Source: Rubricoccus marinus (GTDB lineage Bacteria; Bacteroidota; Rhodothermia; Rhodothermales; Rubricoccaceae). Taken from it: a DNA stretch of 64,000 nt. A program made the translations under genes and the position numbers. Positions 1 through 64,000 of the stretch are shown here, in pieces; position 1 is the stretch's first letter, and each line of letters starts with the position of its first letter. The notes beneath the pieces were generated by a model. It had not been told where the DNA came from and searched no databases. It saw nothing but the letters and a program-made list of their open reading frames with translations. The stretch covers positions 3,483,119-3,547,118 of the forward strand of contig NZ_MQWB01000001.1 in the NCBI RefSeq assembly GCF_002257665.1, written 5' to 3'.

Positions 1-341
1 GCGAGGGCGGCCTCACGTTCTCGGGCGTGAACCCGGAGAAGGACCTCGTCGAGATCATCGAACTACCGCGCCCCTCGGCGCAAACGGACGCGGCCCGCCG
101 GGCCTCTGGCGACGGCGCGGACGACGGAGGCGCCAGAGGCGCCACGCACCCGTGGTTCGTGGGCGTGCAGTTCCACCCCGAGTACCGGAGCACGGTCCAG
201 GAGCCGCACCCGCTGTTCGTGCACTTCATCATGGCTGCCGCGCGCCACGCCGAGGCCGGCGGCGGGCTTGACGAGCCCAAAGCGCCGAGCAAAACGCGAA
301 AGGTGCGCCGCGCGAGCGCCCGCGTCCTCGCGCAGAAGTGA
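1..341 (+). CDS. pyrG: CTP synthase, C-terminal end (partial)
   Basis: This is the end of the glutamine amidotransferase domain of CTP synthase, which makes CTP from UTP, ATP and glutamine. The 5' part lies left of the window. The reading frame opens with [17 protein letters not shown] and continues through [16 protein letters not shown], which carries the catalytic His-Glu pair (HPE). The oddity is about 28 extra residues between ELP and HPWF, where the family normally has about one. This insert is encoded around bases 69-146 and contains one CCTCTGGCG and one CGCCAGAGG as an inverted pair. The last ~25 residues are a basic tail. The stop codon TGA is at 339-341. Confidence 0.95.
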
Positions 342-415
342 GCGCGTCCACAGACGAGTCCTCGCCAGAGGCCTCTGGCGAGTCTGAAAACCCGTCCGGC
401 ACGAACGGGGAAGCG

Positions 416-922
416 ATGGCCCACTACGGTGGCCGCGTCCGCGTGCGCGTCGGCGCGCTGATCCCGGACGCGGCGCGCCAGAGGCTCTTGCTGGTTCAGC
501 ACGAGGCGCTGTGGGACGACGATGACCAGCCGTTCTGGACGCCCCCGGGCGGCGGCGTCGAGTTCGGCGAGGCGCTGGCGGAGGCCGCGCGCCGCGAGGT
601 ACAGGAGGAGACGGGATTGGACGTGCGCGTAGGCGCGCTGCGCTACACGCTGGATTTCGTGCGCCCGCCGCTCCACGCCGTCTCGTTCTACTTCGAGTGC
701 GCGCTCACGCCAGAGGCCGCCGCGCGGATCGAGGCGGGCGAGGACGCCGTGCTGGGCTCGGACCCGGAACTGGACACCCAATTGCTGCGCGACGTGCAGT
801 GGATCGCGCTGGACGACCTCTCCGACCTCCGCGTGTACCCCGAACCGTTCCGGCAGCGGCTCGCCGCAGACCTCCGCGCGGGATTCCCCGAAGGAACGCT
901 CTACCTCGGCTCGTTCGACTGA
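416..922 (+). CDS. Nudix family hydrolase
   Basis: The protein has about 168 residues and a clear Nudix box, reading GGGVEFGEALAEAARREV then QEETGL (pattern G-x5-E-x7-REVxEExG). Such enzymes cleave nucleoside diphosphates linked to another group; the substrate cannot be read from sequence. I chose the ATG at 416 because GGGGAAG lies just upstream. A GTG at 338 overlaps the pyrG stop and would add 26 residues of low-complexity sequence encoded by a head-to-head pair of the iterated 10-mer (363-380). The gene follows pyrG on the same strand and is probably co-transcribed. Confidence 0.9.
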   Translation: MAHYGGRVRVRVGALIPDAARQRLLLVQHEALWDDDDQPFWTPPGGGVEFGEALAEAARREVQEETGLDVRVGALRYTLDFVRPPLHAVSFYFECALTPEAAARIEAGEDAVLGSDPELDTQLLRDVQWIALDDLSDLRVYPEPFRQRLAADLRAGFPEGTLYLGSFD

Positions 923-982
923 GCCTCTGGCGCGCCGCGTGCGCACCGGCTACGGTCGCCTCTGGCGCTAGAGGCCCAAACG

Positions 983-1020
983 CACAACGGCCCCCGCTCC
1001 GAAGAGCGAGGACCGTTGTG
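983..1020. terminator. Long hairpin between the Nudix gene and tRNA-Glu
   Basis: The arms CACAACGG and CCGTTGTG enclose a second stem, CGCTC-CGAA-GAGCG. The hairpin is symmetric. It lies after the plus-strand Nudix gene and also after the minus-strand tRNA gene, so it probably ends transcription from both sides. There is no T-tract. Confidence 0.7.
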
Positions 1021-1038
1021 GTGCGCGTGAGAACGCAG

Positions 1039-1111
1039 TACCGCGTACGGGATTTGAACCCGTGTTACCGCCGTGAGAGGGCGGCGTCCTAGGCCTCTAG
1101 ACGAACGCGGC
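1039..1111 (-). tRNA. tRNA-Glu (anticodon CUC)
   Basis: Reading the minus strand from 1111, the acceptor arm GCCGCGU pairs with ACGCGGU with a G-U first pair. The D-arm has GUCUAGAGGCCUAGGAC, typical of tRNA-Glu. The anticodon arm CCGCC-CUCUCAC-GGCGG gives CUC, and the T-arm contains GGGUUCAAAUCCC. The gene is 73 nt long and CCA is not encoded. Glutamyl-tRNA is the substrate of HemA, whose gene lies 15 kb away in the same window. That proximity may be chance. Confidence 0.95.
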
Positions 1112-1179
1112 AGGGTCCGAAGAGACGTGCATCGCACGTCCCAGAGGGGCGTCCAAGATAAAGCGCCTCTGGCGGCGTT

Positions 1180-1644
1180 TCAGCCCTCCAACGTCATCTT
1201 CACGTGCGGGATGCCGACGTCCCAGAACACGTCGCCAGAGGCCTGGAAGCCCCACGTGCCGTAAAAGCCACGGAGGTGGTCCTGCGCGTAGAGCATGAAG
1301 CGTGTGTGGCCTTCGCGCCGGGCGTCCGCCAGCGCGGCCTCTACCATCGCGCGCCCGTAGCCGTGGCCGCGGGCCTCTGGCGCGACGGCGAAGCGCTCCA
1401 GCTTGGCCCACGTCTCACCCGCGGCCTCGACGGGCCGCCAGCGGCAGACGGCGGCGGGCCGCTCGCCCTCGAAGCCGAGCAGGTGGCGGCACGTGCGTCC
1501 CTGATCCGTGGGCCAGTCATACGCGTCCCACTCTTCCTCGGGCGGGCACGCCTGCTCCTCCACGAACACGCGGTGGCGCAACGCGCGCGCGGCCTCCCAG
1601 AGCGCGGCGTCGGTCACGGGCAGGATCGCCAGAGGCGGATGCAT
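1180..1644 (-). CDS. GNAT family N-acetyltransferase (ElaA/YjcF-like)
   Basis: About 154 residues with the GNAT layout. An N-terminal segment LRHRVFVEEQACPPEEEWDA is typical of ElaA-like enzymes. The acetyl-CoA site is FAVAPEARGHGYGRAMVEAA (V-x-P-x-x-R-G-x-G-x-G/A). The C-terminal region is YAQDHLRGFYGTWGFQASG. The family transfers acetyl groups from acetyl-CoA to amines; the acceptor is unknown. The start is uncertain: ATG at 1644 or a GTG at 1665 that adds seven residues. It shows no obvious operon partner. Confidence 0.85.
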   Translation of the reverse strand: MHPPLAILPVTDAALWEAARALRHRVFVEEQACPPEEEWDAYDWPTDQGRTCRHLLGFEGERPAAVCRWRPVEAAGETWAKLERFAVAPEARGHGYGRAMVEAALADARREGHTRFMLYAQDHLRGFYGTWGFQASGDVFWDVGIPHVKMTLEG

Positions 1645-1701
1645 CGCGAGGGAGGTCTCGGCCACGCCTCTGGCGCCGGGGTGGCGCCAGAGGCGTGCGG
1701 G

Positions 1702-2931
1702 CTAGAAGAGGATGGGCTCGGCGTCCCGCTCCGTCACCGTCGGCAGGCCAGCGCCGATGTAGGTGGAGAACCACGCCTCGGTCGCGGGGAGACTCTCGGG
1801 CATCGCGCGCGGCGCGTGGGGGCTCAGGACACCAGCGGGAAGCGCGTTGGTGTAGGTGTTGAACTCGTAGCCTCCGCTAACCGAGCCGGAACGCGCATCG
1901 AACGCTTGCGAGAACGCGTAGGGGACCACTGGGTCCAGCGTGTGGTGATGGATCTGCACGTTCATGAGGTCGCTCTTGAAGAGAGACGCGGAGCGGCGGA
2001 CGACCTCCAGCCGCGCGCCTGCGTAGTCCGCGTCGGCGTCGTAGGCGCCGCTGGCGCCCTGGAGAGGCAGCAGCAACTGCTCGCGGAGGAACGTGCCGCC
2101 AGGCAGACCGACCGCCCGTGGGTCGCCGCTCAGAAGGCCGGCTGCGAGGGTTTCGGCGACGGGGTTGTAGAAGTCGCTCGGACCGTAATACTCCGTGACA
2201 GCGTCGATGCGGTCATCGCGGATCTGGTGGAGGAGCGCCACGTTCGCGCCACGGCTGTAGCCCAGCGCGCCGATGTTGTCCTCGTCCGTCTCGTCGGCGA
2301 AGAGATCGAGCGCGACGCTGAGCAGCGCGATGGAATCGTCAACGTCGTAGTCCCAGGGGCTCTCGTTGCCGCCAGAGGTGTACGTCGCCGCCAGGCCGCC
2401 GACGCCCGCGAGAATGGGCTCGCTGCGGTAGACCGGAACGACCTGAACCGTCGTGGAGAACAGCGTCGGGAAGATGTCGGCCATCACTTCGAGCGACGCG
2501 TTGCCCGTGGTGTAGCCGCCGCCCGTCGCGATGGAGAAGCCGCTGTCGCCGCCGTGGTGGACCACGAGGACCGGGGCGTCATCCCCTACCCCGTCCGGCA
2601 CGCGGACCACGCCGTAGTGCGTGAACGGAGCGCCCGGCCCCTCGCTCATCGTGTGAGAAACGACGTAGACCGTCGCGTCGTCCACGTCGGCCTGAGCGAC
2701 GACGGTGCCGTTTGCGGCCTCTGGCGAGCGCGAGGCCCAGTCCGCGCGGACGGCGTCGATCTCGGCCGCGGAGGGCTCGCTGAACAGGCGGTTGATCGAG
2801 ACCCCGAACAGGATGTTCAGGTTCTCCGGCGGATCGGTCTCTCCGGAGTCGCATCCGGCCCAGAACGGCGTCAGCGCAAGGAGGAGGGCGAGAAACAGCG
2901 GCGCGGAAGCGCGGCGAGGGAGCGTCGGCAT
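1702..2931 (-). CDS. Lipoprotein with alpha/beta-hydrolase fold
   Basis: 409 residues beginning with a lipoprotein signal peptide that ends in a lipobox at FWAGC. The mature protein has an oxyanion-hole-like VVHHGGDSG stretch and the nucleophile elbow GYSRGAN, followed by a His-rich IHHHTLDPVVPY near the end. This matches S9-type prolyl oligopeptidase or acyl esterase folds. It is probably an envelope-anchored peptidase or esterase; the substrate is unknown. It has its own Bacteroidota-type promoter upstream and diverges from the TonB receptor gene, with 134 bp between the two starts. Confidence 0.85.
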   Translation of the reverse strand: MPTLPRRASAPLFLALLLALTPFWAGCDSGETDPPENLNILFGVSINRLFSEPSAAEIDAVRADWASRSPEAANGTVVAQADVDDATVYVVSHTMSEGPGAPFTHYGVVRVPDGVGDDAPVLVVHHGGDSGFSIATGGGYTTGNASLEVMADIFPTLFSTTVQVVPVYRSEPILAGVGGLAATYTSGGNESPWDYDVDDSIALLSVALDLFADETDEDNIGALGYSRGANVALLHQIRDDRIDAVTEYYGPSDFYNPVAETLAAGLLSGDPRAVGLPGGTFLREQLLLPLQGASGAYDADADYAGARLEVVRRSASLFKSDLMNVQIHHHTLDPVVPYAFSQAFDARSGSVSGGYEFNTYTNALPAGVLSPHAPRAMPESLPATEAWFSTYIGAGLPTVTERDAEPILF

Positions 2932-2975
2932 AGGTCGGGGTTGGTGGGGGCAGGGGCATCGCGCCCGCGTGCGGA

Positions 2976-3004
2976 CAAAGATAGGTCGCTGTGAAGACGC
3001 TCAA
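2976..3004 (-). promoter_or_regulatory. Bacteroidota-type promoter of the hydrolase lipoprotein gene
   Basis: On the minus strand, TTG (3002-3004) is followed after 18 bases by TATCTTTG (2976-2983), 45 bp before the start codon. This matches the -33 TTG / -7 TAnnTTTG layout known for Bacteroidota. Confidence 0.65.
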
Positions 3005-3065
3005 CGAGGCACGCGCGGGTCCGCCGCCTTTCTAGTTTAGACGTAGTCCAGATAAGCCATCACCC

Positions 3066-5582
3066 ATGACTCGACTCCTTCTCCTCACCCTCCTCCTCGC
3101 CTCTGGCGCCTCGGCCCAGACGGGCCGCGTCGAAGGCACCGTCCGCGACGCCGCCAGCGGCCAGCCTCTGGCGGGCGCCAACGTCGTCCTGGACGGCACG
3201 TCGCGCGGCGCGGCATCGGACGCCAGCGGCGCGTTCGTGATCTCGGACGTCGCCTCTGGCGAGGTCGTCCTCGTGGCGACGCGCGTCGGCTACACGGCCC
3301 TGCGCCAGAGGCTGACCGTGCGGGCCGGCGAGGCGGTGCGCGTAACGCTCGCGCTGAACGAGGCCGCGCTGGACGCGGGCGAGGTCGTCGTCCGGGCGCG
3401 CGAGTCGCTGACGGGTCTCGGCGTGCGCGACGTAGCGGGATCGGCGCACGTGATCGGGCCGGAGGCTCTCGCGCGGCGTTCGGATAGCGACCTGCACCGC
3501 GTCCTGAACGCCGTTCCGGGCGTGCAGGTGCAAGAGGAGGACGGCTACGGCCTCCGCATTAACGTCGGCCTGCGGGGAACGGGCGCCTCGCGCTCCAGCC
3601 GCGTGACGCTCATGGAAGACGGCGTGCTCGCCGCGCCCGCGCCGTACGCCGCGCCCGCCGCCTACGTCTCGCCGCACGTCGCGCGCATGGACGGCGTCGA
3701 AGTGCGCAAGGGAGCCGCCCAGGTCCGCTACGGCCCGTACACGACGGGTGGCGCCATCAACTTCCTCCCCGCCGCGATTCCCACGGCGCCAGAGGCTCGC
3801 GCGAGCGCATTCGGCCTCGGCGACCGCGAGACGCTGCACCTCCGCGCGGGCACGGCCGGGCCTCTGGCGGGCGGCCTGCGCGGCGGGATCGTGCTCGAAG
3901 GGCTCGTGGACCAGGCCGACGGCTTTAAAGAGCTTCGCGGGCCTGAATCGCTTGGCGGAGCCTCTGGCGCCGGCTTCGGCGCCGTCCTGGACGACGACAC
4001 CGGCTTCCGCACGTCGGACTTCGTGGCGCGCGCGCAGGTGGCTACGACGAACGCGCCGGTTTACCAGTCGCTCACGCTCTCGCTGCTTCGCGCCGACGAG
4101 GACTCGCGCGAGACCTACCTCGGCCTCACCGCCGCCGACTTCGACGCCGCGCCTCTGGCGCGGTACGCGGGCAGCCGCGAGGACGAGATGGACGCCGCAC
4201 AGCAGTCGGCGCGCCTGCGCCACGTCGCGGTCTTCTCCCCCCGCGTGGACCTCACCACGACGCTCTACCGCACGGGCACGCGCCGCAACTGGTACAAGCT
4301 GGACAAGGTGGACGGCGGGGTGTCGCCAGAGGCCTCGGCGGCCGGCATCGGCTCCATCCTGGCGAGCCCGGAGGATTATGCCGCCGAGCTGGCCGCACTT
4401 CGCGGCGCGCCTCTGGCGCAGGACGCCCGGCTGTACGTCAAGGCCAACAACCGGCGCTACTACTCCCAGGGCGTGCAGAGCGTGCTGGGCCTCCGCGTGG
4501 CGCCCCAGGCGCTGGTGGAGATCGGCGCGCGGCTCCACGCCGACGCGGAGGACCGCTTCCAGTGGGTGGACGGCTACTCCGTGGCAGGCGGCGCGTTGAC
4601 GTTGGAGACCCCCGGCACGCCGGGGACGGACGCCAACCGCATCGAGCGGGCGCGTGCCGCGGCGGGCTTCGTGCAGGCCGAGATCGGCCTCGGGCGCCTG
4701 ACGCTCACGCCGGGCGCGCGCATTGAGCACGTCCGCCTCTCGCGCGACGACTTCGGCGGCGCTGACGTGGACCGGACCGGCGCGGACCTCCGCCAGAGGG
4801 AAGACGTGGTCACGGCGCTGGTCCCCGGCCTGGCCGCCCAGGTGCGCGCGACGGACGCGCTCACGCTGTTCGCCGGCGCCCACCGCGGCTTCGCGCCGCC
4901 GGACTCCCGCCCGGAGTCCGAGCCCGAGTCCAGCCTCAACCTCGAAGCGGGCGCCCAGTTCGCCAGAGGCGCCGTCGACCTCGGCGCGACGGTCTACCGC
5001 AACGCCTACGCCAACCTGCTGGGCTCGGACGCGCTCGCCTCTGGCGGGACCGGATCGGGCGAGCTGTTCAACGGCGGCGAGGTCGACGCCTGGGGCGTGG
5101 AGACCACGCTGGGCACCGACGCCGCACGGGCGCTCGGTCTCGGAGGATGGGCGCTGCCGCTCCGCGTGGCCTACACCTACACCGAGGCGCGTTTCGCGAC
5201 CAGCTTCGAGAGCGAGTTCGAAGGCTGGGGCGACGTGGAGACCGGCGACGCGCTGCCGTACCTCGCGCCGCACCGGCTGTTCGTAGAGCTCGCCGCCGAG
5301 CGCGGGCCTCTGGCGGCGAGCGTGGCGCTCACGTCCTCTAGCGCGATGCGCGCAACGGCCGGCCAGGGCGACATCCCGGCCGAGGAGCGCATCGGCGGCG
5401 CGACGGTCGTGGACGCCTCGCTGGAGTGGTCGGCGTTCCGCACGCGATCCGGCCGCGAGCTCTCGCTGTTCGCCAGAGGCCAGAACCTGACCGACGCCGT
5501 CTACGTGGCCGCGCGCCGCCCGGCGGGCCTCCGCCCGGGCCTGCCCCGCACGTTCGGCATCGGCATCCGCGGCCAGTTCTAG
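3066..5582 (+). CDS. TonB-dependent outer-membrane receptor (FecA-like)
   Basis: 838 residues: signal peptide (about 1-18), a carboxypeptidase-regulatory-like beta domain (about 20-95, GRVEGTVRDAASGQPLAGA), a TonB plug (about 115-230, VLNAVPGVQVQEEDGYGLR) and a 22-strand-type barrel ending in a C-terminal Phe. The plug motifs (GLRGTGASRSSR, VEVRKGAAQVRYGP) resemble FecA-type ferric citrate receptors, so the likely role is uptake of an iron chelate, though the ligand is not proven. Fifteen exact copies of the iterated 9-mer fall inside the gene. The gene converges on an MFS transporter 37 bp downstream. Confidence 0.92.
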   Translation: MTRLLLLTLLLASGASAQTGRVEGTVRDAASGQPLAGANVVLDGTSRGAASDASGAFVISDVASGEVVLVATRVGYTALRQRLTVRAGEAVRVTLALNEAALDAGEVVVRARESLTGLGVRDVAGSAHVIGPEALARRSDSDLHRVLNAVPGVQVQEEDGYGLRINVGLRGTGASRSSRVTLMEDGVLAAPAPYAAPAAYVSPHVARMDGVEVRKGAAQVRYGPYTTGGAINFLPAAIPTAPEARASAFGLGDRETLHLRAGTAGPLAGGLRGGIVLEGLVDQADGFKELRGPESLGGASGAGFGAVLDDDTGFRTSDFVARAQVATTNAPVYQSLTLSLLRADEDSRETYLGLTAADFDAAPLARYAGSREDEMDAAQQSARLRHVAVFSPRVDLTTTLYRTGTRRNWYKLDKVDGGVSPEASAAGIGSILASPEDYAAELAALRGAPLAQDARLYVKANNRRYYSQGVQSVLGLRVAPQALVEIGARLHADAEDRFQWVDGYSVAGGALTLETPGTPGTDANRIERARAAAGFVQAEIGLGRLTLTPGARIEHVRLSRDDFGGADVDRTGADLRQREDVVTALVPGLAAQVRATDALTLFAGAHRGFAPPDSRPESEPESSLNLEAGAQFARGAVDLGATVYRNAYANLLGSDALASGGTGSGELFNGGEVDAWGVETTLGTDAARALGLGGWALPLRVAYTYTEARFATSFESEFEGWGDVETGDALPYLAPHRLFVELAAERGPLAASVALTSSSAMRATAGQGDIPAEERIGGATVVDASLEWSAFRTRSGRELSLFARGQNLTDAVYVAARRPAGLRPGLPRTFGIGIRGQF

Positions 5583-5619
5583 CCGCCGCCGCTGTATCCG
5601 CGCCAGAGGCGCGCGAGGC

Positions 5620-6984
5620 TCAGGCCTCCCGCCTCTGGCGCGCCGGCAACCCCCTGGCGAGGACCAGGAGGACGGCGCCCACGCCCGCCACGAGGAGGAA
5701 GCCCGTCCGGTAGCCGGCCTCTGGCGCCGAGGACGAGGCCGCCGCCGCGCCCAGGAGGGCCGCGCCGACCAGTTGGCCGACCGAGATGAACAGCGTCGAG
5801 AGCCCCTGGGCGACGGTCCGCTCTTCCACCTTGGCCTCGTTGAGCAGGATGTAGCTCAGCGACGAACCGAGAACGCCCGCCAGCCCGGCGCCGAGCGCGA
5901 CCGTGCCCGCGATGTGGACGCCCAGGCCGGGCGCGACCGCGACCGTCACCAGCCCGATCACGACGAGTGCCATCGCGGCGGTCACGACCGGGCGTGGCCC
6001 GATGCGGTCCAGCATCCGCCCCGCCAGAGGCGAGCCCAGCGTCACGCCGCCCACGAGCGGGAGCAAGAGGTACGAGCCCTGCGCCTTGGTCACGCCAAAC
6101 GCCTCGACGGCGTAGGCCGAGAGAAAGACGAACGTCGCCTCGATCAACCCGGCGCCGATGGCCAGGCCACAGGCGATCCACACGGCGCGCCGCGCGATCA
6201 GTCCCGGCCGGATCAGCGGCGCCTCGGCCCGCCGCTCGGCCCACACGAACGTGGGGAGCATGATCGCCGCCAGCGCCAGAGGCCCCCACACGATGGGCTG
6301 CGTGAGGCTCGCGCCAATCGCGCCCGTGTCTAGCCCACCCAGGCCGACCACGACCGAGCCCAGCAGCAACGCCAACAGACCTATGCCGAGCGCGTCCAGC
6401 GGCCGCACCACGTCGGCGCGGGTGTTGGGGACGGTCCGCGCGCTGAGCGCGAAGACGACCGCCGCCAGAGGCAGCGAGAGCGCGAACAGCCACCGCCAGC
6501 TCGCGACGGCCAGCATGATCCCGCCGATCGCGGGGCCGATCAGGAACGCGAGGCCGAACACGGCGCCGAGCAGCCCGAGCGCGCGCCCACGCTTTTCCGG
6601 CGGGTAGGTATCGCCCACAACGGCGCTCGCCACGGGGAAGATGCCGCTGGCGCCGAGCCCCTGGAGCACGCGTCCCGCCAGCAGCACGCCGAACGACGGC
6701 GCGAGGCAGACGACGAGCGTCCCGGCGGCGAACAGCGCCACGTCCGCGAGATAGACCGTCCGGCGCCCGACGCGGTCCGCGAGCGCGGCCATAAACGGGA
6801 GCCCGACGAGGTTGGCGAGCACGAACGCCGTAAAGGTCCACGCGACGGCGCGCTCGTCCAGCGCGAACGCCTCGCGCAGCGCCGGCAGCGCGGGGCCCAC
6901 GATGGCGATGTCGAGCGCCGCGAGTAGCGTGCCGAGGAACAGGACGCCGAGAAGGCGGCCGGGGCGGGCGGTGGAGTCGGTCAT
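5620..6984 (-). CDS. MFS transporter (drug/metabolite exporter type)
   Basis: About 454 residues with 12 to 14 hydrophobic segments. The first reads LLGVLFLGTLLAALDIAIVG. The MFS signature between helices 2 and 3 is ALADRVGRRTVYL (G/A-x-x-x-D-R-x-G-R-R). It is an inner-membrane antiporter or exporter; the substrate is unknown. The ATG at 6984 fits the family N-terminus. A longer frame to 7191 would run through a spacer repeat element and is rejected. Confidence 0.88.
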   Translation of the reverse strand: MTDSTARPGRLLGVLFLGTLLAALDIAIVGPALPALREAFALDERAVAWTFTAFVLANLVGLPFMAALADRVGRRTVYLADVALFAAGTLVVCLAPSFGVLLAGRVLQGLGASGIFPVASAVVGDTYPPEKRGRALGLLGAVFGLAFLIGPAIGGIMLAVASWRWLFALSLPLAAVVFALSARTVPNTRADVVRPLDALGIGLLALLLGSVVVGLGGLDTGAIGASLTQPIVWGPLALAAIMLPTFVWAERRAEAPLIRPGLIARRAVWIACGLAIGAGLIEATFVFLSAYAVEAFGVTKAQGSYLLLPLVGGVTLGSPLAGRMLDRIGPRPVVTAAMALVVIGLVTVAVAPGLGVHIAGTVALGAGLAGVLGSSLSYILLNEAKVEERTVAQGLSTLFISVGQLVGAALLGAAAASSSAPEAGYRTGFLLVAGVGAVLLVLARGLPARQRREA

Positions 6985-7141
6985 GGCGGGAAGTCGCAGC
7001 GGCCCGAAGGCTCGCGCCAGAGGCGGCGGCGGACCGCGAAGCCCGCTCGGAATCGGCCTCTGGCGACGCACGCCTCGGGCTCGTTCGGAAGCCTCTGGCG
7101 CCAGAGGCGTGGTGTGGCCCCCCAGAGCCCCCTCCCCTACA

Positions 7142-7320
7142 GCGTCATCCCCGCGAAGGCGGGGATCCAGAGTGGCGAGCGCACGTGGCAAACAGAACCT
7201 CCGAGCATCAGGAAGCGAGGGCGGAATGCGCGCCTCGGCCTCTGGCGCCCGTACGGCGCCGGCGATCGGCCCGAGACGCGTTCCCGTTACCCTGGATTCC
7301 CGCGTGCGCGGGAATGACGT
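7142..7320. repeat. Inverted-repeat spacer element, copy A (~180 bp)
   Basis: The left end is GCGTCAT followed by the hairpin ATCCCCGCGAAGGCGGGGAT. The right end is ATTCCCGCGTGCGCGGGAAT followed by GACGT. Both arms point inward as inverted repeats. Related copies are at 13518-13692 and 24213-24388. The spacer 6985-7411 holds no gene. It also contains two 18-bp palindromes of the iterated 10-mer, at 7091 and 7367. Confidence 0.8.
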
Positions 7321-7411
7321 CGGGAGGGCGCGAGCGAAGGGGAAGCGCCGTGCACCGGGCTGCCGCGCCTCTGGCGCCAGAGGCGCGGCAAAGGCTCAAG
7401 CGCGCCAGAGG

Positions 7412-8707
7412 CTAGAGCGCGGCGAAGGCGGAGCGGAACGCCTCGGCGGCCTCGGCGACGACCTCGGGCGTGTGGGCGCTGGAGGTAAAGCAGGCCTCGA
7501 AGGACGACGGCGGGAGGTACACGCCGCGGTCCAAGAGCAGCTTGTGCAGGCGCGAGAACAGCGCCTTGTCGCTCGTGGCCGCGCTGGCGTAGTCCGTGAC
7601 GGCGTTGGCGTTGAGGAAAAAGCCGAACATGGCGCCGACCGAATCGGTCTGGACGGGGACGCCCGCTTCGTCGGCCGCGCTCTGGATCGCGTCGGCCGTC
7701 GCGCGAGCGGCGTCGGCGGCTTTCTGCCACGCGCCAGAGGCCTCGGCCTCGCGAAAAAGGGCGAGCCCTGCGGCCATCGCCAGGGGGTTGCCCGAGAGCG
7801 TCCCGGCCTGGTAGACCGGCCCAGAGGGCGCCATCATGTCCATGATGTCCGCGCGGCCGCCGTAGGCGCCCACGGGCAGGCCGCCGCCGATGACCTTGCC
7901 CAGGATGGTCACGTCGGGCGTGACGCCCAAAAGCGCTTGGGCGCCGCCGGGGTGCACGCGGAAGCCGACCATGACCTCGTCGAAGACCAGAAGTGCGCCG
8001 TGCTCCTCGGTGATCTCGCGGAGGAACTGGAGAAAGCCCTCGGCCGAGCGCACTAGGCCCATGTTGCCCGCGATGGGCTCCACCAAAACGGCCGCGATGT
8101 GCTCGCCCTCGCGCGCGAACAGCTCGCGCATGGCCTCCTCGTCGTTGAACGGGACGACGAGCGTGTCGGCGGTGACCGCAGCCGGAACGCCGGGGGAATC
8201 CGGCAGGCCCAGCGTGGCGACGCCGCTGCCGGCCTTCGCCAGGAGCAGGTCCGCGTGGCCGTGGTAGTGGCCGTCGAACTTGACCACCTTGTCGCGGCCC
8301 GTAAAGGCGCGCGCGGCGCGGACGGCGCTCATCGCGCCCTCGGTCCCGGAGTTGACGAACCGCAGCCGCTCCATGCTCGGGTAGATGGCCTGGATCGTGT
8401 TCGCGAGATCGACCTCCAGCGGGCTCGGCGCGCCGAACGACGAGCCTCTGGCGGCCTGCTCCGCGATCGCGCGCGTGACGGCTGCGGGCGCGTGGCCGAG
8501 AAGAAGCGGCCCGAACGACATCACGTAGTCGATGTAGCGGTTGCCGTCCACATCGACGAGGTAGGCGCCTTCGCCGCGCTCGATAAAGCGCGGCGTGCCG
8601 CCGACGGACTTAAAGGCGCGGACGGGCGAGGAGACGCCGCCGGGCATGAGGCCCTGCGCCTCGGCGAACAGGGCTTCGGAGCGAGCGGTGGAAAGGGAGT
8701 CGGTCAT
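7412..8707 (-). CDS. hemL: Glutamate-1-semialdehyde 2,1-aminomutase
   Basis: 431 residues, full length. It converts glutamate-1-semialdehyde to 5-aminolevulinate with PLP. The PLP lysine is K271 in [26 protein letters not shown] and [14 protein letters not shown] are family signatures. ATG at 8707 overlaps the hemY stop by 4 nt (ATGA), so the two are translationally coupled. It is the last gene of the heme cluster but acts second in the pathway, after HemA. The stop TAG abuts CCTCTGGCG. Confidence 0.97.
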
Positions 8708-10053
8708 CGGGAAAGAGAGTCGAGAAGGTGGTCGGCGGCGGCTTCGGCGCCCGCGATCACGTCGGGCAGGCCCACGCCGCGGAGGGCGGCGCCGGCGAGC
8801 GCGAGGCGCGGGTAGCGCGCACGGGCGGCGTCGAGCGCGGCGAGGCGCTCGGGGTGGCCGAGCGTGTAGCGCGGCGAGGCGGCCTGCCACCGCTGGACGG
8901 CCGTAAACATGGGGTCGGCGCGAAGGCCGAGCCTCTGGCGGAGGTGCTCGCGCGCAGCGCTGAGCAGCGCGCCGTCGCCAGAGGCTGCGGCGGCCTCGGG
9001 GCGGAGGAAAACGCGCGCGAGGTCGTGGCCGTCGGGCGCCGTGCCGGGGTGCTTGCGCGAGAGAAGCGTAACAGCCTGGACGGGCCCGCCCTCGCGGCGC
9101 GGCACGAGCCAGCCCGACACGTCGGGCACGTCCAGCCCAGCGCTCTCGAAGCCGACGATCGCGACCGCGGCGCTGCCCATCGGAACGGCCGCCAGAGGCG
9201 AGGCGAGGTCGGCGCCCAGCGGCGCGAGGGCTCGCGCGGCGGCGGGCGCCGGGAGCGCGACGAGAAGCGCGTCGGCCTCGAACGTGTCGCCGCCGCTCTG
9301 GACCGCCGCGCCTCTGGCGTCCATCGCGACGGATTCGACGGGCGTGTGGGTATGGAGATGGACACCGAGGCTCTGGAGCGCGGAGACGACGGCGTCGGGC
9401 AGCGCGTCCATGCCGCGGATGGGGCGCTGGAACGGCGAGCCCGGGGCGCCAGAGGCCGCGGCGGCGCGCCAGCTCAAGAGCGGCCCCTCGCGCTCGCGCG
9501 TGTGGAGGTGCGGAAGCGTGGCGCGAAGCGAGATCGGCCCAGCGTCGGCGCCGTATAGCCCGCCGAGCAGCGGCTCGATCAAGCCGTCCCACGCGCCGCG
9601 GCCAAAGCGCCGGATCGCGAACGCTTGCAGGCTCTCGTCGTCGTCCCCGGCCCGGCGCCGCACGAGCGGCTCGGCGCCCGCGCGGAGTCGCGCCGCCAGA
9701 GGCAGCGCCCGCGTCGTGAGCAGCGGACCCAGCCGGCCAGGGACGAGGCCTGAGAGGCCGGACGGGAGCGGGTAGAGCCGCCCGCGGCGCTGGATCAGTG
9801 CGCCGCCTCTGGCGGGTGCGGTCTCCACTCCCAACTGCGCGGCCAGGCGCGCCGCACCCGGCTTGCGGACCAGGAACACGTCCGGCCCCACGTCGGCCAC
9901 AAACCCGTCCTGCCGGAGCGTTTTGACGACGCCGCCCAGGCGCTCGGACGCTTCCAGAAGCCGCACGCTGCGCCCGGCCTCGGCGAGGCGGAGCGCGGCG
10001 GCGAGGCCGGCCATGCCGCCTCCGAGAACGAGGACATCGGTGCGGTCGGTCAC
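8704..10053 (-). CDS. hemY: Protoporphyrinogen/coproporphyrinogen oxidase (HemY type)
   Basis: About 449 residues. The N-terminal FAD-binding motif is [20 protein letters not shown], followed by [12 protein letters not shown], and the C-terminal FAD segment is [19 protein letters not shown]. This is the oxygen-dependent flavin oxidase family. Because hemQ is in the same cluster, the likely substrate is coproporphyrinogen III (CgoX role) rather than protoporphyrinogen IX. No ATG fits: GTG at 10053 starts just before the dinucleotide motif, and a GTG at 10092 would add 13 residues. Confidence 0.93.
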
Positions 10054-10105
10054 AGGTGCGAGGGTGGGTGGATAGAGGCGATGGCAGAGCACCTGAGCCT
10101 CGGAT

Positions 10106-10228
10106 GTGTCATCCTGAGCGGAAGCCCGCAGGGCTGAAGCCGAAGGATCTCAGCCGACTCTGTCGCGGCGTGCTCTGCTGAGATCCTTCGGCTCCGGCGG
10201 CTCGCGCCGCCTCCGCTCAGGATGACAC
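10106..10228. repeat. Nested perfect inverted repeat in the hemY-hemH spacer
   Basis: The outer arms GTGTCATCCTGAGCGGA (10106-10122) and its exact complement (10212-10228) are 17 bp. The inner arms AGCCGAAGGATCTCAGC (10138-10154) and its exact complement (10177-10193) are also 17 bp. The spacer can fold into one long double hairpin. It could attenuate or stabilise the hem transcript. Confidence 0.85.
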
Positions 10229-10289
10229 GATCGGCGCTCGGCGGACGCACCGCCAGAGGCGCCTCGGTTCTGGCCTCTGGCGCCAGAGG

Positions 10290-11324
10290 CTAGACGGGCG
10301 AGGTGGTGCCCTCGGGCATCGGCATGGTCGGGGCGCCCGCGGAGGCGGCGCGCACGTCGGACGCGATCCAGCCGGCCTCGGCGGCCTGGCCTTCTACGAG
10401 TTCGGCGATGAGCCGCACGAAGCGCGGGTCGTCGTTGAGCGAGGGCGGGCGCACGAGCGTCATGCCGCGTTCCTTGGCCGCCTTTTGCGCCTCGATGTCG
10501 ATGTCGAACAGGATCTCGACGTGGTCGCTCACGAAGCCAATCGCGAGGCTCACAACCTTGTCGATGCCGCGCTCGTCCTGGAGCGTCGGCACGTGGTCTT
10601 CGAGTTGCGGCCCGAGCCACGGCTCGGGGCTGCGGCCCTCGCTCTGGTAGCTCCAGCTCCACTGGTCCTCGCGGAGCCCGGCGCGCTCGGCGATAAGTCG
10701 CGCCGTCGTCCAGAGCTGGTCCTGGTAGGGGTCGCCCTCGCGGAGGATGCGGACCGGCAGGCTGTGCGCGCTGAGCACGACGTGCACCTCGTCCTGCTCC
10801 TCTTCGGGAAACGCCTCGATGCCCTCGCGCACGCGCGCCGCGAACGCGTCGATCAGGAGGTCGGCGTCGAAGTACGCGTCGACGTAGCTGAACTCGATGT
10901 CGCCGCGGTAGAGCTCCAGGCCTGCCTTCACCTTGGCCTGGTACTTCGCGATGGACATGGACGAGAAGTGCGGCGCGAGGACGATCGCGACGGCCTGCTC
11001 GATCCCGTCGTCCAGCATCTGACCGACGGTCTCCTCGATCCACGGCGCCCAGTGGCGCATGCCGAGGTACGCCTTGAACCGCTCGGGCTCGCCGGGCGGG
11101 TTGAGGTGCGCCATCGCGCCGTCGATCTGCGCCTTGGTCAGCCCCATGATGGGCGACTTGCCGCCGATCATGCGGTAGTTGTTCGTGATCTCGTCCAGAA
11201 CGGCCGTCGTCGTCGGCCGGCCGTGGCGGATGTCGGAGAGGTAGCCCGCGATCTCGTCGAGAGACTCGGGGCCGCCGTAGGCCATGAAGAGGACGCCGAT
11301 GGGTTTGGCGGGAGGAGTAGGCAT
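10290..11324 (-). CDS. hemH: Ferrochelatase (probable coproporphyrin ferrochelatase)
   Basis: 344 residues. Metal-insertion residues are H187 (VVLSAHSLP) and E270 (SDHVEILFDID). LFMAYGGPESLDEI is the usual N-terminus. It inserts Fe2+ into a porphyrin. Given hemQ and no hemF/hemN, coproporphyrin III is the probable substrate. The C-terminal ~20 residues are low complexity. The start at 11324 avoids a spurious upstream extension through a spacer repeat. The TAG stop overlaps an exact 18-bp palindrome of the iterated 10-mer. Confidence 0.96.
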   Translation of the reverse strand: MPTPPAKPIGVLFMAYGGPESLDEIAGYLSDIRHGRPTTTAVLDEITNNYRMIGGKSPIMGLTKAQIDGAMAHLNPPGEPERFKAYLGMRHWAPWIEETVGQMLDDGIEQAVAIVLAPHFSSMSIAKYQAKVKAGLELYRGDIEFSYVDAYFDADLLIDAFAARVREGIEAFPEEEQDEVHVVLSAHSLPVRILREGDPYQDQLWTTARLIAERAGLREDQWSWSYQSEGRSPEPWLGPQLEDHVPTLQDERGIDKVVSLAIGFVSDHVEILFDIDIEAQKAAKERGMTLVRPPSLNDDPRFVRLIAELVEGQAAEAGWIASDVRAASAGAPTMPMPEGTTSPV

Positions 11325-11376
11325 CGGTCGGGAGAGGGTTCGGGTACTCGGAGTGCGGAGGCTCTGGGTGGCAGAG

Positions 11377-11460
11377 GCGTGATCCGTGATGCGTGAGGGC
11401 GTTCGCGAGCACGTGCGGTGTTCGCGAGCACCGTCCTGGATCACGCAGCGCGAATCACGC
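11377..11460. repeat. Quasi-tandem word repeats forming an inverted repeat, hemH-hemE spacer
   Basis: GCGTGATCCGTGATGCGTGA (from 11377) is imperfectly complementary to the stretch at 11438-11460. Between them GTTCGCGAGCAC occurs twice (11401 and 11420). No gene lies here. The right arm runs a few bases into the hemE 3' end. Confidence 0.7.
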
Positions 11461-12477
11461 GCTCGTCTGCTCGCGCACGTAGTCGGTGAGGCGCGCGACG
11501 GCGTCGGGCGGGGTGGCGGGGACCAGGCCGTGGCCGGTGTTGAACACGTAGCCGGTCTTGGGCGCTTCGGCGAGGACGCGGTCGGTCTGCGCCTTGAGCT
11601 CGCGCCAGGGCGCCTGCAGGAGGTACGGGTCCAGGTTGCCCTGAAGCGGCTTGCCGCCCGTGCGCTCGTAGGCTTCTTTGAGAGACGGCCCGGAGTCCAC
11701 GCCGATCACGTCGCCGCCAGCGGCTGCGATGGCGTCCAGGTGGCCAGCGGTGCCGGTCGTGAAGTGGACGACGGGGAGGCCGGTCTTCTGCGCGATGGCA
11801 ATCAGCTTGGCCGTGTACGGCGCCGCGTAGCGCTCGTAGTCGTAGCGCGAGAGGGCGCCTGCCCACGAGTCGAAGACCTGCAGCGCACCGGCGCCGGCCT
11901 TGGCCTGCTCCGTCAGGAAGCTGCCCGCGACGGTAACCAGCTTGTCCATGAGCCGCCGCCACGCGGCGGGCTCGGTGTACATGAACACGCGGGTCTTCTC
12001 GTACTTCTTGGAGCCTCCGCCCTCGATCGCGTAGGCCGCGAGCGTGAACGGCGCGCCCGCGAAGCCGAGGACGGGAATCCCGAGCGGGTCCAGTTCCGCC
12101 TTGACCAGCTTGATGGCCTCTGGCGTGTACATCATCGTCTCGCCCGCGGGGGGCGTGGCGAGCATGTCCACGTCCTTTGGCGTGTTGATCGGGTTCTCGA
12201 TGACCGGCCCGACGCCCTTCTCGAAGTGGAGCCCGAGGCCCATCGTCTGCAGCGGCGGCAGCAGGTCCGAGTAGATCACGGCCGCGTCCAGGCCGAAGCG
12301 GCGGATGGGCTGCAGCGTGATCTCGGCGGCGATCTCCGGCGTCTTGACCATCGTGAGAAAGCTGTGCTTCTCACGGATGGCGCGGTACTCGGGGAGGTAG
12401 CGGCCGGCCTGCCGCATAAACCACACGGGCGTGGCGTCGACGGGTTTGCCTGCGAGGGCGTCGAGGAATCGGGACAT
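11455..12477 (-). CDS. hemE: Uroporphyrinogen decarboxylase
   Basis: 340 residues, full length. It removes four carboxyl groups from uroporphyrinogen III to give coproporphyrinogen III. Signatures: TPVWFMRQAGRYLPEYR near the N-terminus, PLQTMGLGLHFEKGVGP, and FAGAPFTLAAYAIEGG. It sits between hemQ and hemH on the same strand, at the step just before the coproporphyrin branch. Confidence 0.97.
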   Translation of the reverse strand: MSRFLDALAGKPVDATPVWFMRQAGRYLPEYRAIREKHSFLTMVKTPEIAAEITLQPIRRFGLDAAVIYSDLLPPLQTMGLGLHFEKGVGPVIENPINTPKDVDMLATPPAGETMMYTPEAIKLVKAELDPLGIPVLGFAGAPFTLAAYAIEGGGSKKYEKTRVFMYTEPAAWRRLMDKLVTVAGSFLTEQAKAGAGALQVFDSWAGALSRYDYERYAAPYTAKLIAIAQKTGLPVVHFTTGTAGHLDAIAAAGGDVIGVDSGPSLKEAYERTGGKPLQGNLDPYLLQAPWRELKAQTDRVLAEAPKTGYVFNTGHGLVPATPPDAVARLTDYVREQTSA

Positions 12478-12484
12478 GCGGAGT

Positions 12485-12555
12485 CAGGTACGGGGTACTC
12501 GGTACGAGGTACAGGTCGAAAGGGCGCCGAAGCTGTACGGGGTGCCCCGTACCTC
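12485..12555. repeat. GGTAC-word inverted repeat, hemE-hemQ spacer
   Basis: CAGGTACGGGGTACTCGGTA (from 12485) pairs imperfectly with GTACGGGGTGCCCCGTACCT (from 12535). The spacer also ends in a 17-bp version of the iterated palindrome against the hemQ stop codon. Confidence 0.7.
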
Positions 12556-12567
12556 TGGCGCCAGAGG

Positions 12568-13374
12568 CTAGTGGCCGGAGCCGGTGTGCTCCAGCGCCCA
12601 GGCGTAGGGACCGGCGCTCTGCCAGATGGCGCGGCCAACGAAAAAGGGGCCGAGGTTGTCGATAAACTCGGCGGTTTGGCGCGTGGAGCGCATCTTCTGG
12701 ACGACCGCCGAGAGCGGGTGCAAGTCCTTGCCGACGAGCCCGGCGATGAAGTCGTTGTCGTTGGGGTCCAGGCCGTGGCAGGCTAGGCGCACGTCGTGCG
12801 CCAAGTCGGACTTGCCGAAGGCACGGCCAATCCCGCCGTGCTCCATGAGCATGCGGCGCTGCTCCTCGCGCGGCTCGCGCTCGAAACGGCCGCTCCGGCG
12901 CAGCGGGTACCACACGGCCCACGGCCAGTCGGGGTTGGCGATGGTCTTGACTGGCTTGGCGACAAGCGCGCCGATCAGGTCCTGCTCGTAGCCGATGGAG
13001 TACGTTCGGCCCAGCATCGTGAGGTGCGGGAGCGGCGTGAGGCCGCGGAACGGCTCCGAAAGGTGCAGCGCCCGGCCGTCCTCGACGAAAAACGCAGGGT
13101 CCTCATGGAACGTGAGCACGGCCACGCTCTGCGGATCCTGCGCGCCGACGTAGATCGCGCCGCCCACGCCCGCGGCCTCGGCGGCCTCCGCCAGAGGCGT
13201 GGCGTCGGTGCAGCCGGTGTAGGCGAGGAGTTGGACGAACAGGCGCCGGTCGAGCGATTGGGGCGCGCCCTCGGCGGTCTTGCCGCGCTCGGCGAGGCTG
13301 AGGCCGCTGGCGTCGCGGCTCTCGCCAGAGGCGGTGTCGTCGGATTTCGGGGCGCTCTGGAGGTCGAGGGCCAT
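12568..13374 (-). CDS. hemQ: Coproheme decarboxylase, chlorite dismutase family
   Basis: 268 residues with the Cld/HemQ core. Y156 lies in WAVWYPLRRSGRFE, at the position of the catalytic Tyr of Gram-positive ChdC. H179 in LMEHGGIGRAF matches the proximal heme ligand. The family end motif is IDNLGPFFVGR. HemQ converts coproheme to heme b with peroxide. Lying between hemB and hemE, it points to the coproporphyrin-dependent route. The first ~40 residues are low complexity and include ASG tripeptides from the iterated motif. Assignment of Y156 and H179 is by motif, not by alignment. Confidence 0.9.
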   Translation of the reverse strand: MALDLQSAPKSDDTASGESRDASGLSLAERGKTAEGAPQSLDRRLFVQLLAYTGCTDATPLAEAAEAAGVGGAIYVGAQDPQSVAVLTFHEDPAFFVEDGRALHLSEPFRGLTPLPHLTMLGRTYSIGYEQDLIGALVAKPVKTIANPDWPWAVWYPLRRSGRFEREPREEQRRMLMEHGGIGRAFGKSDLAHDVRLACHGLDPNDNDFIAGLVGKDLHPLSAVVQKMRSTRQTAEFIDNLGPFFVGRAIWQSAGPYAWALEHTGSGH

Positions 13375-13517
13375 TTTCAGTCTGGGGTGAAAGTGGGGAT
13401 ACGCGCGGGTGTGAGCGGGGATCGCGCCGCGTGCGGCTTCACGGAGTGTCCGCGAGACGGGCCCGCTGGAGGGGGCCTCTGGCGCCAGAGGCTTGGGCCG
13501 AGAGCGCTCTCCCTATG

Positions 13518-13692
13518 GCGTCATTCCCGCGAACGCGGGAATCCAGAGTGGCGAGCGCACCTTTCGCCAGAGGCTTCTGACGAGTCAACAAGGAAAGGCG
13601 TCCGGCGTCCTCTGGCGAGCGTCCTGAGCATCAGGGCGCGTCAAGGGGCGTTCCCGGTATGCTGGATCCCCGATCGGGGTCGGGGATGACGT
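13518..13692. repeat. Inverted-repeat spacer element, copy B
   Basis: The left arm is GCGTCATTCCCGCGAACGCG then GGAATCCAGAG. The right arm is GGATCCCC-GATC-GGGG then a GGGGATGACGT end. It shares AGTGGCGAGCGCAC, GAGCATCAGG and GCGTTCCCG with copy A. It occupies most of the 402-bp hemB-hemQ spacer (13375-13776), where I see no gene. Confidence 0.8.
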
Positions 13693-13776
13693 TGTTGGAG
13701 CGGGAGGCGCTTTGGGAATAGCAGGGCGAGGTTCTGGCGAGCAATGGGGCACCAGAGAATGGGGCGCCAGAGGCGG

Positions 13777-14775
13777 CTACTCGCCGTCTTTCAGCCAGCG
13801 GGCGGCTTCGGCGGCGTAGTACGTGATGATGACATCGGCGCCGGCGCGGTGGAGGCTGGTGAGCGTTTCCAGGACGGCGCGGCGCTCGTCGAGCCAGCCT
13901 CTGGCGCCAGCGGCCTTGAGCATGGCGTACTCGCCGGAGACGTGGTAGGCGCCGAGCGGGCGGTCCGGGAAGGCGTCGCGGATCTGGCGGACGATGTCGA
14001 GGTAGGCCACGGCGGGCTTGACCATGAGCATGTCGGCGCCTTGGGCGACGTCGAGCGCGGCCTCGCGGAGCGCTTCGCGGGCGTTCGCGGGGTCCATCTG
14101 GTGCGTGCGGCGGTCGCCAAAGGCCGGCGCGCTGTCGGCGGCGTCGCGGAAAGGGCCGTAGAACGCCGAGGCGTACTTCACGGCGTAGCTGAAAATGCCG
14201 ACGTGGTCGAAGCCCGCGGAATCGAGCCCCTGGCGGATGGCGCCCACGACGCCGTCGATCATGGACGAGGGCGCGACGAGATCCGCGCCCGCGCGGGCGT
14301 GGCTGATGGCGGCTTCGACGTGCTGAGGCAGCGAGGCCTCTAGCTGCAACTCGCCGTCGGTCCCGATAAAGCCGCAGTGGCCGTGGTCGGTGTACTCGCA
14401 GAGGCACACGTCGGTGATGACGGCGAGATCCGGCACGGCTTCTTTGATGGCGCGCGTGGCGCGTTGCACGGCCTCGTCGTCGCCAGAGGCCGCGGAGCCC
14501 TCGGCGTCTTTGTGCGCGGGGATCCCGAAGAGGAGCACGCCGCCGACGCCGAGACCGGCCGCCTCTTGCGCCTCCTTGACGGCCTCGTCTACCGAGAGTT
14601 GGAAGACGCCGGGCATGGACGAGATCTCGTCGCGGACGCCTTCGCCATCGCGGACGAAGAGCGGGAGGACGAACGCGGCGGGGTCCAGGCGCGTCTCGCG
14701 GACGAGGCCGCGCACGGCGGCGGAGGCACGGAGGCGCTGGGGACGGTCGGCGCCAGAGGCGTGGGGGCTAAACAT
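13777..14775 (-). CDS. hemB: Delta-aminolevulinic acid dehydratase (porphobilinogen synthase)
   Basis: 332 residues. It condenses two 5-aminolevulinates to porphobilinogen. The metal-cysteine segment [14 protein letters not shown] is intact, indicating a zinc-type enzyme. The two active-site lysines lie in [15 protein letters not shown] and [15 protein letters not shown]. The ATG overlaps the hemD stop (TGATG), so translation is coupled. Confidence 0.97.
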
Positions 14776-15521
14776 CAGGCGTAGAGGGCGTCGAGCGTGG
14801 CGAGGATGCCGCCGACGGTGTGGGGGTCGGCGACGGCGCTCGCGCGGAGACCAAAGGGCGGTAGCGCCTCGGCGGTCACGGGGCCGATGGCGACGAGCGC
14901 GAGACCGGCAAGTGCGCCGATGTCCGGGACCGAGGCCAGAAAGCCTCTGGCGGTGGAAGGCGAGGTAAACGTGATGGCGTCCGGCCGCTGGCGGAGCGCG
15001 TCGGCCACCGCGTCGGGGTCGGCCTCGGTGATCGTGCGGTAGGCCGTCACGTCGTGGACCTCGGCGCCGCGGCGGGCGAGGCCGCTGGCGATGGCCTCGC
15101 GGCCGATGTGCGAGCGGAGGAGGACGACGCGGTCGCCCGCTTCGATCGGCAGTTCGGCGATGAGGACATCGCCGATGGCCTCTCGCGGGACGAAGTCGAC
15201 GGGCGCGCCCGCGCTCTGGAGCGCTTCGGCGGTCCCGGAGCCGACGGCGGCGACCCGCACCCCGGCGGGCAGGCCGTCCGGCCACGCCTCGCGGATCGCG
15301 CCCCAGCCGTACTCCACGCCCGTCGCGCTCGTGAACACGACCCAGGCGGCGCGGCTGATCTCGCGCGCGGCCTGCGCCAGAGGCGCGGGGTCCTCGGCGG
15401 GCTCGAAGCGGATCGACGGCACGAGAAGGGGCGTCGCGCCGCGCTCGCGCAGGCCTCTGGCGAGCGAGCCCGCCTGCTCTTCGGCGCGCGTGACGACGAC
15501 TCGGCGGCCCTCCAGCGTCAT
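14775..15521 (-). CDS. hemD: Uroporphyrinogen-III synthase
   Basis: 248 residues. HemD is weakly conserved, but [12 protein letters not shown] at the N-terminus, [10 protein letters not shown], and [13 protein letters not shown] plus [11 protein letters not shown] in the second half are typical. It closes and inverts ring D of hydroxymethylbilane. The start overlaps the hemC frame and the stop overlaps the hemB ATG. Confidence 0.94.
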
Positions 15522-16444
15522 GGGAGGAGCGTTTTGGCGCCGCCGGCGAGGGCTTCTTCCGCCGCGCGGGCGCCGAGCGCGGCGCCAGAGGCGAGCGCGT
15601 TCTCGGCGTCGAACGGGCCGTCCACGCGGACCTCGACGGTCCGGGCGCCGTCGGTCGAGACGACGCGCGTGCGGAGGTGCAGCCGGTCGCCAGAGGCGGT
15701 CCCGAGTGCGGCGATGGGCGCGCTGCAGCCGCCGCCGAGGCCGGCGAGAAAGGCGCGCTCGGCGGTTACGGACGCGCGCGTTTCGGCGTGGTCCAGCGCG
15801 GCGATGAGGCGCAGCACGTCCGGATCGTCCGAGCGGGTCTGGACGCCGAGGGCGGCCTGGCCGGGCGCCGGCAGCATGGTATCGAGGTCCAGAATGGACG
15901 CGGCGCGGTCGGTGATCTCCAGCCGGTCCAGGCCGGCGAGCGCGAGGATGCCTGCCGCGTAGCCGCCCTCCTGCACCTTCCGGATCCGCGTCTCCACGTT
16001 GCCGCGGATGGACTGGATCACCACGTCCGGCCTCTGGCGCAGGATCTGCGCGCCGCGGCGGAGGCTGCTCGTGCCGATGACCGCGCCAGAGGCGAGGCTT
16101 TCGAGCGTGTCGCCCGAGGGGCAGATCCAGGCGTCGCGCGGGTCGGCCCGCTCGGTCGTCGCGCCGACCGTCAGGCCGTCGGGGTCGTCGGTCGGGAGGT
16201 CCTTGAGAGAGTGGACGGCGAGGTCAATGCGGCCGTCGAGAAGCGCCGATTCGAGTTCGAGCGTGAACAGCCCCTTGCCGCCGATCTCGGGCAGCGGCTT
16301 GTCCAGCGTTTTGTCGCCCTCGGTCACGAACGGGACGAGTTCGACGCTCAGGCCGGGCCACGCGGCGCGGAGCGTGTCCGCGACGTGGCGGGCCTGCCAC
16401 ATCGCGAGGCGGGAGGTGCGGGTGCCGAGGCGGAGGCTAGTCAT
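15518..16444 (-). CDS. hemC: Hydroxymethylbilane synthase (porphobilinogen deaminase)
   Basis: 308 residues. C240 in [15 protein letters not shown] carries the dipyrromethane cofactor. Catalytic Asp is in [11 protein letters not shown] and the Arg-rich binding site in [10 protein letters not shown]. It polymerises four porphobilinogens. The stop overlaps the hemD start by 4 nt, and its own ATG overlaps the hemA 3' end by 8 nt. Confidence 0.97.
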
Positions 16445-17684
16445 CGTCGAGGGCGAAAAGGCGGCGGAGGTCGTCCTCGGAGAGGTTGTCCTGCCTCTGG
16501 CGGAGCGAGGCCGTGAGGTCGTGGAACAGGCGGGTGGTGAGCGTGCGCGTGAGCTGCTGCGGGTCGCTGCAGCGCGAGGCGCGGCCGGGGGCGGGCTCGC
16601 AGGTGCGGTCCGTGCACCGGCCGCAGACGTACGCGACGGTCTCCTGGCGCACGGCTTCGGCCTCGCGGCGGAGATCGGCGATAAAGGCCTCGCGGCGGAG
16701 CCCTTCCATCTCGTAGCGCAGCTCGTCCAGCGCGGTCGCCACCTTGGCCTCGGCTTCGGGGATGGCCGCCTCTCGCGCCTGCAGCCCCGCGTCCACGACC
16801 GCGCCGAGCGCGTCGATGTCGTGCAGCGAGACGCCCGGGAGCGCGCCCACCGCCAGAGGCACGTTGCGCGGCACGCCGAGGTCTACCACGGTCCGCGCGC
16901 GGCCGTCGGCCCAGGCCTCTTGCGCTAGCCCGAGCGGGATCGCCTCGCGGTCGGTCGCGGCGAAGACCACGTCGGCGGCTGGGAGCACGTCGGCAAGCGC
17001 GGCCGGGCGGACAACCGAGAAGCCGGGGTGCGGCGGCACGTGCGCCGAGACGAGCGTGACCGAGGCCGGGCGCGAGGCCGGCAACAGGCCCATCAGCAGG
17101 CGCCCCATCTGCCCCCCGCCGATGACCAAGACGTGCCGGCCGCGGACGCCAGAGGCGCTGGCTTCGGCGATGCGGACCGAGGCCGAAGCCGTCGAGGCCG
17201 CGCCGCGGCCCAAGTCGGTCGTGCGGCGCACGCTCTGGCCCGTGCGGACGGCGGCGTCCATCGCCGCGCGCAGCGGCGGCGTGAGCGTCCCGGCGCGTTG
17301 CGCGGCGGCGCGGGCGCGGCGAACCTGCCCGAGGATCTGCGCCTCGCCGAGCACGGCGGATTCCAGGCCGCTGGCGACCCGGATGAGATGCCGCGTGGCG
17401 TCTTCCCCCTCGCGCTCCACGAAGCCCTCCAGCGAGGCGTCCGGCCCCACCCTGATCAGCCTCTGGCGCGCCCACGCGAGAAGCTCCGCGTGCGGGCGTG
17501 CGCCGCTGAGCACCCACTCCACGCGGTAGCAGGTGGAAAGCAAGCACGCGCCGAGCCCCTCCGCCTTCGCCTCCGCCAGGAGCGCCGCCACCTCCTCGGC
17601 GCCGAGCGCCCACGCTTCCCGCACGTCCACGCCGACGCGGTCGCCGTCGAGGCCGAGAGATACAATCGAAAGCGCGTCGGTCAT
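16437..17684 (-). CDS. hemA: Glutamyl-tRNA reductase with a four-cysteine insert
   Basis: 415 residues. It reduces glutamyl-tRNA to glutamate-1-semialdehyde with NADPH, the committed step of the C5 pathway. Catalytic C52 is in LLSTCYRVEW (the family usually has STCNR). HLIRVASGLESAVLGEAQILGQV and the NADPH motif VLVIGGGQMGRLL are intact. The unusual part is in the C-terminal dimerisation region: C354, C357, C362 and C372 form C-x2-C-x4-C-x9-C, a potential metal, Fe-S or heme site absent from the E. coli protein. First gene of the heme cluster. Confidence 0.96.
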   Translation of the reverse strand: MTDALSIVSLGLDGDRVGVDVREAWALGAEEVAALLAEAKAEGLGACLLSTCYRVEWVLSGARPHAELLAWARQRLIRVGPDASLEGFVEREGEDATRHLIRVASGLESAVLGEAQILGQVRRARAAAQRAGTLTPPLRAAMDAAVRTGQSVRRTTDLGRGAASTASASVRIAEASASGVRGRHVLVIGGGQMGRLLMGLLPASRPASVTLVSAHVPPHPGFSVVRPAALADVLPAADVVFAATDREAIPLGLAQEAWADGRARTVVDLGVPRNVPLAVGALPGVSLHDIDALGAVVDAGLQAREAAIPEAEAKVATALDELRYEMEGLRREAFIADLRREAEAVRQETVAYVCGRCTDRTCEPAPGRASRCSDPQQLTRTLTTRLFHDLTASLRQRQDNLSEDDLRRLFALDDD

Positions 17685-18023
17685 GTGCCGGGAAAGGGGC
17701 TCGCTGGGGTCGTGGCAGGAACGAGCCGGGATGCAGGGTATTCCCTATCGGCACCCGAGGTTTGCATAGGTTCGGGGAAGCTTTTCCTGATCGCGCGCGC
17801 CTCTAGCGCGGCGCCAGAGGCCTCGGCTTCCGGCCGGAGATGCGCCTGTTCTTCTAAGCACTTGTCTTATCACGCGCTGCCTCTTGTTCGCGAAGCGACG
17901 CGCACGCGGCACCGCGCGCCAGAGGCCACCCGGCGCGCTCGATCAAAAGCTCGCAGATCACGGGCAACCTCTTCACGCCTCAGGTTTACCAAGGCTGTAG
18001 CCTCCCGGCCTTCTTCTCGCGCC
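17685..18023. other. Divergent spacer between hemA and the MerR-type regulator
   Basis: 339 bp with no credible gene. It is less GC-rich in places (around 17855-17880), as expected for promoters of hemA (minus) and the regulator (plus). GGGTATTCCC (near 17738) is an imperfect palindrome on the hemA side. I could not find a convincing TTG-N18-TAnnTTTG promoter. Two copies of the iterated 10-mer are present. Confidence 0.4.
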
Positions 18024-18674
18024 ATGCCCTCCCCCGACCTCCTCACCGTCCGCCAGGCTGCCGACTTGCTCGGCGTCCACATCGACACCATCCGGCGTTG
18101 GACGGACGAGGGGCGGTTGCCGGAGACGCGCACGCCGGGCGGCCACCGGCGCATCCCGCGCGACGCCGCCGAGGCGATGCGCGAGACCGGCAGCAAAGGC
18201 GGACGGACGCCTCTGGCGGGCGGGCTCCCGGAAACCCACAACCCCGCCGACCGCGCGTGGGCGCAGCACGCCGTGGTCCACGCCCGCTACGAGCTGACCT
18301 CGAAGCCGTCCGACTGGAGCGACGCGCTGACCGAGGCCGACAAGCAGCAGAGCCGCGAAAACGGCCGCCGCCTGATGGGGCTCCTGCTCCAGTACGTCTC
18401 CGGCAGCACGGACGAGTCCGCGCTCTGGCCCGAGGTGGGCCGCCTGACGCGGAACTACGCCCGCAAGCTCAAAAGCCGCGGCGTGCCCTACACCGACGCC
18501 CTCCGCGCGACGCTCTTTTTCCGCGACGTGCTCTCGGAGTCCACCGCCTACTACCCGCACCTCAACGAGCAGCCCGTAACCGACCAGGTCGCGCTCGTGC
18601 GGAAGGTGAACACGTTTACCAACGAGGTCCAGCTCGCCATCGCTGAGGCGTACGACCGGGCGCTGCCCGAGTAG
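18024..18674 (+). CDS. Helix-turn-helix (MerR/excisionase-type) regulator with helical sensor-like domain
   Basis: 216 residues. Residues 5-50 form a MerR/BldC-like DNA-binding domain: LLTVRQAADLLGVHIDTIRR, then TPGGHRRIPRDA. Residues about 80-216 are predicted mostly helical (LMGLLLQYVSGSTDE..., YARKLKSRGVPYTDALRATL) and resemble the N-terminal helical domains of RsbR-type or phosphorelay sensors. It diverges from hemA across 339 bp, so it may control heme synthesis; this is inference. The TAG stop is part of an exact 18-bp palindrome. Confidence 0.8.
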   Translation: MPSPDLLTVRQAADLLGVHIDTIRRWTDEGRLPETRTPGGHRRIPRDAAEAMRETGSKGGRTPLAGGLPETHNPADRAWAQHAVVHARYELTSKPSDWSDALTEADKQQSRENGRRLMGLLLQYVSGSTDESALWPEVGRLTRNYARKLKSRGVPYTDALRATLFFRDVLSESTAYYPHLNEQPVTDQVALVRKVNTFTNEVQLAIAEAYDRALPE

Positions 18675-18836
18675 CCTCTGGCGCCAGAGGCGCCGGACCA
18701 CCCAACTCGCGGCCGGGGGCCCACCACACCCGGTCGCAGAACCCGGGGCGTTTGCGTTCGCGCAGGCGCCCCGGCGTTTTATGCGCCTCTGGCGCGAGCA
18801 GCGCAGCGGGCGGTAGACCTGCGGCCGCGCCAGAGG

Positions 18837-19745
18837 CTAGAGCGCGTCCAGAAACTCCAGATAGCGCGCCGCGGCGTCCCCAGGCGCCTCGAACATCGGG
18901 ATGTGGCCCGTCTCCGGCATGTGGTGGACCGTCGCGCGAGGCATCCGCGCGGCGATGCTGCCGGCGCCCGAGGGGTGCAGGACGCGGTCCTCCTCGCCCC
19001 ACGTGATCAGCGTCGGCACGTCCACGCCGTCCAGGAGGTCCTCCGTCGAGGGGCCGACGGCGAAGCCGGTGCTCATGCGCGCGAAGATCTCCCGGTTGAG
19101 GTCGTAGTCGGCGGCGTTCTCGGCCGCGAGCACGCGCAGCGCGAGCGAGGGGATGCGCGGCGGGCGGCTCATGGTAAACGCCACGGTCTCCATGTACTCC
19201 TCTGGCGTGCGCCCGAACAACGGGATGCCCTCGCCCGCCAGGAGCCCCTCGATCATCTCGCTCTGCTCCTCCCCCATCGCGCCCGCCGGCGCGATCATCC
19301 ACAGCGAGAACAGGCGCCCGGCGTGCCGCGCCGCCGTCTCGGCGACGACGCGCCCGCCCATCGATTGACCCACCAAGTGGAAGCGGTCCAGCCCCAGCGC
19401 GTCCGCGATCGCGATCACGGTCTCGCCCTGCGCCGCCATCGAGTAGTCCCCCTCTGGCGAGCGGTCGCTTTCGCCAAAGCCGGGCAGGTCCGGCGCGATC
19501 ACGCGCAGGCGCTCCGCCAGAGGCTTCGCGAGAGGCGGCCAGTGGTCCTTGCTCGCGCCGATGCCGTGGATGAAGAGGGCCGGCGGACGGGATTCGAGCT
19601 CGTCCCGGGAGCCATCGAGGTACACGATCTCGCGTCCGTCCGGGAGCGTGAGGCTGCGGCGCGAGAGGCCCGCGGAGGCGCGGGTGGAAGCCCGCGCGCG
19701 GCGCACGGCGTGGGCGATGGGATCGAGGCGAGCGAGCAGGCTCAT
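18837..19745 (-). CDS. Alpha/beta hydrolase
   Basis: 302 residues. The oxyanion-hole region is LFIHGIGASKDHW and the nucleophile elbow LVGQSMGGRV (G-x-S-x-G). The acid lies in ITWGEEDRVLHP and the catalytic His in MPETGHIPMFEAP. These complete a Ser-Asp-His triad. It resembles carboxylesterases or meta-cleavage product hydrolases; the substrate is unknown. ATG at 19745 fits the family. The TAG stop abuts CCTCTGGCG. Confidence 0.88.
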   Translation of the reverse strand: MSLLARLDPIAHAVRRARASTRASAGLSRRSLTLPDGREIVYLDGSRDELESRPPALFIHGIGASKDHWPPLAKPLAERLRVIAPDLPGFGESDRSPEGDYSMAAQGETVIAIADALGLDRFHLVGQSMGGRVVAETAARHAGRLFSLWMIAPAGAMGEEQSEMIEGLLAGEGIPLFGRTPEEYMETVAFTMSRPPRIPSLALRVLAAENAADYDLNREIFARMSTGFAVGPSTEDLLDGVDVPTLITWGEEDRVLHPSGAGSIAARMPRATVHHMPETGHIPMFEAPGDAAARYLEFLDAL

Positions 19746-19870
19746 GGGGCGCGGAGGGCTTCTAAGCGCTCGGTATCGCGCGGGCGGGTTGGGGTTCCGA
19801 TCTGCGCGGCTCTGGCCTCTGGCGAACCGCGCCATTCCCGGTAGCTTCGGGCGTCCTCCTTCCCCACCTC

Positions 19871-20299
19871 ATGAGCGCTCTCCGCCCGTTCCACATCGCG
19901 TTCCCCGTCCGCGATCTCGAATCGTCCCGCGCCTTCTACGGCGGCGTCCTGGGCTGCCCCGAAGGGCGGAGCTCGGACGAGTGGGTCGACTTCAACCTCT
20001 ACGGCCACCAGATCGTCGCCCACATCGCGCCGATCCCCGAGCGCCCGGAGCCCGACCACAGCAACGCCGTGGACGGCCACGACGTGCCGGTGCCCCACTT
20101 CGGCATCGTGCTCACCATGGATGACTGGCGAGCGCTCGCCGAGCGCGTCACCGCCGCGGGCGTCGAGTTCGTGATCGAGCCCTACATCCGCTTTGAGGGC
20201 CAGCCCGGCGAGCAGGGCACGATGTTCTTCCTGGACCCCTCGGGCAACGCGCTGGAGTTCAAGGCCTTCGAGGACCTCTCGTCGCTGTTCGCGAAGTAG
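19871..20299 (+). CDS. VOC (glyoxalase/bleomycin-resistance) family protein
   Basis: 142 residues with paired beta-alpha-beta-beta-beta units. Candidate metal ligands are the N-terminal His ([17 protein letters not shown]), the central His in [10 protein letters not shown], and Glu in [16 protein letters not shown]. The end motif [10 protein letters not shown] is typical of dioxygenase-like VOC proteins. The reaction is not identifiable. It is a lone plus-strand gene, convergent with the outer-membrane protein at 20362. Confidence 0.88.
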
Positions 20300-20361
20300 C
20301 CGCGCCAGAGGCTTCTGGCGAGACGAGCCCTGCGGCAGCACTCGGCCTCTGGCGCCAGAGG

Positions 20362-21129
20362 CTAGAACCGCGCACTCGCGCCGATGCCGACGAGGTAGTC
20401 GGGCGCGGTCTCCGTAAGGCCGGCCCCGACGTGGGCGTCGAGTTGGACGTCGTCGCTGAGCAGAAGCGTGGCTCCCGTGTGCACGAGGATGGAGGCGGGC
20501 GCGTCTACGCTCACGCGGTCCGAGATGGCGACCTCCGCGAACGCGCCGATCTGGTCCGCGAGCGAGTAGCCGAATACGAGAGTCGCCGCGAGGTCCGCGT
20601 CATCCGCACCGGGCCCGTTGTATGTGATCCCGCCCTGCGTACCGAGCGACAGGCCAGGTGCGAGGTCGGTCCCGGCGATGAGCAGGAAGGAGGGCACGAG
20701 TCGGTTCGAGCCAAACGTGCCGAGCACCTCGGCGTTCTCGTCAACGGGGATGCTCGTCGATCCCAAGAATGCCAGGTCGACCCCGGCCAGCGAGCCAAGC
20801 TCCAGCTTGAGCCCGACGGACGGATCCGTCCACCCGTCGTCCGCGCGGGTGCCCGTCGCTCGGCTTTCGCCCTCGAACCGGAGGTAGTTGGGCAGCCCCA
20901 AGCGGATTTCAGCGAACGGCAGAACGCCCAGACGGACGAGCGCCTCTGGCGCCACGATCAGCGGCCCCTCGCTTCCAGCTTCTTCAAACGTGGTGCCGAG
21001 TTCGATCTGGAACCGGCCCTGCTCTACCGCCAGAGGCGACTCGGTAAAGTCCGGCCGGTCGGTCGTGAGTGGCTGCGCGCCAGAGGCTGCCGCGAAGGCG
21101 AGGAGAGCGAGGATGTAGAGTGAACGCAT
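20362..21129 (-). CDS. Outer-membrane beta-barrel protein (transporter-like)
   Basis: 255 residues. The signal peptide MRSLYILALLAFAAASGAQ is followed by PLTTDRPDFTESPLAVEQG, the start typical of the MetA-pathway/'transporter' barrel family, and alternating beta strands end at a C-terminal Phe. It diverges from the DtxR-type regulator and the shared spacer contains that regulator's likely operator, so a role in metal passage across the outer membrane is plausible. Confidence 0.8.
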   Translation of the reverse strand: MRSLYILALLAFAAASGAQPLTTDRPDFTESPLAVEQGRFQIELGTTFEEAGSEGPLIVAPEALVRLGVLPFAEIRLGLPNYLRFEGESRATGTRADDGWTDPSVGLKLELGSLAGVDLAFLGSTSIPVDENAEVLGTFGSNRLVPSFLLIAGTDLAPGLSLGTQGGITYNGPGADDADLAATLVFGYSLADQIGAFAEVAISDRVSVDAPASILVHTGATLLLSDDVQLDAHVGAGLTETAPDYLVGIGASARF

Positions 21130-21226
21130 TACGAGGGGCCGGGAGAATGGCGCGCGAACGGGCGTACGCGCGCCGCTGGCGCGAAGAGGTGGGCGGAGGG
21201 CGCCTGGAACCCCACGCACCCGCACA

Positions 21227-21261
21227 GGTTTAGGGAGCCCTAAATTAGCTCTGCCTAAACC
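21227..21261. promoter_or_regulatory. DtxR/MntR-type operator with two overlapping palindromes
   Basis: TTTAGGGAGCCCTAAA (21229-21244) is an inverted repeat with the TTTAGG/CCTAAA half-sites typical of DtxR/MntR boxes. A wider repeat pairs GGTTTAGG (21227-21234) with CCTAAACC (21254-21261). It ends 9 bp before the regulator's GTG start and lies 98 bp from the divergent outer-membrane gene, so it may serve autoregulation and both directions. Confidence 0.75.
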
Positions 21262-21270
21262 ACTCCGCTA

Positions 21271-21930
21271 GTGGCTACCTACACCCAAGCCGTCGAGGAC
21301 TACCTCAAGGCCATCTACGACCTCGCGCGCCAGAGCGACCGCGTCACCACGTCGGCGCTGGCGGAGCGTCTGGACGTGGCGGCAGCCTCGGTCACGGGCA
21401 TGGTCAAAAAGCTGGCCGCGATGAAGCTGGTGGAGCACGTGCCCTACGGCGGCGTCGTGCTCACCACGGCGGGCCGGCGCATCGCTATCGAGACGATCCG
21501 GCACCACCGGCTTGTCGAGACCTACCTCCACGAGGCGCTCGGCGTGCCGTGGGACAAGCTCCACGACGAGGCCGAAGCGTGGGAGCACGTCCTCTCGGAA
21601 GACCTGGAAGCGCGCATGGACGCCGCGCTCGGTCACCCCACGCACGACCCGCACGGCGCGCCCATCCCCACGCCCGCGCTCGAACTGGAAGAGACCGACT
21701 GGCCGCCTCTGGCGAGGCTGGACGCGGGCGCCAGTGGCACGGTCCGCGAGGTCTCCGACCACGACCCCGCCCTGCTGCGCACCGTCGGCGCCGCGGGCCT
21801 CTACCCCGGCACGGCGTTCACGCTCGTGAGCGCGCCGCCCGACTCCGACACCTTTACCGTCCGGCTCGCCTCTGGCGCCGAGCACGCGCTCGCGCCCGAG
21901 GCCGCCGCCTTCGTTTTCGTCTCCGCATGA
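21271..21930 (+). CDS. DtxR/MntR-family metal-dependent transcriptional repressor
   Basis: 219 residues. Winged helix (about 5-65): VEDYLKAIYDLARQSDRVTT, LAERLDVAAASVTGMVKKLA. The metal-binding dimerisation domain (about 75-130) is rich in His and Glu (HHRLVETYLHEALGVPWDKL). A C-terminal SH3-like FeoA domain starts at about 150. GTG start. The gene is coupled by ATGA overlap to the metal-binding lipoprotein. Fe2+ or Mn2+ cannot be told apart from sequence. Confidence 0.92.
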   Translation: MATYTQAVEDYLKAIYDLARQSDRVTTSALAERLDVAAASVTGMVKKLAAMKLVEHVPYGGVVLTTAGRRIAIETIRHHRLVETYLHEALGVPWDKLHDEAEAWEHVLSEDLEARMDAALGHPTHDPHGAPIPTPALELEETDWPPLARLDAGASGTVREVSDHDPALLRTVGAAGLYPGTAFTLVSAPPDSDTFTVRLASGAEHALAPEAAAFVFVSA

Positions 21931-22898
21931 TGCCCACCCCTACCCGATTCCGCCTCTGGCGCCAGAGGCCTCTCGCGGCCCTCACCTTTCTCCTCCTGCC
22001 TCTGGCACTCTTCGCCAGCGGCTGCGGCACGGACACCGGCGCGGCCGATGACGGCCGCATCCAGGCCGTCGCGACGACGAGCATTGTGGCCGACATGGTG
22101 CGGCAGATCGGCGGCGAGCACGTGCGCGTGCAGGCGCTGATGGGCCCGAACGTGGACCCGCATGTCTACCGCCCGAGCGAGGGCGACGTGACGCGCATGG
22201 CGACCGCCGACGTGGTGTTCACCAACGGGCTCCACCTGGAGGGCAAGATGGGCGAAGCGCTGGAGCAACTGGGCTCGCGCGGGACCGTCGTCCGCGCCAT
22301 CGCCGAGGCCATCCCGGACAGCCTGCGCCGCGAGTCGGTCACCTACCAGGGCTCCTACGATCCACACGTGTGGATGAACCCCCTCCTCTGGATCTACGCC
22401 GCTGAGGAGACCGCCCGCGCCCTCGCCGACCTCGACCCCGAGCACGCCGCGGACTACCAGGCCAACGCCGCGGCGGCGGTCGACTCGCTCCGCGCGCTCG
22501 ATGCCGACCTGCGCCAGAGGCTGAGCGCGATCCCCGAATCCCGCCGCGTCCTCGTCACCGCGCACGACGCCTTCGAGTACTTCGGACGCGCCTACGACTT
22601 CCGGGTCCGCGGCCTCCAGGGCCTCTCCACCGCGACCGAGGCCGGAACCGCCGACGTGCAAGACCTCGCGCGCTTCGTCACCGAGCAGGGCCTGCCCACG
22701 ATGTTTGTCGAGACCAGCGTCTCGGAGCGCACGATTCGCGCCGTCCAGGAAGCCGTCCGCGCCAGAGGCGGCACGGTGGAGTTGGGCGAGCCGCTCTACT
22801 CCGACGCCCTCGGCGGCCCGGCCTCTGGCGCCGACACGCACGCCGGGATGCTGCGCCACAACGTGGACGCGATGGTTGATGGACTCGGTGATTCGTGA
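21927..22898 (+). CDS. Metal ABC transporter substrate-binding lipoprotein (TroA/ZnuA cluster)
   Basis: About 323 residues. Lipobox LFASGC. Predicted ligands: H79 (NVDPHVYRP), H147 (SYDPHVWMNP), H213 (VTAHDAFEYFG) and D303 (GADTHAGM), the TroA-like His-His-His-Asp set for Mn, Zn or Fe. The start overlaps the repressor stop (ATGA); a second ATG is at 21930. The N-terminus includes an LWRQR stretch made by an exact 18-bp palindrome, a rare case of LWR in a real protein. Confidence 0.92.
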   Translation: MMPTPTRFRLWRQRPLAALTFLLLPLALFASGCGTDTGAADDGRIQAVATTSIVADMVRQIGGEHVRVQALMGPNVDPHVYRPSEGDVTRMATADVVFTNGLHLEGKMGEALEQLGSRGTVVRAIAEAIPDSLRRESVTYQGSYDPHVWMNPLLWIYAAEETARALADLDPEHAADYQANAAAAVDSLRALDADLRQRLSAIPESRRVLVTAHDAFEYFGRAYDFRVRGLQGLSTATEAGTADVQDLARFVTEQGLPTMFVETSVSERTIRAVQEAVRARGGTVELGEPLYSDALGGPASGADTHAGMLRHNVDAMVDGLGDS

Positions 22899-22903
22899 TT
22901 CGC

Positions 22904-23370
22904 ACTGCGTAATCCGTAAGGGTGCCTGACATGGAAGACTCACGCTTTGGCGACTGGTGCCGCAAGGTCCCCGGGACGATCTCGGGCGACGCGCTGTGGA
23001 AGGTCAAGGCGTACCGGCTCGCGCTCTACGCCTCGGACCTCGTCTGGGAAGACGCCGCCCTGCTGCAGAAAGACCGACGCGCCTGGGGCATCTCAGATCA
23101 GGTCGTGCGCTCCGTCGGGTCTGTCTCGGCCAACATCGCGGAGGGCTACTCGCGCGGAGGCGGACGGGACCGCGCCCGTTTCTACGAGTACGCGCTGGGC
23201 TCGGCCCGCGAGAGCCGCGACTGGTACTACAAAGCCCGGCGGCTTCTGGCGCCAGAGGCCGTCGAGAAGCGCCTGGACCCCATGACTCACATTATCCGCC
23301 TGCTCACGACGATGACCCGCAACGAGCGGTCCGTCCACCTCCGAGAGCCGGAGACTGACTACGACGCCAC

Positions 23371-23398
<28 letters not shown>
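22904..23398. repeat. 21-bp imperfect inverted repeats bracketing the four-helix-bundle gene
   Basis: The left arm 22904-22924 (starting ACTGCGTAATCC) and the right arm 23378-23398 are inverted repeats matching at 19 of 21 positions. They enclose 495 bp holding only the four-helix-bundle gene. The right arm continues as GCAGTACGCAGTACGCA direct repeats. The arrangement looks like an inserted cassette inside the metal transporter operon. No target duplication was recognised. Confidence 0.65.
22922..23374 (+). CDS. Four-helix-bundle protein (IVS/S23-like family)
   Basis: About 150 residues of the small four-helix-bundle family first seen in 23S rRNA intervening sequences: [56 protein letters not shown]. 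SxNIAEGxxR is the family hallmark. The function is unknown. It starts at GTG 22922 or ATG 22931. It sits between the binding protein and the ATPase of a metal transporter, where nothing is needed, and is flanked by inverted repeats. Confidence 0.88.
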
Positions 23399-24186
<788 letters not shown>

Positions 24187-24212
24187 TGGCACACGCACCA
24201 CCTCCCCCTACA

Positions 24213-24388
24213 GCGTCATTCCCGCGAAGGCGGGAATCCAGAGTACTGGGAAGCACGGCCCGCCGTCTCGCATCGCGCCGGACGCGCGCCAGAGGCGGTC
24301 TCACCGCGCGCGTTCCCTTCCTTCCGCGCCAGAGGCCTCTGGCGTCACCGGCGCTCATCCCCCTGGATTCCCGCTTGCGAGGGACCCC
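24213..24388. repeat. Inverted-repeat spacer element, copy C, inside the metal transporter operon
   Basis: The left end GCGTCATTCCCGCGAAGGCG then GGAATCCAGAG is intact. The right end (GGATTCCCGCTTGCGAGGGA) has decayed. As in copy A, CCCCTACAGCG precedes the left end. The whole spacer 24187-24511 (325 bp) lacks a gene and separates the ATPase from the first permease; it also contains two CGCCAGAGGCCTCTGGCG palindromes and a CCCAGAACCC word. Confidence 0.75.
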
Positions 24389-24511
24389 GCCAGAGAAGAC
24401 GCAAGCCCCCGACGCCGGAGAGGACGGCACGAGAACAAAGCGGCACGGCCTCGCCAGAGGCCTCTGGCGTCGCGTACGCCAGCCCCTAGTCCCCAGAACC
24501 CAGTCCCCCCA

Positions 24512-25630
24512 GTGATCGAGTTCGACTACACGCTCCAGGTCGTCGCCCTCGGCGCGGCCGTCCTCGGCATCACGTCGGGCGCGTTGGGGACGTTCGCCGT
24601 CCTGCGCGGGCAGTCGCTCCTGGGCGATGCCATCTCGCACGCGGCGCTTCCGGGCGTGGTCATCGCGTTTATCGTGATGGGCACCAAGGCGCCGCTGGGG
24701 CTCGCGCTGGGCGCGGGCATCGCGGGGTGGCTGGGCGCGCTCGCGGTGGGCAGCGTGGTGCGGCGCTCGCGGATCCCGCTGGACGCCGCGCTGGGCATCG
24801 TGCTGGCCGTTTTCTTCGGCCTCGGACTCGTCGCGCTGACGTTCGCGCAGCGGATTCCGGGGCTCAACTCGGCGGGCCTCAACGCCTACCTGTTCGGGCA
24901 GGCCGCCGCGCTCGTCGCCGCGGACGTGTGGCTGATGGCGGCTCTCGGCGCGCTCGCCCTCGGCACGATGGCGGTCTTCTGGAAAGAGCTGAAAGTGCTC
25001 CTGTTCGACCCCGACTTCGCCGCGAGCGTCGGCTACCCCGTCCGACGGCTCGACGTGCTGCTGACGACGCTGCTGGTCATCGCCATCGTGGTCGGGCTCC
25101 AGACCGTTGGCGTCGTCCTCATGAGCGCGATGCTGATTGCGCCAGCGGCGGCGGCGCGGCAGTGGACGAACACGCTGAGCGGCGTGGTCGGCCTCGCGGC
25201 CCTCTTCGGCGCGGCCTCTGGCGTGAGCGGCGCCCTTCTCTCCGCGACGGTCGCCCAGTTGCCCACCGGCCCGACGATCGTGCTCTGCGCCAGCGGCATC
25301 GTGCTCGTGAGCCTGCTCGCGGCGCCCGGACGCGGACTCGTCGCGCGATGGATCCAGACGCTGCGCAGCCGTCGCACGCTCGAATCGACGGGCGTCCTCG
25401 AAGACCTGTACACGCTCGCGCTGCACCACGGCGACCTCGCAAAGGCCCACCCCGCGGCCACGCTCAAGACCATGACCGCGCGCCCCGAGCGCGTCGATCC
25501 CACGCTCAGCGCGCTCGAATCGCGCGGCTGGGTGCGGCCCTCTGGCGAAGACGGTTGGGCGCTGACGGACGCCGGGCAGGCCTACGTCCGCCGGCTGGCC
25601 CGCAACGAGCAGACAGATCCGTCCGAGTGA
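24512..25630 (+). CDS. Metal ABC transporter permease with C-terminal winged-helix domain (1)
   Basis: 372 residues. About eight membrane helices (1-280) with the family segments LLGDAISHAALPGVVIAF and GVVLMSAMLIAPAAAARQW. Residues about 290-372 form a soluble winged-helix domain like DtxR (LSALESRGWVRPSGEDGWAL, LTDAGQAYVRRLA). Start is GTG at 24512. The permease works with the ATPase and the binding protein upstream; the cytoplasmic tail could sense metal or bind DNA. Confidence 0.9.
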   Translation: MIEFDYTLQVVALGAAVLGITSGALGTFAVLRGQSLLGDAISHAALPGVVIAFIVMGTKAPLGLALGAGIAGWLGALAVGSVVRRSRIPLDAALGIVLAVFFGLGLVALTFAQRIPGLNSAGLNAYLFGQAAALVAADVWLMAALGALALGTMAVFWKELKVLLFDPDFAASVGYPVRRLDVLLTTLLVIAIVVGLQTVGVVLMSAMLIAPAAAARQWTNTLSGVVGLAALFGAASGVSGALLSATVAQLPTGPTIVLCASGIVLVSLLAAPGRGLVARWIQTLRSRRTLESTGVLEDLYTLALHHGDLAKAHPAATLKTMTARPERVDPTLSALESRGWVRPSGEDGWALTDAGQAYVRRLARNEQTDPSE

Positions 25631-25791
25631 TGCGTGCTTCGTAATGCGTGACCGTCCCTCCACCGCCAGAGGCCTCTGGCGACGCCTCACCTGGTCCAAC
25701 ATGTGCCCCGCTCCCGTCGCGCCTCTGGCGCCAGAGGCGGACTGCCGCCCCTCACGTCGGCCGCCCTCACGCATCCCGCAGTACGCATCAC
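25627..25791. repeat. 26-bp imperfect inverted repeats between the two permease genes
   Basis: GTGATGCGTGCTTCGTAATG (from 25627) is imperfectly complementary to 25766-25791 (CTCACGCATCCCGCAGTACG...). The 165-bp spacer also carries a CGCCAGAGGCCTCTGGCG and an exact GCCTCTGGCGCCAGAGGC (25721-25738). No gene. Confidence 0.65.
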
Positions 25792-25795
25792 CCCC

Positions 25796-26902
25796 ATGAG
25801 CCCCGGTCTCGAAATCCAACTCATCTGCGCCGTGACGGCGGCGGCCTGTGCCCTGGTCGGCGCGTTTCTCGTGCTGCGGCGCGCGGCGCTGCTCTCGGAC
25901 GCGATCTCGCACGCCGTCCTGCCCGGCATCGCCATCGCGTTTTTCGTGACGGGCGACCTCGCCTCGCCGTTTCTGCTCGTCGCCGCGGCCATTACCGGCG
26001 TCGTGACCGTCGCACTTATCGAGGCGCTGACGCGGACGCGGCTCGTCAAAGCCGACGCCGCCATCGGGCTCGTCTTCCCGGCGCTGTTCTCCATCGGCGT
26101 GATCCTGATCTCGCTGCTCGCCAGCGACGTGCACCTCGACGCCGACGCCGTGCTCCTGGGCGACCCCGCGTTCGCGTGGATCGAGCGGTTCACCGTCGGC
26201 GGGCAGGACCTGGGGCCTCTGGCGCTGTGGTGGATGGGCGGCATCTTCGCGATCTGCCTCGTGTTCGTGACGGTCTTCTACAAAGAGCTCAAGCTGAGCA
26301 CGTTCGACGCCGCGCTGGCCGCCGCGCTCGGCTTCGCGCCCGTCGCGCTGCACTACGCGCTGATGGCGCTCGTGAGCGTCGTCGCCGTGGGCGCCTTCGA
26401 CGTCGTGGGCTCGGTCCTCGTGGTCGCGCTGATGATCGCGCCGCCCGCGGCGGCGTGGCTCCTCACCGACCGGATGGACGTACTGCTGGTCCTCTCGGTC
26501 GCGTTCGGCATCGCGAGCGCGATCGGCGGCTACTGGATGGCCCGCGGCCTGGACGCGAGCATCGCGGGCGCGATGGCGGGGGCCTCTGGCGTCGTGTTCA
26601 TCCTCGCCTTCGCGTTCGCGCCCGAGCGCGGGCTCGTCGCGCAGGCGCTCCGGCGGCGGCGGCAGAAGGCGACGTTTGCCGAGCGGATGCTGCTCGTCCA
26701 CTTGCTCCACCACGAGCGCACGCCAGAGGCCGAGCGCGAGTGCCGCGTCAGCCACCTGGAGGACCACCTCCGGTGGGACCACGCGCGGGCGCTTCTGGCC
26801 GTCCGCACAGCCGAGCGCGAAGACGCCATCACGCGCGCAGGCGACCGCCTCATGCTGACCGATAGCGGACGGACGCGCGCCCAGCGCGCGATGGTGGAGT
26901 AG
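25796..26902 (+). CDS. Metal ABC transporter permease with C-terminal winged-helix domain (2)
   Basis: 368 residues, paralogous to the preceding permease. Membrane helices cover about 1-285 with LLSDAISHAVLPGIAIAFFV and GSVLVVALMIAPPAAAWLLT. The soluble tail (about 290-368) again looks winged-helix: HLEDHLRWDHARALLAVRTA and RLMLTDSGRTRAQRAM. ATG at 25796. Two permeases suggest a heterodimeric channel. It is the last gene of the operon. Confidence 0.9.
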   Translation: MSPGLEIQLICAVTAAACALVGAFLVLRRAALLSDAISHAVLPGIAIAFFVTGDLASPFLLVAAAITGVVTVALIEALTRTRLVKADAAIGLVFPALFSIGVILISLLASDVHLDADAVLLGDPAFAWIERFTVGGQDLGPLALWWMGGIFAICLVFVTVFYKELKLSTFDAALAAALGFAPVALHYALMALVSVVAVGAFDVVGSVLVVALMIAPPAAAWLLTDRMDVLLVLSVAFGIASAIGGYWMARGLDASIAGAMAGASGVVFILAFAFAPERGLVAQALRRRRQKATFAERMLLVHLLHHERTPEAERECRVSHLEDHLRWDHARALLAVRTAEREDAITRAGDRLMLTDSGRTRAQRAMVE

Positions 26903-26976
26903 CCAAGCGGGCAGACGCCATGCGCCTCTGGCGTCGGCGCGCCGTCTCTGCTCTACTCGGCGCTTCTCGCCAGAGG

Positions 26977-27759
26977 CTAGCGCCGCACCTCTTCGCCTCT
27001 GGCGTACTCCACGGCGCCGACAAGTGCGCGGACGCGTTGCTCGCAGATGGGCGCCCGCCAGTTCGCCCCCTCTTTGAGGCCGGAGCCCACGAGAAAGCCG
27101 TCTGCGAGGCCGACGAAATCGAGGAGGTTCGTGGAGTCCAGCCCGCCACCGGCCAGGACCGGAAGGTCGGTGGCGCTGATGATGGCTTCCAGGCACTCCG
27201 CATCGGGCGGCTCGCCCCGGCCGGGTCCCAGCACGGCGAAACCGTCAGCTCGGTTTAGAGCCGCGCGCTCGGCGAGTTCGCTGCAATCGGCGGCGCAGGC
27301 CGGGCGGAGGTCGGCGAGGATGGGGAGCGAATCGGCATCCAACACGTGGCGGTAGCGCAGAAGCGCGCCAGCGGCCGCCGGGTCTTCTGCCCAGCCGTCC
27401 ACCCGCACGAAGTCGCACGAGGCCGCGACTGCCACGGCGATCGCCGTCCGGTTGGCCCCGCCCATCGCGCGGACTCCGACGGGCATCTTCCGCCCGGCGT
27501 ACCGCTTGACGGCCGTTGCGGCGCGCGTGAGGAAGGCGGCCACTTCCGGCCCCGCCTCGCTCTCGGCCACGACCGGCATGTCGTGCATGTTCTCGACCAA
27601 CAGCCCGTCCACGCCGTGCTCAATCAGCAGCCGCGCCTCGGCGATGGTCCGGTCGATGGAGGAGCGCACGTCGCGCGCGCCCGGCACTCCTGGAGACGGC
27701 CCCACGTGCAAAACGCCAATGATCGGCTTGGGGCGTTCAAAGAGGTGCGTGAGCGGCAT
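26977..27759 (-). CDS. BtpA/SgcQ family TIM-barrel protein
   Basis: 260 residues. The N-terminus PIIGVLHVGPSPGVPGARD, then DGLLVENMHDMPV and VGVRAMGGANRTAIAVA, are BtpA-family features. BtpA affects photosystem I in cyanobacteria, while SgcQ-like members are putative sugar-pathway nucleosidases. No photosynthesis genes are nearby, so the role is unknown. It converges on the transporter operon. The TAG stop abuts CCTCTGGCG. Confidence 0.85.
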   Translation of the reverse strand: MPLTHLFERPKPIIGVLHVGPSPGVPGARDVRSSIDRTIAEARLLIEHGVDGLLVENMHDMPVVAESEAGPEVAAFLTRAATAVKRYAGRKMPVGVRAMGGANRTAIAVAVAASCDFVRVDGWAEDPAAAGALLRYRHVLDADSLPILADLRPACAADCSELAERAALNRADGFAVLGPGRGEPPDAECLEAIISATDLPVLAGGGLDSTNLLDFVGLADGFLVGSGLKEGANWRAPICEQRVRALVGAVEYARGEEVRR

Positions 27760-27945
27760 GAGACAGGGCGCCAGAGGCGGTCGTGTGCGTGCCGTTCTCA
27801 CACGGCTCTGGCCGCACCTGTTCCGTGCCCGCCCATTTCCAGCCGTTAGCGGTCTAACCGTGCGACTCGTGGCCGCCGCTTGGGGGAACAGGCCTCTGGC
27901 GTCGCGTATGGCGCCTCCCGCGCGCGTGAGCGCCAGAGGCCGGCA

Positions 27946-29565
27946 TCAGCCGCCGAGGATGCGGCGGTAGCGCGCGTCATCAGCGAGGACTTCGAGGGCG
28001 CGGTCCAAGACCGGGTCGCCTTCGAGGAGCGTTTCGGCCAGGTTGGCTTGGTCGAGGTAGCGCGAGAGGATTTCCTGACGGAGGCGCGCGCGGAGGCGCG
28101 GCGCGTGGCGCTCGAAGTCGCGTCCCTTCTCGCGCTCCACGGCGCGGCGAAGCGCGGCGATCTCGCCAGAGGCGTCGTAGCCGGCGTCCTGAATGGCCTG
28201 CGCGAGCACGTCGGCTTCGCGCTCCGCCTCGGTCCGGTAGTCCAAGCCGTCACTCTCAGCGAAGCGGCGGAAATCGGCGAGGAGCCGGTCGTCGATGGCG
28301 AAGCCGCGGGGGAGCGTGGCGTTCTCGGCGCGGTAGCGGTTGGCGAAGCGGAGAAACGCCGCGCTGCGCACGAGCGCCTGCTCGAGGTCGCTTTCCTCTC
28401 CCAGCCCGACCGCCTCGTCCGGGTCCACGCCGCCGCCGGAGCGGACCGTGCGGCCCCTGGCGGTGGTGAACGTCTGGCGCGCGGCCTCGTCCACGCCAGA
28501 GGCCGTCTCGCCCTGGCGGTAGTCCACGGACTGGATGCTGCGGCCGGACGGCGTGTAGTACCGCGAGACCGTCACTTTGAGCGCGGTCCCGTAGGGCATC
28601 GGCCGCACGACCTGGACGAGCCCCTTGCCGAAGCTGGTCTCGCCCACGATCACCGCGCGGTCGTGGTCCTGCAGCGCGCCCGCCACGATCTCGCTCGCGC
28701 TCGCGCTCCGTCCGTCGATAAGGACCGCCAGCGGCAGGTCCGGCGCCAGAGGCTCGTCGCGCGTGGCGTAGCCGCGGACGGTCCCGGACGAGCGCCCTCG
28801 CGTGCTGACTACAGGAGTCTCGCGCGGCGTGAACAGCCCCACGATCTCGACGGACTGCTCCAAGAGCCCGCCGGGGTTGCCGCGGAGGTCGAGGACGAGG
28901 GCGTTCAACTCACCCCCCGCACGAAGGCTGTCGATCCCGGCGCGGACCTGCGCGGCGGACTCGTAGAGGAACTGTTCCAGCCGGATGTAGCCCACGCCAT
29001 CGGCGACGAAGGTGGCGGCGCTCACGTCGCGCTGGTCGGCCTCGGCGCGGACGAGCACAAAGCGGAGCGAGCCGCCTTCCCCCTCGCGCTCGGCCTCCAG
29101 TTCGAGCGCCGAGCCGGGCTCGCCGCGCAAGAGGTCGCGCGCGGCGGCGTCGTCCAGGCCGCTGGCATCGCGCCCGGCGAGGCGCACGATGCGGTCCCCC
29201 ACGCGCACGCCCTGCCGCTCGGCGGGGCCGTTTTCCTCCAGCCCGGTGACGACAAGCGCGCCGCCACGCTGCGCCACGGCCAAGCCGGCGCCGCCCACGT
29301 CGCCCGACTCGCGCAAGCGGCCCTCGCTCGTTACCGCCTCGTCGTAAAAGAACGTGTACGGGTCCAGCGACTCGATCATCGCGCTGATCCCGGTCCGCAT
29401 CAGCCGCTCAGCGTCCACCGGGTCCACGTACTCGCCCGCGAGGGTCTGGTACAGCTCGGCAAAGAGGCCGAAGTTCTTGCGGACGGCGAAGAGGTCCGTC
29501 TCCTGGGCCGCTGGCGCCAGAGGCCAGAGCACGAGGACGGCGAGAAGGAACGGGAAGCGGCGCAC
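27946..29565 (-). CDS. C-terminal processing peptidase, S41 family
   Basis: 539 residues. Signal peptide (1-20), N-terminal helical part, PDZ domain (about 85-175, GPAERQGVRVGDRIVRLAGR), and S41 catalytic domain (about 185-390). The catalytic dyad is S289 (GRSASASEIVAGAL) and K314 (GETSFGKGLVQ). The C-terminal ~130 residues are helical. It probably cleaves periplasmic proteins from their C-termini. It is 82 bp upstream of tatC's far end, on the same strand. Confidence 0.93.
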   Translation of the reverse strand: MRRFPFLLAVLVLWPLAPAAQETDLFAVRKNFGLFAELYQTLAGEYVDPVDAERLMRTGISAMIESLDPYTFFYDEAVTSEGRLRESGDVGGAGLAVAQRGGALVVTGLEENGPAERQGVRVGDRIVRLAGRDASGLDDAAARDLLRGEPGSALELEAEREGEGGSLRFVLVRAEADQRDVSAATFVADGVGYIRLEQFLYESAAQVRAGIDSLRAGGELNALVLDLRGNPGGLLEQSVEIVGLFTPRETPVVSTRGRSSGTVRGYATRDEPLAPDLPLAVLIDGRSASASEIVAGALQDHDRAVIVGETSFGKGLVQVVRPMPYGTALKVTVSRYYTPSGRSIQSVDYRQGETASGVDEAARQTFTTARGRTVRSGGGVDPDEAVGLGEESDLEQALVRSAAFLRFANRYRAENATLPRGFAIDDRLLADFRRFAESDGLDYRTEAEREADVLAQAIQDAGYDASGEIAALRRAVEREKGRDFERHAPRLRARLRQEILSRYLDQANLAETLLEGDPVLDRALEVLADDARYRRILGG

Positions 29566-29647
29566 GGGCGGCGGGGGCGTGGGGACGGCAAGATCGAACG
29601 CACCGCAGGCCGCGTTTCGTTCGGCCCGCCCAACCCCTTGCCAGAGG

Positions 29648-30586
29648 CTAGCCGGCGGCCTGCCGTTTTGCCTCGGCCGCAGCCTCCGCCCGTTCCGCTT
29701 TCAACCTCTGGCGCTCGACGCCGCCCGCGAGGAGGATGGCGAGTTCGTAGAGCCCGAGCAGAGGGATCGCGAGGAGGATCTGGCTAAACGGGTCCGGCGG
29801 CGTGAAGAGCGCTCCCAGCACGAGGATGACGACGAACGCGTACTTCCGCCCCGTCTTGAGCACGGCCGCGGTCACCAACCCGGCCTTCGCGAGGAACGTC
29901 ACCACGACGGGAAGCTCGAACAGCGCGCCGGCGCCGAACGTCCACGTGATGACCATCGAGAAGTACCGCGAGATGTCGAACTCGTTGGTGATGGACTCCG
30001 AGACGTTGAACTGCGCGAAGAACTGGAGCGCGACCGGCGTGATGATGAGGTAGCCGAACGAGGCGCCGAGCACGAAGAAGAACGTCGCGAAGGCCGCCGA
30101 GAAGCGCATGCCGTGGCGCTCCTTCGGGTACAGCGCCGGCTCCACGAACTTCCACACCTGGTAGAGCACGACGGGGCTTCCGAGGATGAGCCCGACGGCC
30201 AGGACGGTCCCGAAATAGGCGAAGAACTGCCCCGTGATGGTCCGGTTTTGCAGCTCCACGTTGACGGAGTCCAGCCGGAGGACCTCGTACATGAAGAAGC
30301 TCGCCCGCGTCGGCGCGAGCAAGATCGCGTCCAGGATCCAGTCCGCGAAGAACAGACAGCCGAGGACGCACACCAGAACAGCGCCGAGCGACTTGAAGAT
30401 GCGCCAGCGCAGCTCCTCCAGGTGGTCCAAGAACGGCATCTCGGCCGTCATCGTCGAGGGGTCCTTGCGCGCCGTGCCGGTGGGCAGGCCGATGACCGGC
30501 GCCAGAGGCGTGTTGGCGCCGTCGCTGCTGTTGGCCTCTTGCGTGAGGGCGCCAGAGGCGGAATCGGAAGCGGGCCGTTCGGCCAT
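29648..30586 (-). CDS. tatC: Sec-independent protein translocase subunit TatC
   Basis: About 312 residues, six membrane helices. Family signatures: MPFLDHLEELRWRIFKSL, LYQVWKFVEPALYPKERH and FVLGASFGYLIITPVALQFF. It moves folded twin-arginine proteins across the inner membrane. ATG at 30586 gives a 45-residue low-complexity N-terminal extension containing motif-encoded ASG; ATG at 30451 begins right at the conserved start and could be the true one. It follows the phosphoribosyltransferase by 4 bp. Confidence 0.94.
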   Translation of the reverse strand: MAERPASDSASGALTQEANSSDGANTPLAPVIGLPTGTARKDPSTMTAEMPFLDHLEELRWRIFKSLGAVLVCVLGCLFFADWILDAILLAPTRASFFMYEVLRLDSVNVELQNRTITGQFFAYFGTVLAVGLILGSPVVLYQVWKFVEPALYPKERHGMRFSAAFATFFFVLGASFGYLIITPVALQFFAQFNVSESITNEFDISRYFSMVITWTFGAGALFELPVVVTFLAKAGLVTAAVLKTGRKYAFVVILVLGALFTPPDPFSQILLAIPLLGLYELAILLAGGVERQRLKAERAEAAAEAKRQAAG

Positions 30587-30590
30587 CTGC

Positions 30591-31211
30591 TTAGGCGTGG
30601 TCGCCCGAGGTGTCGCCGCTGACGCCGGTCGCGCGGGCGCCTTCGCGGAGGTTGAGTTCGAGGAGGGATTCCACCCACAGGCCGTCGCCTTCCAGACGCG
30701 CGCGGCCACCGCTCCAGGTGAAGTTGAACAGCGTGACGACGCCCGCCACGCGGAAGCCGTCGGAACGTAGGAGCGAAACGGCGCGGGCCGCGCTGCGGCC
30801 GCTGTTGAGGATGTCGTCCATCAGCGCGATGGGCCGGTTCCGGTCCAGCGGGCCTTCCACCAAGCGGCGGCGGCCGTACGCCTTCCGCCTCTCGCGGATA
30901 AAGCCGCCCTTGAACGGGCGCTCTGGCGTGCCGTGCGTGAGGACGGAGCAGACGAGCGGGAACGCGCCGTAGCCGAAGCCAGCCACTTGCGTGATGCCTC
31001 TGGCGCGGAGCCGTTCGGCCAGCACACCACCGGCCTCTTCGAACACCTCGCCGTCGAGCATCGGCGTCCGGGTGTCCAGCAGCCAGCCGATGGGCTGGCC
31101 GCGGGGGTCCGTGATGGTCTCGTCTTCCCGGCGCACCAGCGCGCTTTTGTACAGCGTGTGGCCCAGGCGAGCGAGAGCGGATTCGGGAAGCGAGCTGGAG
31201 TCGCTGGGCAT
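30591..31211 (-). CDS. Phosphoribosyltransferase, orotate-PRT-like
   Basis: 206 residues. PRPP-binding motif IALMDDILNSGRSAARAVSLL, with an upstream GFGYGAFPLVCSVL loop and GGFIRERRKAYG matching the orotate phosphoribosyltransferase flexible loop. It probably attaches a base to PRPP; whether it is a true PyrE is uncertain. Just upstream of tatC, 4 bp apart, so co-transcribed. Confidence 0.82.
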   Translation of the reverse strand: MPSDSSSLPESALARLGHTLYKSALVRREDETITDPRGQPIGWLLDTRTPMLDGEVFEEAGGVLAERLRARGITQVAGFGYGAFPLVCSVLTHGTPERPFKGGFIRERRKAYGRRRLVEGPLDRNRPIALMDDILNSGRSAARAVSLLRSDGFRVAGVVTLFNFTWSGGRARLEGDGLWVESLLELNLREGARATGVSGDTSGDHA

Positions 31212-31514
31212 GGTCGGGGGAAGTCGGACGGCCAGGGCGGCGAAGTCGACCGGAGCGATGAGGCCGTTCCGGGAGCCGATGAACGGGGCCGCGCGGACGA
31301 AAGTACGCCACGGCTCCCGCCGAGGATTCAGGCAAGCGCCGTGCCCCTGGCGCCGCGGCGCCAGAGGCGGCCCGGATGGGAACGCGGGCGCGACGCCGCT
31401 AGCGGGTGGGTCGTTCGCGGTCTCACAACGCGCGTCGCCAGAGGCCGCACCCCGTGGCGTTCTCGGCCCCTCATGTCGGCTGGTTCTCCGGCGGGCAGGT
31501 CCTCCAGGACCGTA
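31212..31514. other. Spacer between glyA end and the phosphoribosyltransferase start
   Basis: 303 bp without a credible gene. A TACTTTCG box (31298-31305, minus strand) resembles a -7 element, but no TTG is correctly spaced. Two exact copies of the iterated 9-mer are present, and an 18-bp palindrome begins just inside glyA at 31523. Confidence 0.4.
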
Positions 31515-32843
31515 CTACGCCGCCTCTGGCGCCAGAGGCGCGAGGCCCAGGTCGGCGATGTCGTAGAGCGGGTGCTCGGCAGTCATGGCGTGGACCTCGC
31601 CGCGCACGGCCTCGGCTTCCGTCCCGCCAGAGGCGATCACGCGGTCGATGAGGTCCGCCACGCGGCGGAAGTCGTCGGCGTCGAAGCCGCGCGTGGTCAT
31701 CGCGGGGGCGCCGAGGCGGATGCCGCTGGTGACGAACGGGCTCTCGGGGTCGCCGGGGACCATGTTCTTGTTGACCGTGATGTCGGCCTCGCCTAGCCAA
31801 GCCTCGGCGTCCTTGCCGGTCACGCCCTTGGCACGGAGGTCGATCAGGCAGAGGTGGTTGTCCGTTCCGCCGCTCACGACGCCATAGCCGCGCTCCAACA
31901 GTGCCTCGGCCATGGCCTGCGCGTTCGCGATGGTCTGCTGCTGGTAGGCTGTGAACTCCGGCTTGAGCGCCTCGCCAAAGGCGACGGCCTTGGACGCGAT
32001 CACGTGCATCAGCGGCCCGCCGATCGTCCCTGGGAAAACGGCGCTGTCCAAGTCTTGGCCTGTGCTTTTCGCGTTCCCGTTGCGGAACGTGGCACCAGAG
32101 GGCGAGGGCGCGTCCTTGCCCACGAGGAGCATCCCGCCGCGCGGTCCGCGGAGCGTTTTGTGCGTCGTCGTGCTGACAACGTGCGCGTGCGGTAGCGGGT
32201 CGTTGAGCAGGCCAGCGGCGATGAGTCCGGCGGTGTGCGCCATGTCCACCCACAGAATCGCACCGACCTCGTCGGCGATCTCGCGCATGGCGGCGTAGTC
32301 GAAGTCGCGGCTGTACGCGCTCGCGCCAACGCTGAGCATCCGGGGCTGCACCTCCTTGGCCTTGGCGCGCACGTGGTCCATGTCGATGCGGCCCGCCAGA
32401 GGCCCGCTTTCCTCCACGCCGTAAAAGTGCGCCTCGTAGAGCTTGCCGGAGAAGTTGACCGGCGAGCCGTGCGTGAGGTGGCCGCCGTGCGCGAGGTCGA
32501 GCCCGAGGAGCTTGTCGCCCGGGTCCATGAACGCGAGGTAGATGGCCTGGTTGGCCGTCGCGCCGGAGTGCGGCTGCACGTTCACCCAGTCGGCGCCGAA
32601 GAGCTTCTTGGCGCGGTCTCGCGCGAGGTCTTCCACCACGTCCACCTCTTCACAGCCGCCGTAGTAGCGCTTGCCGGGCAAGCCCTCGGCGTACTTGTTG
32701 GTCAGCGGGCTGCCCAGCGCTTGGAGCACGGCGGGGCTGACGAAGTTCTCGGAGGCGATCAGTTCGAAGCCGTCGTTTTGCCGCTCCACCTCGCGGTGGA
32801 CGGACTGGAAGACCTCGGGATCCTGGCTCTGAAGCGCGTGCAT
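31515..32843 (-). CDS. glyA: Serine hydroxymethyltransferase
   Basis: 442 residues, slightly longer than usual. It interconverts serine and glycine and supplies methylene-tetrahydrofolate, the cofactor used by ThyA encoded at 41896. PLP lysine K229 in [37 protein letters not shown] and [13 protein letters not shown] are intact. The last residues (LAPLAPEAA) are encoded by an 18-bp palindrome that runs to the stop codon. Confidence 0.97.
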
Positions 32844-33009
32844 GTCGGGGCGTGCTGTGGTGCCCCGAAGGTAGGCTGCGGAGCCTCTGGCGGTTCCGCC
32901 GTCGCGACCGTTTCACGCGAGGAGGGCTCGGCCCTCAACACGCCACAGAACGGGGCGGGCAGACCGACCGATTTGCGCGCGGAGCCCCAGTGGCCTCTGG
33001 CGCCAGAGG

Positions 33010-33408
33010 CTATCGCGCGATCTGGTCGCGGACGAGCGTCTGCAGGTCCTCCGGCTGCTTGATCGGCACGAACTGGCCCGCGATGCCGAGGAAGACCCAC
33101 TCGCCGCCCTCGCGGCGGCCATTGAGGTCCAGCTCATAGGTGCTCGCAATGCCGTAGTTCTCGCGCTCAAAGAGCCCGCTCGCCTCGCGCCCCGCCGCGC
33201 GTCCGGCCGCATCGCCAACGGCACGGCCCAGGCGTCCTGTCAGGAAGCCCACGGCGCCGCCCGCAGCTTCGCCCGCCTGTTCGCCCGCGTTGCCCGCAAC
33301 GGCACGGAGTTCGTCGGTGAGGAAAACGGCGAACTGGTCCTCGTTGGGGTTGAACCACCAGAGGACAAGAAGGAGCGTGCCAATCAGGATGGGGAGGACG
33401 ATTCGCAT
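33010..33408 (-). CDS. DUF4359-like small membrane-anchored protein
   Basis: 132 residues. One N-terminal membrane segment (MRIVLPILIGTLLLVLWW) then FNPNEDQFAVFLTDELRA, a Gly/Ala-rich linker, and a beta domain NYGIASTYELDLN ... WVFLGIAGQFVPIK. This pattern matches DUF4359 proteins. The function is unknown. The TAG stop is part of an exact palindrome. Confidence 0.7.
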   Translation of the reverse strand: MRIVLPILIGTLLLVLWWFNPNEDQFAVFLTDELRAVAGNAGEQAGEAAGGAVGFLTGRLGRAVGDAAGRAAGREASGLFERENYGIASTYELDLNGRREGGEWVFLGIAGQFVPIKQPEDLQTLVRDQIAR

Positions 33409-33530
33409 AGCGGTAGGCGGGTAAGGAGGCCCGGGTCGTAGATATCGGCCTCTGGCGCCAGAGGCTTAAACGCTTCGGAGAGGGAGAGATGAGGCTTCAT
33501 CTCTAATACGGAGCGCGCCTTTGCGTGAGA

Positions 33531-34208
33531 TCAGCTGTCCACACCCTGCGTCATCGCGTAGACGAGGAGGTTGACGCCCATCTGGAGCGCGCGCTCGCGG
33601 ACCTCGGGCGGGTCCGGGTGGACGCCCTCGGGCTCCCACCCGTCGGCGAGGTCGCTTTGGTAGGCGTAGAAGACGACGAGGCGCCCCTCGTGGAACAGAC
33701 CAAGGCCTTGCGCGGCCTCGCCGTCGTGCTCGTGGATCTTGGGCAGGCCGTCCGGGAAGCGGAAGTGCGCGGAGTAGATCGGGTGCGACGCCGCCAGAGG
33801 CGTCAGTTCCTGCTCGGGGAAGACCTTGGCGAGTTCGCGGCGCAGCGCCTCGTCCATGCCGTAGTCGTCGTTGACGTAGAGGAAGCCGCCGGACGTGAGG
33901 TAGCGCCGCAGGCGCCCGGCCTCTTCTTCGGAGATGGCGATGTTGCCGTGGCCGTTGAGGAACAGGAACGGGTGGAGAAACAGCCGGTCGCTCGTTAACT
34001 CGACGGTCGCGGGCTCAGGCGAAATGTCGAGCAGCGCGTGGCGCCTCGCGTACTCGATCAGCGTCGGCAGCGGGTCCCCGGAGTACCAGTCCCCGCCGCC
34101 GCCGTACTGGACGCGCGCGATGGAGATCGCGCCCTCGGACTGGGCGCGCGCCTGGGGCGCGAGCAAGGCGCCAGAGGCGAAGAGCACGACGAGGAAAGCG
34201 GATCGCAT
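33531..34208 (-). CDS. DUF4159 domain protein, secreted
   Basis: 225 residues. Signal peptide (1-22), then IARVQYGGGGDWYSGDPLPT, the hallmark DUF4159 start, and LFLNGHGNIAISEEEAGRLR with a GGFLYVNDDYG segment. The fold is a glutamine-amidotransferase-like domain common in Bacteroidota and related phyla. The role is unknown. It diverges from the DUF1028 gene with only 36 bp between start codons. Confidence 0.85.
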   Translation of the reverse strand: MRSAFLVVLFASGALLAPQARAQSEGAISIARVQYGGGGDWYSGDPLPTLIEYARRHALLDISPEPATVELTSDRLFLHPFLFLNGHGNIAISEEEAGRLRRYLTSGGFLYVNDDYGMDEALRRELAKVFPEQELTPLAASHPIYSAHFRFPDGLPKIHEHDGEAAQGLGLFHEGRLVVFYAYQSDLADGWEPEGVHPDPPEVRERALQMGVNLLVYAMTQGVDS

Positions 34209-34244
34209 GAGCGTAGAATACGGGACCGTGACTCCACCCCAACG

Positions 34245-35321
34245 ATGCGCTTCGCTCTTCTGGTCTGCCTCGCCGCCCTCGTCGTTTCGCCTCTGGCGGG
34301 ATGTGCCGACTCCGCGCCGCCAGAGGCGCCCGCCGTGTCTGCCTCTGGCGACTCGCTCGTGTCCACGTTCTCGATCGTGGCCGTGGACACGCTGACGGGC
34401 GAGATCGGCGTGGCGGTCCAATCGAAGTTTCCCAACGTGCGCTCGATCGTGCCGTGGGTGGAGGCGGGCGTGGGCGCCGTCGCCACGCAGAGCTTCGCGC
34501 GGCTGGACTACGGCCGCGAAGGCCTGGCACTGATGCGCAGCGGCGCACGCGCCGACGTAGCCATGCTCGTCCAACTCGGCGTAGACCCCGACCCCGAGAG
34601 CCGGCAGGTCGGCATGGTGGACGCCAGAGGCCGCGCGGCGACGTGGACCGGCGCCGGCGCGTTCGAGTGGCGTGGCGGCACCGCTGGCGGCGACGCTATT
34701 GAGTCCTTCACCAACCTCGCGCCAGAAGCCGGGACGATGATCGTCGGCGAGGGCTACGCGGCGCAGGGCAACATCTTGGTCAGCGAGGCGACCGTGCAGG
34801 CGATGGCCCGCACGTTCGAGGCCGCTGAGGGGCCTCTGGCGAAGCGGCTCATGGAGGCGCTCGTGGCCGGCGGCGCGGCGGGCGGCGACAAGCGCGGCGA
34901 GCAGAGCGCGGCGCTCGTGGTGCATCAGAAGGGCGCGGGCTACGACGGATCAGACACCATCGTGGACATCTCGGTCTACGACCACCCGACGCCTCTGGCG
35001 GAGCTGGAGCGGCTCTACGCGCTCAACGACCTGTACTTCACCGACTCGAAGCCGGAGAACATGACCGAGGTCACGCCTGCCATCGCACGCGAGATCCAGG
35101 AGATCTGGATCGCCAGAGGCTTCCAGTACGAAGGACCGGCGGATGGCGTGGTCGACGACGAGTTCCAGCGCATCCTGACGGACTATATGGGCTGGGAGAA
35201 CTACGACCTCCGCATCGATGAGGTGTCGGGCGTGGACCTCGCCGCTGGTGAGACGCTGTACATCGACCGCGAGGTGCTGGAGGACATCCGGGCGGTCTTC
35301 CGCGAGGGCCGCTACCGATAG
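34245..35321 (+). CDS. DUF1028 lipoprotein (Ntn-hydrolase-like)
   Basis: 358 residues. Lipobox LAGC at about 20. Mature part: STFSIVAVDTLTGEIGVAVQ, FPNVRSIVPWVEAGVGAVAT, and GNILVSEATVQAMARTFE are typical of DUF1028, which has an Ntn-hydrolase fold. C-terminal ~90 residues (EIQEIWIARGFQYEGPADGV) look like a small peptidoglycan-binding-type module. The TAG stop abuts CCTCTGGCG as part of an exact palindrome (35321-35338). Confidence 0.85.
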   Translation: MRFALLVCLAALVVSPLAGCADSAPPEAPAVSASGDSLVSTFSIVAVDTLTGEIGVAVQSKFPNVRSIVPWVEAGVGAVATQSFARLDYGREGLALMRSGARADVAMLVQLGVDPDPESRQVGMVDARGRAATWTGAGAFEWRGGTAGGDAIESFTNLAPEAGTMIVGEGYAAQGNILVSEATVQAMARTFEAAEGPLAKRLMEALVAGGAAGGDKRGEQSAALVVHQKGAGYDGSDTIVDISVYDHPTPLAELERLYALNDLYFTDSKPENMTEVTPAIAREIQEIWIARGFQYEGPADGVVDDEFQRILTDYMGWENYDLRIDEVSGVDLAAGETLYIDREVLEDIRAVFREGRYR

Positions 35322-35435
35322 CCTCTGGCGCCAGAGGCCGAGCACCCGGCGCCGTTGCCCGCACCCAGGCCCGGTGATACGTTGCCGCCCCGCCCCGCCG
35401 CTTCTGGCGGGCGCGGCTCACCCGCCAGAGGCCAC

Positions 35436-36341
35436 ATGCTCCAGCAGTTCGACGAGCGCAACCGCGACCTGATCGTCAACATCAACGGCGACCTCGTCCA
35501 CCGCGACAAGGCCGGCATCTCCCCCTTCGACTCCCTCGTGCAGGGCGGCGACGGCGTCTGGGAGGGCCTGCGCCTCTACGACGGCAAGATCTTCCGCTTG
35601 GAGGAGCATCTGCGGCGCCTGCACGATTCGGCGCGCATCATCGCCATCGAGGACATCCCGAGCCGCGACGCCATCGTGGAGGAGATCCGCCGCACGCTGG
35701 AGGCCAACAACATGACCGATGGCGTGCACATCCGGCTCACGCTCTCGCGCGGGACCAAAATCACGAGCGGCATGGACCCGCGCCTCAACCAGGCCGGCCC
35801 GACGCTCATCGTCCTCGCGGAGTTCAAAGCGCCCGTCTACGGCAAGACCGGACTGCGGCTCGCGACCTCGTCCGTGCGGCGCTTCCCGCCGGACTGCCTG
35901 GACCCGAAGATCCACTCCAACAACCTGCTCCAGAGCATCCTCGCCAAGATCGAAGCCAACGCCTCTGGCGCCGACTCGGCGCTGCTGCTGGACCGCGAGG
36001 GCTTTATCGCCGAGTGCAACGGCACGCACGTCTTTCTCGTCCGCGACGGCGCCGTGCTCACCAGCACGACCGACGCCTGCCCCGAGGGGATCACGCGCGA
36101 GACGGTCCTGGGCCTTTGCCGGGCGAATGGCATCCCGTATCACGTGGGGCGCTACTCGCTCGCCGAGGCCTACCGCGCCGACGAGATGTTCTGCACCGGC
36201 ACGATGGGCGAGCTCGCCGCCGTGACCACGCTCGACGGCCGCACGATTGGCAGCGGCAGCGTCGGCCCGATGACCCAGCGCCTGACCGAGCTGTTCATGG
36301 CCGAAGTCCAGGCCTCTGGCGTGCGTGTGGTGGAGGGATAG
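35436..36341 (+). CDS. Class IV PLP aminotransferase (BCAT / D-amino acid transaminase-like)
   Basis: 301 residues. PLP lysine K158 in CLDPKIHSNNLL, GDGVWEGLRLYDGKIFRLEE at the N-terminus, and CTGTMGELAAVTTLDGR at the C-terminal PLP phosphate site. It is more distant than the IlvE at 56273, so it may act on D-amino acids, aminodeoxychorismate or a specialised substrate. A TACGTTGC box lies about 64 bp upstream, in promoter position. Confidence 0.9.
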   Translation: MLQQFDERNRDLIVNINGDLVHRDKAGISPFDSLVQGGDGVWEGLRLYDGKIFRLEEHLRRLHDSARIIAIEDIPSRDAIVEEIRRTLEANNMTDGVHIRLTLSRGTKITSGMDPRLNQAGPTLIVLAEFKAPVYGKTGLRLATSSVRRFPPDCLDPKIHSNNLLQSILAKIEANASGADSALLLDREGFIAECNGTHVFLVRDGAVLTSTTDACPEGITRETVLGLCRANGIPYHVGRYSLAEAYRADEMFCTGTMGELAAVTTLDGRTIGSGSVGPMTQRLTELFMAEVQASGVRVVEG

Positions 36342-36392
36342 GGAGGGATTCGGGATGGAGGGATAGCAGCTAAGAGCTTCGCCTTTCGGCGC

Positions 36393-36430
36393 CCCACCTC
36401 TAGCCTCTGGCGCCAGAGGCTAGAGGTGGG
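36393..36430. repeat. 38-bp perfect palindrome centred on the iterated motif
   Basis: The half-site CCCACCTCTAGCCTCTGGC is followed at once by its exact complement. The 18-bp iterated palindrome forms the core and CTAG and CCCACCT extend it. Outside lie GGGAGGGATTCGGGATGG-type words (36341 on) facing ATCCCGCATCCCTCC (36450s), so the whole 148-bp spacer before plsC is a nested inverted repeat. Confidence 0.9.
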
Positions 36431-36489
36431 ACCCGCATCCCTCTTCCATCCCGCATCCCTCCGCGCCAGAGGCCGGGTAGCTTCTTGCG

Positions 36490-37260
36490 ATGTCGTTCTC
36501 TACCCCACCCCGCTCGCTCGCCTCGCGCCTGTGGTTCGCGTGGACCATGCTCGTCTACGTGCTCTTTACGCCCCCGTACTGGGTGCCGTGGATGCTCGCG
36601 ATGCGCCTGCGCCCGACGGCGCGGACGTTCTGGCGCTGGTTCCGCGGGTGGGACCACGTGGTGTTCACGCTCTGCGGCTTCCGCCTGCGGACCGTCCGCG
36701 AGGGCGCCTCTGGCGCCGAGGTCGGCCCGGCGGTCTACGTCGCCAACCACCAAGCGATGCTGGACATCCCGGCGCTGATCCTCGCGATGGACGCGCCGTT
36801 CGTGTTCGTCGCCAGAGGCAGCCTGCGCCGCGTGCCGCTCGTGGCCGGCATCTTGCGGCAGTCGCGGTGCGTGTTCCTGGACCGCACCGCCAGCGGCACG
36901 GAGCGGGCGCTGGACGAGTCCGCCGAGCGCCTGGGTGCGGGCGAGAGCGTGCTGTTCTTCCCCGAGGGCACGCGCAGCTTTGACGGCCGGCTCAAGAGCT
37001 TTTACCCCAGCGCCTTCCGCCTCGCGATCCGCGCAGGCGTTCCCATCGTGCCCGTCGCGCTTGGCGGCACGCACCAGCTGTTGGACGAGAAGGCGCGGAC
37101 CGCCCGGCCCGGCCTCGTCCACGTCCGCATCGGCGCGCCCCTCCACGCGTTGCCGGATGAGAACGCGGGCTCGCTGAGCGCCCGCGCGCACGCCGAGGTG
37201 GAGCGCCTGCTCGCGCTCGCCGCGCCAGAAGCCGTGCCTGCCGAAGCCTCTGGCGCTTAG
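36490..37260 (+). CDS. plsC: 1-acyl-sn-glycerol-3-phosphate acyltransferase (PlsC-like)
   Basis: 256 residues. An N-terminal membrane segment, then acyltransferase motifs I NHQAMLD (H-x4-D), III VLFFPEGTRSFDG and IV VPIVPVALGG. It adds the second acyl chain to lysophosphatidate at the inner membrane. The C-terminal tail APEAVPAEASGA is motif-encoded. Convergent with crtZ. Confidence 0.93.
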   Translation: MSFSTPPRSLASRLWFAWTMLVYVLFTPPYWVPWMLAMRLRPTARTFWRWFRGWDHVVFTLCGFRLRTVREGASGAEVGPAVYVANHQAMLDIPALILAMDAPFVFVARGSLRRVPLVAGILRQSRCVFLDRTASGTERALDESAERLGAGESVLFFPEGTRSFDGRLKSFYPSAFRLAIRAGVPIVPVALGGTHQLLDEKARTARPGLVHVRIGAPLHALPDENAGSLSARAHAEVERLLALAAPEAVPAEASGA

Positions 37261-37324
37261 CGCAACCTCTGGCGCCCGGGCCTGGTGCTACAGTGCGGGC
37301 GACGAGAACTCCTCGCGCGCGCGC

Positions 37325-37846
37325 TCACACCGCGTCCCGGCGGCGCTTCATGCGGCGGCCCATGCTGGGTGGGAAGAGGAACAAGCCGTACGGCTCCTGC
37401 CCTTCCTGGGAAAACGATTGGTGATGCCGCCCGTGCGCACGCTTGACCGCCTGGGCCGCTGGGTTCTTCGTCTTGAAGGGCATGAACCGCCGGTGCGCGT
37501 AGAGGTCGTGCAAGACGAAGTACAGCAGGCCGTACACGGCAATTCCGGTCCCCCACGCGAACGCCGCACTCGCCAGGGGCGCTTCTCGGCCCACCCACAT
37601 CAAGCCCAGCGAGAGCGCCGCGAAGCCGAGCGAGAACAGGTCGTTGGCCTCGAACACGCCGTGCCCGTGACCGTGTTCGGGGTCGTGGTGCGTCCGGTGG
37701 ATGCGCCAGAGGACGCCGTGGAAAACCCACCGGTGCAGGACGTAGGCGGCCACCTCGGTGACGGCAAAGGAGGCGAGGACGAGGAGCAGAAAGCGGAGCA
37801 CGGGACCAGAGAAGCAGCGCGGCGGTAGAATCTCGCGCCCCCACAT
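37325..37846 (-). CDS. crtZ: Beta-carotene hydroxylase
   Basis: About 173 residues from ATG 37846, or 158 from GTG 37801. Membrane di-iron hydroxylase with the His boxes HRWVFHG, HRTHHDP, HDLYAHRR and HGRHHQ. It hydroxylates the ionone rings of carotenoids, consistent with a pigmented bacterium. No other carotenoid gene is in the window. Confidence 0.9.
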   Translation of the reverse strand: MWGREILPPRCFSGPVLRFLLLVLASFAVTEVAAYVLHRWVFHGVLWRIHRTHHDPEHGHGHGVFEANDLFSLGFAALSLGLMWVGREAPLASAAFAWGTGIAVYGLLYFVLHDLYAHRRFMPFKTKNPAAQAVKRAHGRHHQSFSQEGQEPYGLFLFPPSMGRRMKRRRDAV

Positions 37847-37894
37847 CCGTTCCGCTGCAAGCTCGCCTGGCCTCTGGCGGAACGCGCCCGCCTC

Positions 37895-38233
37895 ATGCTT
37901 ATCGACCTCTCCTCCGACGCCCTCCTCGCCAACTGCGACGTGGAAACCCTCGCCGCCGGCACGAAAGGCGGGCAGCGGGCGAACAAGGTCGAGACCGGCG
38001 TCCGGCTCACGCACCGCCCGACCGGCATCGTCGTCACGGCGCGGCGCAGCCGGAGCCAGTTCCGCAACAAGTCCATCGCCGTGCAGCGTCTGCGCGAGCA
38101 GTTGGAGGAGCGCGCGCGGCCCGTCAAGGTGCGCAAGGCCACGCGTCCCACGAAGGGCTCCAAGCGGAGGCGGTTGGAGGCAAAGAAGAAGCGCTCCGAG
38201 AAAAAGGACCGCCGCAACTGGCGGCCGGAGTAG
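37895..38233 (+). CDS. GGQ-motif peptide-release protein (ArfB/YaeJ-like)
   Basis: 112 residues. The RF-1-type core is TLAAGTKGGQRANKVETGVR, containing the catalytic GGQ, followed by a Lys/Arg-rich tail (KGSKRRRLEAKKKRSEKKDR). There is no codon-recognition domain. This layout matches ArfB, which releases peptides from stalled ribosomes; the shorter PrfH-type relatives are the alternative. It diverges from crtZ with 48 bp between starts. Confidence 0.85.
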   Translation: MLIDLSSDALLANCDVETLAAGTKGGQRANKVETGVRLTHRPTGIVVTARRSRSQFRNKSIAVQRLREQLEERARPVKVRKATRPTKGSKRRRLEAKKKRSEKKDRRNWRPE

Positions 38234-38333
38234 AGGCCGGGCCCACGCGCCTGTGGCGCCAGAGGCTTCCCATCGTCTCCGCGACGCCGCCTCTGGCGTG
38301 GCCCCATCTTGCGGGAAACCCACCGCGCGCGCC

Positions 38334-39431
38334 ATGCCCCGCTTCGTCGTCGTTCTCCTCCTCGCCAGCGGCCTGTGGCTCTCCGCCTCTGGCGCGGAGG
38401 CGCAGGACCAGCAGGTCCTCTTCCCCGGTCAGATCGGCGCCGAGTTGCGCGCCTCCATCAAGGCCGCCTACCGTCCGTCCTCGCTCACCGGGGACAACGA
38501 CGACCTGTACTCGGTCGTGGACCGCACGACGGTGGACGGCGTGGACGGCGTGATCGGCGTCTACACCGGCTTGTTTGTCGAGTTCGACTGCCAGCCCTCG
38601 TGCGACCCTAGCCAGGACGTGTTCAACAACAACGCCGGGATCAACCAGGAGCACACGTTCCCACGCGCCGAGCTCAACGGGAGCAGCAGCCACATCTCCG
38701 AGAGCGACCTCCACAACCTCTTCCCGACGCGTGTGAGCGTCAACGCCGACCGCGGCAACTTCCCGTTCAGGGAGATCCCCGACGCGCAGACCACGCGCTG
38801 GTACCGCGGCTCCACAGCGACCTCCACGGCCCCGCCAGAGGCCGAGCGCGACGAGTGGAGCGAGCTCCGCAGTGGGCAGTCATTCGAACCCCGCGAGGTG
38901 CACGAGGGCAACGTCGCCCGCGCGATGTTCTACATGGCCACCGTCTGGGACGACGTAGCGGACCTCGCGTGGTTCTCGCCTCAGCAGGAGGACCTCTACG
39001 CGTGGCACCTCGCCGACCCTGTGGACCAGGCGGAGGTGGACCGCTCGGACCGCGTCGCGGCGTTCCAGCGCACCGCCTCTGGCGCCCCGGCGCCCAACCC
39101 GTTCGTCGTGGACTCCACGCTGATCCGGCGGGCGTTCTTTACCGTCGTGGCGAACGAGACCGCGCCAGAGGCCTCTGGCGTAACGCTCGCGCTTGCAGGC
39201 CCCAACCCGTTCGGTGCGCAGACGCGCGTTCGCGTCGTCGCCAGGGGCGTGGTGCGCGTGAGCATCATCGACGCGCTCGGCCGCGAAGCCAAGCACCTCT
39301 ACGAGGGTCCCCTCGCGGGCGACGAGGCCACCCTGACCGTTTCCGGGGATGGCCTCGCGCCGGGCCTTTACCTCGTGCGGGTCGTCTCGGAGACGGGCAC
39401 CGTTACGCGTCGGCTCGTCCGGACCCGGTAA
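38334..39431 (+). CDS. Secreted endonuclease I family protein with type IX sorting domain
   Basis: 365 residues. Signal peptide (1-23), then the endonuclease I domain with GINQEHTFPRAELNG (catalytic His) and SESDLHNLFPTRVSVNADRG. The C-terminal ~85 residues (LAGPNPFGAQTRVRV ... APGLYLVRVVSETGT) form a type IX sorting domain. It probably degrades external DNA or RNA. The last 29 bp overlap the end of the antisense histidine kinase gene. Confidence 0.9.
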   Translation: MPRFVVVLLLASGLWLSASGAEAQDQQVLFPGQIGAELRASIKAAYRPSSLTGDNDDLYSVVDRTTVDGVDGVIGVYTGLFVEFDCQPSCDPSQDVFNNNAGINQEHTFPRAELNGSSSHISESDLHNLFPTRVSVNADRGNFPFREIPDAQTTRWYRGSTATSTAPPEAERDEWSELRSGQSFEPREVHEGNVARAMFYMATVWDDVADLAWFSPQQEDLYAWHLADPVDQAEVDRSDRVAAFQRTASGAPAPNPFVVDSTLIRRAFFTVVANETAPEASGVTLALAGPNPFGAQTRVRVVARGVVRVSIIDALGREAKHLYEGPLAGDEATLTVSGDGLAPGLYLVRVVSETGTVTRRLVRTR

Positions 39432-41211
39432 GGCCGGGAGGCGGATTTCGCCAGAGGCCGTGTCCATCTGGGCGCGCCTCTGGCGACAGGCGAGGGACCT
39501 CTGGCGCCTCGCCAGAGGCGCGCGTTCCGGCGGGGAGCGCGATCCAGGCCGCGGGCTCCTGCGCTGGCGGCGGCGCGGCAGGCAGCAGGATCGAGAACGT
39601 GGTCCCGATCCCTTCCTCGCTCTCGAACGAGATCGTGCCGCCCATGGCGTCGATCAGGCGCCGCGTGATGGTGAGGCCGAGGCCGGTTCCTTCGTGGCTG
39701 CGCGCCGAGCCGGTGGACTCCTGCCGGAACGGCTCGAACAGCAGCGCCTGGAACTCCGGCGACATTCCCCGACCGGTGTCGGCGACATCGATGCGGACGC
39801 TTGTCCGCTCGCACGCCACGCGGACGGTCACCGACCCCTCGGCCGTGAACTTGATCGCGTTCGAGATCAGGTTTGTTAGCGACCGGCCCAGCGCGTGGGT
39901 GTCGGCGAGGGCAAAGAGCGGGGCCTCTGGCGCCTCCACGGTCAGCCCTAACCCCCGGCGCGCCGCCTGCTGCTGGAGCAGCCCCGCAACCGTTCGAACC
40001 TCCTGGGTTACATCGAGAGGCTCGGCGTTGATGCGCAGCTGCCCGGCCTCCATCCGAGCGAGGTCGAGAACGGAGTTCAGCGTGTTGAGCAGGCGCTCGC
40101 CGCCGTTCCGGATCGGCACAATGAGCTCTCGGAGGTCGTCTCCCGCCTCTTCCTCTAAAAGCTGGGAGTAGCCGATTACGGCCGTAAGCGGCGTGCGGAT
40201 CTCATGGCTCATGTTGGCGAGGATCGACTTCTGGAGCGCCGCCGCGTCTTCGGCTGCGGCGCGGGCCTGCTCCAGTTCCTCCTCGCGCTCCGCCTGCTCC
40301 GTGATGTCCATCGCCACGCCGACAAGCCGGAGCGGGCGCCCGTCCTCCCGCGTGATCATGCGCACGATGGAATGGATGCGGCGCGGGCTCCCGTCTGCCC
40401 GGCAGATGGAGTACCGGTGGTCCACGGTCATCGCCTCGCCTCGCAGCAGCCGCTCCTCGTCGTCAGTGAGGATGGAGCGGTCCTGAGGCGTGACGAAGTC
40501 GATTACCTGCGGTGGCTCGCCCGGATGCGGCGGGATGCCGACCACGCGGTACATGCCGTCGGACCATTTGCGGCGGGTGGTCCGCAGATCGTGGCTCCAG
40601 CTTCCCATCAGCGCGAGCTGCTCCGATTCCTGCAGCGTCCGGTCGCGCTCCTCCCGCGCGTTTTGTTCGCGGATGCGGGCGTACGCCATGATGATCAGCA
40701 CCATGCACGTCGCGGAGGCGCTCAGCACGAACACCCCCACATCGCTCAAAGGGTTCGGCACCGCGAGGCCTATCCCCACGGTCCCGATGCTGCAAACCGC
40801 CAGGTACCACGCCAGAGGCCGCACCCTCCGGACCGAGGCGCCGAGCAGCGAGCCGGCAGCGAACAGCGTGAAGAGGAAGCCTACCGCCACTTCTGGCATC
40901 AGGCGGCTGGAATACGCCATCATGCCGATCCACACCAACAAGCCACCGAGATAGGCCGCCAAAAGTGGGAGTGGGCGCGCTTGGGCGCGCTTGCTCGAAT
41001 ACGTCAGCGCCAGGGTGAGGCCGGTCGCGCAGGTCGCGACCGCGCGAATCCACAACACGTCGAACACGCCCCCAACGGCGAAGGCGACCCCGAACGCCGG
41101 AATAAGGCCGAGGCACAGGCACAGCGCCAGCCGCAACGTCCTCAAGACGATCACGTCGTGATCGGCCTCTCCCAGAAAGGGATTGAGCGAGATGGGGAGG
41201 TAGACGCGCAC
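39403..41211 (-). CDS. PAS-domain sensor histidine kinase
   Basis: 602 residues. Five or six membrane helices (about 20-180), PAS domain (about 200-305, ending VAMDITEQAERE), HisKA with H336 (ANMSHEIRTPLTA), and HATPase_c with N-box TNLISNAIKF, G1 DTGRGM and G2 GTGLGL. GTG start. The ~50 residues after 550 are low complexity and largely encoded by the iterated motif. No response regulator is adjacent. It follows folA by 70 bp, which includes a CAGAGC/GCTCTG hairpin (41254-41278). Confidence 0.92.
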   Translation of the reverse strand: MRVYLPISLNPFLGEADHDVIVLRTLRLALCLCLGLIPAFGVAFAVGGVFDVLWIRAVATCATGLTLALTYSSKRAQARPLPLLAAYLGGLLVWIGMMAYSSRLMPEVAVGFLFTLFAAGSLLGASVRRVRPLAWYLAVCSIGTVGIGLAVPNPLSDVGVFVLSASATCMVLIIMAYARIREQNAREERDRTLQESEQLALMGSWSHDLRTTRRKWSDGMYRVVGIPPHPGEPPQVIDFVTPQDRSILTDDEERLLRGEAMTVDHRYSICRADGSPRRIHSIVRMITREDGRPLRLVGVAMDITEQAEREEELEQARAAAEDAAALQKSILANMSHEIRTPLTAVIGYSQLLEEEAGDDLRELIVPIRNGGERLLNTLNSVLDLARMEAGQLRINAEPLDVTQEVRTVAGLLQQQAARRGLGLTVEAPEAPLFALADTHALGRSLTNLISNAIKFTAEGSVTVRVACERTSVRIDVADTGRGMSPEFQALLFEPFRQESTGSARSHEGTGLGLTITRRLIDAMGGTISFESEEGIGTTFSILLPAAPPPAQEPAAWIALPAGTRASGEAPEVPRLSPEARPDGHGLWRNPPPGLTGSGRADA

Positions 41212-41281
41212 GAAAATGGGGAATACTCCTAGGGGTATCGCCCTTCACATGCAGAGCTAAACCCCGCCCCGCTCTGTGCCC

Positions 41282-41899
41282 TTATCGGCGCACGTACGTG
41301 TCGAAGCGGAAAGCCGGCCGTCCGTCAGCCGCCGGGTGCTTTTGCCGCTCCGCGAGCTCGAACGGGCCACCGTTTTCTTCCAGCAGATGCCGGTACGGCG
41401 GGAAGTACGTGTCACCAGAAAACTCCCCTTCCACGAGCGTCAGTTCCAGCCGGTCGGCCAAGCCGTCTTCCAGGACCGAGCCGTAGACGCCCGCGCCGCC
41501 GCCGATAAACACCCGCTCTGCATCCGCGAACGCCTCCAGCGCCAGAGGTAGCGAGCCGTAGACGTGGATGCCCGGGTGGTCTACGCGTGTCGGGTGGCGC
41601 GTGAGAACTACGTTCTCGCGGTTGGGGAGCGGCCCGCCGTTTTGGTGGAGCAAGCTCTCGAACGTCTTGCGACCCATGATGAGCGGGTGGCCGGTCGTGA
41701 GCGTTTTAAAGCGCCGGAAGTCCACCGGGAGGTGCCACGGCAGCTCCAGCCCGTCACCGATCAGGCGGTCGCTCTCGGTCCCCGGCGCTTCCGCCACAGC
41801 GGCGATCACGACGACCTCGGGGCGCGCCGTGGCTCTCGCTTCCGCGCCAGAGGCCTCTGGCGCAGCCTGCGGGGAGGTGTCTTGAGTGGACTCGTTCAT
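41282..41899 (-). CDS. folA: Dihydrofolate reductase
   Basis: 205 residues. The core VVVIAAVAE ... LIGDGLELPWHLPVDFRRFK has the usual W and the substrate-binding Asp; HPLIMGRKTFESL, VVLTRHP and ADAERVFIGGGAGVYGSVL bind NADPH. It regenerates tetrahydrofolate after ThyA. Its ATG overlaps the thyA stop (ATGA). The first ~25 residues are low complexity (PEASGAEAR, from a CGCCAGAGGCCTCTGGCG palindrome). Confidence 0.96.
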   Translation of the reverse strand: MNESTQDTSPQAAPEASGAEARATARPEVVVIAAVAEAPGTESDRLIGDGLELPWHLPVDFRRFKTLTTGHPLIMGRKTFESLLHQNGGPLPNRENVVLTRHPTRVDHPGIHVYGSLPLALEAFADAERVFIGGGAGVYGSVLEDGLADRLELTLVEGEFSGDTYFPPYRHLLEENGGPFELAERQKHPAADGRPAFRFDTYVRR

Positions 41900-42831
41900 A
41901 CGGCGACCTCGAATTTGATGGCTGGGTCCGGGCTGTATCCGTGAAGCGCGACGTCTTCGAAGCGGAGATCGTCCAGGCCGCGCGGCGAGCCGTCCGCCAG
42001 AGGCGCGATGGAAAGCGTGGGCGCCGGACGCGGCGTGCGGGTGAGTTGCTCGCGCAGGCCGTCCACGTGATTGACGTAAATGTGCGCGTCCACGAGCGCG
42101 TGCGCAAAGCGGCCGGGCCGCAGGCCGGTCATGCCCGCAATCGCGTGGATGAGGAAGCTGTAGCAGGCGAGGTTGAACGGCACGCCGAGCGCGAGATCGG
42201 CGGAGCGCTGCGAGAGGTGCCCGTTGAGGAACGCCGGGCCTCCATCCGCCGCTGGCGTCACGTTGAGCACGAAGGCGAAGTGGCACGGCGGCAGGCGGCT
42301 CACAGCCGCGTTCGCGGGGTGCCACGCGCTGACGACGAGCCGCCGAGACATTGGGTTGCGGCGGAGCTCGCGGATCACGTAGCCGATCTGATCGAACGAG
42401 AGCGAGCCGTCGGCCTCTTGCGTCACGTCGGGGTGGCTGGCATCGGCCCACCGTTCGTCGCCCAGCGCGACGCCAGAGGCCGGGACGGGAAAGCGGCGCC
42501 AGAAGCGGCCGTAGGCGGTCTGGAGGTCGCCGGCGTCGTCGGCCCAGGCGTCCCAGATCTTGGTGTGCTGGCGGAGCTCGCGGATGTGGTCCGCACCCGA
42601 GAGGTACCAGATCACCTCGCGCAGCATCGACGAGAAGTAGACCTTCTTGGTGGTCAGCAGCGGGTAGCCCTCGGCGAGATCGACGGTGTAGTGCTCGCCG
42701 AACGACGAGAGCGTGTCGGTCCCCGTCCGGTTCTCTTTGCGCACGCCGCGCTCCAGCACGCGGCGGACGAGCGCGAGGTAGGCCTCCTCGGCGCCTGTGG
42801 TGGTGGTCTCGGGCTCTGCGACGGCGGGCAT
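41896..42831 (-). CDS. thyA: Thymidylate synthase
   Basis: 311 residues. Catalytic C183 in LPPCHFAFVLN; N-terminal RTGTDTLSSFGEHY and GYPLLTTKKVYFSSMLREVI; C-terminal QRSADLALGVPFNLACYSFL. It makes dTMP from dUMP. ATG at 42831 fits the family; longer frames run into repeat-filled spacer. An insert of ~25 residues near 115-145 is longer than in the E. coli enzyme. It forms a coupled operon with folA. Confidence 0.97.
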   Translation of the reverse strand: MPAVAEPETTTTGAEEAYLALVRRVLERGVRKENRTGTDTLSSFGEHYTVDLAEGYPLLTTKKVYFSSMLREVIWYLSGADHIRELRQHTKIWDAWADDAGDLQTAYGRFWRRFPVPASGVALGDERWADASHPDVTQEADGSLSFDQIGYVIRELRRNPMSRRLVVSAWHPANAAVSRLPPCHFAFVLNVTPAADGGPAFLNGHLSQRSADLALGVPFNLACYSFLIHAIAGMTGLRPGRFAHALVDAHIYVNHVDGLREQLTRTPRPAPTLSIAPLADGSPRGLDDLRFEDVALHGYSPDPAIKFEVAV

Positions 42832-42893
42832 CTCTCGGGCGTGGGGCGGCCTCGCAAGGTCCCAGCACACGGCCTCTGGCGCAAGGCGATTTT

Positions 42894-43143
42894 GAGGGAT
42901 GCGGGATGGAAAGGGATGGAGGGATGCGGGCCTCTGGCGGGGTGCCTCGCGCGGGTTCTGGGCTCTGGGTTCTGGGTTCTGGGTTCTGGGTAAAGCTGCC
43001 CCGCTTGCCCCCCGGACGCCAGAGGCCCGCCTGGTTTCCCTCACGCATCACGCAGTCCGCATCACGTTCTGGCGCCAGAGGCACGCGGTACCGCGATCTT
43101 CCGGTCCCCGTACCCCGTACCCCGTACCCCGTACCCCGTACCC
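42894..43143. repeat. Spacer of short tandem words upstream of thyA
   Basis: Three word families lie in the 315-bp spacer 42832-43146: GGGATGGAGGGATGCGGG (42894-42930), a 7-bp period GGGTTCT run (42953-42990), and five units of CCCCGTA (43106-43143), with CACGCATCACGCAGTCCGCA between the last two. No gene. The runs could vary in length by slippage. Confidence 0.85.
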
Positions 43144-43146
43144 AAA

Positions 43147-43422
43147 ATGGATCCCGGCCTCCACGTCAAGCAAGCCATCAACCACCTCAACAAGATTGTC
43201 CAGTACGTCCCGTTCGTCGTCGAGGACGGCGATGATGGGCCGACCGCGACCGTCGCGCTCACGCCCGAGGACTGGGGCGTCGTCGCGGACGCGCTGTTCC
43301 ACATGGACACGCCCAAGGAGGTCTTCCCCGACTCCATCGCGGATTACCGCATGGACAACGCCACGGGGACGATCCGCCTGGACCTTCAGGACGGCACGGC
43401 CGTGACCGTCGAGGCGGGCTAG
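43147..43422 (+). CDS. Small conserved-looking protein of unknown function
   Basis: 91 residues, acidic. It reads HVKQAINHLNKIVQYVPFVV, then TPEDWGVVADALFHMDTPKE and DYRMDNATGTIRLDLQDGTA. Helix-rich start, beta-rich end; no signal peptide or membrane segment. Not recognised. The ATG directly follows the CCCCGTA repeats and lacks an obvious ribosome-binding site. It contains no copies of the iterated motif, which supports real coding. Confidence 0.6.
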   Translation: MDPGLHVKQAINHLNKIVQYVPFVVEDGDDGPTATVALTPEDWGVVADALFHMDTPKEVFPDSIADYRMDNATGTIRLDLQDGTAVTVEAG

Positions 43423-43466
43423 TCCTCTGGCGCCAGGGCCGCCCGGTACCAGTGGCGCGCCAGAGG

Positions 43467-44126
43467 CTACCGGCCGGCGTAAAGCACGCTCTCGGTCAGC
43501 ACCTCGTACGGGTTGATCGGCGTGCCGCGGCCGGAGCCCTTGCGCAGGATCTGGAAGTGCAGGTGTGGGCCCTGGGCGTTGCCTGTGCTGCCGACGGTCC
43601 CCAACACGTCGCCGCGCTGGACCGTGGAGCCGATCTCGATGCCGTCCTCGTAGGCGTCCAGGTGCGCGTAGTAGAAGTCGTGCGTGCCGTCGGCCGAGGT
43701 CAGGTAGAGCGTGCGGCCGCCGAGCGCGTTCCAGTGCTTGCGCGAGACGCGGCCGTCCACGATGGCCAGGACCGGCGTGCCGCGCGGCGCGGCGATATCG
43801 ATCGCGTTGTGCGTGCGCCCGCCCGAGCGGCCCGCGTGGAACGAGTCCTTGAGGCGGTCCACGCTGATCCCCTCTACCGGAATCAGCGCGCCAGAGGCGA
43901 GGCTGGGTGCAGAGCCCGAGACGGCGCGCGGGCGTGAGGCCTCTGGCGCACGCGCTGGCCGTTCCGGCCGGCTGCTCACGACGCGAACGGCGCCTCCTCC
44001 CGAGCGGACCGGGGCGGTTTCCGCGCGTGGTGCGGCGGCCCAGCCGTTGGCGCGGGTGCCCGCGCCAGGGGCCGCGCATCCGGCGAGTACAACAGTCAGG
44101 AGAGCAAGGGCAGAGAGAAAGCGCAT
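43467..44126 (-). CDS. M23 family metallopeptidase lipoprotein (1)
   Basis: 219 residues. Lipobox VVLAGC; a low-complexity linker to about 100; LytM/M23 domain with zinc ligands in HNAIDIAAPRGTPVLA (H, D) and PHLHFQIL (H-x-H). It probably cuts peptidoglycan cross-links or serves as an activator. Paralogue of the next gene, same strand, 52 bp downstream of it. The TAG stop abuts CCTCTGGCG. Confidence 0.9.
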   Translation of the reverse strand: MRFLSALALLTVVLAGCAAPGAGTRANGWAAAPRAETAPVRSGGGAVRVVSSRPERPARAPEASRPRAVSGSAPSLASGALIPVEGISVDRLKDSFHAGRSGGRTHNAIDIAAPRGTPVLAIVDGRVSRKHWNALGGRTLYLTSADGTHDFYYAHLDAYEDGIEIGSTVQRGDVLGTVGSTGNAQGPHLHFQILRKGSGRGTPINPYEVLTESVLYAGR

Positions 44127-44178
44127 ACCGGTGAGCCGCGGCTGAGGGATCTCGGGTATCGGCGACCGCGCCGAGCCC

Positions 44179-44781
44179 TTAACCACGAACGGTGGACGAA
44201 CGCGGAATGAGAGTGCTCCCCTTGAGGACAGTGTAGGGGTTGACCGGCGTTCCGCGTCCCCTCCCGGCTTTGTGGAGGATCTGGAAATGCAGGTGCGGCG
44301 CCCGCGCGTTGCCCGTCGTGCCGACGAAGCCCAAGGTATCGCCTTGCTGCACGAGGCTCCCGACCGTGGCGCCAGAGGCGTAGCGCGAGAGGTGCGCGTA
44401 GTAGAAGTCGTAGTCGCCGTCCGGGCTCGTGAGGTAGAGCGTGATGCCGCCGAGGCGGTTGCGCGTGCGGCGCGTGACCTCGCCATCGGAGACCGCCAGG
44501 ACGGGCGTCCCGTGTGGCGCCATAATGTCGATGGAGTTGTGGACGCGTCCGCCAGAGCGTGGCGACCGGAACGAGTTCTCCAGGTCCCCCGGCGCGATGC
44601 CCGCGACCGGGATCACCAGCCGGTCCACGCTAAACCGAAGCGCGTCGCGCGTGAGCACGACCGGGATCGTGTCCTGCGCTAGAGGCCTGGCGCCGGCCTC
44701 TGGCGTTCGCTCTGCGGCGGGTCGGCTCGACATCGCGAGAAGGGGCAGGCAGAGGACGGCGACGGCGAGAAACGCGCGCAT
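44179..44781 (-). CDS. M23 family metallopeptidase (2)
   Basis: 200 residues. Signal peptide MRAFLAVAVLCLPLLAM, then an M23 domain with HNSIDIMAPHGTPVLAVSDG (H, D) and PHLHFQIL. It is clearly related to the downstream M23 lipoprotein: both read FYYAHL, GNAxxPHLHFQIL and RGTPxNPY. Probably an envelope peptidoglycan peptidase. The pair looks like a tandem duplication that has diverged. Confidence 0.9.
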   Translation of the reverse strand: MRAFLAVAVLCLPLLAMSSRPAAERTPEAGARPLAQDTIPVVLTRDALRFSVDRLVIPVAGIAPGDLENSFRSPRSGGRVHNSIDIMAPHGTPVLAVSDGEVTRRTRNRLGGITLYLTSPDGDYDFYYAHLSRYASGATVGSLVQQGDTLGFVGTTGNARAPHLHFQILHKAGRGRGTPVNPYTVLKGSTLIPRSSTVRG

Positions 44782-44952
44782 ACGGGCAGGGGTCAGGAGA
44801 GGGAGGCCCAGGTGCGAAGAATCTAGCGTTCTGAAAAACCAGAGTGGCCGCGCCGTTTTGCTGCCGTTAGAGCGCCGCCGCGTCAGAGGCGTACGCCCGA
44901 GAGCCTCTGGCGACATAGGGACCCACAGGGCACACGCGGGCGTCCATCGCGC

Positions 44953-46005
44953 ATGTCCTTCCTCCTCTATGGCGCCACCGGCTACACCGGGCGCCTTATC
45001 GCCGATCTGGCCGTCGAGCGCGGGCACCGCCCCGTCCTCGCAGGCCGCACCGAAGCCACGCTCGCGCCTCTGGCGGAGAGCCTGGGCCTGGACCACGTCA
45101 CGGTCTCGCTAGACGACGCCAGAGGCCTGGATCGGGCGCTGGACTCGGTCGGCGCGGTTCTGCACGCGGCGGGGCCGTTTTCGCGCACGTCGGCGCCGAT
45201 GGCCGACGCCTGCCTCCGCACGCGCACGCCGTACCTCGACATCACGGGCGAGATCAGCGTGTTCGAGTCGCTCGCGGCCCGCGCGCGAGAGGCCGAGGAA
45301 GCGGGCGTGCCGCTCTTGCCCGGCGTCGGCTTCGACGTGGTCCCGACGGACTGCCTCGCGCTGCACCTCCGCCAGAGGCTGCCCAGCGCCACGCGGTTGC
45401 AGCTCGCGATCCGCGCGCTCGGCGCGGCCTCGCACGGCACGGCGCAGACGGCGGTGGAGAACGCCGGCGAAGGCGGCGCGGCGCGCATCGGCGGGCGCAT
45501 CGTGAGCGTTCCGGCGGCGCACCACCAGATCCGCGCCGACTTCGGCGACGGGCGCCCGCGGCTCTGCACGGCCATCCCGTGGGGCGACGTGAGCACGGCC
45601 TACCACTCTACGGGCATCCCCAACGTCACGACCTACGCGGCCCTGCCCTCCAGCGCCGTTCGTGCGATGAAAGCCAGCCGGTGGCTCGGCCCCGTCCTCA
45701 CGGCCGCGCCCGTCCAAGGCCTCTTGCGCCGCCTCGTGTCCTCGCGCGTGAGCGGGCCGAGCGCGGAACAGCGCGCCAGAGGCCGCTCCTACGTCTGGGG
45801 CGAAGCCACCGACGGCGACGGCGGCCGCGTGGTCGCCCGGTGGGCCGGACCCGAGGGCTACTCGCTCACGGCCGATACGGCGCTTCGCGCCACGCTTCGC
45901 GTTCTGGGCGGCGGCATCTCGCCGGGCTTCCAAACCCCGTCCCTCACCTTCGGAGCCGACTTCGCGCTCAAACCAGAAGACACGTCCCGCGAGGACGTGG
46001 TGTGA
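44953..46005 (+). CDS. Saccharopine dehydrogenase-like / trans-acting enoyl reductase family protein
   Basis: 350 residues. N-terminal Rossmann motif LLYGATGYTGRLIADLAVER, then RTPYLDITGEISVFESL and LLPGVGFDVVPTDCLALHL, typical of the saccharopine dehydrogenase NADP-binding family that includes mycobacterial enoyl reductases. The substrate is unknown. Convergent with the FAD monooxygenase, 18 bp apart. Confidence 0.88.
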   Translation: MSFLLYGATGYTGRLIADLAVERGHRPVLAGRTEATLAPLAESLGLDHVTVSLDDARGLDRALDSVGAVLHAAGPFSRTSAPMADACLRTRTPYLDITGEISVFESLAARAREAEEAGVPLLPGVGFDVVPTDCLALHLRQRLPSATRLQLAIRALGAASHGTAQTAVENAGEGGAARIGGRIVSVPAAHHQIRADFGDGRPRLCTAIPWGDVSTAYHSTGIPNVTTYAALPSSAVRAMKASRWLGPVLTAAPVQGLLRRLVSSRVSGPSAEQRARGRSYVWGEATDGDGGRVVARWAGPEGYSLTADTALRATLRVLGGGISPGFQTPSLTFGADFALKPEDTSREDVV

Positions 46006-46023
46006 GCCTCTGGCGCCAGCGGC

Positions 46024-47550
46024 TCAGGCGCCGCGGAGGTGCAGCGCTACTTCGAGATCGCGCCAGAGGCGTTCGCCTTCGCCCGCGCGGTAGCGTCCGA
46101 AAACGTGTCGGTCCGGGCGCACGACGAGCGCATCGAAGCGGCCCAGCGTTTCGCCTAGGGCCTCTGGCGCGGGGAGGACATGGAGGCCTACGCCGGGGAG
46201 GTGCGCGGGGGCTCCGCTCCACGCGGCTGGGTCTCGCGCGAGGATCGCCCAGTTTGTCCCGAGGCGGTCGTCCAGGCGGTCGGGTTGCGGCAGGAGCGAG
46301 CGGCGCGGCGCGTGCGCGCCGGCGGTCGCCAGAGGCACGGGGCGGATGCCTTCAAGTGTGAGGTCCAGCAGCTTCGGCGCCAGAGGCGTGCGGTGGGCCA
46401 GCGCGAGGGCGCCGTCGCGGAGCGCTCCGAGGGCGCCCTGCGCGGAGACGAGGCGGCCGAGCGCCGCCGCCAGCCGCGTTACGCGCCGCACGTGCGGTTT
46501 CCGCTCGGCTTCGTAGCCGTCCAGGAGAGCAGCGCCGCTGGCGCCCCCGGATCGGCGCCCGGCGCAGTCTCCGGCCACGAGGCGCAGCCGCCACGCGAGG
46601 TCGAACGCGTCGCGCAGTCCGGCGCCGAGGCCCTGGCCGAGAAACGGAGGCATCTGGTGCGCGGCGTCGCCCGCGAGGAGCAACCGCCCCTGGCGCCAGG
46701 ACCGCGCGACAACATCGCGGAAGGTGTAGACGGCCGCGCGCTCGATCTCCAGCGGGAGCCGGGAGTCGGACCCGCCAGAGGCGTTTTCCCGTCTGAGCGT
46801 CGGATGTGCGGCGAGCCTCTGGCGGATCCAGGCCTCTTGCGTCACGAGCGCGTCCGGTTCGTCGTCGCGGAGCTTGAACTCCCAGCGGCGCCGGTCGCCG
46901 GGGAACGGGACAAACGTGGACGGGCGCTCACGGTCCGCGATCTGGAGCAGCCGGTCGGACAGCGCCAGAGGCGCGGTGAGGCGCGTATCCACGACCAGCC
47001 AACGCTCCTCGAACCTCCCGCCGTCCAGCGGCACATCCATCGCGGCGCGAACGCGGCTTCTGGCGCCGTCGCAGCCCACGGCGTACGACGCCCGAACCGT
47101 CTCGCCAGAGGCACCCGTGAGCGCGACGCCCTCGTCGTCCTGCGCGATCTCGGCGACCTCCCACCCCAGCCGCACGTCTACGCTCGGGAGCGCAGCGATC
47201 CTCTGGCGCAAGAGGCGCTCCACGGTCGGCTGGTGGATCAGCGTCGCGGTCGGCCAGCCGTAGCGCGTGCCACCGGCCTTGCGTGCGCGGAGGCGCGTTT
47301 GGCCCCTGGCATCCACCAAGTCGAAGCCGTCCAGCGTGCGGCCTCTGGCGCGGACCTCGTCGGCGACGCCAGCGGCCTGGAGGACGCGCATGGCTTCGTC
47401 GTCCAAGTGCGCCGCGCGCGGCAGGGAGTATGGCGCCGTCTCGCGTTCCAGCACGACCGTGCGCACGCCCGCCTCCCCGAGCAGCGCCGCCAGCGCTGCG
47501 CCCACCGGCCCGAGGCCCACGATCGCGACGCTGTACGAGGAAGTCTCCAT
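46024..47550 (-). CDS. FAD-dependent aromatic monooxygenase (MhpA/PheA-like)
   Basis: 508 residues. GxGxxG motif IVGLGPVGAALAALLGEAGV, the middle DG motif AVGCDGARSRVR, and the GD motif LLLAGDAAHQMPPFLGQGLG place it in class A flavin hydroxylases near 3-(3-hydroxyphenyl)propionate hydroxylase. The C-terminal thioredoxin-like part is present. No ring-cleavage genes are adjacent, so the substrate is open. Divergent from the cupin gene by 62 bp. Confidence 0.88.
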   Translation of the reverse strand: METSSYSVAIVGLGPVGAALAALLGEAGVRTVVLERETAPYSLPRAAHLDDEAMRVLQAAGVADEVRARGRTLDGFDLVDARGQTRLRARKAGGTRYGWPTATLIHQPTVERLLRQRIAALPSVDVRLGWEVAEIAQDDEGVALTGASGETVRASYAVGCDGARSRVRAAMDVPLDGGRFEERWLVVDTRLTAPLALSDRLLQIADRERPSTFVPFPGDRRRWEFKLRDDEPDALVTQEAWIRQRLAAHPTLRRENASGGSDSRLPLEIERAAVYTFRDVVARSWRQGRLLLAGDAAHQMPPFLGQGLGAGLRDAFDLAWRLRLVAGDCAGRRSGGASGAALLDGYEAERKPHVRRVTRLAAALGRLVSAQGALGALRDGALALAHRTPLAPKLLDLTLEGIRPVPLATAGAHAPRRSLLPQPDRLDDRLGTNWAILARDPAAWSGAPAHLPGVGLHVLPAPEALGETLGRFDALVVRPDRHVFGRYRAGEGERLWRDLEVALHLRGA

Positions 47551-47612
47551 GCCGCCGAAACACCCCACGCCCGCGCCCGGTTCGACGGGCTCCCTTCTAC
47601 CTCCCCATTCCC

Positions 47613-47960
47613 ATGGCCGACCAGTCCGTTAAGAAAATCGATTCCTCCGCCTCCCCGACCGGTGAGATGGGCCAGACCTACCTCGTCAGCGGCACCAAAG
47701 CCTCCATGCGCCTCTGGAACGAGGCCGCTGGCGAAGGCGGCGAGATGCACACCCGCCCGTACGAAACGCTGGGCTACGTGGTCTCCGGCCGCGTCGAGAT
47801 CCACATCGGCGACGACATCATCACGTGCGGCGAGGGCGACAGCTACTTGGTGCCCGATGGCGCCGAGCGCCGCTACAAGGTCTTGGAGGATCTGACCGCC
47901 GTCGAGGCCACCGCGCCGCCGGCCCAGGTCAACGACCGCGACGACGCCAGCGGCAAGTAG
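47613..47960 (+). CDS. Cupin domain protein
   Basis: 115 residues forming one cupin barrel: GGEMHTRPYETLGYVVSGRV (metal-type His and Glu) and EGDSYLVPDGAERRYKVLED. Possible metal site; reaction unknown. It is followed by a strong hairpin and one 18-bp palindrome of the iterated motif. Confidence 0.88.
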   Translation: MADQSVKKIDSSASPTGEMGQTYLVSGTKASMRLWNEAAGEGGEMHTRPYETLGYVVSGRVEIHIGDDIITCGEGDSYLVPDGAERRYKVLEDLTAVEATAPPAQVNDRDDASGK

Positions 47961-48001
47961 TCCCGGCGTTCGCCGTCGCGCCAGAAGCCTCTGGCGCAAA
48001 C

Positions 48002-48032
48002 GCGCCCTCCTTCGCGATGCGAGGGAGGGCGC
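48002..48032. terminator. Strong hairpin after the cupin gene
   Basis: GCGCCCTCCTTCGC (48002-48015) pairs with GCGAGGGAGGGCGC (48019-48032) with one T-G wobble and a three-base loop. It lies between convergent genes, so it can stop both. No T-tract follows on either strand. Confidence 0.75.
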
Positions 48033-48071
48033 ATTGGATTCAGGCCTCTGGCGCCAGAGGCGGCGACGGGC

Positions 48072-48695
48072 CTAGAAGTTGGGGCGGCCGATCCGTACGC
48101 CCACGAGCGCGGCCCACTGCCACGGGTTCACCTCCTCGCTCGTGTCGCGGCGCGTGTACGCCTCGCCGGTGAGTGGGACGCCCACATAGCCGCCCGCGTT
48201 GACGCCGAAGGTGTTGTTCAGCCAGTACGTCGCCCCGACCTCTACCGGCAGGTAGAACTCGTTGAAGCCCACGTTCGCGTTGGTCGACTGGCCGCGCGCG
48301 AGGCGCCGTTCGAGTTCGTCCGCGTCCGTGATGGGGACCTCCTGGTTTTTGGAGCCGAGGGCGATTCCCAGGCCGACGTTGCCCGTGATGGACCCCTCCG
48401 AAGGACCCAACTCGGCCTTCCACATAAAGCCGCTGACCCACGCAGACTGCGCCGAGTCCCCCTCGGCCAGAACGAGCCCGTCCAGCGTGCCGGCCATGTA
48501 CGTCTGCACCGTAAAGCGGTCCACCGATACGCCGAGGCCGACCCGTCCGCCTAGCCCCATCGTTCCGGCACCGCCCGCGAGGCCGATGGCGGGCCGGACG
48601 CCAGAGGCGCCGAACTGCGCGCTGACGGGAGTGGCGGACGCGAAAAGGAGCGCAGCCGAGAGGGCGGCCACGTACAGGCGGTTCGTTACAGTCAT
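48072..48695 (-). CDS. Secreted beta-barrel outer-membrane protein
   Basis: 207 residues. Signal peptide (1-27, ending VSAQ), Gly-rich alternating strands (GLAGGAGTMGLGGRVGLGVS), and a C-terminal Phe after VRIGRPN. Looks like a small OmpA/OmpX-type barrel of unknown role. A TAGGTTCG box (48726-48733) lies 31 bp upstream. Confidence 0.7.
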   Translation of the reverse strand: MTVTNRLYVAALSAALLFASATPVSAQFGASGVRPAIGLAGGAGTMGLGGRVGLGVSVDRFTVQTYMAGTLDGLVLAEGDSAQSAWVSGFMWKAELGPSEGSITGNVGLGIALGSKNQEVPITDADELERRLARGQSTNANVGFNEFYLPVEVGATYWLNNTFGVNAGGYVGVPLTGEAYTRRDTSEEVNPWQWAALVGVRIGRPNF

Positions 48696-48769
48696 AACGG
48701 AGCGACAGCGGCGCGGGATGGGCCGCGAACCTAACGCCAGAGGCCTCTGGCGATGAAGCGCCTCTGGCG

Positions 48770-49864
48770 CTACACGTTGAAGCGGAACAGCATCACGTCG
48801 CCGTCGGAGACGACGTACTCCTTGCCTTCGGAGCGCATCTGGCCCGCCTCTCGCGCGGCGCTCTCGCTCTCCAGTCGGTCGTAGGCCTCGAACGGGATCG
48901 TCTCGGCGCGGATAAAGCCGCGCTCGAAGTCGGTGTGGATGACGCCAGCGGCCTGGGGCGCTTTGGTGCCCTTCGTGATGGTCCACGCGCGGGACTCCTT
49001 CGGCCCGGCGGTGAAGTAGGTGATGAGGCCCAGGAGCGCGTACGCGGCGCGGACCAGGACGGCCAGGCCGCCTTCCTCGACGCCAGCGGCCTCCAGGAAC
49101 TCGGCGCGGTCCTCTGGCGCGAGCTCGACGAGCTGCGCTTCCAACTCGGCGGAAACGACGACCGACCCGGCGCCTTCCGTCTTCGCGTGCTCGGCCACCT
49201 TCTCGGACATCGCGTTGCCATCTGGCAGGTTGTCCTCGGCCACGTTCGCGGCGTAGAGGACCGGCTTGGCCGTGAGCAGGAACGAGCCCTGCAGGATCAC
49301 GCCCTCCTCCTTGGTGACCTCCAGCGTGCGCGCGGGCTTGCCGTCGGAGAGGTGCGCCTCCATCCGCGCGAGGAAGTCGGCCTCCGCCTTGGCGCTCTTG
49401 TCGCCGGTCTTGACCGCCTTGGCCACACGCTGGTGCCCCTTCTCGACCGTCTCCAGGTCTTTCAGGATCAGCTCGGTCTCGATCGTCTCGATGTCGCGCA
49501 GCGGATCGACGGAGCCCTCGACGTGGACCACGTTGGGGTCCTCGAAGCAGCGGACCACGTGGACGATGGCGTCCACCTCGCGGATGTGCATCAGGAACTT
49601 GTTGCCGAGCCCCTCGCCCTTGCTCGCGCCCGCGACGAGCCCCGCGATGTCCACGAACTCGATGGTTGCGGGAAGGGTCTGCTTGCTGCCCGCCAGCTCC
49701 GCCAGCCGGTCCAGGCGCGGGTCCGGCACGGCCACGACGCCCACGTTGGGCTCGATGGTGCAGAACGGGAAGTTGGCCGCTTGCGCTCCCGCGTCGGAGA
49801 GCGCGTTGAAGAGCGTGGACTTGCCCACGTTGGGGAGCCCGACGATGCCGACGCGGAGTGCCAT
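48770..49864 (-). CDS. ychF: Redox-regulated ATPase YchF (Obg family)
   Basis: 364 residues, full length. P-loop VGIVGLPNVGKSTLFNALSD, FCTIEPNVGVVAVPDPRLD, switch II FVDIAGLVAGASKGEGLGN, and a C-terminal TGS domain with TKGTKAPQAAGVIHTDFERG. It binds ATP (not GTP) and ribosomes. Universally conserved, single gene here. Confidence 0.97.
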   Translation of the reverse strand: MALRVGIVGLPNVGKSTLFNALSDAGAQAANFPFCTIEPNVGVVAVPDPRLDRLAELAGSKQTLPATIEFVDIAGLVAGASKGEGLGNKFLMHIREVDAIVHVVRCFEDPNVVHVEGSVDPLRDIETIETELILKDLETVEKGHQRVAKAVKTGDKSAKAEADFLARMEAHLSDGKPARTLEVTKEEGVILQGSFLLTAKPVLYAANVAEDNLPDGNAMSEKVAEHAKTEGAGSVVVSAELEAQLVELAPEDRAEFLEAAGVEEGGLAVLVRAAYALLGLITYFTAGPKESRAWTITKGTKAPQAAGVIHTDFERGFIRAETIPFEAYDRLESESAAREAGQMRSEGKEYVVSDGDVMLFRFNV

Positions 49865-50014
49865 GTTCAGATGCGGAAAGGGGAAAGCAACGGTGCGCCT
49901 CTGGCGCCAGAGGCCGATTCTAGACTCGCGAGGGCCGCGAGGGGGCGCGTTCGCGGTGAAATGGACGCGCCGCGATGGGGCGCCCCCTGAACGAGCGCGG
50001 CTGTAGGTTGCGGG

Positions 50015-50629
50015 ATGCGCCGCCTCGGTCTCCTGCTCCTCTTGCTGTCTCTCAGCTCGGCCTCTGGCGGCGTCCTCGCGCCAGAGGCGCAGGTCCTCCC
50101 CACGCCCCCGCCTCGGGACGGCGTGCCGCCGCCCATCGACCCTGTGGACGAGGAACTCGACCCGCCGCGGCCCGACCCTGTCCCGCGCCTGTCGTCCAGC
50201 CCCCGGCTCTACGGCGGCCCCGCACTCGGCCCCGGCCTCTTTGGCGCCTACGCCGCGCCGCAGCTCAACGTGTTCACGCAAGAGGCTGCGCTCTACATCG
50301 ACTACGACCCCAAGTTTACCGGCCAGGGCGGGCAGCTCCGCCTCGGGCTGGGCGTCGGGGGCAGCATCCGCCTGCTACAGGTCTTAGAGATCGTCGGCGA
50401 CTTCGACGCCGACCGGATCGACCTCGACGCCGGCGTCCGCGTCGGCCCGGCGTTCGACATCCCGTTCTTTTCCCCGACGGGCGAGCAGCGCACGCGCGCG
50501 TTCAGCGTCCTGTTCGATCCGTTCGTGCGCGGGCAGGTCCGACTGGGCTCCAACCGCGTCGTGTTCGCGGAGGTGGGCGCGAGCGAGCCGGCCATCCGCG
50601 GCGGGCTATCGCTCGGTATCGGCGGCTGA
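50015..50629 (+). CDS. Secreted hypothetical protein, beta-rich
   Basis: 204 residues. Signal peptide (1-18), a Pro-rich linker (LPTPPPRDGVPPPIDPVDEE), then Gly-rich beta strands (GGQLRLGLGVGGSIRLLQVL, RVGPAFDIPFFSPTGEQRTR). Could be a small barrel or lipocalin-like protein. Not recognised. The N-terminal ASG and APEA are encoded by the iterated motif. A TAGGTTGC box lies about 10 bp upstream. Confidence 0.65.
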   Translation: MRRLGLLLLLLSLSSASGGVLAPEAQVLPTPPPRDGVPPPIDPVDEELDPPRPDPVPRLSSSPRLYGGPALGPGLFGAYAAPQLNVFTQEAALYIDYDPKFTGQGGQLRLGLGVGGSIRLLQVLEIVGDFDADRIDLDAGVRVGPAFDIPFFSPTGEQRTRAFSVLFDPFVRGQVRLGSNRVVFAEVGASEPAIRGGLSLGIGG

Positions 50630-50682
50630 CCACGCGCCTGCAACGCGGCGGCTCTGGCGCCAGAGGCCTCTGGCGCGTGCGC

Positions 50683-52062
50683 TCAGCGCGCGACGGTAAA
50701 GGTGTGCCGCTCGCTGTGCTCGCCGGCCTGGAGCCGCACCAAATACCGGCCAGACGGCCAGACGGACGTGGAGAGATCAATGGCGGCCTCGCGGGCAGAG
50801 GCCTCGCGGCTCACGCTCGTTATGCGCCGGCCGAGCGCATCGTACACGTCCAACGTGAACGAGCCGGGGACGGGGAGCGTGAACGAGAGCCGCGCGGACG
50901 TGCGGGCCGGGTTGGGATGGCTGGTGAGCGCCAGAGGCGCGGGCTCTGGGGCGCTCGGCGTGCTCACGGAAAGCTGGAGGCCGGTGGCGCGCCACGCTTC
51001 GGTCTGCCCGCTCGGGTTTCTGCCGTACCCGACGATGGTGGTCCCGTCGTCGGAGATCTCGTAGGCGAGGCTGAGCTTCCACCCGCTCAGGTTCAGGCCG
51101 TAGTCGTCCTCTAACATCTCCTGGATACTCCTCATGCCTCCCTCTTCCGTCCAGAGGAACGCCCGGTACCCCTGCGGCTCGGCCTCGCTGTAGCCGACCA
51201 CGGCTGATCCGTCGGACGAGACCGCGAGGGCGACGGAGTGGAAAAAGCTCCCGGGGAGGTCGCCGAGACCAACCATGCCGCTTTCTTCCGTCCAGCGAAA
51301 CGCTTCGATTCCGTCGTCTGATTGGCCCCAGCCCGCGAGCACGTCGCCAGAGGCCGACGCGGAGTAGACGACCGAGAAGTACGTCCCGCCCGGCAGGTCG
51401 CCGAGCCCCACCATGCCTTCCTCTACCGTCCAGCGGAACGCTTCCGGGCCGTTCTCGGATTGGCTGATCCCTCCAATCACCCGTCCATCGGGCGAGATGC
51501 TGTAGGCCTGGGAGTAGAAGAAGCCCCCCGGCAAGTCCCCCAGGCCCATCATCCCGTCGTCTTTGGTCCACCGGAACGCTTCAAACCCCTTGTCCCCGTT
51601 GCTCTCCCCCACGACAACCACGCCATCGGCGGTCATGGCCGTGGCGCGGGAGAAGAAGAAGCCGCCCGGCAGGTCCCCGATGCCGACCATTCCGTTGGCG
51701 TCGGTCCAGACGAAGGCCTCTGTTCCGTTTGCGGATGCGCTCTGCCCCGCAACTATGCCTCCGTCCGCCGAGACCGCATCGGCGCGAGAGGCGAACGCGC
51801 CACCGGGCAGATCCCCCAACCCGATCATCCCGCCGCCTTCCGTCCACAAAAACGCCTCGTCCCCGCTGGACGATGAGCTTTCCCCGACGACGACCGAACC
51901 CTCTGCGGAGACGGAGTAGCCCTTGGAGTCAAAAGCGCCTCCCGGCAGATGCCCCAGCCCTTTAAACGACGCCTCTTGCGCCTGAGAGGCCGGAAGAACG
52001 GCCAGGGCCATCAGGCACCCGAGCAGGGCTACCGCTGCGGTTGGTGGGCAGGATCGATGCAT
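50683..52062 (-). CDS. Secreted HAF-repeat protein with type IX sorting domain
   Basis: 459 residues. Signal peptide (1-29); then six ~47-residue HAF repeats (pattern GLGDLPGG-x-F-x-S ... S-x-D-G-x-V-V-V-G ... EAF-x-W-T-x-x-x-GM) and one decayed seventh unit; then a C-terminal type IX sorting domain (LTSHPNPARTSARLSFTLP ... GRYLVRLQAG). Probably a surface or secreted beta-propeller-like protein. It has a good promoter 30 bp upstream. Confidence 0.88.
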   Translation of the reverse strand: MHRSCPPTAAVALLGCLMALAVLPASQAQEASFKGLGHLPGGAFDSKGYSVSAEGSVVVGESSSSSGDEAFLWTEGGGMIGLGDLPGGAFASRADAVSADGGIVAGQSASANGTEAFVWTDANGMVGIGDLPGGFFFSRATAMTADGVVVVGESNGDKGFEAFRWTKDDGMMGLGDLPGGFFYSQAYSISPDGRVIGGISQSENGPEAFRWTVEEGMVGLGDLPGGTYFSVVYSASASGDVLAGWGQSDDGIEAFRWTEESGMVGLGDLPGSFFHSVALAVSSDGSAVVGYSEAEPQGYRAFLWTEEGGMRSIQEMLEDDYGLNLSGWKLSLAYEISDDGTTIVGYGRNPSGQTEAWRATGLQLSVSTPSAPEPAPLALTSHPNPARTSARLSFTLPVPGSFTLDVYDALGRRITSVSREASAREAAIDLSTSVWPSGRYLVRLQAGEHSERHTFTVAR

Positions 52063-52091
52063 GGCATGGTCTCTCGTGGGTGACGGTAGAG

Positions 52092-52120
52092 CGAAAGTAC
52101 AGGGCGGAATGGCCGCACAA
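52092..52120 (-). promoter_or_regulatory. Bacteroidota-type promoter of the HAF-repeat gene
   Basis: On the minus strand, TTG (52118-52120) is followed after 18 bases by TACTTTCG (52092-52099), 29 bp before the start. The spacing is identical to that of the promoter at 2976-3004. Confidence 0.6.
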
Positions 52121-52196
52121 ATAGGCCCCACCCCCATTCCTCGGCTTCACGTTCCGGGCCTCTGGCGCCAGAGGCCACCCCGCTAGCTAGTGCTCC

Positions 52197-52865
52197 CTAC
52201 CGCTGGTACGGGACCGATATGAACTCCCGCTCTGGGAGCCGCACCGCCGTCAGCTTCCCCAGGTCCGGCCGGTGCGCGTAGACGGCGCCGGTGTCGATGG
52301 CGATGAGCATCTCCTCCGAGAGAGGCTGCGAAACGGGCGTATGCCCGCACACGACGGGGATGTCCCACGCCGAGAGGTCCGCGTTCAGGTGCTTCCGCGT
52401 CCACAGCACCACGTCGGGGTTCGGCTCCTCTAGCTGCTCCTCGATGGACTCGCCGGGAAGGAAGCCTGCGTGGACGAACGCGAAGCCGTCGATCTCGGCC
52501 GCGAGGACGGTCGCGCGGTAGAACGCGAAGTGCTCCGGGGGAACGCGGGTGTCCGGGTAAGACATGAGCGTTTCCAGGCCGCCGTTGGCGCTCCAGAGGT
52601 CGTAGGCGCCAGGCTTGGCGTCGGCCCAGTCCAGCAGCATCTGGTCGTGGTTGCCGCGGATAAACGTGCAGGCCGGGCCGTCGCCAGAGGCCGCCGCATC
52701 GCGGAGCGCCATCATCCGCTCGATCACACCGTAGGAGTCCGGCCCGCGGTCGATGTAGTCGCCGATAAACACGACGTGGTCCTCTGGCGTGAGGGCGAGG
52801 CGGTCCAGCAGCGCGTCGAGCGTGCCGAGGCAGCCGTGGATGTCTCCGATTGCGTACAGCGCCAC
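52197..52865 (-). CDS. Metallophosphoesterase (serine/threonine phosphatase / Ap4A hydrolase-like)
   Basis: 222 residues. Complete metal-binding set: GDIHGC, GDYIDRGPDS, RGNHD, FAFVHAG and CGHTPVSQPL. This is the PPP/PrpE/ApaH-type fold; substrate may be phosphoproteins or diadenosine polyphosphates. The start lies 9 bp after the nusB stop, so the two are co-transcribed. Confidence 0.92.
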   Translation of the reverse strand: MALYAIGDIHGCLGTLDALLDRLALTPEDHVVFIGDYIDRGPDSYGVIERMMALRDAAASGDGPACTFIRGNHDQMLLDWADAKPGAYDLWSANGGLETLMSYPDTRVPPEHFAFYRATVLAAEIDGFAFVHAGFLPGESIEEQLEEPNPDVVLWTRKHLNADLSAWDIPVVCGHTPVSQPLSEEMLIAIDTGAVYAHRPDLGKLTAVRLPEREFISVPYQR

Positions 52866-52874
52866 GTCTGTCGG

Positions 52875-53345
52875 CTACTCGCCCGTCTTGGTGCTCGTGT
52901 TGATGAGCCCACGGCCTTTCTTGGATAGGCGGTCGGTCTCGCGCAGTTCGTTCAGGATCGCGTCCAGCACGCCGTTGACGAAGCTGGGGCTCTTCTCGCT
53001 GCCGAAGATCCGCGCGAGGTCCACGGCCTCGTTGATGGTCACCTTTGGCGGGATGTCGTCAAAGTGGATCATCTCCGCGACGGCCATGCGCAGAACCAGC
53101 CGGTCCGTAAGCGCGAGGCGCGAGATCTCCCAGTTCTGGACGTGCTTGTCCAGGAGCGCGTCCGCTTCCTCGCGGACGTCCAGGCCCCGGAGGAGGAGCT
53201 TCTCCGCGAAGCGGATATAAGTCTTCTCGCCCTTGAAAATGGGCCGGATGAGCGTGTTCAGGATGTGCTCTACCGAGTCCCCGCTGACCTCTTGCGCGTA
53301 GAGGGCTTGAAGGACGCGCTCGCGAACCTGGCGACGAGTGCTCAT
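52875..53345 (-). CDS. nusB: Transcription antitermination protein NusB
   Basis: 156 residues. N-terminal STRRQVRERVLQALYAQEVS binds RNA; EISRLALTDRLVLRMAVAEM and KVTINEAVDLARIFGSEKSP, FVNGVLDAIL are family signatures. It joins NusE at rRNA boxA. It has no copies of the iterated motif, as expected for a compact conserved protein. Confidence 0.96.
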   Translation of the reverse strand: MSTRRQVRERVLQALYAQEVSGDSVEHILNTLIRPIFKGEKTYIRFAEKLLLRGLDVREEADALLDKHVQNWEISRLALTDRLVLRMAVAEMIHFDDIPPKVTINEAVDLARIFGSEKSPSFVNGVLDAILNELRETDRLSKKGRGLINTSTKTGE

Positions 53346-53571
53346 GAGAAGAGAGAGAACGAAAGCGAGGGAGAAGAACCCCGCCGAAGCGGGACAGCGA
53401 AGATAGACCGCCGCCGTCCGCGCCTAGGGGGAAGAGGCGGAGAAGCGGGGCCCTGGCGTTGCCGGGCGTAGGGTCCGTGTCGCCAGCGCGGCGCGCCAGA
53501 GGCCAGCGGCGGGACGTACGGAGTTAGGTCCGCCAGCGGCGAGGGTCTAGAGGCGAAACGCCGCGCTCTCT

Positions 53572-56109
53572 GTGCCGCTCTCCCCGCCCCCTCCCCCGCT
53601 CCGGTTCGCCGCGCGCCCCGCGTTTGTGGCTGCGGTCGCGTTCGGGCTCGGGGTTGTGGCCGCGGAGGCCGTGCCGGCGTCCAGGCCTCTGGCGTGGTTG
53701 GGGGCGGTCGGCGCGTGCGCGCTCTTCGCGGGGGCATACGCGTGGCGCTCCCGCCAGAGGCTGGTGACGCTACGGCCTCTGGCGATTGCGGCGGCGGCCC
53801 TCGCGGCCGTGTTCGCCCTCGGCGCGGGGCGGATGGCGGCGTGGAGCACGCTCCCGCCGGATCACATCGCGCACGCAGCGGCGCGGGCAGTGGAGGCGGA
53901 GGACCCCGACATCACGCTCTGGGGCACGGTCGAGGCCGAGCCGACGCGCCGGGCCTCTGGCGTGGCGCTCATTGTGCGTGCGGATTCGGCGCTGCGAGGC
54001 ACACGCGCCCAGCGCGTGCGGGGGTTGGTGCAGGTCACGCTCTCGATCCCACGGGCGAACCCGTGGAGCGGCGAACTCCCGCCCACGCCCGTCTACCCCG
54101 CGCTCCACACCGGCGACCGCATCGCGATCGCGGGCGCGCTCGGGGTCGCCAGAGGCCGGAGAAACCCGGCGGACTTCGACTACCATCGCTTTCTGGCGCA
54201 GCGCGGCATCCACGCCACTCTGCGCGCCTCTGGCGCCGAGTCCGTCGCCTTCCTCGCGCCGTCCGCCTCCGTTCCAACGCGGTTCGCGAACGCGCTCCGC
54301 CAGAGGATCCGCCGCGCGATGGGGGCGCACGTGGTCTCGCCAGAGGCCCGCGGCGTGCTGGGGGCGCTGCTTCTGGCGGACCGGAGCGGGATCTCGGACG
54401 ACACGCGCGAGGCGTTCGTGCAGGCGGGACTGGTGCACCTACTCGCCGTGTCGGGCCTGCACGTGCTGCTGGTGGGCTTCGTGCTGTACGGACTGCTCGG
54501 GCCGCTGCTCGGGAGGCTCGGCGTGGGCTGGCGAGCGCGGGAATGGAGCCGATCGCTGTTCACGTTCGCGCTCTTGGCGGCGTACGTGCTCGTCACCGGT
54601 GGCGCGATCCCCGTTGTGCGCGCGTGGGTGATGGCGAGCGTCGTGCTGGCCGGCCGCGCGCTCGAAAAGCCGTTCGACACGCTCAACACGCTGGGCGTAG
54701 CCGCGCTCGTGCTGCTGTTTATCCGCCCCGCCTCGCTTTTCGAGGTCGGCTTCCAGCTCTCTTTCGCGGCGGTCGGCGCGCTCGCCACGCTGACCCCTCT
54801 GGCGACCCGCCTGCTCCGCGCGCACGTCCCGGCGCGCGTTCTCGCTAGAGGCGGCGTGACGTGGGCAACGGAGATGACGCTGGCCTCTGGCGCCGCCACG
54901 CTGGGGACGGCGCCCGTGCTGCTGGTCCACTTTGGGCGCGTGCCGCTGGCGGGGCTGCTGCTCAACCTTGCCGCGATCCCCCTTACCGCCACGGCGCTCG
55001 GAGCCGGACTGCTCACGGCGCTCGCCGCGCCTCTGGCGCCCGTTGCCGACGTGTTCGGCGCGCTTGCGAACACCGCAGCGCTGGGCTTGCTCTGGACGAG
55101 CGAGATCGGCGCCAGAGGCCTGGGGCTGTTCTCCGTCGAGCGGTTCGTGACCGACGGACTCGTAATGGCGGCGATGGCGGCCGGTTTGGCTGCGCTCGCG
55201 TTGTGGCTGCGGCCGCGCGCGCGGTGGCGGATGGCGCTCCTCGCGCTCGGGCTCGTCGTCCTCGCGGGGTGGCGCGGGGTCGCCAGAGGCGAGGGCCGCC
55301 CGGCGCTGGATGCGGTCTTTCTCGACGTGGGACAGGGCGACGCCACGCTCCTCTCGTTTCCAAGTGGCGCGCATGTCCTGATTGACGCCGGCCCGGCCAC
55401 GCCCACCTGGGACAGCGGCGCGCGGACGGTTCTCCCCCACCTCGCGCGCTACGGCATCCGTCGGCTGGACCTCGTGATTGCCACCCACCCGGACGCCGAT
55501 CACACGGGCGGCCTGCCGTCCGTTCTCCAAGAGGTGGAAGTCGGGCGGCTTGTCCACAACGGCGTCCCGCGCGAGGACGGCCCGTGGGCCGAAACGCTTC
55601 GGATCGCGGACTCGCTTGGCATCGCGCAGCACGTCGCCGCCGCAGGAGACACGCTCGCCATCGGGCCTCAGGCACGTATCCACGTTCTCGCGCCCGGCCC
55701 GCAAGCGCTGGCCTCTGGCGACGCCAACGAGGGCTCGGTCTCGCTGCTCGTGCGGTTCGGCGAGACCGACCTACTGCTGACGGGTGACGCGGAAACGACC
55801 TCAGAGGCCGAAATGCTGGCGACGTACGGCTCCCTGCTCCGCGCCGAGGTCGTCAAAGTGGGCCATCACGGCTCTCGCACGTCCTCCACACCGCGCTTCG
55901 TGGAGGCCGCGAGCGCGGCGCCAGAGGCCGGGGGCGGCACGCGGTGGGCCGTCGTCTCCGTCGCGGAGCGCAACCGGTACGGCCTGCCGGACGAGGAGCC
56001 TCTGGCGCGGTGGGCCGCCAGAGGCGCCGGCGTGCTCTCCACGGCGGACCTCGGAGCGGTCTGGCTGCGTTCAGACGGCCGAGACCTCTACCCCGTGAAG
56101 TGGCGCTGA
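53572..56109 (+). CDS. comEC: DNA internalisation channel ComEC/Rec2
   Basis: 845 residues, full length. N-terminal membrane part and DUF4131 domain (about 15-200), competence domain (about 255-530; [20 protein letters not shown]), and a C-terminal metallo-beta-lactamase domain (about 590-840; [34 protein letters not shown]). It carries single-stranded DNA across the inner membrane in natural transformation. About 24 copies of the iterated motif or near variants fall inside it. It is the only competence gene in the window. Confidence 0.95.
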
Positions 56110-56272
56110 CACCGCCCGGCGCGACCCTTGGGAGACCGCGCGAAAGCCCGGCACCACCCATCGGAAGCGCTTCCGGCGCCTCTATATTCTGGCAGCCGCT
56201 CGGCTCAGCAGGCCATCACCCAGCCCGCCGCGCCGAGCGGCCCCGTTCCCTGATTCCCCTTCCCCCCATCCC

Positions 56273-57253
56273 ATGGAGAACCCCCGCATCTGGTTCGACG
56301 GCAAGCTCGTGAACCACGAGGACGCGACCGTCCATGTCCTCTCCCACGTCCTTCACTACGGCTCGTCCGTCTTCGAGGGGATCCGGTGCTACAAAACCGA
56401 CAAAGGCTCGGCCGTTTTCCGCCTCCGCGAGCACATGCGCCGCTTGGTGGACTCCGCCAAGATCCACCGGATGGAGATCGACTACGACCTCGACACGCTC
56501 TGCGACGCCGTCGTAGAAACCATCGAGGACAGCGGCCTGGACGCCTGCTACATCCGGCCGCTCACCTTCCGGGGGCACGGCAAGATGGGCGTCAACCCGC
56601 TCAACAACCCCGTCCGCACCATTATCGCGGTTTGGGAGTGGGGGCAATACCTCGGGCCGGAGGCCTTGGAGAACGGCGTGGACGTGCAGGTCGCCTCGTG
56701 GAGCCGCCCGGCGCCCAACACCATCCCCGCGATGGCAAAGGCAGGTGGCAACTACATCGGCTCGTCGCTCATCAAGATGGACGCCATCAAGAACGGGTTC
56801 GCCGAGGGCATCGCGCTGACCGTGGACGGCTACCTCTCCGAGGGCTCGGGCGAGAACCTGTTCATCATCCGCGACGGCGTGATCCACACCCCACCCGCGG
56901 CCTTCTCCATCCTGCCGGGCATCACTCGCGATAGCATCATCACCATCGCGCGGGAGCGCGGTTACGAGGTGCGCGAGGTGGCCATGCCCCGCGAGGCGCT
57001 CTACATCGCAGACGAGGTGTTCTTCACCGGCACGGCCGCCGAGGTCACCCCCGTCCGCTCCGTGGATCACCACGTCGTCGGCGGAGGCACGCGCGGCCCC
57101 ATCACGACCGAACTGCAGACGGCGCTCTTCGACGTGCTGCACCGCGGAGAGGACTCCCACGGCTGGCTCCGCTTCGTCGGAGACGCTGCGCCAGAGGCCT
57201 CTGGCGACGGCGTCGCGAGCGGCACGAAGTCGCCCGAGGTCAACGTGGCCTAG
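56273..57253 (+). CDS. ilvE: Branched-chain amino acid aminotransferase
   Basis: 326 residues. PLP lysine K156 ([15 protein letters not shown]), [35 protein letters not shown] and [16 protein letters not shown]. It makes Leu, Ile and Val from their 2-oxo acids. The C-terminal ~25 residues ([13 protein letters not shown]) are low complexity and motif-encoded. A TATATTCT box (56181-56188) lies 85 bp upstream. Confidence 0.95.
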
Positions 57254-57351
57254 CGCCCGTAGGCCGGATCGTTTCTGCGCGGGGCGCCTCTTCGGGGGCG
57301 CCCCGCGTGCGTGAGGGGCCCTACCTTCACCGACCCTCACCCGGCCGACGC

Positions 57352-59142
57352 ATGACGATCCGACTCGCGCCTCTGGCGCTCGTGCTTCTCCTCACCCCTC
57401 TCGCCTCCACCGCCCAGACCGACCTCGACGGCTCCGCAACGCCACGGCAGGGGACCCTCCGAGCGTCCTCCGCGACTCCGGCGGTGTTGGACATCCAGAT
57501 CGCGCCAGAGGCCGAGAACCCGGTCGCGGACTGCCCCGGCTACTTCACGCTCGGCGCTCCAGACGCCGTAGTGGACTGGGAGGGCGGCGGCAGCGCTCTC
57601 CGGGTCTGGGTCCGCTCCGCTCTGGATGGCGTGCTGATCGTGCAGGCACCGACTGGCGAGACGCTCTGCGAGGACGACACCGACGGCGTGCAGCCCGCCA
57701 TCCAGATCGGGCAGGCGCAGGCGGGCCGCTACGCCGTCTGGGTGGGCGCGTTCACGCCGACGACCGACGCCTCGCCAGCGGCGACGCTGTACGCCGGCCC
57801 TCCGCCGCCAGAGGTCTCGCTTCAGGAGCCGGGCGCCTCCACGGCTCGTCTTGAAATGGAGGACAGCGACCTCACGCTCGCGGAAGAGAGCCGCTCTATG
57901 AACACCGCGGTCGCGGCTCTCGGCTTGCCCGACCGCTGCATGGGCTTTATCGGAACGGCTCCGATGGCGGTCGTAAGCGGTGACGGCCCCTACACCGTTA
58001 CGGCGTCCTCCAGCGCGGACCTTGTCCTCGCCATCCGCACGGCCTCTGGCGACTGGCTGTGCGACGACGACAGCGGCCCAGACAAGGACCCAGCGGTCTA
58101 CATCACGGCTGCTGGCGAGCACACCGTCTGGGTCGGCACGTTCCGCGGGCACGCCCGTGGCGAGGCGCCAGAGGCCGGGCTCCGCGTAACGCGAGAGACC
58201 GTCGTGGAGGACCAGCTCCCCATTCTGCCCCCTCCCCCGCCACCAGCCGAGCGGGTGTACTTCTCCGAGGGCTCCTACACGCCGATCGACCTCACCTCGC
58301 GCGGCTTCCCCGTGCCTCTGGCGACGCAGAGCGAGATGGCGCAGGTGAACGTCACGGCGATGGGCGAGACCGCCAACCCCATTTCGGGCGCCGCCTGCGC
58401 GGGCTTTATCCCCGAGTCGGCCTCGGCCACGATCGAGTTCGGCGGCGCAGGGCCGCTCACGATCACCGCGGAAACCCAGAGCGGCGACCTCGTGATGGTG
58501 GCCAAGACGGCCTCTGGCGACTGGTTCTGCAGCGATGACGCCAGCGGCCAGGACCCCGCCATCGAGATCGCCAACCCCGGCGGAGACGTGATGGTCTGGG
58601 TCGGCACGTTCTCCCAAGGCGACGAGGCTCCAACGGTTCTGACGGCGCACCGTGCGGAGTTGATCGACGTGCTGCCTGAGGAAGAGCAGATCTACGACGA
58701 CTACCTGGAGATCATGGAGGGCGGCGTCGCGTCGTATTCCAGCGGCACGTACTCCGGCTCCGGCCTTTCGCCAGAGGCCGACGCTCCATCGCTGACGCTC
58801 GGCGCGGAGTCCAGCGTGGGAGTGGGCGGCACGGTGTCTACCCCCGTCTCGGGCGACGCGTGCGCAGGGTTCATCTCGGCGGCGCCCTCAGCGGTGGTCG
58901 CTGCAGGCGACGGCACACTGGCCTTCTACGCCTCTGGCGAGGAGGACCTCACGATGACCGTCCGCACGCCGAACGGCGACTGGTTCTGCAGCGACGACCA
59001 CATCGGTCTGGACCCAGGCATTGAGGTGTCCTCTGGCGGCGACGGGATGTATGCGATCTGGCTCGGCACCTTTACGCCGCTCCAGACGCCCTCGGCGGCG
59101 CGGCTCATCGTGGAAGAAGGCTCGCTCCGCTCCACGCGCTAG
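57352..59142 (+). CDS. Secreted protein with four tandem pre-peptidase-like domains
   Basis: 596 residues. Signal peptide (1-21), then four divergent copies of a ~110-130-residue beta domain. Each has a C-x-G-F/Y start, then a pattern close to RTxxGDWxCxDD, DPxIxI and a final VWVGTF. Units end near 115, 270, 415 and 580, with a Pro-rich linker before the third. Each unit keeps two cysteines. The domain resembles PPC-like beta sandwiches seen beside secreted S1 peptidases; no catalytic domain is present. Function unknown. Confidence 0.75.
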   Translation: MTIRLAPLALVLLLTPLASTAQTDLDGSATPRQGTLRASSATPAVLDIQIAPEAENPVADCPGYFTLGAPDAVVDWEGGGSALRVWVRSALDGVLIVQAPTGETLCEDDTDGVQPAIQIGQAQAGRYAVWVGAFTPTTDASPAATLYAGPPPPEVSLQEPGASTARLEMEDSDLTLAEESRSMNTAVAALGLPDRCMGFIGTAPMAVVSGDGPYTVTASSSADLVLAIRTASGDWLCDDDSGPDKDPAVYITAAGEHTVWVGTFRGHARGEAPEAGLRVTRETVVEDQLPILPPPPPPAERVYFSEGSYTPIDLTSRGFPVPLATQSEMAQVNVTAMGETANPISGAACAGFIPESASATIEFGGAGPLTITAETQSGDLVMVAKTASGDWFCSDDASGQDPAIEIANPGGDVMVWVGTFSQGDEAPTVLTAHRAELIDVLPEEEQIYDDYLEIMEGGVASYSSGTYSGSGLSPEADAPSLTLGAESSVGVGGTVSTPVSGDACAGFISAAPSAVVAAGDGTLAFYASGEEDLTMTVRTPNGDWFCSDDHIGLDPGIEVSSGGDGMYAIWLGTFTPLQTPSAARLIVEEGSLRSTR

Positions 59143-59255
59143 CAACGAGCGCTTTTGCGCGCACACAACCGTACCGTCGCGCCGTCTGGGCTGGCAACAT
59201 CCACCCGCGGCGCGGCGTTTGCATACCTCAAGGATCACCCCTTCCCCCGGAGACC

Positions 59256-59720
59256 ATGCAGACGCTACTACGACTCTCGACCCTCGCGCTTGCGCTTGTG
59301 CTCACCACCGGTAGCGCGCTCGCGCAGCCGGACCGCAACGGATCGCCCGCCGTGACGATGAGCGTCAGCGGCGACGCCGTCGCCTCCTCTCCCGTGCAGG
59401 CGGGCGGCAATGACCGCGTGGCCGTGCAAGGCAGCGGATGCTCGGGCTTCATCACCAACGCCACGCCGACCGCCGCCGTTACGTGGAGCGGCAGCGGCGC
59501 CCTCTCCATCTACGCGACCTCCGCTGGCGACGCGACGATCGTGATTTCGGACCCAGATGGCCGCTGGCACTGCAGCGACGATGCCGACCGCAGCAACGCC
59601 AACCCGGCCATCACATTCGCGCAGGGCAAAGCCGGCAAGTACCTCGTCTGGGTCGGCATGATCGACGCGGGCAAGGCCAGCGCGACGCTCAAGGCCAAGA
59701 GCGGCCAGCCCGCCTGGTAG
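59256..59720 (+). CDS. Secreted single-domain paralogue of the four-domain protein
   Basis: 154 residues. Signal peptide (1-23), then one copy of the same domain: GCSGFITNATPTAAVTWSG, DPDGRWHCSDD, NPAITF and KYLVWVGMID. It lies 113 bp downstream on the same strand, so the pair probably arose by duplication and may be expressed together. It ends at TAG abutting CCTCTGGCG and is followed by a canonical terminator. Confidence 0.78.
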   Translation: MQTLLRLSTLALALVLTTGSALAQPDRNGSPAVTMSVSGDAVASSPVQAGGNDRVAVQGSGCSGFITNATPTAAVTWSGSGALSIYATSAGDATIVISDPDGRWHCSDDADRSNANPAITFAQGKAGKYLVWVGMIDAGKASATLKAKSGQPAW

Positions 59721-59759
59721 CCTCTGGCGTGGCGCTCTCGCGCTTCGCACGCATGCAAA

Positions 59760-59795
59760 CGCCTCTGGTGACCTGATGTCGCCAGAGGCGTTTTT
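59760..59795 (+). terminator. Rho-independent terminator built from an inverted pair of the iterated motif
   Basis: CGCCTCTGGTGAC, loop CTGAT, then GTCGCCAGAGGCG (59778-59790), then TTTTT. The 13-bp stem has one T-G wobble. The right arm is an exact CGCCAGAGGC; the left differs by one base (CCTCTGGTG). Confidence 0.9.
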
Positions 59796-59813
59796 CTGTT
59801 CTAGCGTTTCTGC

Positions 59814-60701
59814 CTACTGCGCTCCGGTGAGAACCACGAAGTCGTCGGTGCCCATCTCGGGAACGGCACCAGAGGCCGGAGCCATGGTCACAACGAGGAT
59901 GCGAGCCTGAGACGCGAGGCGCCGGACGTGCTCGGGAATGCCGAGTCCGCCCGCGCTGTGGAAGCTGCCGTTGACGTGGACCGCCAGAGGCTGCTCGCCG
60001 GCCTGCGCCATCGCGTCCACCATGGCCTGAGCCATCGTGGCGTCGCGGAGGTTTTGAGCGGCCAGCATTCCGTCTACGCTTGGCATCCCAGGGATGGCGC
60101 CGTGGCTCCCCATGTCGCCCATGAGCGCGGTGAACTTCGTCGCCAGCAGCTCAGACGGCGGCGCGACGGGGGCCGGCATCGTGGCCCGGGCCTCTGGCGA
60201 GAGCGCGTCGAGCGCGTCGACGCTGCCCTCGCGCGAGACGAGGCTGACGTAGCGCTTCGGCGCGTTTGTACCCACGACCGGGATCCCGTTCGTGATGGAG
60301 AACTCCACGAGCGGGCGGTAGTCGCGGGCGTAGTTGGGCCACGGGCGAGACGCCGCGGTCATGTCTTGTTCGCGGATCACGCCCGAGGCGTACTCGTCCA
60401 GCACGCCTTGCACGTCGGTCTCGAACATCTCCATGCCGAGCACCACGCCTCTGGCGCCGCCGTAGCGCTCGTGGAGCGCGCGGAGGATGTGGAGCTGGAC
60501 GACGTGGCCGAGCGAGTCGTCGTGGATCTCGCCGAGGAAGACCACGTCCGCATCGGCTGCGGCGTTGACGATGTCACCAAGCGTAACGGCATGACCGTCG
60601 CGCGAGGTGACGGCCACAGACCCCGCGAGCGAATCGGGGGTCTGGGCGTGCGCGGCCATGGCGCTAGAGGCGAGGATCAGGAGAGCGAGGAGGCGTTTCA
60701 T
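59814..60701 (-). CDS. ChaN-like (Tiki superfamily) secreted protein, possible heme binder
   Basis: 295 residues. Signal peptide (1-19), then VVFLGEIHDDSLGHVVQLHI and VVLGMEMFETDVQGVLDEYA, typical of ChaN/DUF399. ChaN of Campylobacter is an iron-regulated heme-binding lipoprotein; this one has no lipobox cysteine, so it is probably periplasmic or secreted. The start overlaps the helicase stop (ATGA). Confidence 0.85.
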   Translation of the reverse strand: MKRLLALLILASSAMAAHAQTPDSLAGSVAVTSRDGHAVTLGDIVNAAADADVVFLGEIHDDSLGHVVQLHILRALHERYGGARGVVLGMEMFETDVQGVLDEYASGVIREQDMTAASRPWPNYARDYRPLVEFSITNGIPVVGTNAPKRYVSLVSREGSVDALDALSPEARATMPAPVAPPSELLATKFTALMGDMGSHGAIPGMPSVDGMLAAQNLRDATMAQAMVDAMAQAGEQPLAVHVNGSFHSAGGLGIPEHVRRLASQARILVVTMAPASGAVPEMGTDDFVVLTGAQ

Positions 60702-62410
60702 GCGTCGTCGTCGGTTTTGCGACGGCGCGAGCGCGAGCGGCTGCGCTTCTTCTTGGGTGCCTCGTCGTCTGCACCGTCATCGTCGTTGCGGCGGCTCGTG
60801 GTCTCGTCGTCGCCAGAGGCCTCTGGCGCGTCGTCCTCATCGCGGGCGCGCGTGTCCTCCCGGTCGTCGTCGTCGTCGTGGTCGCGGCGGCGCTTGCGGG
60901 AGCGGGGCTTCTCGTCCCCGTCCTCATCGCGGCGGCGCTTTTTGCGGGGCTTCTCGTCCTCGCCAGAGGCGTCGTCGGCCTCTGGCGCGGGCGTGACCTC
61001 GTGGAGGCTCTGGCGGTAGGCGTCGTCCAGGAGCATCGCGAGGATCTCCGGGTTGTCCTCCTCCACGAGCTGCCGGGCGACGGAGATGAAGCGCGCGGCG
61101 CGCTCCACGTCCATCGCGGAGCGGTCGCGCATGCGGTCCTCCAGGCGGTTCGTCAGGCGCTCGCCGACGCGGCGGCCCAACTCGTCGTCCGTCGGAAGCT
61201 CGCGCGTCTCGATCGGGATGTCGTACTTCTTGATGAGGTCCGCGATGGCCGTCCGCTCGTGCGCGGCGAACAGCGTGGTGGACGTGCCGCTCTTGCCTGC
61301 GCGGGCCGTGCGGCCGGAGCGGTGCACGTAGTACTCCTTGTCCTGCGGGATGTCGAACTGGAAGACGTGGCTGAGGTCGCTCACGTCGATGCCTCTGGCG
61401 GCGACGTCGGTCGCGACGAGGATGCGGAGCTTGCCGGCGCGCAAGCGGCCCATCACCTTTTCGCGGGCCTTCTGCGTGAGGTCGGACGAGATGCCATCGG
61501 CGTCGTAGCCGAAGTTCTGCAGGAACGTCGCGAGGTACTCCACCTGCCGCTTCGTGTTGGCGAAGACGATGGCGGAGGACGGGTTCTCCCACTCGATCAG
61601 CTTGGCGAGCGCGCGGTCTTTCTCCATCGGCGGGACCTCGACGGCGTAGTGCGTCATCATGTCCACATGGATGCGTCCGCCGGCGGGCGCGAGGAAGACG
61701 GGATCGGTCAGGAACTCCCGGCCGACGCGCTGCACCTGGTAGGGCATCGTGGCGGAGAACATGGCCGAGACGCGCTCCTTGGGCAGGAAGCGCTTGAGCT
61801 TGCGCATGTCCGGGTAGAAGCCCATGCTCAACATCTCGTCGGCCTCGTCCAGCACGAGCATCTTGAGCCCGTCCAGGCGGAGCGTGCGGCTCTCGATGTG
61901 GTCCAGCACGCGGCCGGGCGTGCCGATCACGACCTCGACGCCGGCCTTGAACGCCTCGATCTGCGGGCCGTACGACGTGCCGCCGTAGACGGCGACGGCG
62001 CGGACGCGCTCGTCCTCTGGCGCGGCGGCGTTCATCTTCTCAAACTCGCCGTGGATCTGGCGGGCCAGCTCGCGGGTCGGGCAGAGCACGAGCGCCTGCG
62101 TGACGCCGGCGTCGGGGTCCAGCATGTCCAGCATGGGCAGCAGGAAGGCGCCGGTCTTGCCGGAGCCCGTCCGGCTCTGCACGACCACGTCGCGGCCGTC
62201 CAGCGTGTGCGGGATCGCCTGCGCCTGAACGGGCATCAGCGATTCCCAGCCGAGCGCCTCAACGCCCTCACGGACGGTATCGGGCAGCGAGTCCAGCGTG
62301 GCGAGCGGCGCGTCCTCGGCCGGGTCCTCGAAAGGCGTCTGGGTGGGGTTGTCCTCTTTGCGCTGCTTCTGGGCAGTGCTCGTGAGGTCGATCTGAAGGG
62401 CGTAGGCCAA
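60698..62410 (-). CDS. DEAD-box ATP-dependent RNA helicase
   Basis: About 570 residues. Q motif and Walker A SRTGSGKTGA, PTRELARQ, DEAD, SAT, and HRSGRTARAG are intact. The C-terminal ~110 residues are a highly charged Arg/Lys/Asp tail. No ATG fits: the most likely start is TTG at 62410, before AYALQIDLTS. It probably unwinds structured RNA, in ribosome assembly or cold response. Confidence 0.93.
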   Translation of the reverse strand: MAYALQIDLTSTAQKQRKEDNPTQTPFEDPAEDAPLATLDSLPDTVREGVEALGWESLMPVQAQAIPHTLDGRDVVVQSRTGSGKTGAFLLPMLDMLDPDAGVTQALVLCPTRELARQIHGEFEKMNAAAPEDERVRAVAVYGGTSYGPQIEAFKAGVEVVIGTPGRVLDHIESRTLRLDGLKMLVLDEADEMLSMGFYPDMRKLKRFLPKERVSAMFSATMPYQVQRVGREFLTDPVFLAPAGGRIHVDMMTHYAVEVPPMEKDRALAKLIEWENPSSAIVFANTKRQVEYLATFLQNFGYDADGISSDLTQKAREKVMGRLRAGKLRILVATDVAARGIDVSDLSHVFQFDIPQDKEYYVHRSGRTARAGKSGTSTTLFAAHERTAIADLIKKYDIPIETRELPTDDELGRRVGERLTNRLEDRMRDRSAMDVERAARFISVARQLVEEDNPEILAMLLDDAYRQSLHEVTPAPEADDASGEDEKPRKKRRRDEDGDEKPRSRKRRRDHDDDDDREDTRARDEDDAPEASGDDETTSRRNDDDGADDEAPKKKRSRSRSRRRKTDDDA

Positions 62411-62625
62411 AGGTCTTGGAGAATGCGGGATGTCTCGCCAGAGGCTCGGGCCTCGCGGGACTGAAACGACCGCGCACCTCTGTTTTCTCGTGGACGCGGC
62501 CAGCGATGGTTCAGGATACACGCGGCTCTCGCGTCCGGTTGCTGCGCGCGGCTCTCTTCCGCAGAGTTTCCCGGCGCGCCGGCTCGCCAGAGGCTACTCG
62601 CGGCGCTGGCCTCTGGCGCCAGAGG

Positions 62626-63306
62626 CTAGAGGCCGATTCGGAGGCCGACCGTTGGAACGGTCTCGCCTGTTGGCGCCCGGTGCGCAGACGCAGACGCGGT
62701 GTACCCCACAACGGACCCCGCAGCCGCCCCCGCCGTGTAGGCGAGAAACCCGAGTCCAGAAACGAGCAAGCCGTCCGTAATCAACGGATCTGGATCGTCA
62801 TCTCCCCGACTCCTGCTGCGCTCCATCTGAAACCCGATCTCCACCAAGACGAGGCCAGGAACGACGCCGAGCGCGGCCCCGCCCACAGCGCCCAGCAGCG
62901 TTCCATCTTCTCCCAACGCCTGGCCCATCGCGTAGACGGCCGTTCCGCTGACGGCGGGAAGCGCGAGCGCCGGCACGATGGACTCCGCCCCGACGCTCAG
63001 CGCTACCGTGCCGACCGACGCGGCGACGCCCGTAGCAATCAGCAAGAGCCTATTTCCAGAACTGCGGGAAACGACGAGCGCGATGCCCCCTTCCCCTTCT
63101 ACTTGCTCATGAGAGACGCTCGCGCCAGCCTCGGGCAGCACGAGCACGCTTTCGAGCAGCCCACCAGAGGCCTGACCCACCGCCTCTGACGAAAGGCTGC
63201 TCCGCTCGCCAGAGGCGTCTGCAAGATGCTTGGGGTGAACGGAACCCGCCTCTTGCGCTAGGGTCGGCGCGGCAACGAACAGGAAAGCGAGCAGAGCGAA
63301 ACGCAT
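62626..63306 (-). CDS. Secreted or membrane hypothetical protein
   Basis: 226 residues. Signal peptide (MRFALLAFLFVAAPTLAQ), then three or four hydrophobic Gly/Ala-rich stretches (LLLIATGVAASVGTVALSVG, GAVGGAALGVVPGLVLVEIG, LLVSGLGFLAYTAGAAAGSV). Likely membrane-embedded; not recognised. The TAG stop overlaps an exact 18-bp palindrome (62609-62626). Confidence 0.6.
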   Translation of the reverse strand: MRFALLAFLFVAAPTLAQEAGSVHPKHLADASGERSSLSSEAVGQASGGLLESVLVLPEAGASVSHEQVEGEGGIALVVSRSSGNRLLLIATGVAASVGTVALSVGAESIVPALALPAVSGTAVYAMGQALGEDGTLLGAVGGAALGVVPGLVLVEIGFQMERSRSRGDDDPDPLITDGLLVSGLGFLAYTAGAAAGSVVGYTASASAHRAPTGETVPTVGLRIGL

Positions 63307-63364
63307 GTCACGGGCGGTTGAAGGGTCCGCAAGCTATACCGCCCGTGAACCCGTTCCTGACCAT

Positions 63365-64000
63365 CTACATCGCCATCCCGCCGTCCACGTGGAGCGTGTG
63401 GCCGGTGACGTACGTGGACGCGTCCGAGAGCAGGAAGAGCACCGCCGCCGCGATGTCCTCGGGTTGGCCGAGCCGCTTGAGCGGGATCTGCTCCTTCATG
63501 TGCCCGGTCACGTTCTCGCCCAGATCCGCCGTCATGTCGGTCTTGATGTAGCCGGGCGCGACCACGTTGGCACGCACGCCGCGTCCGCCCAGCTCGCGCG
63601 CCAGGCTCTTGGTGAACCCGATCAGTCCGGCTTTGCTCGCGGCGTAGTTGGCCTGCCCCGCGTTGCCCGTTACGCCCACAACCGACGAGATGGTGACGAT
63701 GCTTCCGGCGCGCTGCTTCATCATCGGGCGGTAAGCCGCCTTGCAGACGTGGAACGCGCCCGTGAGGTTGGTCGAGATCACGGCCTCCCAGTCCTCTGGC
63801 GTCATGCGGATCATCAGCCCATCGCGCGTGATCCCGGCGTTGACGACCAGCCCGTCGATCTGCCCCCACGCATCCACGACGGACTGCACGGCGCCAGCGG
63901 CCTGCTCGGGATCGCCGGCGTCGGCCTGGATGGCGAGGGCGCGCTCGGCTCCGCCGAGTTGCTCGGCGAGGGCGTTGGCGGTCTCGGACGACGAGCGGTA
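63365..64000 (-). CDS. fabG: 3-oxoacyl-ACP reductase (partial, N-terminus outside)
   Basis: 212 residues of a short-chain dehydrogenase; the 5' end lies right of the window. NAG motif LVVNAGITRDGL, catalytic Ser in ISSVVG, YAASK, and ARELGGRGVRANVVAPGYIK then TGHTLHVDGGMAM, which is the FabG C-terminus. It reduces 3-oxoacyl-ACP in fatty acid synthesis. Confidence 0.94.
   Translation of the reverse strand, partial: YRSSSETANALAEQLGGAERALAIQADAGDPEQAAGAVQSVVDAWGQIDGLVVNAGITRDGLMIRMTPEDWEAVISTNLTGAFHVCKAAYRPMMKQRAGSIVTISSVVGVTGNAGQANYAASKAGLIGFTKSLARELGGRGVRANVVAPGYIKTDMTADLGENVTGHMKEQIPLKRLGQPEDIAAAVLFLLSDASTYVTGHTLHVDGGMAM

Follow-up and report, generated by a model that had tools for sequence, protein, structure and literature searches.

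Introduction

In the Neisseriaceae, DNA uptake sequences (DUS; GCCGTCTGAA and its dialects, among them kingDUS and simDUS) are 10-mers that occur in thousands of perfect copies, at permissive sites and at gene ends, in bacteria with a type IV pilus and minor pilins. Inverted pairs at terminators are found for all DUS dialects, and overlapping dyads have been described for simDUS and kingDUS in Simonsiella muelleri (PMC3630211). The uptake sequences of Neisseria and Haemophilus are present at about one copy per kb, as is the USS of the Pasteurellaceae (AAGTGCGGT) (PMC1626085). The known or proposed uptake receptors are minor pilins, ComP in Neisseria (PMC3630211) and ComN/PpdA in the Pasteurellaceae (PMC12616744). 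In 2006, uptake sequences were known only from these two families, both Proteobacteria (PMC1626085), and the literature that we searched contained no report of an uptake sequence outside them.

Iterated words also occur in cyanobacteria. The HIP1 element (GCGATCGC) is palindromic, reaches a very high density in genes as well as in spacers, can be replaced by other words in other species and is linked to orphan methyltransferases (PMC4390886).

Here we analysed a chromosomal segment of 64,000 nt from Rubricoccus marinus (positions 1..64000; from here: the window) in the context of its 4.43 Mb genome and of related genomes. A preliminary description of the window had proposed that a 10-mer iterated in genes and spacers, with a complete comEC gene nearby, may be a DNA uptake sequence, and had named a HIP1-like word as the main alternative.

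Results and discussion

comEC and the iterated word

The comEC gene (53572..56109, + strand), which encodes the inner-membrane DNA channel, is complete, as had been described, with an open reading frame of 845 aa and the Pfam domains DUF4131 (PF13567), Competence (PF03772) and Lactamase_B (PF00753). It contains 15 exact copies of the 10-mer GCCTCTGGCG/CGCCAGAGGC and five single-mismatch forms. The first exact copy is located at 53685..53694 on the + strand; further copies start at 53775, 53953, 54226, 54883, 55029, 55711 and 55998 on the + strand and at 53752, 54147, 54338, 55110, 55281, 55919 and 56016 on the − strand. The copy at 55919..55928 lies in an APEA segment that is absent from the ComEC of the same genus (ComEC alignment columns 790–800). 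Orthologues of ComEC were found in 8 of 8 other genomes of the family, with 49–66% identity. A ComEC comparison with named genomes gave distant relatives only, 40–46% identical at best, in agreement with a position in the Rhodothermota-like part of the Bacteroidota group. The presence of ComEC is not evidence for a role of the word in uptake, because it is found in all nine family genomes whatever their word.

The iteration turned out to be larger than initially described. The window harbors 261 exact copies (121 forward, 140 reverse; 4.1/kb) and the whole genome 14,176, divided almost evenly between the strands (7049 + 7127) and corresponding to about 3.2/kb or 1 per 312 bp, while the reversed word used as a control occurs only 24 + 37 = 61 times. 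This is denser than in Neisseria and Haemophilus, as claimed before, and exceeds also the densest genome in PMC3630211, that of Kingella oralis, with 5918 copies in 2.4 Mb (2.5/kb).

Composition, spacing and palindrome statistics were obtained from 444 kb of the chromosome. In this sample we counted 1481 perfect copies versus about 4 predicted from base composition and 709 single-mismatch forms versus 108 expected, a 6.6-fold excess, while two-mismatch forms were at chance level. The excess over expectation (O/E−1) amounts to 357, 5.6 and 0.01 at 0, 1 and 2 mismatches. This steep drop resembles the published profiles of the uptake sequences of H. influenzae (183, 2.0, 0.22) and N. gonorrhoeae (392, 4.8, 0.65) (PMC1939737). 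Variation is tolerated mainly at positions 1, 3, 4 and 7, and positions 2, 5 and 10 are nearly invariant in intergenic copies. A recognizer with graded tolerance would leave such a profile; the match is consistent rather than decisive, because the same study describes other frequent words as behaving likewise (PMC1939737).

As far as could be seen, the exact word is a feature of one lineage. In 113 further genomes of the order, counts reached at most 99, a value equal to the control count of the genome in question (G046), which represents the sole other species of the same genus in the comparison set. Of 49 ungapped positions compared with this relative, one shared the word at the same site. 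In a collection of 84,980 species, from which records of the own genome had possibly been left out, no other species had a cluster of three motifs. In the literature, the exact word appears in 27 papers; among the 20 matches listed, all were on unrelated subjects. Carriage by phages was considered and rejected, as an 18-bp palindrome formed by the word was absent from the viral contigs of IMG/VR.

Related words in other species

The words of relatives differ from GCCTCTGGCG but resemble it (CCGCCAGCGG, CCCGCCTCGG). The over-represented intergenic word in G046 and in a further member of the family, G050, is CCGCCAGC(GG). In whole-genome counts, CCGCCAGC occurs 8020 times in G046 versus 1599 for its reversed form and 7454 versus 2023 times in G050, with little or no excess in the genome of the window and in G047, G048 and G049. 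In G047 and G048 the over-represented intergenic word is CCCGCCTCGG, a word that has less support than the other two because only some 120 kb of each genome underlie it. All three contain CGCC followed by GG two or three bases later. These assignments cover four relatives, the samples of G043 and G044 being too small to judge. Similar words that change from one species to the next are a mark of DUS dialects (PMC3630211).

A secondary word, GCCGCTGGCG, is over-represented in the chromosome sample as well (234 copies versus 27 reversed). It is similar to the G046/G050 word and may be a relic or a tolerated variant.

Plasmid-like contigs

The preliminary description had raised the question whether copies are concentrated in core genes shared with relatives. 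We found the word scarce on plasmid-like contigs, and scarce also at conserved protein positions (see below). Compared with about 3.5/kb on the chromosome, the density was lowest on contig C15 (65 kb) with 0.09/kb, followed by 0.35/kb on C14, and ranged from 0.21 to 1.75/kb in the sampled parts of C10. Contig C11 (168 kb; L195, L196, L236–L242) is a mosaic with chromosome-like density at about 77–135 kb and a poor remainder. All four nevertheless have the G+C content of the chromosome. C14 and C15, which we infer to be plasmids, encode T2SSE-family ATPases that match conjugation ATPases in size and gene context. The intermediate densities suggest a gradual gain of the word after arrival, but they do not decide between uptake and an internal bias because both would produce gradual gain. 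In addition, C11 encodes a GspD-like secretin, a T2SSE ATPase and prepilins, a set reminiscent of type II secretion.

Is the word maintained by methylation or repair?

Alternatively, GCCTCTGGCG might arise and persist through an intracellular process, be it DNA methylation, mismatch repair or a different conversion bias, in the manner of HIP1 and with no role in uptake. Its copy number per kb is of the HIP1 type or higher, in genes as well as in spacers, the intermediate densities on plasmid-like segments fit a slow intracellular accumulation, and the change of word by species resembles the alternate HIP words that are tied to methyltransferases (PMC4390886). However, the whole genome lacks any match to the N6/N4 (PF01555) and C5 (PF00145) methyltransferase families. 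Its only match to PF02384, a Type ISP/IIG restriction-methylase of 1221 aa (L247:14540-18205), is encoded on the motif-poorest contig, C15, and none on the chromosome; the search comprised these three families. Moreover, in contrast to HIP1, GCCTCTGGCG differs from its reverse complement and palindromes arise only from overlapping pairs. A methyltransferase common to G046 and G050, which share a word, was sought and rejected, since none of the enzymes compared exceeded about 30% identity. The lack of a chromosomal methyltransferase of the three families weakens the explanation by intracellular maintenance, which we regard as unlikely.

Gene ends and overlapping palindromes

Within the first 20 bp past stop codons, the density of the word reaches 30/kb and falls to about 6/kb at 120 bp. 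Where about 40 bp of free space follow a gene, they contain a copy in 57% of cases and a palindrome in 19%. The palindromes are of two types, both exact overlapping inverted arrangements of 18 bp, with 85 instances of GCCTCTGGCGCCAGAGGC and 51 of CGCCAGAGGCCTCTGGCG in the 444 kb sample; together they contain 18% of the copies in the sample, while inverted pairs at any other single spacing number about two. In the window, GCCTCTGGCGCCAGAGGC occurs 18 times (7091..7108 and starting at 7367, 10273, 13475, 18674, 20345, 21952, 24132, 25721, 31522, 32993, 33448, 35321, 36403, 48044, 49897, 52158 and 62609) and CGCCAGAGGCCTCTGGCG 10 times (24327..24344 and starting at 363, 24452, 25664, 39163, 41845, 48735, 50658, 57189 and 60811).

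The earlier suggestion that inverted pairs act as terminators holds in part. Pairs do lie at gene ends and would form stable hairpins of about −11 to −14 kcal/mol, but no T-run follows the palindromes: the T content behind them is 0.167, equal to background, and at least 5 T in the next 10 nt were present in only 3 of 111 cases. The overlapping palindromes that follow stop codons probably represent copies retained at the ends of genes, where they form mRNA hairpins as well. The enrichment, the share of genes with a downstream copy or palindrome and the hairpin stability would fit also a word that acts primarily at gene ends, as an RNA or DNA element such as a terminator or mRNA 3′ hairpin, and is found elsewhere by drift. 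Against this, about two thirds of all copies are intragenic, on either strand and mostly single, the T-run is missing, and a terminator would not need one exact 10-mer. We therefore consider a primary gene-end function improbable.

TAG is the commonest stop codon in a sample of 452 chromosomal genes (window, L009–L027, L193, L194, L279–L283), terminating 47% of them in this genome of 69% G+C; in G050 the share is 64%. The final G of this stop codon doubles as the first motif base in 50 genes (TAGCCTCTGGCG).

Placement within genes and along the chromosome

The statement that copies lie in both genes and spacers was confirmed, with densities of 2.61/kb within and 7.91/kb between genes, a three-fold difference based on a custom-written gene caller. 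Within genes, the Leu-Trp-Arg frame is avoided and the frames encoding ASG, PEA, PLA and ARG are used. The RQR frame, which requires rare AGG codons, was observed 67 times, whereas codon use predicts 0.07. Amino acids that the word encodes match the orthologue of the same genus in 51% of cases compared with 72% elsewhere, and fall into insertions specific to this genome six times more often (6.4% versus 1.0%). The word therefore sits where protein change is tolerated.

Spacing along the chromosome is clustered rather than even (CV 1.2–1.3 in the 444 kb sample). A Chi-like recombination hot-spot word or a KOPS-like guide for replication or segregation might likewise be short, non-palindromic and G+C-rich, but such roles are hardly credible for a word that shows no orientation bias (chi-square p = 0.94, 27 stretches), occurs once per 312 bp and forms marked dyads.

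Pilus genes and the minor-pilin cassette

Outside the window, the chromosome encodes PilC and PilB (C1:207580-210874) and a pilus cluster (C1:690-700 kb) with three minor-pilin-like proteins, a PilT-family ATPase, PilM/N-like and PilO-like proteins and a PilQ-like secretin. The ATPase scored 317.7 bits, just below the cut-off of 319.1. The proteins in the PilM/N and PilO positions have 741 and 349 aa; the names PilM/N, PilO and minor pilin are based only on gene order and sequence features, as none of these proteins had a match in the libraries searched, and the PilM/N-like and minor-pilin-like proteins had none in the PDB either. Canonical prepilins (PF07963) were not found on the chromosome, the two matches in the genome both being on C11. 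Hence, of the competence genes and surface receptor that the preliminary description had looked to, PilB, PilC, a PilT-family ATPase, PilQ and probable PilM/N/O are present, and the three minor-pilin-like proteins are candidates for the receptor. The pilus may serve competence.

In G047, G048 and G050, these genes form a single operon, PilC-PilB-minA-minB-minC-PilT-PilMN-PilO-PilQ; the cluster is present also in G046, where the contig stops within PilM/N. Between G050 and G047/G048, the conserved proteins are 70–91% identical overall (PilB, PilT, PilM, PilO and PilQ about 89, 90, 70, 79 and 73%), similar to the identity between G047 and G048. In contrast, minA, minB and minC of G050 are only about 36, 31 and 39% identical to those of G047/G048 (range 30–40%), whereas G047 and G048 share 75, 76 and 66%. 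Among these three genomes, G050 is the one with the differing word. The divergence of its cassette is suggestive of a receptor swap, but the link between cassette and word is only suggestive because two genomes do not fit. G049 has both cassette types and yet little excess of the G050 word. The prediction that G046, with the same word as G050, has G050-type minor pilins failed, as the two minor-pilin-like genes found there are not G050-like; its operon copy is unassembled.

In the fragmented genomes of G043, G045 and G046 (L268, L270, L271, L264), contigs break at or beside the minor-pilin cassette, as would be expected if this segment varies within populations. G044 and G045 possess several minor-pilin-like paralogues per genome, with up to eight matches in G044.

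A candidate uptake sequence

The copy number, sharpness, placement and strand symmetry of GCCTCTGGCG, its dialect-like relatives and the pilus and ComEC genes are direct observations. In most features visible in the sequence, the word looks like a DUS. It has in common with the Neisseriaceae DUS the length of 10 nt, the thousands of perfect copies, the dialects among relatives, the inverted and overlapping dyads, the location at permissive sites and gene ends and genes for a type IV pilus with putative minor pilins (PMC3630211). It differs in belonging to another phylum, in its unrelated sequence, in its higher density and in the restriction of the exact word to one species. The USS of the Pasteurellaceae is more regularly spaced and shared across subclades (PMC1626085), whereas GCCTCTGGCG is clustered and confined to one species. 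The exceptions to the likeness are thus species breadth, even spacing, T-runs of terminators and a matching receptor.

Weighing these points, we consider it fairly probable that GCCTCTGGCG is a DUS-like DNA uptake sequence, a candidate outside the Neisseriaceae and Pasteurellaceae. The proposal of the preliminary description is strengthened by the pilus genes, the dialect-like words, the scarcity of the word on plasmid-like contigs and at conserved protein positions and the lack of a chromosomal methyltransferase in three families; it is weakened by the mixed correlation between dialects and minor pilins, and the failure of the other species of the genus (G046) to share the exact word speaks against it.

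Preferential uptake and the resulting drive could proceed as follows. Free DNA would first be recognized through the word by a receptor at the cell surface, which is probably one of the minor pilins of the chromosomal type IV pilus. It would then enter by PilT-driven retraction of the pilus and via the PilQ secretin, and cross the inner membrane through ComEC. Recombination would then swap resident alleles for motif-bearing ones, and under this uptake bias perfect copies would over time come to occupy all permissive DNA. A farther-reaching scenario is possible but doubtful: an independently evolved uptake-sequence system in Rhodothermota, denser than any DUS in the literature that we searched, whose dialects switch by exchange of the minor-pilin cassette within a conserved pilus operon.

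Conclusions

To our knowledge, no genetic system based on natural transformation is available in the group to which this bacterium belongs. If the word is maintained intracellularly rather than through uptake, it would be of the HIP1 kind but with no evident methyltransferase, which would likewise call for an explanation. If GCCTCTGGCG is an uptake sequence, it would represent a third, unrelated origin of such sequences, with several dialects in one family, and provide an independent test of their spread by uptake bias. It would then also reveal the way in which one dialect replaces another, and suggest that natural transformation takes place in this group of bacteria.
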